From positions 1 to 22,459 of the forward strand of contig JACNFS010000129.1 in assembly GCA_014384515.1 (NCBI GenBank): 22,459 nt of DNA, in the 5' to 3' direction. Made by a program: the position numbers and the translations under genes. A model generated the notes under the pieces. That model ran no database searches and had not been told where the DNA came from. It saw only the letters and a program-made list of their open reading frames with translations. How positions within the stretch are numbered: position 1 is the stretch's first letter; the number at the start of each line of letters is the position of its first letter. Source of the DNA: Dehalococcoidia bacterium. GTDB lineage: Bacteria; Chloroflexota; Dehalococcoidia; GIF9; UBA5629. Shown one piece after another: positions 1 to 22,459 of the stretch.

Positions 1-187
1 GAGATTGCTTCGCTTCGCTCGCAATGACAAAAAGGGCCTCGCAAAGATAGTATGGGTTGGCATTGATTCGTCGCTGACGCTTCTGGCAATGACATTGTTG
101 AGCAATTCCTTGTGTTTGGGATTTGGTGCTTAGTGCTTGGGATTTTCTAATCATGTGCACATATTTGACGTGTTACACATAGACGCT
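1..187. repeat. Intergenic repeat debris at left edge
   Basis: No gene is supported here. The stretch holds two related imperfect copies of a short motif ending in GGCAATGACA or CGCAATGACA (about 7-30 and 76-95), preceded by GCTTCGCTTCGCTC or GCTGACGCTTCTG. This is the look of short dispersed intergenic repeats. The stretch lies downstream of the minus-strand acyl-CoA dehydrogenase. I see no U-tract terminator. Confidence 0.4.
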
Positions 188-1354
188 CTACACGAAAGCC
201 GAGATGCCTAGCATTTCTCGACCGATGATTAGCTTGTGAATCTGCGTGGCGCCGTCGGGGAAAGTGAGGGTGCGGGCATCGCGGAAATAGCGCTCAATGG
301 GGTATTCTTCAGAGATGCCGTAGGCGCCGTGGATTTGGACAGCCTGGGAGGTTACCCCGATGGCCATTTCTGTGCTGAAGGCTTTGGCCATAGAGGCTTC
401 TCTGAAGCAGATTTCACCCTTGCCTAGCAGGTAATAAGCCTGGTAGCAGAAAAACCGGGCTGCCTCGGTCATCATGACCATATCGGCAATCATTTCCTGA
501 ACGAGCTGAAAGCTGCCGATAGGGCGACCAAATTGTTTTCTCTCCTGGGCGTATTTGATGGCGGCGTCGATAGCTGCCTGAGCGAGTCCCACCGCTCCCA
601 TGCCCACGGATATTCGAATTGAGACAAGGTCGGTGAGTGCTATTCGGTAAGCATCACCCAGGGTGCCGACGAGGTTGCTTTTGGGAACCCGGCAATCCTC
701 GAAGATTACCTCTGAGGTCGGGCAGGAACGACAGCCTAGTTTGGGCAGTTCCCTGGTGGCAAACGGGGACTCAGCCTTATCGACGATGAAGCAGGAAATG
801 CCTCTAGCTCCCTTGCTCGGGTCGGTAGAGGCGAAGATAACAGCTATGTCAGCGATTCCGCCATTTGTTATCCAGGTCTTCGTGCCGTTGATTACGTAGT
901 AATCTCCGTCAGGTACGGCTGTAGTCTTGATATCCCGAGCCGCGGAGCCGACATCAGGTTCGGTCAATCCAAAACAGGTGATTTTCTCCAGGGACAGCAC
1001 CTGGGGGATGAACTTCGCCTTTTGCTCAGCAGTGCCATCCTTCAATAGAATGGGGAGCAAGGCGCCATCTTGCATCATGAGTATCATGCCTAAGCTGAGA
1101 TAAGCACGGGCCATCTCCTCGCCCAGAACACCGTAGGAGACGAGGTCGAGGCCTTGACCTCCATACTCTGGAGGAAGTGTTGAACCTATGTAGCCGAGAG
1201 GCAGCAGCTTCTTCAAAAGGCCTAAAGCTATATCTTTGGGCAGAGGATGATATTTGCGGTCATACTCATCGGCGATGGGCGTTATTTCTCGTTCCAGGAA
1301 TTCCCGAACGTTCTTCTTCAGTATTTTTTGTTCCTCGTTGAGTTCTGGAATCAT
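188..1354 (-). CDS. Acyl-CoA dehydrogenase family protein (388 aa)
   Basis: This is a full-length FAD-dependent acyl-CoA dehydrogenase, which would oxidise an acyl-CoA to the 2,3-enoyl-CoA and pass electrons to ETF. The family order is visible: an N-terminal helical domain from residue 1, the beta domain with CFGLTEPDVGSAARD near 127-141 and a TKTWITNGG segment near 157-165 (flavin contacts), then the C-terminal helical domain with RKQFGRPIGSFQ and the final IHGAYGISEEYPIERYFRD helix. The usual catalytic glutamate, in the motif that normally reads YEGT, is replaced by aspartate: FPDGATQIH puts Asp at residue 367. Some ring-acyl-CoA dehydrogenases use Asp, so the enzyme may still be active, with an unusual substrate. 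The start is chosen on the ATG preceded by an AAGGAGAGGA ribosome site. The gene stands alone on this strand. The substrate cannot be read from sequence. Confidence 0.93.
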   Translation of the reverse strand: MIPELNEEQKILKKNVREFLEREITPIADEYDRKYHPLPKDIALGLLKKLLPLGYIGSTLPPEYGGQGLDLVSYGVLGEEMARAYLSLGMILMMQDGALLPILLKDGTAEQKAKFIPQVLSLEKITCFGLTEPDVGSAARDIKTTAVPDGDYYVINGTKTWITNGGIADIAVIFASTDPSKGARGISCFIVDKAESPFATRELPKLGCRSCPTSEVIFEDCRVPKSNLVGTLGDAYRIALTDLVSIRISVGMGAVGLAQAAIDAAIKYAQERKQFGRPIGSFQLVQEMIADMVMMTEAARFFCYQAYYLLGKGEICFREASMAKAFSTEMAIGVTSQAVQIHGAYGISEEYPIERYFRDARTLTFPDGATQIHKLIIGREMLGISAFV

Positions 1355-1386
1355 TCCTCTCCTTCTCTTAGGTTATTGTGGGGGTT

Positions 1387-1415
1387 ATTCTAAACCAAGT
1401 TTTGAGCATTGTCTA
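1387..1415 (-). promoter_or_regulatory. Sigma70-type promoter of the acyl-CoA dehydrogenase gene
   Basis: On the minus strand, TAGACA (-35, at 1410-1415) is followed by a 17-nt spacer and TAGAAT (-10, at 1387-1392). Each hexamer matches the consensus at 5 of 6 positions. The -10 ends 32 bases before the ATG, leaving room for the AAGGAGAGGA ribosome site. Confidence 0.65.
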
Positions 1416-1439
1416 CTGACTGTGCTTTCTCTTCCCCTC

Positions 1440-1760
1440 GCTGTTGACGGGAGAGTCCGCTCGGACAGGTCTAAAGACCCGGCCCTATATTTCTTCCCTC
1501 TCCCTTGATGGGAGAGGCTAGGTGAGGGTGAGGAAAGATCAAAGATTAAAGACCAAAGATTGGAAATTCGCATCTATGGAGATATTGCCTTTTGGTTCTC
1601 ACGGTTAGCCCCTGAAACTCCTTTTGAATTTTGACCTGTCATTTTGCGTTTTACATTTTGACTTTTACATTTCCACCTGGAGTCTGCCACCCTACCCCTG
1701 GCGAGGCTAAAGCCTCGCACTACATGCTAGATGGGAGACGACTGTGGTGAGGGTGAGTTG
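1440..1760. repeat. Palindrome-rich intergenic repeat cluster
   Basis: The 463-bp spacer between the divergent acyl-CoA dehydrogenase and amrS genes holds a string of perfect short palindromes: GTCCG/CGGAC at 1455-1466, GGTCT/AGACC at 1468-1479, CCTCTCCC/GGGAGAGG at 1497-1517, and GCGAGGCT/AGCCTCGC at 1701-1718. The 12-mer GGTGAGGGTGAG occurs at 1521-1532 and 1746-1757. Two palindromes share the centre CTAAAG with different arms. This looks like degraded copies of dispersed hairpin elements. No credible gene lies in the spacer. Confidence 0.6.
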
Positions 1761-1789
1761 CTGACTTATAATCGGTTAGAGTGAAGTGG

Positions 1790-1795
1790 TATAAT
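1790..1795 (+). promoter_or_regulatory. Possible -10 element upstream of amrS
   Basis: A perfect TATAAT lies 22 bases before the amrS ATG, which would give a very short leader. A second TATAAT sits at 1767-1772. Neither has a convincing -35 hexamer at 16-18 nt, so the exact promoter is uncertain. Confidence 0.35.
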
Positions 1796-1817
1796 TGGCT
1801 AGGGTGGTGGTTGATTA

Positions 1818-2855
1818 ATGGCTGAGGCGTTGCTTTATGATAGGCTTCATGGGCCTAGGGTGCGCTGCAATGTTTGCCAGTGGCGTTGTGTTATTGGCCC
1901 GGGCAAGTCTGGCGTTTGTCGAGTACGTCGAAATGACGACGGCGTCCTTCGTGTGCTTAACTATGCTGAGGTCTCGTCGGTAGCCGTTGACCCTATCGAG
2001 AAAAAACCCCTGTTCCATTTTTTCCCGGGGAGCTTGGCTTTCTCTCTGGGTACCTGGGGGTGCAACTTTCACTGTAGGCATTGCCAGAACTGGGAGATCT
2101 CTTGCATTGAAGAGCTGGCGGAAATGATGAGGCCTTCAAAAAGGATTTCACCGCAGGAAGCTGTGAAATCAGCCAAAGAACGCCATTGTGGTGGCATCGC
2201 CTGGACTTACAATGAGCCGAGTATCTGGTTTGAATATACACTGGACTCAGCGAAACTGGCCAAGAAGAACGGGCTTTACACTGTTTACGTGACAAACGGT
2301 TATCTTACGCCAGAGGCTTTGGATACTATTGGGCCTTATCTCGACGCCTGGCGGGTTGATATTAAGGGTTTTTCTGATGCTTTGTACCGGGACTTAGCCA
2401 AGATTTCCCGGTGGCGGGGGATTCTTGAGGTGGCTAAGAGGGCGCGAGAGAAATGGAGTATGCATGTTGAGGTGGTGACGAATGTAATTCCGACGATGAA
2501 TGATGATGAGGAGCAGCTAGAGGGCATTGCTGGCTGGATACGGGACGAACTGGGAGAACTAACGCCGTGGCATGTCACCCGGTTTTATCCTCAGCATAAC
2601 CTGACCCATTTGCCACCGACCCCGATAGCCAGCCTGGAGAAGGCTTATGATATTGGTAAGAGAGCCGGCTTGCGCTTTGTCTATTTGGGCAACGTCCCCG
2701 GTCATGGTGGAGAGAACACTGTTTGCTATTCTTGCGGCAAAGTGGTCATTCACAGGTTTGGCTATGAGACTGAAGTGGTTGGCGTTGACGGCTCAAAATG
2801 TAAGTTTTGCGGGGCTGAACTTAATGTGACAGCGACCCCAAGGCAACTGGCTTGA
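1818..2855 (+). CDS. amrS: AmmeMemoRadiSam system radical SAM enzyme (AmrS)
   Basis: This is a radical SAM enzyme of the AmmeMemoRadiSam type (345 aa). The radical SAM cysteine triad is CNFHCRHC, with Cys82, Cys86 and Cys89 ligating a 4Fe-4S cluster that cleaves SAM. An N-terminal cysteine group (Cys17, Cys20, Cys24, Cys34, in CNVCQWRC) and the following GKSGVCRVR segment are typical of this branch, which resembles pyruvate formate-lyase activating enzymes. The C-terminus carries two CxxC pairs (Cys303/306 and Cys328/331) that look like a zinc ribbon. The MEMO-like and AMMECR1 genes follow immediately, which is the diagnostic trio. The reaction of this conserved system is not established to my knowledge. 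The ribosome site before the ATG is weak. Confidence 0.93.
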   Translation: MAEALLYDRLHGPRVRCNVCQWRCVIGPGKSGVCRVRRNDDGVLRVLNYAEVSSVAVDPIEKKPLFHFFPGSLAFSLGTWGCNFHCRHCQNWEISCIEELAEMMRPSKRISPQEAVKSAKERHCGGIAWTYNEPSIWFEYTLDSAKLAKKNGLYTVYVTNGYLTPEALDTIGPYLDAWRVDIKGFSDALYRDLAKISRWRGILEVAKRAREKWSMHVEVVTNVIPTMNDDEEQLEGIAGWIRDELGELTPWHVTRFYPQHNLTHLPPTPIASLEKAYDIGKRAGLRFVYLGNVPGHGGENTVCYSCGKVVIHRFGYETEVVGVDGSKCKFCGAELNVTATPRQLA

Positions 2856-2866
2856 GGAGGTAGTTT

Positions 2867-3673
2867 ATGGCAGGGATAGTTTTTGGTTGTATTGTACCTC
2901 ATCCCCCGCTGCTGGTACCTGCTATCGGTGGAGGACAGGAGGCGGCGATATCAGCAACAACACAGGCTATGGAGCAATTAGCTGATAAGTTAGCCGGGCG
3001 GCATCCTGAAACAATTTTGATTATCAGCCCTCATGGAGAGTATCACTCTGATGCTATGGGCATACTTACTGCCAAATCATCGACCGGCGATCTAAGTAGT
3101 TGGGGCGTTCGGGGGCCTCGGCATGACTTTCATAATGACCTCGAAATGGTGGCACTTGTTCAGAAGGAAGCAAAAGCGGCTGGTATTGGCACAAAGTCTA
3201 TTGGTGAGAAGAGCTACCGGCTTGACCACGGGGTAATGGTGCCCATGCACTTCCTACTTTCTGGAGTGAAGGGGGTGCCGCTGGTGCCGCTCACGTTCTC
3301 CTGGCTTCCGTTGGAGACGCATTTCACGTTTGGTAAAGCGATTAGACGAGCTGCAGAGCAAAGTCAAAAGCAAGTAGCATTGGTGGCCAGCGGTGATCTT
3401 TCTCATCGACTTATTCCAGGGGCGCCAGCGGGTTACGAGCCTATGGGTAAAGTCTTTGACGAGAAACTGGTGAAGGCGTTATCATGTTTGGATACTGGGG
3501 ATATTTTGAATTTGGATAGGGAGCTTATTGAGCGGGCTGGAGAATGCGGCTTGCGCTCTTTTGTAATCCTTCTAGGTGCGCTGGATGGGCTCAGGGTAGA
3601 ACCCGAGATTCTTTCATACGAGGGACCTTTTGGGGTCGGCTATCTAGTAGCTTCTTTTGAAGTTGTGCCTTGA
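2867..3673 (+). CDS. amrB: AmmeMemoRadiSam system MEMO/LigB-family protein (AmrB-like)
   Basis: This 268-aa protein belongs to the MEMO1/LigB extradiol-dioxygenase-like superfamily. Candidate metal or active-site residues are His12 in VPHPPL, His56 in IISPHGEY, the LDHGVMVPMH segment (Asp120, His121, His128) and SGDLSH (Asp177, His180). The C-terminal YEGPFGVGY stretch is also conserved in the family as I know it. It begins 11 bases after amrS behind a strong GAGGAGGT ribosome site. In some Firmicutes the same LigB domain is fused to AMMECR1 in a single protein; here the two are separate genes. No dioxygenase substrate can be assigned. MEMO proteins are metal-binding, but their bacterial role is unresolved. 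Confidence 0.9.
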   Translation: MAGIVFGCIVPHPPLLVPAIGGGQEAAISATTQAMEQLADKLAGRHPETILIISPHGEYHSDAMGILTAKSSTGDLSSWGVRGPRHDFHNDLEMVALVQKEAKAAGIGTKSIGEKSYRLDHGVMVPMHFLLSGVKGVPLVPLTFSWLPLETHFTFGKAIRRAAEQSQKQVALVASGDLSHRLIPGAPAGYEPMGKVFDEKLVKALSCLDTGDILNLDRELIERAGECGLRSFVILLGALDGLRVEPEILSYEGPFGVGYLVASFEVVP

Positions 3674-3693
3674 GGTTCGTTTAAGGGGGTAGA

Positions 3694-4209
3694 ATGGAAA
3701 AGCAGCTTCACCCAATAGTAAAGCTGGCCAGAGAGGCGGTGGAAAGCTATGTTGGCCAGGACAAGGTACTCAAGCCAAAAGAGCTTACCGATGAAATGAA
3801 GCAGAGGTCTGGAGTTTTCGTGTCTATAAAGAAGCATGGTGAATTGAGAGGTTGCATTGGCACCTTTGAGCCAAGTAGAGCGAATGTAGCTGAAGAAATC
3901 GTTGCTAATGCTATTAGTTCAGCCACTCAAGACCCTCGCTTTGCATCGGTTGTGGTTTCTGAGCTAGGTGACCTGGAATACAGCGTGGATATCCTCACCG
4001 AGCCTGAACCGGTGGATGGTATTGACCAGCTTGACCCGAAGAAATATGGGGTAATTGTGGAGTGTGGGTTTAGGCGGGGGCTGTTGCTACCTGATCTCGA
4101 AGGTGTGGCCACTGCTGAAAAGCAGATCGAGATTTGTCGAGCTAAGGCTGGCATATCAGCTGATGAACCGATTAAACTGTACCGCTTTGAAGTGAGGAGA
4201 TACAAGTAA
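3694..4209 (+). CDS. amrA: AMMECR1 domain protein (AmmeMemoRadiSam system protein A)
   Basis: This 171-aa protein is essentially one AMMECR1 domain. The family hallmark [10 protein letters not shown] is at residues 51-60 and contains the invariant-looking Cys54. It is followed by the helical AVAEEI-like region, the DPRF motif, an [11 protein letters not shown] strand and a PEGV-like turn (LEGVAT). AMMECR1 proteins are near universal, and their biochemical activity is unknown. The gene lies 20 bases after the MEMO gene behind an AAGGGGGT ribosome site. Only one base separates its stop from the GTG start of the following tubulin-like gene, so it is almost certainly in the same transcript. Confidence 0.93.
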
Positions 4210-4210
4210 C

Positions 4211-5368
4211 GTGAGGTTGCTGATTATTGGTGTTGGCGACTGTGGCTGCAGGCTGGCTGGTGAGTTCGCCCGGTTAAACAAGGTGGCAAGAGCCAAGCGG
4301 CGAGTCAGCATAGTTAGCCGTGCCTACGCGATTAACGATGACCAGGCCAGCCTGGCGGCTTTGCCCAAGGCTGGGCGTGAATGGCTGCATCCTGTGTTGA
4401 TTCGCAGCTCGCTTGTAGGTGAAAACAAGTCGAATGAAGCTGGCACCCAACATATGCGTCAGGAGAGCGACCGGGTGCTGACGGCTATGAGAACGGGTGG
4501 TTTTTTTGAGGCGGATGCTTTTCTATTGATCGCTGGTGCCGCTGGAAGCCTTGGTTCTGGTGGAGTTCCAGTGATAGCCAAACTGTTCAAGGAGCGCTAT
4601 GTGGGTAAACCGGTCTATGCTCTCATTGTTCTTCCGTTTGAATCCGAGGCGGCCGACCCGCAATACGCTCATAATACGGCTACCTGTCTCAAGTCAATCG
4701 ATAAAGTGACTGACGCCGTGATTTTGGTGGATTACGGGGGGGTCGGAACGTGGGGAGACACGACACAGGTTGAGAGGATGGACGGAGTGAACAAAGATAT
4801 AGTTTTTTCATTTTATGACCTTCTTTGTGCTGGTGAGGCGGTTGGCTCAAAACATGTTGGAGCCAAAGTGCTGGATGCTGGCGATATAGTGCAAACGCTA
4901 ACAGGTTGGACAGCGATAGGCGTCGGCAGAACAAAATTCCGCGCGTCAAGATTTCCCTGGAGGAAGTCGCGGGATTTTCGGGAGACGGGCTCGGAAACGC
5001 TCAGGGCTATGGAGGCGATGAACTTGGCTTTGATTCGGTTGTCGATTGATTGCAAGTTGGAGGATGCTGGCAAAGCCCTGTATCTTCTTTCAACTCCGGC
5101 AAAACAAGCTAATATTGATATGGTCAAAGTTCTGGGGAATCGCCTGCGGGAGGTGGCAGGGAACGCTGAAATAAGAGACGGCAGTTTCTTCGGGGCTAGA
5201 GGTTTTGTCCAGGTTACTGTGGTGGTATCAGAGTTGGTTTATGTGGAGGCGATTAAGAATTACTATGACAGGGCGGTTAAATCAGCTCGGACGCCCAAAA
5301 CGGGGGAGGAGGCAGGGGGGAAGGCAGAGAGGAAGACAAAGAAGACGACGAAGAAGAAGGCAGATTAG
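4211..5368 (+). CDS. Divergent tubulin/FtsZ-like protein (paralog A)
   Basis: This is a 385-aa tubulin-superfamily protein, clearly paralogous to the two 393-aa copies elsewhere in the window. Shared landmarks are the N-terminal nucleotide-binding strand (GVGDCGCRLAGEF, residues 7-19), the VGKPVYALIVLPFE strand, the NTATCLKSI helix and the T7-type LDAGDI loop (Asp222, Asp225). Its nucleotide signature is altered: AGSLGSG at 111-117 where the others have AGGTGSG, GDCG instead of GQCG, and NDD instead of NTD at the loop near residue 42. It ends in a Lys/Arg-rich tail of about 25 residues that the others lack. GTG is the only sensible start, with AGGAG 11 bases upstream, and it is coupled to the AMMECR1 stop. 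A regulatory or non-polymerising role is possible but unproven. Confidence 0.85.
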   Translation: MRLLIIGVGDCGCRLAGEFARLNKVARAKRRVSIVSRAYAINDDQASLAALPKAGREWLHPVLIRSSLVGENKSNEAGTQHMRQESDRVLTAMRTGGFFEADAFLLIAGAAGSLGSGGVPVIAKLFKERYVGKPVYALIVLPFESEAADPQYAHNTATCLKSIDKVTDAVILVDYGGVGTWGDTTQVERMDGVNKDIVFSFYDLLCAGEAVGSKHVGAKVLDAGDIVQTLTGWTAIGVGRTKFRASRFPWRKSRDFRETGSETLRAMEAMNLALIRLSIDCKLEDAGKALYLLSTPAKQANIDMVKVLGNRLREVAGNAEIRDGSFFGARGFVQVTVVVSELVYVEAIKNYYDRAVKSARTPKTGEEAGGKAERKTKKTTKKKAD

Positions 5369-5391
5369 CATGGGATGCTTGGCAATGCTCC

Positions 5392-5448
5392 TGTCATTCT
5401 GACCGGAGCGAAGAATCTAGAGACCCTTCGCTGTGGCTCAGGGTGACA
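5392..5448. repeat. Short dispersed palindromic repeat
   Basis: This 57-bp element between the tubulin-like gene and rarA has imperfect inverted ends (TGTCATTCTGA at the left, TCAGGGTGACA at the right) and an internal GGAGCGAAGAATCTAGAGA stretch. A fragment of the same wording (TTCTGACCGGAG) recurs at about 10508-10519. It resembles widespread intergenic repeats in bacterial genomes. It may form a hairpin in RNA but has no T-tract. Confidence 0.55.
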
Positions 5449-5470
5449 ACTAAATACTGTTGAGATTAGC

Positions 5471-6841
5471 ATGACTCTTTTCGACTTAGATCAACTGGAA
5501 TCGAAGGGCAAAGCGACGCGTGGGATGGACTCTGAGTTGTCTGGTGATATGCCTTTAGCAGCTAGAATGCGGCCGCGAAATTTTGAGGAGTTTGTGGGGC
5601 AGAAGCATCTGGTGGGCGAGGGGCGGGTGCTAAGGAAGTGCATTGAGGCAGACCAGTTACCATCGATGATTTTTTGGGGCCCACCAGGCAGCGGCAAGAC
5701 GACCCTGGCTTTTGTTATTGCTAGCGTCACCAGGTCACACTTTAGTCCGCTGAGTGCAGTCAACGCGGGTGTGGCTGATTTGCGCCGCATAGTTGATGAG
5801 GCCAAGCACAGACTCAAGCTATCCGGGCAACGGACTGTCTTGTTTATTGATGAGATTCATCGATTTAATAAGGCTCAGCAGGATGTCATATTGCCCTTCG
5901 TGGAGAACGGCGTGGTAATTCTCATCGGTGCCACAACCGAGAATCCTTCCTTCGAGGTTATCTCTGCTTTACTCTCGAGATGCCGAGTGTTTACTCTAAA
6001 TTCATTAACTGATGAAGAGGTTCGCCATATTGTTGAACGAGCTATGAAAGACGAGGAGAGAGGGCTGGGGAAATTGAAGGTAGAGCTAGCTGAAGAGGCT
6101 TCAGCACATCTGGTTGTTATGTCTAACGGTGATGCTCGGGTGGGGCTCAATGCCTTGGAGATGGCAACTCAGGCTACTTCGCCGGAAGCTGATGGATATC
6201 GCAGACTCGGCCTGACCACCATCGAGGAAGCCCTACAGCATCGTGCTTTGCTTTATGACAAAAGTGGCGACCAGCACTATGATTTTATTTCGGCGCTTCA
6301 CAAGTCGCTACGTGGTTCAGATCCGGACGCAGCTTTGTATTGGCTGGGGCGAATGCTCGAGGCTGGAGAGGACCCTCTTTATGTTGCCCGACGCCTGGTG
6401 CGGTTTGCTTCTGAGGATGTGGGTATGGCCGATCCGCAAGCGTTGATGGTGGCTGTAGCCGTGCAACAAGCGGTGCATTTTGTGGGCATGCCTGAGTGCA
6501 ACCTGGCTCTGGCTGAGGCGGTAACTTATCTGGCTACGGCTCCAAAAAGCAATTCCCTCTATGTAGCCTATTCTCAGGTGCAGCAAGACGTTGAAGGAAG
6601 TCGCAATGAGCCGGTGCCACTTCACCTGCGCAATCCAGTTACCGGACTAATGCGAGGGCTGGGATATGGGAAAGGCTATGAACACGCCCATGATCATCCA
6701 GGGCACTTTGTAGAGCAACAGAACCTGCCGACTTCGCTTCAGGGCAAGCACTACTACTTCCCCAGCGACCAGGGCTACGAGAAGGAAGTGGATGCCAGAC
6801 TTGAAGCCTGGTGGGGGAGCAACCGGGAGAAGAAAGACTGA
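5471..6841 (+). CDS. rarA: Replication-associated recombination protein RarA (MgsA), AAA+ ATPase
   Basis: This 456-aa AAA+ ATPase of the RarA/MgsA/WRNIP1 family acts at stalled replication forks. Visible motifs are ARMRPRNFEEFVGQ at 31-44 (family N-box), Walker A GPPGSGKT at 70-77, Walker B LFIDEIHRFN with Asp127 and Glu128, sensor 1 GATTEN at 153-158 and the arginine-finger segment SRCRVF near 169-174. The C-terminal half has the family's tetramerisation region with YDFISALHKSLRGSDPDAALYWLGRMLE and the late KSNS and HLRN segments. Length matches the family. The ATG has only a weak ribosome site, and a 57-bp repeat separates it from the preceding gene, so it may have its own promoter. Confidence 0.96.
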   Translation: MTLFDLDQLESKGKATRGMDSELSGDMPLAARMRPRNFEEFVGQKHLVGEGRVLRKCIEADQLPSMIFWGPPGSGKTTLAFVIASVTRSHFSPLSAVNAGVADLRRIVDEAKHRLKLSGQRTVLFIDEIHRFNKAQQDVILPFVENGVVILIGATTENPSFEVISALLSRCRVFTLNSLTDEEVRHIVERAMKDEERGLGKLKVELAEEASAHLVVMSNGDARVGLNALEMATQATSPEADGYRRLGLTTIEEALQHRALLYDKSGDQHYDFISALHKSLRGSDPDAALYWLGRMLEAGEDPLYVARRLVRFASEDVGMADPQALMVAVAVQQAVHFVGMPECNLALAEAVTYLATAPKSNSLYVAYSQVQQDVEGSRNEPVPLHLRNPVTGLMRGLGYGKGYEHAHDHPGHFVEQQNLPTSLQGKHYYFPSDQGYEKEVDARLEAWWGSNREKKD

Positions 6842-7491
6842 GACGGAAGGCCGTATCTTTCCCCTGTGGCGATATTACCCTGGAAGGTGTTTGTTATTTC
6901 CCTGAGGGCGAAGGAGTATTCCCGGCCGTAGTCCTGTGTCATCCTCATTCTCTTTACGGCGGCTCGATGGACAACAACGTTATTCTGGCGGTGGGTTCAA
7001 CCCTGGTTAACAAGTCCACAATTGCCTTCATGTTTAACTTTCGTGGGGTAGGCGGCAGTCAGGGCAGCTTTGGAGGTGGCGTTGCTGAGCAGGAGGATGT
7101 GGCAGCAGCCATAAGCTGGCTAGCTTGTCAACCCGAAGTCGACGCAGGTAGAATGGGGCTGGTCGGCTATTCCTTTGGTGCCGCGGTGGCTTTGCCTGTT
7201 GCCCATAGTGACAAACGGGTTAAGGCGGTGACGCTTATCTCGCCGCCTCTTGAGCCATCACAAATGCCGCAGCTAAAGGAGTGTGCTAAGCCCAAGCTCA
7301 TAGTCTGTGGGACTGAGGATTTTGTGGTTTCGCTTGAGAAAGCGGAGCTGATGAATCGAGAGGCGGCCGAACCAAAGCAATTTGAGCTTGTTTCTGGGGC
7401 TGACCATTTCTGGTGGGGGCATGAGGTGGTGCTGGCAGAGAAAGTGGCAGCTTTCTTTGGCGGTCTATTTGGGAGTGATAGTGCTGAATGA
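6811..7491 (+). CDS. Alpha/beta hydrolase (226 aa)
   Basis: This is an alpha/beta-hydrolase fold protein, predicted cytoplasmic, with a readable catalytic triad: nucleophile Ser121 in GYSFGA, acid Asp170 in CGTEDFVV and His199 in GADHFWWG. The oxyanion region is HPHSLYGG near 44-51, and the NFRGVGGSQG segment at 76-85 is typical of the small esterase/dienelactone-hydrolase-like group. The frame opens with GTG at 6811, overlapping the last 31 bases of rarA. The ribosome site is poor, and no in-frame ATG precedes the conserved AVSFPCGDITLEG region, so GTG 6811 is the best available start. The overlap implies translation coupled to rarA. The substrate is unknown. Confidence 0.88.
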   Translation: MGEQPGEERLRRKAVSFPCGDITLEGVCYFPEGEGVFPAVVLCHPHSLYGGSMDNNVILAVGSTLVNKSTIAFMFNFRGVGGSQGSFGGGVAEQEDVAAAISWLACQPEVDAGRMGLVGYSFGAAVALPVAHSDKRVKAVTLISPPLEPSQMPQLKECAKPKLIVCGTEDFVVSLEKAELMNREAAEPKQFELVSGADHFWWGHEVVLAEKVAAFFGGLFGSDSAE

Positions 7492-7587
7492 CGGTCAGCG
7501 ATATAACAAATCCTCGTCTTTACGGGAAGCGGGCTGGAGTGGCACCACATAGCTGCCCTGCCTTAGTCATGAAGCGAGTACGAGCCT

Positions 7588-7905
7588 TCAGTCCTCGAGC
7601 TTGTCAGGTGCTTCGCTCTCCTGCTCTTTGTATTCTGGCAAATAGTCCGCGAGATTCCTGCCCTGAAAGTAAACCTCGCAGACCAGCCTACCGCGTTCTA
7701 TCCCGCGCGGCGATCCTAACTCAACTTTCTTATTCTGGATAAGGATGGAAAGCTTCTGTTCAGCAGCCATCGCCCCTTTTCCGGTCTTGGGAGCATTGTA
7801 GCCAGTCGCTTGCACGCGATTTCCGGTCCTGTTCTCCAATTCCCAGCCCGGAGATACATCAAGTGTATTACCATCAATAACCGCTACTACGGCAAATGTC
7901 TCCAT
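7588..7905 (-). CDS. SNase-like (thermonuclease fold) protein with substituted catalytic residues
   Basis: This 105-aa protein matches the staphylococcal-nuclease fold in outline: FAVVAVIDGNTLDV at 4-17, RVQATGYNAPK at 30-40, a helix around AAEQKLSILIQNKKVEL, then RGRLVCEVYFQGRNLADYL. Aligning by eye to the classical enzyme, the calcium and catalytic positions are changed: Asp21 to Asn13, Arg35 to Gln32, Asp40 to Asn37 and Glu43 to Lys40. Only the Arg87 equivalent (Arg73) remains. It is therefore probably a non-catalytic nucleic-acid or protein-binding version. A GAGG ribosome site sits 5 bases before the ATG. It is the last gene of a minus-strand run and converges on the hydrolase gene. Confidence 0.7.
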   Translation of the reverse strand: METFAVVAVIDGNTLDVSPGWELENRTGNRVQATGYNAPKTGKGAMAAEQKLSILIQNKKVELGSPRGIERGRLVCEVYFQGRNLADYLPEYKEQESEAPDKLED

Positions 7906-8086
7906 AACTGCCTCGGTGCGAACTCGACCCTAGCACCCGACAATTATACATTCTCTGGCGTGACCGCACACGGTACCGGTCTCGATGCGAGCGCATGCCA
8001 CGGGCCCTCGGGGCAGAGAGGCCCCACAACAAAGCACCACCTACAAATAGCACCTCCGTCCGTTTGTTTCTCGTTCTAGCACCCAT
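7874..8086 (-). CDS. Possible small membrane ORF (70 aa)
   Basis: This weakly supported ORF starts MGARTRNKRTEV and has one hydrophobic stretch (VLFVGGALLWGL) after a basic N-terminus, as in a small inner-membrane or signal-anchored peptide. The main support is position: its ATG overlaps the zinc-ribbon stop by 11 bases, and its end overlaps the SNase-like start by 32 bases, consistent with translational coupling. The Arg/Ser-rich C-terminal half looks less protein-like and could be chance. No family is recognised. Confidence 0.35.
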   Translation of the reverse strand: MGARTRNKRTEVLFVGGALLWGLSAPRARGMRSHRDRYRVRSRQRMYNCRVLGSSSHRGSYGDICRSSGY

Positions 8087-8309
8087 CTCGTGATTTGTGG
8101 CGAGCGTGTGGTTTCTCATGTTTTTCAAACTCCGCTTCGCTCACAGGCCTACAGGACTTAAGATCCCCATTCTCTATTGTGGTCATAAATGGTGCCCTGC
8201 ATTTCCAACAGCGGAAGGGCCCCTCATAAGTTGGCTCAATCAACGAGAAACCGTTCCCTGCGCTGCACTCGGGGCACTGTATATTGATCCGGCACGAGAT
8301 TTCGCACAT
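8076..8309 (-). CDS. Small zinc-ribbon protein (77 aa)
   Basis: This small cysteine-rich protein has CPEC at 12-15 and CWKC at 34-37, spaced as a single zinc ribbon, plus Cys2, Cys6 and Cys53. The segment between the pairs (FSLIEPTYEGPFRC) is typical of ribbon beta-hairpins that bind nucleic acid or serve as adaptors. Its ATG overlaps the stop of the PRC-barrel gene in a TAATG arrangement, strong evidence that the two are translated together. No enzymatic motif is visible and the role is unknown. Confidence 0.72.
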   Translation of the reverse strand: MCEISCRINIQCPECSAGNGFSLIEPTYEGPFRCWKCRAPFMTTIENGDLKSCRPVSEAEFEKHEKPHARHKSRDGC

Positions 8310-8533
8310 TACCGATTCTTGCTCAATTCATCACGAGAAATGTTCACCTTGATCTTGCTATTTTTGACCTCGAGCACATCTTGAGGTGAAAAAAAGAGGT
8401 CTCTGTGCGGCGGTTTTCTGTTGACCACAAATTTGCTGACTTCACCCGTCAAGGTATTGTGCATCAGATGGTCAACCGTTCCCAAAAGTCGGCCATTCTT
8501 GTCTACTACCTCGGCTCCATATTTAATTTGCAT
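8309..8533 (-). CDS. PRC-barrel domain protein (about 74 aa)
   Basis: This is a short PRC-barrel-like protein. The domain begins MQIKYGAEVVDKNGRLLG and has the expected beta-strand rhythm: GTVDHLMHNTLTGEVSKFVV, then LFFSPQDVLEVKNSKIKVNI. PRC-barrels occur in RimM and in photosynthetic reaction-centre subunit H and often act as adaptors that bind RNA or protein. Three in-frame starts are possible: TTG at 8557, ATG at 8545 and ATG at 8533. I chose 8533 because the domain starts there and AGG lies just upstream. The stop overlaps the start of the zinc-ribbon gene. Confidence 0.72.
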   Translation of the reverse strand: MQIKYGAEVVDKNGRLLGTVDHLMHNTLTGEVSKFVVNRKPPHRDLFFSPQDVLEVKNSKIKVNISRDELSKNR

Positions 8534-8651
8534 TTTTCCTGTCATCCTTCGCTTCAAAACCGGTAGCTTCTCGGCATGCTAAGAGCCTCGAAGTTCACTC
8601 TTCCACGTATATTGTTTCGGGGCTTTTGCTATTGAGGCATCGGCCGGCGAC

Positions 8652-8921
8652 CTAGGCCTTCAACACAACCAGCTTTGGGCCTTCAGCGGCATCTTCAACG
8701 CTGAGGATCAACTTGTCAGCCAGATCAGCGACATCTTCCCCTATTAGCAACACCTTTGAGCCCTCGTATTCTATGACCTGGTCTCCTTCTGCCCGCCTGT
8801 CCAGCGCTAGACCGAAGTTTTCGGGTGACCTCAACTCTAGCCTTAGGACTATTTCCGGGTCACTTGTATGGTCCAGCAATCTCTCCCTCAACTGTTCCTT
8901 AGCATTATCTGTCACAATCAT
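8652..8921 (-). CDS. IscA/HesB-like protein without cysteines (paralog 1)
   Basis: This 89-aa protein has the layout of the HesB/IscA (Fe-S biosynthesis) fold: an N-terminal helix TDNAKEQLRERLLD, the strand PEIVLRLEL, FGLALD, and the hallmark GDQVIEYEGSKVLLI at about 46-60, then a C-terminal region where A-type carriers have CGCG. It contains no cysteine, so it cannot bind an Fe-S cluster in the IscA manner. Three more members of this group lie downstream on the other strand. The ribosome site GGGAGG lies upstream of the ATG. The gene heads the minus-strand run with the PRC-barrel and zinc-ribbon genes, separated from the former by about 118 bases. Function unknown. Confidence 0.75.
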   Translation of the reverse strand: MIVTDNAKEQLRERLLDHTSDPEIVLRLELRSPENFGLALDRRAEGDQVIEYEGSKVLLIGEDVADLADKLILSVEDAAEGPKLVVLKA

Positions 8922-9346
8922 AGCCCTTTCCTCCCTTCAGCGCCGAATAATCGCTGGTGACTTCCTTAACCTTGTGTTCCTCCGGTGACTCTCGTATAGT
9001 TCTGCGGAACAGGTCAATACTCGCCCCTTTCTATATCATTGTACCCAGCCTCGGGCTGGTTGAACATACAGCATCTGGGTTATTCAAGCAACAAAAAAGG
9101 AGTATCCCAGTATAATCCTTATGGGGAAACCGTTGTGTAGTGGAGCGACCAGGCTGTTTCACGGCGAGGTAGAGCAGTCTTCACGGTTTTTTGTCATATT
9201 GCCAGGATTTGGACACAGCTGCCCTAGTCGGCTTCTGGCTTGTTGACTTGTTAATGTCGGGGGTGTTACGCTGTTACCATATCTCACCAACCATGGGAAC
9301 TAGAAGCTGGGAAGGCATGTCGAAGTGATTGTGTGGGAGTGGGGCG
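8922..9346. other. Divergent intergenic region
   Basis: This 425-bp stretch lies between the divergent HesB-like gene and the response regulator. It contains a small perfect hairpin (CCAGCC, TCG, GGCTGG at 9045-9059), an isolated TATAAT at 9111-9116 and a TTGACT at 9243-9248 that could be a -35 for the regulator, though the 17-18 nt downstream hexamer (TACGCT) is poor. A 41-codon ORF at 9120 on the plus strand has no supporting features and is not called. Confidence 0.4.
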
Positions 9347-10039
9347 ATGAAAGAGATCAAGGTGTTGATAGTAGATGACAGGGAGGTCTTCCGGGAAGGT
9401 CTGGCTAGATTGCTGGAAGAACAACAGCATATTAAGGTTGTTTCTTGGTGTGCGGGCAAGCAGGCTATTGGCATGGTCGAAAAGGTCAAACCTGACTTGG
9501 TTCTGATGGATACGGACCTTTCGGAATGTGACTCTATCGATGTCGTTCGGCAAGTCACTGAGTCATCTCCAGAGGTAAAGATAGCTATGTTCAGCGAATC
9601 TGTGGATCAAGCCAGGCTTTTCGCTTCCGTTGAGGCCGGTGCTAGCGGATACCTTGTCAAGGATCTGTCTGTGGATAATCTTGTCAAATCTATTGACCTG
9701 ATCTCAGAAGGCAGAGTTGTCATCTCTCCTCTTCTTTCAAAGAAATTCGTTGACGAGTTCACCGTGCTCAGGGAAGAGAAGAGAGCAAGGGGTACCGAGG
9801 AGGAATCGGATTTATCAGAAAGAGAGACGGAGATCTTAAGACTGGTAGCCGAAGGCTACACCAATAAGGAGATAGCCCAGAAACTGTGCATTGCTGAGAA
9901 TACAGCCAAGGTTCATGTCAAGAATATTCTGCAGAAACTGGAATTGCGTAATCGGCAACAAGCGGCAGCATATGCCGCGGAGCACGGCCTGGTAACCGGA
10001 GTAGGCGATGGGGAGGACGATCACGAAAGCGGTGACTAG
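9347..10039 (+). CDS. NarL/FixJ-family (LuxR-type) response regulator, orphan
   Basis: This is a two-domain response regulator of 230 aa. The receiver domain (about 1-120) has the acidic pair Asp10/Asp11 in VDDREVFREGL, the phospho-acceptor Asp55 in LVLMDTDLSE, the switch residue Ser83 in AMFSES and Lys105 in GYLVKDLS. The DNA-binding domain carries the LuxR signature LSERETEILRLVAEGYTNKE and then IAENTAKVHVKNILQKL (156-198). An acidic tail follows. The frame opens at TTG 9329, but the ATG at 9347 has a GGAG site 7 bases upstream and starts directly at the receiver strand, so it is preferred. No histidine kinase lies in the window, so its input is unknown. Transcription ends at the strong terminator just downstream. 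Confidence 0.93.
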   Translation: MKEIKVLIVDDREVFREGLARLLEEQQHIKVVSWCAGKQAIGMVEKVKPDLVLMDTDLSECDSIDVVRQVTESSPEVKIAMFSESVDQARLFASVEAGASGYLVKDLSVDNLVKSIDLISEGRVVISPLLSKKFVDEFTVLREEKRARGTEEESDLSERETEILRLVAEGYTNKEIAQKLCIAENTAKVHVKNILQKLELRNRQQAAAYAAEHGLVTGVGDGEDDHESGD

Positions 10040-10078
10040 CGGCCAATAACAGAAAGCGAAATAACCAAAAGCATGTCC

Positions 10079-10110
10079 AAAGGGGTTATCGTGAGATAAC
10101 CCCTTTTTTT
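10079..10110 (+). terminator. Rho-independent terminator of the response regulator
   Basis: A perfect stem GGGGTTATC/GATAACCCC (10082-10090 and 10095-10103) with a GTGA tetraloop is followed by seven T residues. Flanking A and T residues extend the stem. This is a textbook intrinsic terminator, 43 bases after the stop codon. Confidence 0.95.
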
Positions 10111-10214
10111 GCTTGAAATACCCTACATGCGGTATGGCTGCGGAGTTTGGCCTGCGATACAATACTTCTGTGGGGATGAAAATGCTTGGTTTGAATGTGT
10201 TAGTGACATGCCAA

Positions 10215-10229
10215 TTGACGGTTGGTCAA
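10215..10229. promoter_or_regulatory. Possible operator-like palindrome
   Basis: TTGAC, five bases, then GTCAA forms a short perfect inverted repeat about 55 bases before the small membrane gene. It could be a regulator site or a -35 element (TTGACG), but a 15-bp palindrome can occur by chance. Confidence 0.2.
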
Positions 10230-10282
10230 AGGTCGATGCTCATAAGTGGATAGGGAGCAGCACAAGATGGCAGAGAACTACT

Positions 10283-10495
10283 ATGGCGAAGTCTGATTGG
10301 CTCTGGTTTTACCTGATGTGGGCAGGTTTCATTATATCCCTCCCCGTCGTCTATTTGCATCACGTGTTCAAGGAGACGGTCGTGTGCCGTCAGCCAAAAG
10401 GTGTCCGTTTCAAAAGGGTGCCGGTCAAAGGAGAATCACCTGGCGAAGATAGAAGCAATGCTGATGTGATGGGGAGTGGGCCTTCGAGTCTATGA
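10283..10495 (+). CDS. Small single-pass membrane protein (70 aa)
   Basis: This hypothetical protein starts MAKSDWLWFYLMWAGF and has one strong transmembrane segment (about residues 5-27, WLWFYLMWAGFIISLPVVYLH), then a basic cytoplasmic-looking tail (KGVRFKRVPVKGE). The same frame extends upstream to 10109, but that part overlaps the terminator and does not look protein-like. The ribosome site is weak (AGAGAA). No family is recognised. It precedes the second HesB-like gene on the same strand. Confidence 0.5.
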   Translation: MAKSDWLWFYLMWAGFIISLPVVYLHHVFKETVVCRQPKGVRFKRVPVKGESPGEDRSNADVMGSGPSSL

Positions 10496-10545
10496 GTCTT
10501 TCGTAGTCTTCTGACCGGAGTGGAAGGTCACCAAAGAGAGAGATC

Positions 10546-10863
10546 ATGATGCTAGTAATTACCGCGAAAGCCAAAGAAAAGTTGAGAGAGATTGCGGAAA
10601 AGGAAGCTCCAGAGACTGGTCCGCACGACGCTGCCACTGCGCTTAGGCTTCGCCTGAGCGGTCTGGATAACGGCAGCCACAGCATCGAATGCCGATTCGG
10701 TATCGACCAGGCGCAAGCAGGGGATGAAGTTGAAGATATCGGCGGAGCGAAGCTGGTTATTGACCCATCATCATTCGGGTATCTGCGTCGCATAAGTGCG
10801 ATTCTAGATTTATCACAAGTAGGCCCGGGAGAACAGCTTATTCTGATAATTGAAGGGAGTTAA
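10546..10863 (+). CDS. IscA/HesB-like protein lacking the CxC motif (paralog 2)
   Basis: At 105 aa this is the longest of the four HesB-like proteins in the window. It shows the N-terminal helix ITAKAKEKLREIAEKE, the strand TALRLRL, then AGDEVEDIGGAKLVIDPSSFGYLRRI at about 64-89, which closely follows the A-type carrier pattern (DxxSxxYL). The C-terminal CGCG-type cysteines are absent, and the only cysteine is in IECRFG. A non-cluster role is inferred. It sits 55 bases upstream of the tubulin-like gene on the same strand. ATG 10546 and ATG 10549 are equally possible starts. Confidence 0.75.
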   Translation: MMLVITAKAKEKLREIAEKEAPETGPHDAATALRLRLSGLDNGSHSIECRFGIDQAQAGDEVEDIGGAKLVIDPSSFGYLRRISAILDLSQVGPGEQLILIIEGS

Positions 10864-10918
10864 CAACAGGTCTGTTCAGCATCGAATCAACTTGCAAGCG
10901 GGAAGCAAGGAGGTAGCC

Positions 10919-12100
10919 GTGAAATTAATGATTATTGCGTTAGGGCAGTGTGGCTCCCGAGTTGGGGATGAGTTTGTTCGCCTGAATAAGCGGGCACAAT
11001 CGCAGTGGGGCATAAACATAGTTACGGGAGTCTTTGCTGTCAACACAGACCAGACTGACCTCAGCGGCTTGTCTGATATCGGTTCGGACTACATGCATCG
11101 TATTCTAATCGGCGGGCGCAGGACCTATGGCCACGGTGTTGGCAAGGTAAACGAGATGGGCGCTGAATTGGCCAGGGACGACGGTGATAAGGTTATCGAT
11201 GCTGTGAGAACTGCACGCAATTTCTATCAGACCGACGCTTTCCTGCTCATCGCGGGCGGAGCTGGCGGCACTGGCTCCGGGGCCATATCAATAATTGCCC
11301 AGATGATCAAAGAGCGTTACATAGGCAAACCGGTGTTTGCTCTCATCGTTCTCCCGTTCGAGCACGAAGAGACGGCCGAGCTGAGAAGCGTATATAACAC
11401 AGCGACCTGTCTCAAATCCATCCACTCAGTAGCTGATGCTGTCTTCCTGGCTGACAACCAGCGGTATGTCAGAAAAGACGCCAGCCTGGCAATGAACCTA
11501 CAGAGAATAAACTCAAGAATCGTTGAGCCATGGTACGATATGATGTGTGCCGGCGAGATAACCAAGTACAGTCATGTTGGCGCCAAGACATTGGACGCGG
11601 GCGACATTATGCAGTCCCTCGACGGCTGGACAGCCATCGGTGTCGGCAGAGCCGACATACCGCGTGGCCTACATTTCTCCCGGCAAGAGGGTAAAGACAG
11701 CTTCAAGGAAAAGACCGACGAGAATCTAAGAGCCATGCAGGCCATGGATGCCGCTGTGAGTGAACTTTCCATCACGTGCAGTCCTGAGGATGCTGGTAGG
11801 GCTCTTTATCTCTTGTCTGCCCCGGCCAAGGAAATGACTATGGACATTGCCAAGGGTCTCGGCGATTATCTCAGAGAGATGGCAGAAAACGCTGTAATCA
11901 GGGCCGGTGACTTCCCTAGAGGGGGAAGCTCTGTCGATGTCACCATAATATTCTCTCAGTTGGCTTTTGTGCAGAAGATAAGGGACTACTACGACCGAGC
12001 CTCAGCCTTTGCCGACACTCAGAAGGAACGCATAAAGGAAACGACCGGCCGGCTCCGCGACATGGAGGACGCATCTAAAGGATTGCCGAGCTTAATCTAG
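10919..12100 (+). CDS. Tubulin/FtsZ-like GTPase (paralog B, 393 aa)
   Basis: This protein has the full set of tubulin-superfamily nucleotide motifs: LGQCGSRVGDEF at 8-19 (GQCG as in tubulin), FAVNTDQTDL at 39-48, the exact tubulin signature pattern AGGTGSG at 115-121, and the T7-type loop TLDAGDI with Asp226 and Asp229, which aligns with the catalytic NVDFAD loop of FtsZ except for Thr in place of Asn. It should bind GTP and may polymerise. The frame opens at 10850, but the GTG at 10919 has a perfect AAGGAGGT site four bases upstream and gives a protein of exactly the length of paralog C, so it is the start. The two are highly similar throughout, including the C-terminal KERIKETTGRLRDMED helix. 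The partner and function are unknown. Confidence 0.92.
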   Translation: MKLMIIALGQCGSRVGDEFVRLNKRAQSQWGINIVTGVFAVNTDQTDLSGLSDIGSDYMHRILIGGRRTYGHGVGKVNEMGAELARDDGDKVIDAVRTARNFYQTDAFLLIAGGAGGTGSGAISIIAQMIKERYIGKPVFALIVLPFEHEETAELRSVYNTATCLKSIHSVADAVFLADNQRYVRKDASLAMNLQRINSRIVEPWYDMMCAGEITKYSHVGAKTLDAGDIMQSLDGWTAIGVGRADIPRGLHFSRQEGKDSFKEKTDENLRAMQAMDAAVSELSITCSPEDAGRALYLLSAPAKEMTMDIAKGLGDYLREMAENAVIRAGDFPRGGSSVDVTIIFSQLAFVQKIRDYYDRASAFADTQKERIKETTGRLRDMEDASKGLPSLI

Positions 12101-12208
12101 CCACTCCGAGTCCATGTCCTTGCCAAGCTCATCTAACAGAGAGGTCAGTCTACGAAAAGGAGAAGCACGAAGAGCGAAGTATCCTGAGACCTGATTGGGA
12201 GGGATGTC

Positions 12209-12811
12209 ATGTCCAAACGTGGTCGAGCAAAGAAAAAGAATAAGCAACAGCAGCAGCAACGTCACATTTCGACACCATCAGCTAACACGATAGAGGCTGC
12301 CCATCCTCTACCCACCGCAGCCAAACTCCGGTCCGACAAAGAGACTGTGGAGGTCTCAAATCACCTCATTGTCCGGGCTCCAGCGGAGCACTGCTTTAAC
12401 ATACTAGCCAAGCAGCTTGAAGAGACGCCGAAGTGGGACCCGATGGTAGTCGATGTCAAGCCGCTATCCCCCAGAAGACGCCAAACCGAGGCAACGAGCC
12501 TTATCACATTCAGGCTAGGCAGAAAGGAGGTTAAAACCCTCGCCATGATCTCCTCGTATCACCCTAACCGATCGATAGCCTGGGTTTCCAGTGACAGGCC
12601 TAGGGTGAGGGAGGATTGGACGCTTGAGCCAGGGCGAAATGGCACGGCCATTAGCGTTACTCTTAGCTACGATGCTCCGCGGTCGGTTGTAAGTAGCTTT
12701 CTTGATAGGTTCATGCGGGAGCAAATAGAGCAGGCTATCAATCAAATACTCAGCAAGTTCAGGGAATTTGCTGAGAGTAGCAGTGACCAGCGAAATGACC
12801 ACAAAGAATGA
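12209..12811 (+). CDS. SRPBCC/START-fold protein with basic N-terminus (200 aa)
   Basis: The central part (about 45-190) has the SRPBCC/polyketide-cyclase-like layout: VSNHLIVRAPAEHCFNIL at the start, KWDPMVVDVKPL, a central beta-sheet (SLITFRLGRKEVKTLAMI, SIAWVSSD), DWTLEPGRNGTAISVTLSYD and the long C-terminal helix FLDRFMREQIEQAINQILSKFREF. This fold binds hydrophobic ligands. The first 45 residues are unusual: a Lys/Arg cluster and a glutamine run (KKKNKQQQQQR). GGGAGG precedes the ATG. The ligand is unknown. It heads a run of small genes on this strand. Confidence 0.8.
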   Translation: MSKRGRAKKKNKQQQQQRHISTPSANTIEAAHPLPTAAKLRSDKETVEVSNHLIVRAPAEHCFNILAKQLEETPKWDPMVVDVKPLSPRRRQTEATSLITFRLGRKEVKTLAMISSYHPNRSIAWVSSDRPRVREDWTLEPGRNGTAISVTLSYDAPRSVVSSFLDRFMREQIEQAINQILSKFREFAESSSDQRNDHKE

Positions 12812-12833
12812 ACCGACCAGGAGAAGTCGTGGG

Positions 12834-13106
12834 ATGAGCCAAGAAATCCGTTTTGAAACAATTACAATGAAAGATGATACATCAGGCAAAGATATAGACG
12901 GCGTGGCTGTTATCCGTGGCGGGCACCGAGTATCGGTATTACCTGACGCAGATAGGCTAAACCGTGCCCTTAGTCTGCCCCTTGAGGAAATCGAGCATGT
13001 TGCCAACAACCTGCGCGAACTTTTAAACAGAGACCCGACCGCGGATGAGCGGGAGTTCTGGCGAGCGATTCTTGATTTTCGGCGAAGCCAGAACCAGAGG
13101 GGCTGA
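12834..13106 (+). CDS. Hypothetical protein (91 aa)
   Basis: Not recognised. It starts MSQEIRFETITMKDD, is mixed charged, has a central strand pair (GVAVIRGGHRVSVLPD) and two predicted helices (LNRALSLPLEEIEHVANNLRELL and DEREFWRAILDFRRS). The frame is open from 12768, but AGGAG lies 10 bases before the ATG at 12834, which is a better start than the ATG at 12795 that overlaps the previous gene. Spacing to the SRPBCC gene is 22 bases, so they are probably co-transcribed. Confidence 0.6.
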   Translation: MSQEIRFETITMKDDTSGKDIDGVAVIRGGHRVSVLPDADRLNRALSLPLEEIEHVANNLRELLNRDPTADEREFWRAILDFRRSQNQRG

Positions 13107-13277
13107 AGAAAACGTAAAGTCAGTCAAAGCCTGCTGTACAATGCGAAGCACTGACTATGGGCGCGATTAAACCGATGAGCCGTAGGCCGGTTAAGCATGG
13201 AGAGGCTCAGTGAGAAAGAACTATAGAGAGAGTCGAAAGCAAAGACGCTGGCAACAGGTTTGTATAGGTGATTGCGC

Positions 13278-13538
13278 ATGGTAGCGGTGACTGAACGAGC
13301 AGCCAGGGAATTGAAGGCAAAGCTGCTGGGTGAGACCTCACATCCAGAGGTTGGCCTCAGGCTACTACCCACTCCGGGTGGTAGGTTTATGTTGGTCTTA
13401 GACACCGAGCTATCTGGAGACCAGGTCATAGAGTATCAGGGTTCCAAGGTTCTCCTCGTCGGCATTGAGTATTTTCGTGCCCTCGAAGCGGTAACCATAG
13501 ATTGCCAAGATACCCATCAGGGGCTGTTCTGTTTGTGA
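13278..13538 (+). CDS. IscA/HesB-like protein lacking the CxC motif (paralog 3)
   Basis: This 86-aa protein follows the same plan as its neighbours: helix TERAARELKAKLLGE, strand PEVGLRLLP, GGRFMLVLD, the GDQVIEYQGSKVLLVG hallmark, then DCQDTHQGLFCL. It has two cysteines but not the CGCG arrangement of A-type carriers. An upstream in-frame TTG at 13272 exists. The ATG at 13278 has AGGTG at a better distance and is chosen. It lies 22 bases before paralog 4, the closest relative in the window, suggesting tandem duplication. Confidence 0.75.
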   Translation: MVAVTERAARELKAKLLGETSHPEVGLRLLPTPGGRFMLVLDTELSGDQVIEYQGSKVLLVGIEYFRALEAVTIDCQDTHQGLFCL

Positions 13539-13560
13539 GATAACAGCGAGGAGGTAAGAA

Positions 13561-13833
13561 ATGCTAAACGTGGCTGAAAGTGCCAAGCAAATGCTGAAGG
13601 AGGCCCTAGCAGCCAAGACGGATGATCCAGAGGTTACCTTGAAGTTGGTGACTAACGAATCTGGGCGGTTTACTTTAGTACTGGGCCAAGAGAAGGAAGG
13701 CGACCAGGTGGTAGAACACGAGGGGTCGAAAGTCCTATTAATAGACGGGGAACTATCCGTACTTCTCGAGGGACGGACGCTCGACTGCCAGGACAGTCCT
13801 GAGGGCCGCTGGCTTATGATGTCCAAAGCGTAA
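13561..13833 (+). CDS. IscA/HesB-like protein lacking the CxC motif (paralog 4)
   Basis: This 90-aa protein has helix AESAKQMLKEALAAK, strand PEVTLKLV, GRFTLVLGQ, GDQVVEHEGSKVLLIDGE and a tail DCQDSPEGRWLMM that mirrors paralog 3 (DCQDTHQGLF). It has a single cysteine, and the Fe-S-binding CxC is absent. A strong GAGGAGGT ribosome site lies 6 bases before the ATG. It is tandem with paralog 3. It is expected to share the IscA-like beta fold, with an unknown ligand or partner. Confidence 0.78.
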   Translation: MLNVAESAKQMLKEALAAKTDDPEVTLKLVTNESGRFTLVLGQEKEGDQVVEHEGSKVLLIDGELSVLLEGRTLDCQDSPEGRWLMMSKA

Positions 13834-13889
13834 CTTGAGGTTGCTGGGGAAATTACAGGCCAAAGCGAAAGGCCAGCCTGGTTAGAGCT

Positions 13890-13988
13890 ATGGGAAAGAA
13901 AGGAAAGCAGAAGAAAGCAGGCCAAAAGGCGCACAAGACGAGTTCCGACTATCTCAGGAAAGGCCCAAAGAAATCTAGGGCCGGTTAA
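13890..13988 (+). CDS. Possible very basic small protein (32 aa)
   Basis: This small ORF begins MGKKGKQKKAGQKAHKTSS and ends KGPKKSRAG. Eleven of 32 residues are Lys and two are Arg. Its composition resembles the N-terminus of the SRPBCC protein (MSKRGRAKKKNK) and small nucleic-acid-binding tails. It sits between paralog 4 and the RRM gene in the same orientation with short gaps (56 and 33 bases). The ribosome site is weak. It may be a real small RNA- or DNA-binding peptide. Confidence 0.4.
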   Translation: MGKKGKQKKAGQKAHKTSSDYLRKGPKKSRAG

Positions 13989-14021
13989 ACTTGAGCAGAA
14001 GCAAAGTGAAGGGGCAGCAAT

Positions 14022-14348
14022 ATGAATATCCATGTGGGTAACTTGTCCTATGAGGTAACTGGAGAGGAGTTGCGGCAAGAATTCATGGCTTTTGGAGAGG
14101 TGAAATGTGCAACTATCGTCAAAGACAAACATAGCGGGCAATCTAGGGGATTTGCATTTGTCGAAATGACATCGAGTTCCGAAGGCCAAGCGGCAATTGA
14201 TGGCCTCACAGGAAAAACACTAAACGACCGGACGCTTGATGTTAGCGAGGCTCGCCCTCGTTCTGACAGTAGAGGTGGCAGACCCCACGGAAGGAAGACA
14301 GGCGGCGGGTTTCGTGGAGGTGGCAGGCCAAGACAGAGAAGATACTGA
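14022..14348 (+). CDS. RRM-type RNA-binding protein with Gly/Arg tail (108 aa)
   Basis: This single RNA recognition motif protein is of the kind found in cyanobacteria and some other bacteria. RNP2 is IHVGNL at 3-8 and RNP1 is RGFAFVEM at 42-49. Both carry the aromatic residue expected in RNP1 (Phe44, Phe46). The RRM ends near 82, followed by a tail rich in Arg and Gly (GGGFRGGGRPRQRRY) that adds nonspecific RNA affinity. Bacterial members are often cold-induced. GAAGGGG lies before the ATG. It belongs to the run of small plus-strand genes. Confidence 0.93.
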   Translation: MNIHVGNLSYEVTGEELRQEFMAFGEVKCATIVKDKHSGQSRGFAFVEMTSSSEGQAAIDGLTGKTLNDRTLDVSEARPRSDSRGGRPHGRKTGGGFRGGGRPRQRRY

Positions 14349-14482
14349 ATCACCTGGTCATTGGCATCCGTGCACCTTTGGAAACAAGTCTTCAGCAAGC
14401 TCGCCGATGTAACAAAACCCCATGAATTGCTCTAAAGCGATTTACAAATACACTACACAAGGAAGTTTGATGGGGAGTTCGG

Positions 14483-14668
14483 ATGCAGCAAACCGAGAAA
14501 CCGTTGGAAATGTTGGACCAGCGCCTCCATAACCTTGATTCAGTAGTTACCGCCTTGGAGGAACGAGTCATGAGGCAACCTGTCAGCTTTGAAGTCGCGT
14601 GTCTCAAATGCGGCAGCATTGTCCAAGTAACACTGACTGGTAATGCCAGGCTGAGTACCGAAGCCTAG
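14483..14668 (+). CDS. Small coiled-coil plus CxxC protein (61 aa)
   Basis: This unrecognised small protein has an N-terminal helix of heptad character (LEMLDQRLHNLDSVVTALEE, about 8-27) followed by CLKCG at 40-44, a half zinc-knuckle. GGGGAG lies 5 bases before the ATG, which supports it as a real gene. A single CxxC suggests metal binding as a dimer through the coiled coil; this is an inference. Confidence 0.55.
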   Translation: MQQTEKPLEMLDQRLHNLDSVVTALEERVMRQPVSFEVACLKCGSIVQVTLTGNARLSTEA

Positions 14669-15427
14669 GTGTTTGTTGTTTTATCATATCAACAACGAGC
14701 CGGAAGGCTGTATTTGCTCAGCGCAAATGAGATAGCTTACAGTGTAAGAATAAACGGCCTCCTAGAGGGTTTGGACAAGCTCTCCTCAAGCCAGTAAAGT
14801 AGTAGTGAGCACTACATATTTGGCGGCATCGTAAGGAAGTGGAAGACTCGAAGGCCAGAGAACTCCCCGCACTGGCATTCCGCTGGGATCCTTAGGAGAC
14901 ACTCATACATGCCAGATTTCTGTGGCCTCCATCTGGGTTGTTCCGGAGATCTGTGAGGACCTATCTGGCAACCTTGGGTGCACCCGAAAGGGAGTTCGCA
15001 ACTTGCGTGGTTATGAAGGTGACGCGTTCTCATTTCCACAGACCACCCCACTACTACGTTTTCGGGCTTCTAACCTCTCTCCTTGTTGCAATTAAGCTTC
15101 TATAGAAAGACAGCACTGCCGGTATTCTTCAATTCAGGATGGAATTATTCTCGAATCCCCTGCCAATTTCCTCTGTAATCCCGGTAACCCGACCTACGAA
15201 ACCGACTAGCTAACCCTAACCAATCCAAAGATCGCTGGTCCAGTATTCAGTATTGGAAGCTGTCATACTACAAAATATTGTGTAGTATCCCTGCGGCGAT
15301 TCGAACGTCTGACACGCGGTTTAGGGATTGTCTAGAGCTCAGGAATTCGGATTTAGGATTTCACCTGTAGGGTTTGGATGTTCGAATCCCGGACTTGGCA
15401 TATACGCACTTAGGTGTGTCATGTTAT
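14669..15427. other. Gene-free 760-bp region with tRNA T-loop-like fragments
   Basis: I see no convincing gene. A minus-strand ORF at 14812-15051 lacks a ribosome site and protein-like composition. The region holds GTTGTT/AACAAC around a 10-base loop at 14675-14696 with no T-tract. It also holds two copies of the tRNA T-loop consensus GTTCGAATC, one on the plus strand at 15380-15388 and one on the minus strand at 15298-15306. Neither sits in a foldable cloverleaf, so these are at best remnants, for example of integration at tRNA genes. Confidence 0.4.
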
Positions 15428-16588
15428 TCACTTAGCCTCCAGCTCTTCTATGCGCTGCTTGGCGGCCTGAATCAGGTCGGGGTTGCTTGAGATCTCAAAG
15501 ACCTTATTGTAGTCGGCAACAGCCAAATCGGTCTGCCCCGTGAGATAGTAGGCATTCCCCCGATTGTAATAGGCTAAAGCATAATCGGGGTTGAGCTCAA
15601 TCGCTTTACTCAGGTCAGCAATAGCGAGGTCATATTGCCCGTTGTTGCTGTAGGCAGAGCCGCGGTTATTGTAGGCCATAGCATAGTCAGGGGCGAGCTC
15701 AATCGCCTTAGTCAGGTCAGCGATACCCAGATCCCATCGCCCCCGTGTATTGTAAATCCACCCCCGATTGTAATAGGCTACAGCTAGTGCGGGGTCAAGC
15801 TCAATAGCCTTGCTCAGGTCAGCAATAGCCAGGTCCCATTGCCCGCTATTAGCATAAGCAAAGCCCCGGTTGTAATAGGCTACAGCTAGTGCGGGGTCAA
15901 GCTCGATAGCCTTATTCAGGTCGGCCATGGCCAAGTCCCATTGCCCGTCCGAGAAGTAGTCGTAGCCCCTGTTTCTATAGGCCTCAGCTAGGTTCTTGCG
16001 GGCCTCTGCAAGGTTCGGATCGAGCTCGATAGCTTTACTCAAGTCGGTGATGGCCGGGTCCCATTGACCTTGTGCATCATAAATCGAGCCTCGATTGTAA
16101 TAGGCCACGGCTAGTGCTGGGTCGAACTCGATAGCCTTGCTCAGGTCAGCGATAGCCAGGTCCCATTGTTCTTTCTCGCCATAGGCGTAGCCTCGGTTGT
16201 TGTAGGCCATGGCATAATCAGGCTCGAGCTTGATAGCCTTATCCAGGTCGGCAATGACCAGGTCCCATTGACCTTTCACGCCATAAGCGACGCCGCGATG
16301 GTAATAGGTCTGAGCCAGATTGGGGTCAAGCTCGATTGCCCTATCCAGGTCAGCAATAGCCAGCTCCCATTCTCCTTTGTTGCAGTAGGCATAGCCCCGA
16401 TTGTTATGGGCTATAGCCAGGTTAGGGTCGAGTTCGACGGCCTGGCTATACTCAATAATCGCCTCATCCCATTGTCCCTGGTCACGATAGGTGTCGCCTT
16501 GCTCAAGATGCTCCAGCGCTGGATTAGCACACGCCAACGTCAGCAGTACGGCGCAGATAAGCAGAATAGTCCCAGGTTTATGTCTCAT
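15428..16588 (-). CDS. TPR-repeat lipoprotein (386 aa)
   Basis: The N-terminus is a lipoprotein signal: a basic start, a hydrophobic stretch and a lipobox LTLAC with Cys20, so the mature protein should be lipid-anchored on the outside of the membrane. The rest, about 23-372, is ten TPR units of the usual 34-residue form (for example AVAYYNRG followed by QWDLAIADLSKAIELDP). Unit six is extended by 7 residues (AEARKNLAEAYRNRGYDYF). TPR arrays bind partner proteins, and none is evident nearby. Neighbouring 102-bp units at about 15770-15950 are very similar in DNA, showing recent unit duplication. AGGAG precedes the ATG. Confidence 0.9.
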   Translation of the reverse strand: MRHKPGTILLICAVLLTLACANPALEHLEQGDTYRDQGQWDEAIIEYSQAVELDPNLAIAHNNRGYAYCNKGEWELAIADLDRAIELDPNLAQTYYHRGVAYGVKGQWDLVIADLDKAIKLEPDYAMAYNNRGYAYGEKEQWDLAIADLSKAIEFDPALAVAYYNRGSIYDAQGQWDPAITDLSKAIELDPNLAEARKNLAEAYRNRGYDYFSDGQWDLAMADLNKAIELDPALAVAYYNRGFAYANSGQWDLAIADLSKAIELDPALAVAYYNRGWIYNTRGRWDLGIADLTKAIELAPDYAMAYNNRGSAYSNNGQYDLAIADLSKAIELNPDYALAYYNRGNAYYLTGQTDLAVADYNKVFEISSNPDLIQAAKQRIEELEAK

Positions 16589-16691
16589 GCTTACTCTCCT
16601 GTGCGAAAGCTTGAAGTAATTTCGGGTTTAGCCAGACGTAAGGTGGCCTGTGCTTCTCTGTCCAACAGGGTTCAAATTTTTCTTGGCCACA

Positions 16692-16720
16692 AGTATAGCA
16701 TACTGGTTCATTCGTCCCAA
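16692..16720 (-). promoter_or_regulatory. Putative promoter of the TPR lipoprotein gene
   Basis: On the minus strand, TTGGGA (16715-16720), a 17-nt spacer and TATACT (16692-16697) match the sigma70 consensus at 4 and 5 positions. The site lies about 100 bases upstream of the start. Confidence 0.45.
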
Positions 16721-16745
16721 ATTTGCTGCTGGCTACACCTACTGC

Positions 16746-16775
16746 TAGTCAAAACTCGCTGTCGTCTGTTATAAT
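16746..16775 (+). promoter_or_regulatory. Putative promoter of the DUF47-PiT operon
   Basis: A perfect TATAAT (16770-16775) lies 18 bases after TAGTCA (16746-16751, 4 of 6 matches). The leader would be nearly 190 bases, long enough for regulation, but no riboswitch fold is recognised. Confidence 0.4.
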
Positions 16776-16968
16776 GCGGGTGGGTCGAGGCTGCTCGGTC
16801 AGACCAAGCGAGGGATTCGTCCACCGGGTTATCTGGTTGTGCCTGACTCGCTGAAAAGGTGAGCCGCAAAGAATTGAGTGAGACTAGGCTCGTAAGAAAT
16901 AGACTGGTTCTTCTAATGCCCCGTTTTCCTGCCGGAACAAGCCCAGCCGGACGTTCGGGAGGTGCATC

Positions 16969-17598
16969 TTGGCTAGATTCCTGATGATTCCCAGAGAGAC
17001 GAAGTTCTATGACTTATTTGAAAAAAGCGCTGGCAATTTGGTCGTAGCTGCAGGAAAGTTGGTTGACCTCTTCGACGACTATAGAGATGTTGAGGCGAAA
17101 GTAGAACTAATCAAGGATTTGGAACACGAGGGTGACACCATAACTCACGAGATAATGCAGAGCTTGCATCGCACCTTTGTGACACCTATCGATAGAGAGG
17201 ACATCGCTTTCCTGGCCAATAGCCTGGATGATGTGATGGATTTCATTGAGGCTGCTGCCAGGTCAGCCTTTCTCTACCGCGTTACGCAACCCACAGACAG
17301 AGTTCGAGAGCTAGCCTCAATTATACTTAAGGTGACCTATAAATTGAACGAGGTAATGCCTCTTTTGCGCCGCCGTGACCAGTTCAAGCAGATCCTGAAG
17401 CAATGTGTGGAGATTAACAGCCTTGAAAACGAGGCTGATGACGTGCATCATGCAGCATTGGCTGAGTTGTTTGATAACACTAGGGATGTGCGTGACATTA
17501 TCAAGTGGCGCGAAATCTACGAATACATGGAAAGTGCTACTGACCGAGGGGAGGATGTAGCCAATGTTCTGGAAGCTGTAGTATTGAAGCATGCCTGA
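16969..17598 (+). CDS. DUF47 (PhoU-like) Pit accessory protein (209 aa)
   Basis: This all-helical DUF47-family protein is related to PhoU. Typical segments are FYDLFEKSAGNLVVAAGKLVD, VELIKDLEHEGDTITHEIMQ at about 44-63, a THRTFVTPIDREDI-like motif and LANSLDDVMDFIEAAA, then SLENEADDVHHAALAELF and KWREIYEYMESATDRGEDVANVLE. Acidic ExxxD patterns are thought to bind metal ions. DUF47 genes usually sit next to PiT transporters and modulate them, as here. The start is TTG with GGGAGG six bases upstream. The final bases overlap the PiT start by 8, so the two are translationally coupled. Confidence 0.92.
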   Translation: MARFLMIPRETKFYDLFEKSAGNLVVAAGKLVDLFDDYRDVEAKVELIKDLEHEGDTITHEIMQSLHRTFVTPIDREDIAFLANSLDDVMDFIEAAARSAFLYRVTQPTDRVRELASIILKVTYKLNEVMPLLRRRDQFKQILKQCVEINSLENEADDVHHAALAELFDNTRDVRDIIKWREIYEYMESATDRGEDVANVLEAVVLKHA

Positions 17599-18607
17599 AT
17601 CCCTGGCTCTGTTAGGCCTGGTAATTGTAGTAGCCATCGGCTTCGGCATTGCGAATGGTTTTAACGATGCCGCCAATGCGATTGCTACGGTAATTGGGAC
17701 TCGTACCCTTTCCCCCCGGGCTGCCATTATTATGGCAGCCTTTTGTAATTTCGCTGGCGCAGCCACAGGCACCGCAGTAGCCATGACTATCGGGAAGGGG
17801 ATTGTTGCCTCTGATGCCTTGACCCTGACCACTATCATCGCCGGAGCTGGAGCCATTGTTGTCTGGGCGGTTGTAGCAACACGCTATGGCATGCCCATAA
17901 GTTTGACCCATGGATTGGTGGCTGGGTTGGTGGGGGCTGGGATTGCCGTCTCTGGAAGTGGAGCCATCGTTTGGGGGGTTCTGAACAGGGTGATTTCTGC
18001 GGTTGGCATTGCCCCTCTCTTGGGTTTCGCCGGTGGTTTTCTGGCAATGGTCGCCATAATGTGGCTTTTCCGGAGGAGTGCCCCTGAAAAAGTGCAGGGT
18101 ATCTTCGGAAACCTCCAGATCATTTCCGCAGCTTTCATGGCTTATAGCCACGGCAAGAACGATGGCCAGATGCCTATCGGCCTAATCACTATGGCGCTGG
18201 TGGCTTTCTATCACGATACAAGTTTGTGGAACCGCCTCTCCTTGTTGGAGCCCGATACGTGGTGGATAATTGTTATTTCAGCAGCCTCAATCAGCTTTGG
18301 TACCGCCATCGGCGGGTGGCGGGTTATCCGTACACTGGGACTCAAGATAACCACTTTGCGTCCTGTCCACGGATTCGCTGCGACGGCGTCAGCGGCTACC
18401 GTTATTGAGGTTGCCTCACATTTTGGTATTCCAGTAAGCACCACACACTGTATGAGTGTTTCAGTTATGGGGGTAGGTGCTACAAGGCGCCTTTCCGCAG
18501 TACGCTGGGGCATAGCCCGAAGTATTGTGTTGACCTGGATACTTACCTTCCCAATCTGTGGTATCCTCGGCTGGCTTATCGCATCACTTCTGCAGCTTGT
18601 CCTCTAG
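17591..18607 (+). CDS. pit: PiT-family inorganic phosphate transporter (338 aa)
   Basis: This is a sodium- or proton-coupled inorganic phosphate permease of the PiT/SLC20 family. The two inverted signature halves are visible: GFNDAANAIATVIGTRTLSP at 23-42 and AYSHGKNDGQMPIG at 184-197, each with an N-D pair for phosphate, plus HGFAATASAATVIEVA and GIPVSTTHCMS in the second half. About ten membrane segments are predicted from the hydrophobic stretches. Length fits the short bacterial form without a large cytoplasmic loop. It forms an operon with DUF47, as in many bacteria, and imports phosphate with modest affinity. No Pho box was identified. Confidence 0.96.
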   Translation: MPESLALLGLVIVVAIGFGIANGFNDAANAIATVIGTRTLSPRAAIIMAAFCNFAGAATGTAVAMTIGKGIVASDALTLTTIIAGAGAIVVWAVVATRYGMPISLTHGLVAGLVGAGIAVSGSGAIVWGVLNRVISAVGIAPLLGFAGGFLAMVAIMWLFRRSAPEKVQGIFGNLQIISAAFMAYSHGKNDGQMPIGLITMALVAFYHDTSLWNRLSLLEPDTWWIIVISAASISFGTAIGGWRVIRTLGLKITTLRPVHGFAATASAATVIEVASHFGIPVSTTHCMSVSVMGVGATRRLSAVRWGIARSIVLTWILTFPICGILGWLIASLLQLVL

Positions 18608-18695
18608 AGCAAGACCACGATTTCATAACTCCGGGCCAGGGGCGACAACATTGCCTTGCTTTGGTAGAACATTAGTGCTAGAGTGATACTTGATT

Positions 18696-18845
18696 ATGGC
18701 GAAGTTGTTGAAAGTAGCTTTGGAGGCGCAGAGATATGACCTAGCTGCCCATGTCCTCGTCTATGGGCTTATCAAGGCGAAACAGGATGGCAAAAAAGGA
18801 CGCCGCAAAGGCCGAAAAGCACGGGTTTTACAGTCAGGCTCTTGA
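18696..18845 (+). CDS. Small helical basic ORF upstream of terminase (49 aa)
   Basis: This small ORF begins MAKLLKVALEAQRYDLAAHV and ends in a Lys/Arg-rich segment (GKKGRRKGRKARV). The composition, an amphipathic helix followed by a basic tail, is protein-like rather than random. It overlaps the next gene in another frame by about 60 bases, as is common in phage modules. No strong ribosome site and no family assignment; it could be a chance ORF. Confidence 0.4.
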   Translation: MAKLLKVALEAQRYDLAAHVLVYGLIKAKQDGKKGRRKGRKARVLQSGS

Positions 18846-19113
18846 CGAAGCTGAGAGGCTGGAGCTTGAAGAAGCCAGGGGCATAGAAGGTTTGGACGAG
18901 GAAATCGCCATACTCCGTGTCAAGCTCAGGGGACTTATGGTGACAGAGCCAGAGAGGTTCGACCTTTATTTGAAGACGGCCAATACCATTGCCAAGTTGG
19001 TCAAGACCCGGTACAACATCAGCAAACAGCAAAAGAAGTCTCTCAAAGAAGCCATCGCTAAGGTATTGACCGAGATAGCCCTACCCCTCGGAGTCAAAGC
19101 AATCATAAGATGA
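18787..19113 (+). CDS. Small protein preceding terminase (108 aa), possibly small-subunit-like
   Basis: This charged, helical protein runs MAKKDAAKAEKHGFYSQALD, then a coiled-coil-like acidic helix, then KTANTIAKLVKTRYNISKQQKKSLKEAI. Placement directly upstream of a terminase large subunit is where phages keep the small subunit, and the helical, DNA-binding-like character fits. No HTH is clear and the identification is by position only. Upstream in-frame ATGs at 18751 and 18763 exist. The start at 18787 is the most protein-like, with AAGG about 9 bases before it. Confidence 0.55.
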   Translation: MAKKDAAKAEKHGFYSQALDEAERLELEEARGIEGLDEEIAILRVKLRGLMVTEPERFDLYLKTANTIAKLVKTRYNISKQQKKSLKEAIAKVLTEIALPLGVKAIIR

Positions 19114-19171
19114 AAAGTTAAGAACCAAAAAAACAAAGAATATTTTTGTATTTTACATTTTAACTTTTGAC

Positions 19172-20542
19172 ATGGAATTGAGACCTTATCAAGCAGAAGT
19201 AGCCAAAGCTATCCTGGAAAGCATACAAGGCAACCGCGGCCTGACCTTCTCCGTGGAGATCGCCCGCCAGGGCGGCAAGAATGAGCTGTCAGCGCACCTG
19301 GAAGTATTGCTGTTGACAATGTTCATGTCCGCCGGCGGCAATGCTGTTAAGTGTTCTCCGACCTTCAAACCTCAGACTATCATCTCCATGAGCAGGCTCA
19401 AGGAGAGGCTCGATGATTTCGGCTTCGCTGGAATCTGGTTCACCGAGGCAGGCTACATGCTCAGGCTTGGCAATGCCAGGCAGATATTCCTTTCTGCTGA
19501 AGAATCAGCTTCAGTGGTAGGCCACACGGCCGACATCTTGCTTGAGATAGACGAGTCTCAGGACGTAGCTAAAGACAAGTACACCAAAGAGTTCAGGCCT
19601 ATGGCCTCAGCCTCCAATGTCACCACCGTACACTACGGGACAACGTGGGACGACAGCACTTTGCTTGAAGAAATCAAGCAGACTAACCTTGAGCTGGAAA
19701 AGAAGGACGGCATTAAGCGCCACTTCAGATTCGACTGGCAGGAAGTCGGCAAGTATAGCCCACACTATAAGGCCTTTGTTGAGGCCGAGCGGGATAGACT
19801 GGGGCAGGATCATCCGCTCTTTAGAACCCAATACGCCCTGGTACCAATCCGTGGCGGGGGCGGGTTGCTGACCAGCCAACAGATAGCCCAGATGATGGGC
19901 AAACACCCCAGGCTTGGCCGCTGGCAGGGTCGTGGAATCTTCGTCGCTGGCATCGACTTCGCGGGCGAGGAAGAGCAGCTCGAGGACGAGATCCTGACCC
20001 GCCCGGGCAGGGATGCCACCGTCATCACTATTGCCGAGGTTATACTCCCAACAACCGACTACATGACCAAAGAACCTGTCATACATGTTGTGGAGCATTA
20101 CGCCTGGGTGGGCAAGAAGCACGCCGAGCTCTATCCCCAGATGGTGGACATACTCAAGAATGTCTGGCACTGCAGCCGAATTGTTACCGACGCCACTGGC
20201 ATCGGCGAGCCCATCACCAGCTTCTTGCAAAAGTCCCTCGGCAGCAAAGTTATTCCGTTCAAATTCACTCAGAGGACCAAGTCAGAAGCAGGCTTCGACC
20301 TGCTGGCTGCCATCAACTCAGGCAGGTTAAAGCTCTACAAGCAGGACGGCTCAGACGACTACAGAGAGCTGATGTTTGAGCTAGAGAAAGCCAGAAGCGT
20401 CTATCGTCCCAACCAGACGCTGAATTTCTTTGTTGACCCCAGTGACGGGCACGATGATTACTTGATAAGCCTGGCGCTGGTCGTTCAGGCCGCTGCCAAA
20501 TATGCGCCACGAAAGGCTAAAGGGCAATCACCTCATTTGTAG
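19172..20542 (+). CDS. Phage-type terminase large subunit (456 aa)
   Basis: This is a DNA-packaging motor and nuclease of the TerL type. The ATPase has a Walker A variant ARQGGKNE at 31-38, the segment SAEESASVVGHTADILLEIDESQ with Walker B ILLEIDE at 122-128, and a coupling motif HYGTTWDDST near 154-163. The RNase H-like nuclease has its acidic residues in GIDFAG (Asp262), IVTDATGIG (Asp340) and DGHDDYLISLAL (Asp428/429). All motifs are present, so it appears intact. No portal, capsid or tail gene follows; the next gene is a convergent tubulin-like gene. The ATG has no ribosome site, and an AT-rich repeat ends at it. It may be a phage remnant or a domesticated copy. Confidence 0.88.
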   Translation: MELRPYQAEVAKAILESIQGNRGLTFSVEIARQGGKNELSAHLEVLLLTMFMSAGGNAVKCSPTFKPQTIISMSRLKERLDDFGFAGIWFTEAGYMLRLGNARQIFLSAEESASVVGHTADILLEIDESQDVAKDKYTKEFRPMASASNVTTVHYGTTWDDSTLLEEIKQTNLELEKKDGIKRHFRFDWQEVGKYSPHYKAFVEAERDRLGQDHPLFRTQYALVPIRGGGGLLTSQQIAQMMGKHPRLGRWQGRGIFVAGIDFAGEEEQLEDEILTRPGRDATVITIAEVILPTTDYMTKEPVIHVVEHYAWVGKKHAELYPQMVDILKNVWHCSRIVTDATGIGEPITSFLQKSLGSKVIPFKFTQRTKSEAGFDLLAAINSGRLKLYKQDGSDDYRELMFELEKARSVYRPNQTLNFFVDPSDGHDDYLISLALVVQAAAKYAPRKAKGQSPHL

Positions 20543-20571
20543 ACAGCTATTCAGAACGGGGACAAAGAACG

Positions 20572-20600
20572 AAGGGAGGGGGCAGAGCCCCCTCCCTTTA
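20572..20600. terminator. Long GC-rich hairpin between convergent genes
   Basis: A perfect 12-bp stem, AAGGGAGGGGGC/GCCCCCTCCCTT, with an AGA loop lies 30 bases after the terminase stop and 35 bases before the end of the convergent tubulin-like gene. The U-tract is short (TTT on the plus strand). It is likely a bidirectional terminator or a transcript-stabilising hairpin. Confidence 0.7.
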
Positions 20601-20633
20601 TGTTAGACCCGACAACGTCAGTACCTAGTGTGA

Positions 20634-21815
20634 CTAGATCAAACTAGGCAAACTTTTGGCTGCATCCTCCATGTCACGCAGCCGGCCGGTGGTTTCCTTT
20701 ATCCGCTCCTTCTGGGTCTGGGCGAAAGCTGAAGCCCGGTCGTAGTAGTCCCTTACCTTCTGGACGAAGGCTAGCTGAGAGAGTATGATGGTGACATCGA
20801 TAGAGTTTCCCCCTCTGGGGAAGTCGCCGGCTCTGATTACAGCGTTTTCTGCCAGCTCTCGGAGGTAGTCACCCAGACCTTTGGCGATATCCATAGTCAT
20901 GTCCTTGGCTGGGGCTGACAGGAGGTATAGGGCTCTACCTGCATCCTCAGGGCCGCAGGTGACGGAGAGCTCACTCACCGCGGCGTCCATGGCCTGCATG
21001 GCCCTTAGACTTTCGTCGCCCTTTTCCTTGTAGCTGACTTTGCCTAATTGCCAGGGAAAGCGGAAACCACGCGGTATCTCGGCTCTGCCAACACCGATGG
21101 CCGTCCAGCCGTCGAGTGATTGCATGATGTCGCCGGCATCGAGTGTCTTGGCACCAACGTGCTGGAATTTGGTTATCTCACCAGCACACATCAAGTCGTA
21201 CCAAGGCTCAACGATCGCTGCGTTTATTCTCTGCAAGTTCGTTGCCAGGCTGGCATCTTTCCTGACATACCGTTGATTATCAGCCAGGAAGACACTATCA
21301 GCTACTGAATGGATAGACTTGAGACAGGTCGCTGTGTTATAGACGCTTCTCAGCTCGGCCATCTCTTCGTGCTCGAAGGGGAGAACGACGAGGGCGTAAA
21401 CTGGTTTGCCTATATAACGCTCCTTGAGCATCTGGGCAATTATTGCTATCGCGCCGGAGCCAGTGCCGCCAGCTCCTCCGGCGATGAGCAGGAACGCATG
21501 CGTCTGGTAGAAATTAGGTGCGGTTCTAACAGCATCGATTACCTTATCACCGTCTTCCCTGGCCAATTCGGCACCCATCTCGTTCACCTTGCCGACACCA
21601 TGTCCCCAGGTCTTGCGCCCGCCGATGAGAATGCGGTGCATATAGTCGGAGCCGATCTGAGACAAACCAGTAAGGTCAGTCTGGTCAGTGTTCACGGCGT
21701 AGGTTCCAGTAACTATATTTATGCCCCACTGTGACTGTCCCCGCTTATTGAGGCGAACAAACTCATCAGCAACTCGGCAACCGCACTGTCCCAATCCAAT
21801 AACCAATAATCTCAT
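20634..21815 (-). CDS. Tubulin/FtsZ-like GTPase (paralog C, 393 aa)
   Basis: This is the near twin of paralog B: by eye well over 80% identical, with all motifs at the same positions (GQCG at 9-12, NTD at 42-44, AGGTGSG at 115-121, LDAGDI with Asp226 and Asp229). Differences cluster in a few loops, for example FRFPWQLGKVSYKEKGDES against LHFSRQEGKDSFKEKTDEN. The MRLLVIGLGQCGCRV start resembles paralog A's (MRLLIIGVGDCGCRL) more than paralog B's. A perfect AAGGAGGT sits five bases before the ATG and a strong promoter lies upstream. It should bind GTP. Chromosomal division FtsZ is a separate lineage; this is not the classical FtsZ. Confidence 0.92.
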   Translation of the reverse strand: MRLLVIGLGQCGCRVADEFVRLNKRGQSQWGINIVTGTYAVNTDQTDLTGLSQIGSDYMHRILIGGRKTWGHGVGKVNEMGAELAREDGDKVIDAVRTAPNFYQTHAFLLIAGGAGGTGSGAIAIIAQMLKERYIGKPVYALVVLPFEHEEMAELRSVYNTATCLKSIHSVADSVFLADNQRYVRKDASLATNLQRINAAIVEPWYDLMCAGEITKFQHVGAKTLDAGDIMQSLDGWTAIGVGRAEIPRGFRFPWQLGKVSYKEKGDESLRAMQAMDAAVSELSVTCGPEDAGRALYLLSAPAKDMTMDIAKGLGDYLRELAENAVIRAGDFPRGGNSIDVTIILSQLAFVQKVRDYYDRASAFAQTQKERIKETTGRLRDMEDAAKSLPSLI

Positions 21816-21859
21816 AGATACCTCCTTGGGTTCCGTTCAAAAACTAGCCAATTTGTTCC

Positions 21860-21888
21860 ATATTAAGCTATGCTCCCATGTTTGTCAA
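21860..21888 (-). promoter_or_regulatory. Promoter of tubulin-like paralog C
   Basis: On the minus strand, TTGACA (21883-21888, perfect -35), a 17-nt spacer and TAATAT (21860-21865, 4 of 6 of the -10) end 44 bases before the ATG. Together with the perfect ribosome site this predicts good expression from its own promoter. Confidence 0.7.
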
Positions 21889-21905
21889 GCTTGTTTTTCC
21901 TTTAT

Positions 21906-22459
21906 TTACTTCCAACTGCCTCGTCGGCTGATAGATATAACTCGCCAGATAATGGCGATTACACCGATGCCCGCTATGATATAGACTATTAGCAGCCACC
22001 CCTCCATGACACCGATCTTGAAGAGTTGCCCATTTGTCCAATCACTCTCATTTTCAGCGCCATCTATAGCCTTCACCCTCCAGTAATACTCTCCTTTGGC
22101 TAGAGCCTCCTCCTCGGTCAAAGTGTACTCGGTCTGGGTCAGGTTTTCCCTGCGAACCACAGCACCGGAGAAATCAGCGCTCGGGCTTATTTCCAGGAGG
22201 TAGCAGACTCCACTAGGGTCTTCAACATCAGACCAGTCGAAAGTGATGGTGGTTTTGCCAACAAAGCCGGTCCTGCTGCCAGCTTCGGGGGATATAAGCC
22301 GGGGCGTTGGTGGTGGCGTCGACTCTACACTGAGACTGGTGGAGACCACAGATGTTGTGGCATCGGCGATAGTCACCGTATGGTCGCCAGCCTGGCTTTT
22401 TGGGATACTGAAGCTAGCTGTGAAGCTGCCTTTGGCGTCGGTGGCTGAGTCGGTGGATA
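21906..22459 (-). CDS. C-terminal part of an Ig-like surface protein, membrane-anchored (partial)
   Basis: The open frame runs off the right edge, so only the last 184 residues are visible and the N-terminus lies outside. The visible part has an Ig-like beta-sandwich end (KGSFTASFSIPKSQAGDHT then VTIADA), a Ser/Thr/Pro linker (SVESTPPPTP), a fibronectin-III-like domain (ITFDWSDVEDPSGVCYLLEI, GEYYWRVKAIDGAENESDW), then a single transmembrane segment (WLLIVYIIAGIGVIAIIW) and a basic end (SISRRGSWK). The architecture suggests a cell-surface protein anchored by its C-terminus. The internal GTG at 22376 should not be taken as the start. Confidence 0.8.
   Translation of the reverse strand, partial: STDSATDAKGSFTASFSIPKSQAGDHTVTIADATTSVVSTSLSVESTPPPTPRLISPEAGSRTGFVGKTTITFDWSDVEDPSGVCYLLEISPSADFSGAVVRRENLTQTEYTLTEEEALAKGEYYWRVKAIDGAENESDWTNGQLFKIGVMEGWLLIVYIIAGIGVIAIIWRVISISRRGSWK

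Follow-up and report, generated by a model that had tools for sequence, protein, structure and literature searches.

An AmmeMemoRadiSam locus from uncultured Chloroflexota of the class Dehalococcoidia is followed by a tubulin-like gene, tubA, and across the order to which this genome belongs the linkage between AMMECR1 and tubA is more than chance. Judging from alignments, tubA is a member of a CetZ-like clade, recognised in this analysis, that lacks the T4 signature GGTGSG. We tentatively read tubA as a non-GTPase CetZ subunit made together with an AmmeMemoRadiSam-RarA operon, a reading that, with all its parts taken jointly, we rate highest among those considered and place somewhat below an even chance. 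In the window, by which we mean the whole stretch of 22,459 nucleotides that was analysed, open reading frames and profile matches bore out the gene order given in a preliminary description for positions 1818-5368: amrS, a MEMO/LigB gene, AMMECR1 and, after one base, a tubulin-like gene with a GTG start. The features that matter here are as follows.

1818..2855, + strand: amrS, AmmeMemoRadiSam radical SAM enzyme (TIGR04337, 301.7 bits against a cut-off of 220)
2867..3673, + strand: slot B, LigB-type extradiol dioxygenase homologue (PF02900, 153 bits)
3694..4209, + strand: AMMECR1, AmmeMemoRadiSam protein A (PF01871, 165 bits against 25; TIGR04335, 141.4 against 99)
4211..5368, + strand: tubA, CetZ-like tubulin paralogue whose T1, T3 and T4 loops are degenerate (PF00091, PF21011)
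5471..6841, + strand: rarA/mgsA, AAA+ ATPase, next gene of the conserved operon (PF12002, 232 bits)
6811..7491, + strand: end of the conserved block, presumably an alpha/beta-hydrolase-like gene (a member of family F5, which 12 of 21 loci have)
10916..12100, + strand: tubB, a further canonical copy with 87% identity to tubC
20634..21815, - strand: tubC, canonical CetZ-like paralogue, convergent downstream (PF00091, 106 bits; PF21011, 52 bits)

All three AmmeMemoRadiSam models (TIGR04335, TIGR04336 and TIGR04337) score over their cut-offs in the window; in alignments amrS carries a CxxxCxxC motif and extra cysteine clusters at its N- and C-terminus, and AMMECR1 retains LRGCIGT. The AMMECR1 stop codon TAA (4207-4209) is separated by a single C from the tubA GTG at 4211, and a GAGGAG resembling a ribosome-binding site sits within the 3' end of AMMECR1. 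The locus differs from the AmmeMemoRadiSam system in that its second gene, slot B, is LigB-type and not Memo and in that a tubulin-fold gene comes next in the block. Of the label MEMO/LigB, the LigB half is the one that fits: slot B passes TIGR04336, the NCBI model AmmeMemoSam_B (35.6 bits against 26), but its score for Memo PF01875, 26.5 bits, lies just below the gathering cut-off of 27, and with the much stronger LigB match this led us to reject a plain MEMO. Residues H12 and H56 of slot B align with iron ligands of extradiol dioxygenases, whose set is 2-His-1-Glu, and E226 is probably the third, glutamate ligand, a pattern unlike the 2-His-1-Cys set of MEMO. Memo occupies the slot B place in most relatives of the tubA type, and the six genomes with a strong LigB match gave no Memo match. 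Human MEMO1 has been connected with microtubules; because slot B is LigB-type, the analogy drawn from that connection is weak for this locus.

The assignment of tubA to the CetZ-like proteins rests on profiles and on structure prediction. Both PF00091 (70.1 bits against 33) and the CetZ_C model PF21011 (44.2 against 21.6) were passed, the FtsZ model TIGR00065 was not (19.9 against 295.2), and the predicted fold is that of CetZ. The Tubulin_2 model PF13809, which we take to be FtsZl1, gave no match to tubA at E <= 1, and in this tubA is unlike that family. The phosphate loop of T4, GGG[TS]G[ST]G, is replaced in tubA by GAAGSLGSG; its T7 loop, LDAGDI, keeps two acidic residues. TubC, at 48.6% identity to tubA, carries GQCG, GHGVGK, GGAGGTGSG and LDAGDI. 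Alignment with Haloferax volcanii CetZ1 and CetZ2 (PDB 4b46 and 4b45) sets T4 GGGTGSG or GGGSGSG, GQ in T1 and a longer T3 against AGSLGSG, GD and a shortened T3 in tubA.

Among 212 relatives (distinct sequences with more than 310 aligned residues, a limit that removed shorter pieces including the cut gene of genome G009), the GGTGSG signature is missing in 138, and these form exactly one clade, hereafter A-type. Because membership of the A-type or the canonical group was decided on the GGTGSG string, its absence is not an independent finding; the clade, T1, T3 and the amino acid at the T4 threonine position are. That position holds a hydrophobic L, V, I or F in all 138 A-type proteins, and nearly all of them have a changed T1, usually with Gln replaced by Asp, together with a shortened T3 loop. 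For 111 of the 138, which came from a protein search (the best 120 of 890 matches) and carry no genomic context, linkage to AMMECR1 may or may not hold. Within the order, a profile built on the A-type gave at least 502 bits for nearly complete A-type proteins and at most 458 for canonical ones. By dN/dS, over pairs of 75-99.5% identity with dS under 1.6, the A-type and canonical CetZ are under equally strong purifying selection.

The loss of these motifs suggests that tubA does not bind GTP and argues against residual nucleotide binding. The rebuilt T4 loop might nonetheless hold a nucleotide, with GTP bound in a different way or with some other ligand in its place; the new form of the loop is conserved (G112 and G115 in 138 of 138, S116 in 135 of 138), although all three residues are common to canonical CetZ as well; with a hydrophobic residue invariably at the threonine position and the changes in T1 and T3, we regard this as improbable.

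If tubA, a CetZ-like paralogue, has lost the capacity to bind and hydrolyse GTP and kept its fold, as sequence and model together suggest, its most likely role would be that of a non-catalytic subunit or cap for canonical CetZ, here tubC. Pairing would run through the T7 face, which appears to be kept in the window genome. Such a T7-based cap cannot apply to all A-type proteins, because the first T7 aspartate, retained in 96 of the 138, has been lost in 42. A canonical candidate partner is at hand in the same genomes: in six of seven other genomes of families f1, f2 and f4 that have AMMECR1 and a second tubulin on one contig, the second tubulin is convergent and within about 10 kb, the exception (G025) having a fragment 508 kb away. 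A third full-length copy was found in none of the f1, f2 and f4 relatives examined.

The order sample comprised 84 genomes; this and the other genome totals (60, 245 and 301) count the genome of the window as well. The tubA subfamily was found in 28 of the 84, in f1, f2 and f4, and in none of the 52 f3 genomes. AMMECR1 is also present in 27 of these 28, and in the remaining one a contig end truncates the A-type gene. Of the 27 genomes with both, 26 have tubA as the first conserved gene downstream of AMMECR1, on the same strand. Among 61 named loci, 25 have an A-type gene, and AMMECR1 is linked to it in 23 of 24 testable ones (locus L120, which begins inside the A-type gene, was excluded); the two counts are not independent, as the named loci come largely from the same genomes. 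In one genome (G007) tubA lies with rarA and tubC, and AMMECR1 and the LigB gene are on another contig. Small genes intervene between AMMECR1 and tubA in G006 and G012, ParDE-like in G006. Measured over 23 named loci, the window and G004, the distance from the AMMECR1 stop to the tubA start is 1 base in the window and in G004; of the named loci, three have -4, 3 and 15, eighteen have 46-180, and the last two have 609 and 613, so the one-base spacing is not general. The gene-neighbourhood check proposed at the outset thus found AMMECR1 followed by a tubulin-like gene again and again within the order, and with the arrangement conserved in three families the suggestion that the operon is fortuitous, an accident of this genome, is ruled out.

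Inheritance of an ancient co-transcribed block, in which tubA would be a duplicated CetZ with a separate, unrelated function, is a different matter. The block from amrS to a TPR gene is kept whole in many loci, the A-type genes are one clade, and the whole block may derive from one ancestor, in which case the conserved order represents few independent events. That the order has survived divergence of tubA to about 45% identity among the order genomes, and changes in the other neighbours, speaks against inheritance alone, and we consider this explanation unlikely, on a par with the next.

The linkage of rarA to tubA is about as tight as that of AMMECR1: in 22 of the 24 named loci that allow the comparison (L147, which stops inside the A-type gene, excluded), rarA is the first conserved gene downstream of tubA, with 4-base overlaps in four of nine genomes measured (G005, G011, G020 and G027). 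It could therefore be that tubA acts with RarA, in replication or cell-cycle coupling, and that AMMECR1 is a mere upstream neighbour from an old AMMECR1-RarA pair. In f3, without tubA, AMMECR1 and rarA are neighbours at three of six loci (G034, G042 and G031, not G037, G045 and G058), and the G007 arrangement, with tubA remaining beside rarA, fits as well; but in G030 (f2) and G032 (f4) tubA adjoins AMMECR1 and rarA is not next. We give the RarA explanation a minor share of the probability. Our preferred reading has tubA co-produced in a single operon with AmrS, LigB/Memo, AMMECR1 and usually RarA, transcribed together from amrS to rarA, and the genes would share an operon because tubA works with, or positions, the AmrS/LigB-Memo/AMMECR1 enzyme set, a functional tie that gene order suggests.

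The further proposal, modification or regulation of a tubulin-family protein by the trio, fared less well, given that AMMECR1 occurs in 40 of the 52 tubA-free f3 genomes and that RarA is linked about equally well. In its chemical form, a radical-SAM and dioxygenase-like step would modify tubA as a dedicated client in this lineage. The tight gene order is what one would expect, as are the near-confinement of the A-type to AMMECR1 genomes and the location of Memo or LigB in the cluster with tubA in f1, f2 and f4, compared with f3, where Memo is on a different contig from AMMECR1 in 22 of 22 genomes with both. However, the trio or AMMECR1 often occurs where tubA is absent and must therefore have another substrate, and the co-variation of Memo with tubA probably reflects a single evolutionary transition. 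The residues conserved in the A-type only (Y39, R88, G118, E268, L274, A300, E320, F326 and Y344) include no Cys or Lys and single out no clear modification site; the f3 list used in that comparison leaves out two f3 genomes, G557 and G567, which have a tubulin match and neither of which has AMMECR1. Chemical modification is the least probable of the explanations weighed here. A somewhat wider version, in which the AmmeMemoRadiSam enzymes have this tubulin-fold protein, specific to the lineage and devoid of GTPase motifs, as their dedicated client or scaffold, seems to us doubtful, if slightly less so; the loss of its GTP-site motifs would make tubA an unusual client or partner.

Beyond the order the association changes character. 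CetZ_C was matched in 22 of 301 phylum genomes, all within the class. Across the class AMMECR1 is present in 47 of 52 CetZ_C genomes and 52 of 193 others (p 4e-17, uncorrected for relatedness), and outside the order in 31 of 36 and in 49 of 190 lacking CetZ_C (p 1e-11, likewise uncorrected). Contigs and positions compared by eye placed CetZ_C near AMMECR1 in none of these 31; both were on one contig in 11, always more than 150 kb apart, and on different contigs in the rest. The co-occurrence may only follow anaerobic lineages.

CetZ-like proteins of Chloroflexota-Dehalococcoidia are already in print (Santana-Molina et al. 2023, PMC9871819), and tubA resembles them in bacterial class and CetZ-like C-terminus; the main text of that paper has no occurrence of AMMECR, and no clade lacking the GTP signature is described in the portions that bear on these proteins. 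FtsZl1 and FtsZl2, bacterial tubulin-superfamily proteins recognised from genome context, are described, where that account treats them, with a vWA protein, a GTPase and OmpA-family proteins, or from Proteobacteria only (Makarova and Koonin 2010, PMC2875224). Among the papers listed from the literature searched, outside which most subscription journals lie, we found no tie between AMMECR1 or AmmeMemoRadiSam and a tubulin-family gene; Memo-Ammecr1 systems are the subject of Burroughs 2019 (as cited in PMC7159879), and a paper on copper names AMMECR1, MEMO1 and tubulin once each in its accessible text (PMC11461353).

A parallel may exist in archaea. The products of cofG and cofH are radical SAM enzymes. 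Archaeal cetZ1 lies near cofactor-synthesis enzymes that include these two, and a role in organising biosynthesis has been proposed; the enzyme set and the organisms differ from ours, and the passages on these neighbourhoods do not mention loss of GTP motifs (Brown and Duggin 2023, PMC9856176).

A CetZ-like clade without a phosphate loop, under strong selection and with a canonical paralogue alongside, would offer a natural tubulin fold without a nucleotide switch. If tubA is indeed a client or scaffold, a cytoskeleton-type protein would be tied to the unsolved trio in a bacterium, and the chemistry of the trio could be tested on one defined protein. Relatives of AMMECR1 and MEMO occur from archaea onward and extend to people, and a conserved operon partner provides a concrete protein to test with them. 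The tubulin-like gene is thus a testable, still unproven lead on what AmrS, MEMO/LigB and AMMECR1 work with.

From position 1818 on the forward strand, open reading frames and profile matches in the window, a complete contig (G000:C95) of a 1.38 Mb draft genome that is 77% complete, place amrS, the slot-B gene, AMMECR1, tubA, rarA/mgsA and a hydrolase gene in that order. The sequence bears out the preliminary description, which had amrS, a MEMO or LigB gene, AMMECR1 and a tubulin-like gene in succession: tubA starts with GTG, one base past AMMECR1. Two further tubulin-like genes are present:

10916-12100, tubB, tubulin-like
20634-21815, tubC, tubulin-like, canonical

tubA is 48-49% identical to tubB and tubC, which are 87% identical to each other. 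Contig C27 of the same genome carries an additional tubulin-family gene, probably ftsZ, whose PF00091 score is above those of the window's tubulins. Dehalococcoidia CetZ-like proteins are already described (PMC9871819); in the literature covered, none of the matches listed connected a tubulin-family gene with AMMECR1 or the AmmeMemoRadiSam system.

The arrangement extends beyond this genome. In 84 genomes of the order, the window's own included, a profile built from linked tubulins separated near-complete A-type tubulins (the tubA clade, without GGTGSG; 502-653 bits) from other tubulins (at most 458 bits); the cut A-type gene of G009 scores 306 bits. A-type genes are present in 28 genomes: the window's own, 25 with full-length relatives, and two in which the gene is cut at a contig end (G009, G010). 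By family they occur in 26/30 f1, 1/1 f2, 1/1 f4 and 0/52 f3 genomes, and AMMECR1, found in 67 of the 84, occurs in 25/30, 1/1, 1/1 and 40/52, respectively. All A-type genomes save G010 have AMMECR1 (27/28), and the four f1 genomes without an A-type gene (G001, G008, G018, G019) are also without AMMECR1. Linkage holds in 26 of the 27 genomes with both, across f1, f2 and f4: both genes have the same orientation, and the A-type gene follows 8-622 bases past the edge of the AMMECR1 match; in G007, the sole exception, the two are on separate contigs. The distance from AMMECR1 stop to tubA start ranges from -4 to 613 bases, and is 1 base in the window and G004. Of 24 named loci in which this could be tested, 23 have AMMECR1 upstream of their A-type gene, and the 36 named loci without an A-type gene, many of them short, gave no AMMECR1, amrS or slot-B match. 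Small genes intervene between AMMECR1 and tubA in G006 and G012, and tubA is directly next in the other loci read. Those of G006 are a ParDE-like toxin-antitoxin pair (L071:8196-8691), and at the matching place G012 has the small family F20 (L072:11452-11691); in G058, an f3 genome, AMMECR1 is followed by F20 and F21 (L084:1614-2109).

Memo matches are found in 22 of the 28 A-type genomes (e.g. 270-275 bits in G003, G005 and G011; partial in G014 and G025) and adjoin AMMECR1 in 21 of these, the other being G010. AMMECR1 is adjoined by a LigB-type protein (146-161 bits) in the window, G004, G007, G013, G030 and G032, and no Memo match was found in these six genomes; of the MEMO/LigB gene first proposed, the LigB identity stands for the window and the Memo identity does not. 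Weaker LigB matches (69-83 bits) occur elsewhere in G011, G015, G020 and G026, in addition to Memo. Memo is present in 23 of the 28 f3 genomes searched, on a contig other than that of AMMECR1 in all 22 with both. An aminophenol dioxygenase has its H13 and H62 (ligand numbering from PMC11081632) at the positions aligned with H12 and H56 of the slot-B protein; E226 of the slot-B protein, which a related subunit matches with a Glu, we take as the putative third metal ligand. This His/His/Glu pattern is unlike the MEMO1 metal site of two His and one Cys. Judging by the Memo/LigB exchange, what slot B needs may be a metal site of dioxygenase type, and, since it can hold a LigB-type protein, the human MEMO1-microtubule connection offered in support loses force. 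Direct modification of tubA by the trio we judge very unlikely. In G025 (CP070642), a single ORF just upstream of AMMECR1 (L075:4325-5956) encodes an HpaB-like 4-hydroxyphenylacetate hydroxylase and, after it, the end of a Memo domain, and is either a real fusion or an assembly artefact; L091, the named locus matching that of G025, has no amrS match.

AMMECR1 is not the only conserved neighbour. Of the 24 named loci that could be tested for it, 22 have rarA as the next conserved gene past the A-type one, with 4-base overlaps in G005, G011, G020 and G027 among nine genomes measured, and amrS, AMMECR1 and rarA are consecutive, without tubA or Memo, in three of six f3 loci read (G034, G042, G031), the other three (G037, G045, G058) having no rarA at the AMMECR1 locus. 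These observations would fit a tubA role centred on RarA, but in G030 (f2) and G032 (f4) tubA follows AMMECR1 and rarA is not next, and we consider such a role unlikely. With rarA as well as AMMECR1 flanking tubA, and with the varied f2, f3 and f4 orders, gene order alone has no power to pick out tubA's working partner; that the order is inherited and nothing more seems about as unlikely as the RarA-centred role.

Further downstream, most f1 loci read have the hydrolase gene and then directly a TPR gene. In the window these are about 8 kb apart (~7588-15400), and the stretch between them carries tubB (an extra canonical copy) as well as genes for a LuxR-type response regulator and a polyketide-cyclase-like protein. 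Four small proteins appear alike by eye: 8652-8921 (reverse), and 10546-10863, 13272-13538 and 13561-13833 (all forward). A Pfam scan of three of them gave one sub-threshold HesB/IscA match (Fe-S_biosyn, 18.5 bits). HesB/IscA-type scaffolds usually have three cysteines; with 0, 1, 2 and 1, these proteins are not the usual scaffold.

A canonical tubC lies downstream on the opposite strand, convergent, in the window, G005, G012, G013, G023, G030 and G032; G025, a single contig, is a counter-example, its second tubulin being a fragment at a distance of 508 kb. Of the 28 f3 genomes that have both AMMECR1 and a canonical CetZ gene, 17 show the two convergent on one contig, with CetZ 1.8 to 16 kb downstream; these include G059, where CetZ was seen only as a fragment. 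Convergent to the window's tubC, with a 120-aa gene upstream of it, is a terminase-large-subunit-like gene (18751-20542, forward; Terminase_6C 18.5 bits, below the 22.6 cut-off); this family, F6, occurs in 11 of 21 loci read, and many genomes of the order show the arrangement convergent to their canonical tubulin. Numerous other Dehalococcoidia loci (L113, L116, L117, L125-L129, L131-L136 and others) carry a tandem pair of canonical CetZ genes, usually ~4 kb start to start, and have no AMMECR1 match. Across the class (e.g. G262, G149, G033, G038), CetZ_C scores are bimodal, 94-137 bits (families f14, f35, f50 and f64, and genus g20) versus 33-79 bits for the remainder, perhaps reflecting two separate CetZ lineages.

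Gene order and its conservation, motif loss, selection and predicted fold are directly supported; everything on transcription, binding and function is inferred. The likelihoods attached to our five readings overlap partly. That tubA binds nucleotide in an altered manner we hold to be rather improbable. Archaeal cetZ1 adjoins cofactor-synthesis genes (PMC9856176), a precedent of a kind for tubA beside enzymes. We tentatively favour, at somewhat less than an even chance, a role for tubA as a non-GTPase CetZ subunit, or a cap for canonical CetZ, which would be expressed together with the AmmeMemoRadiSam enzymes and probably work alongside them.
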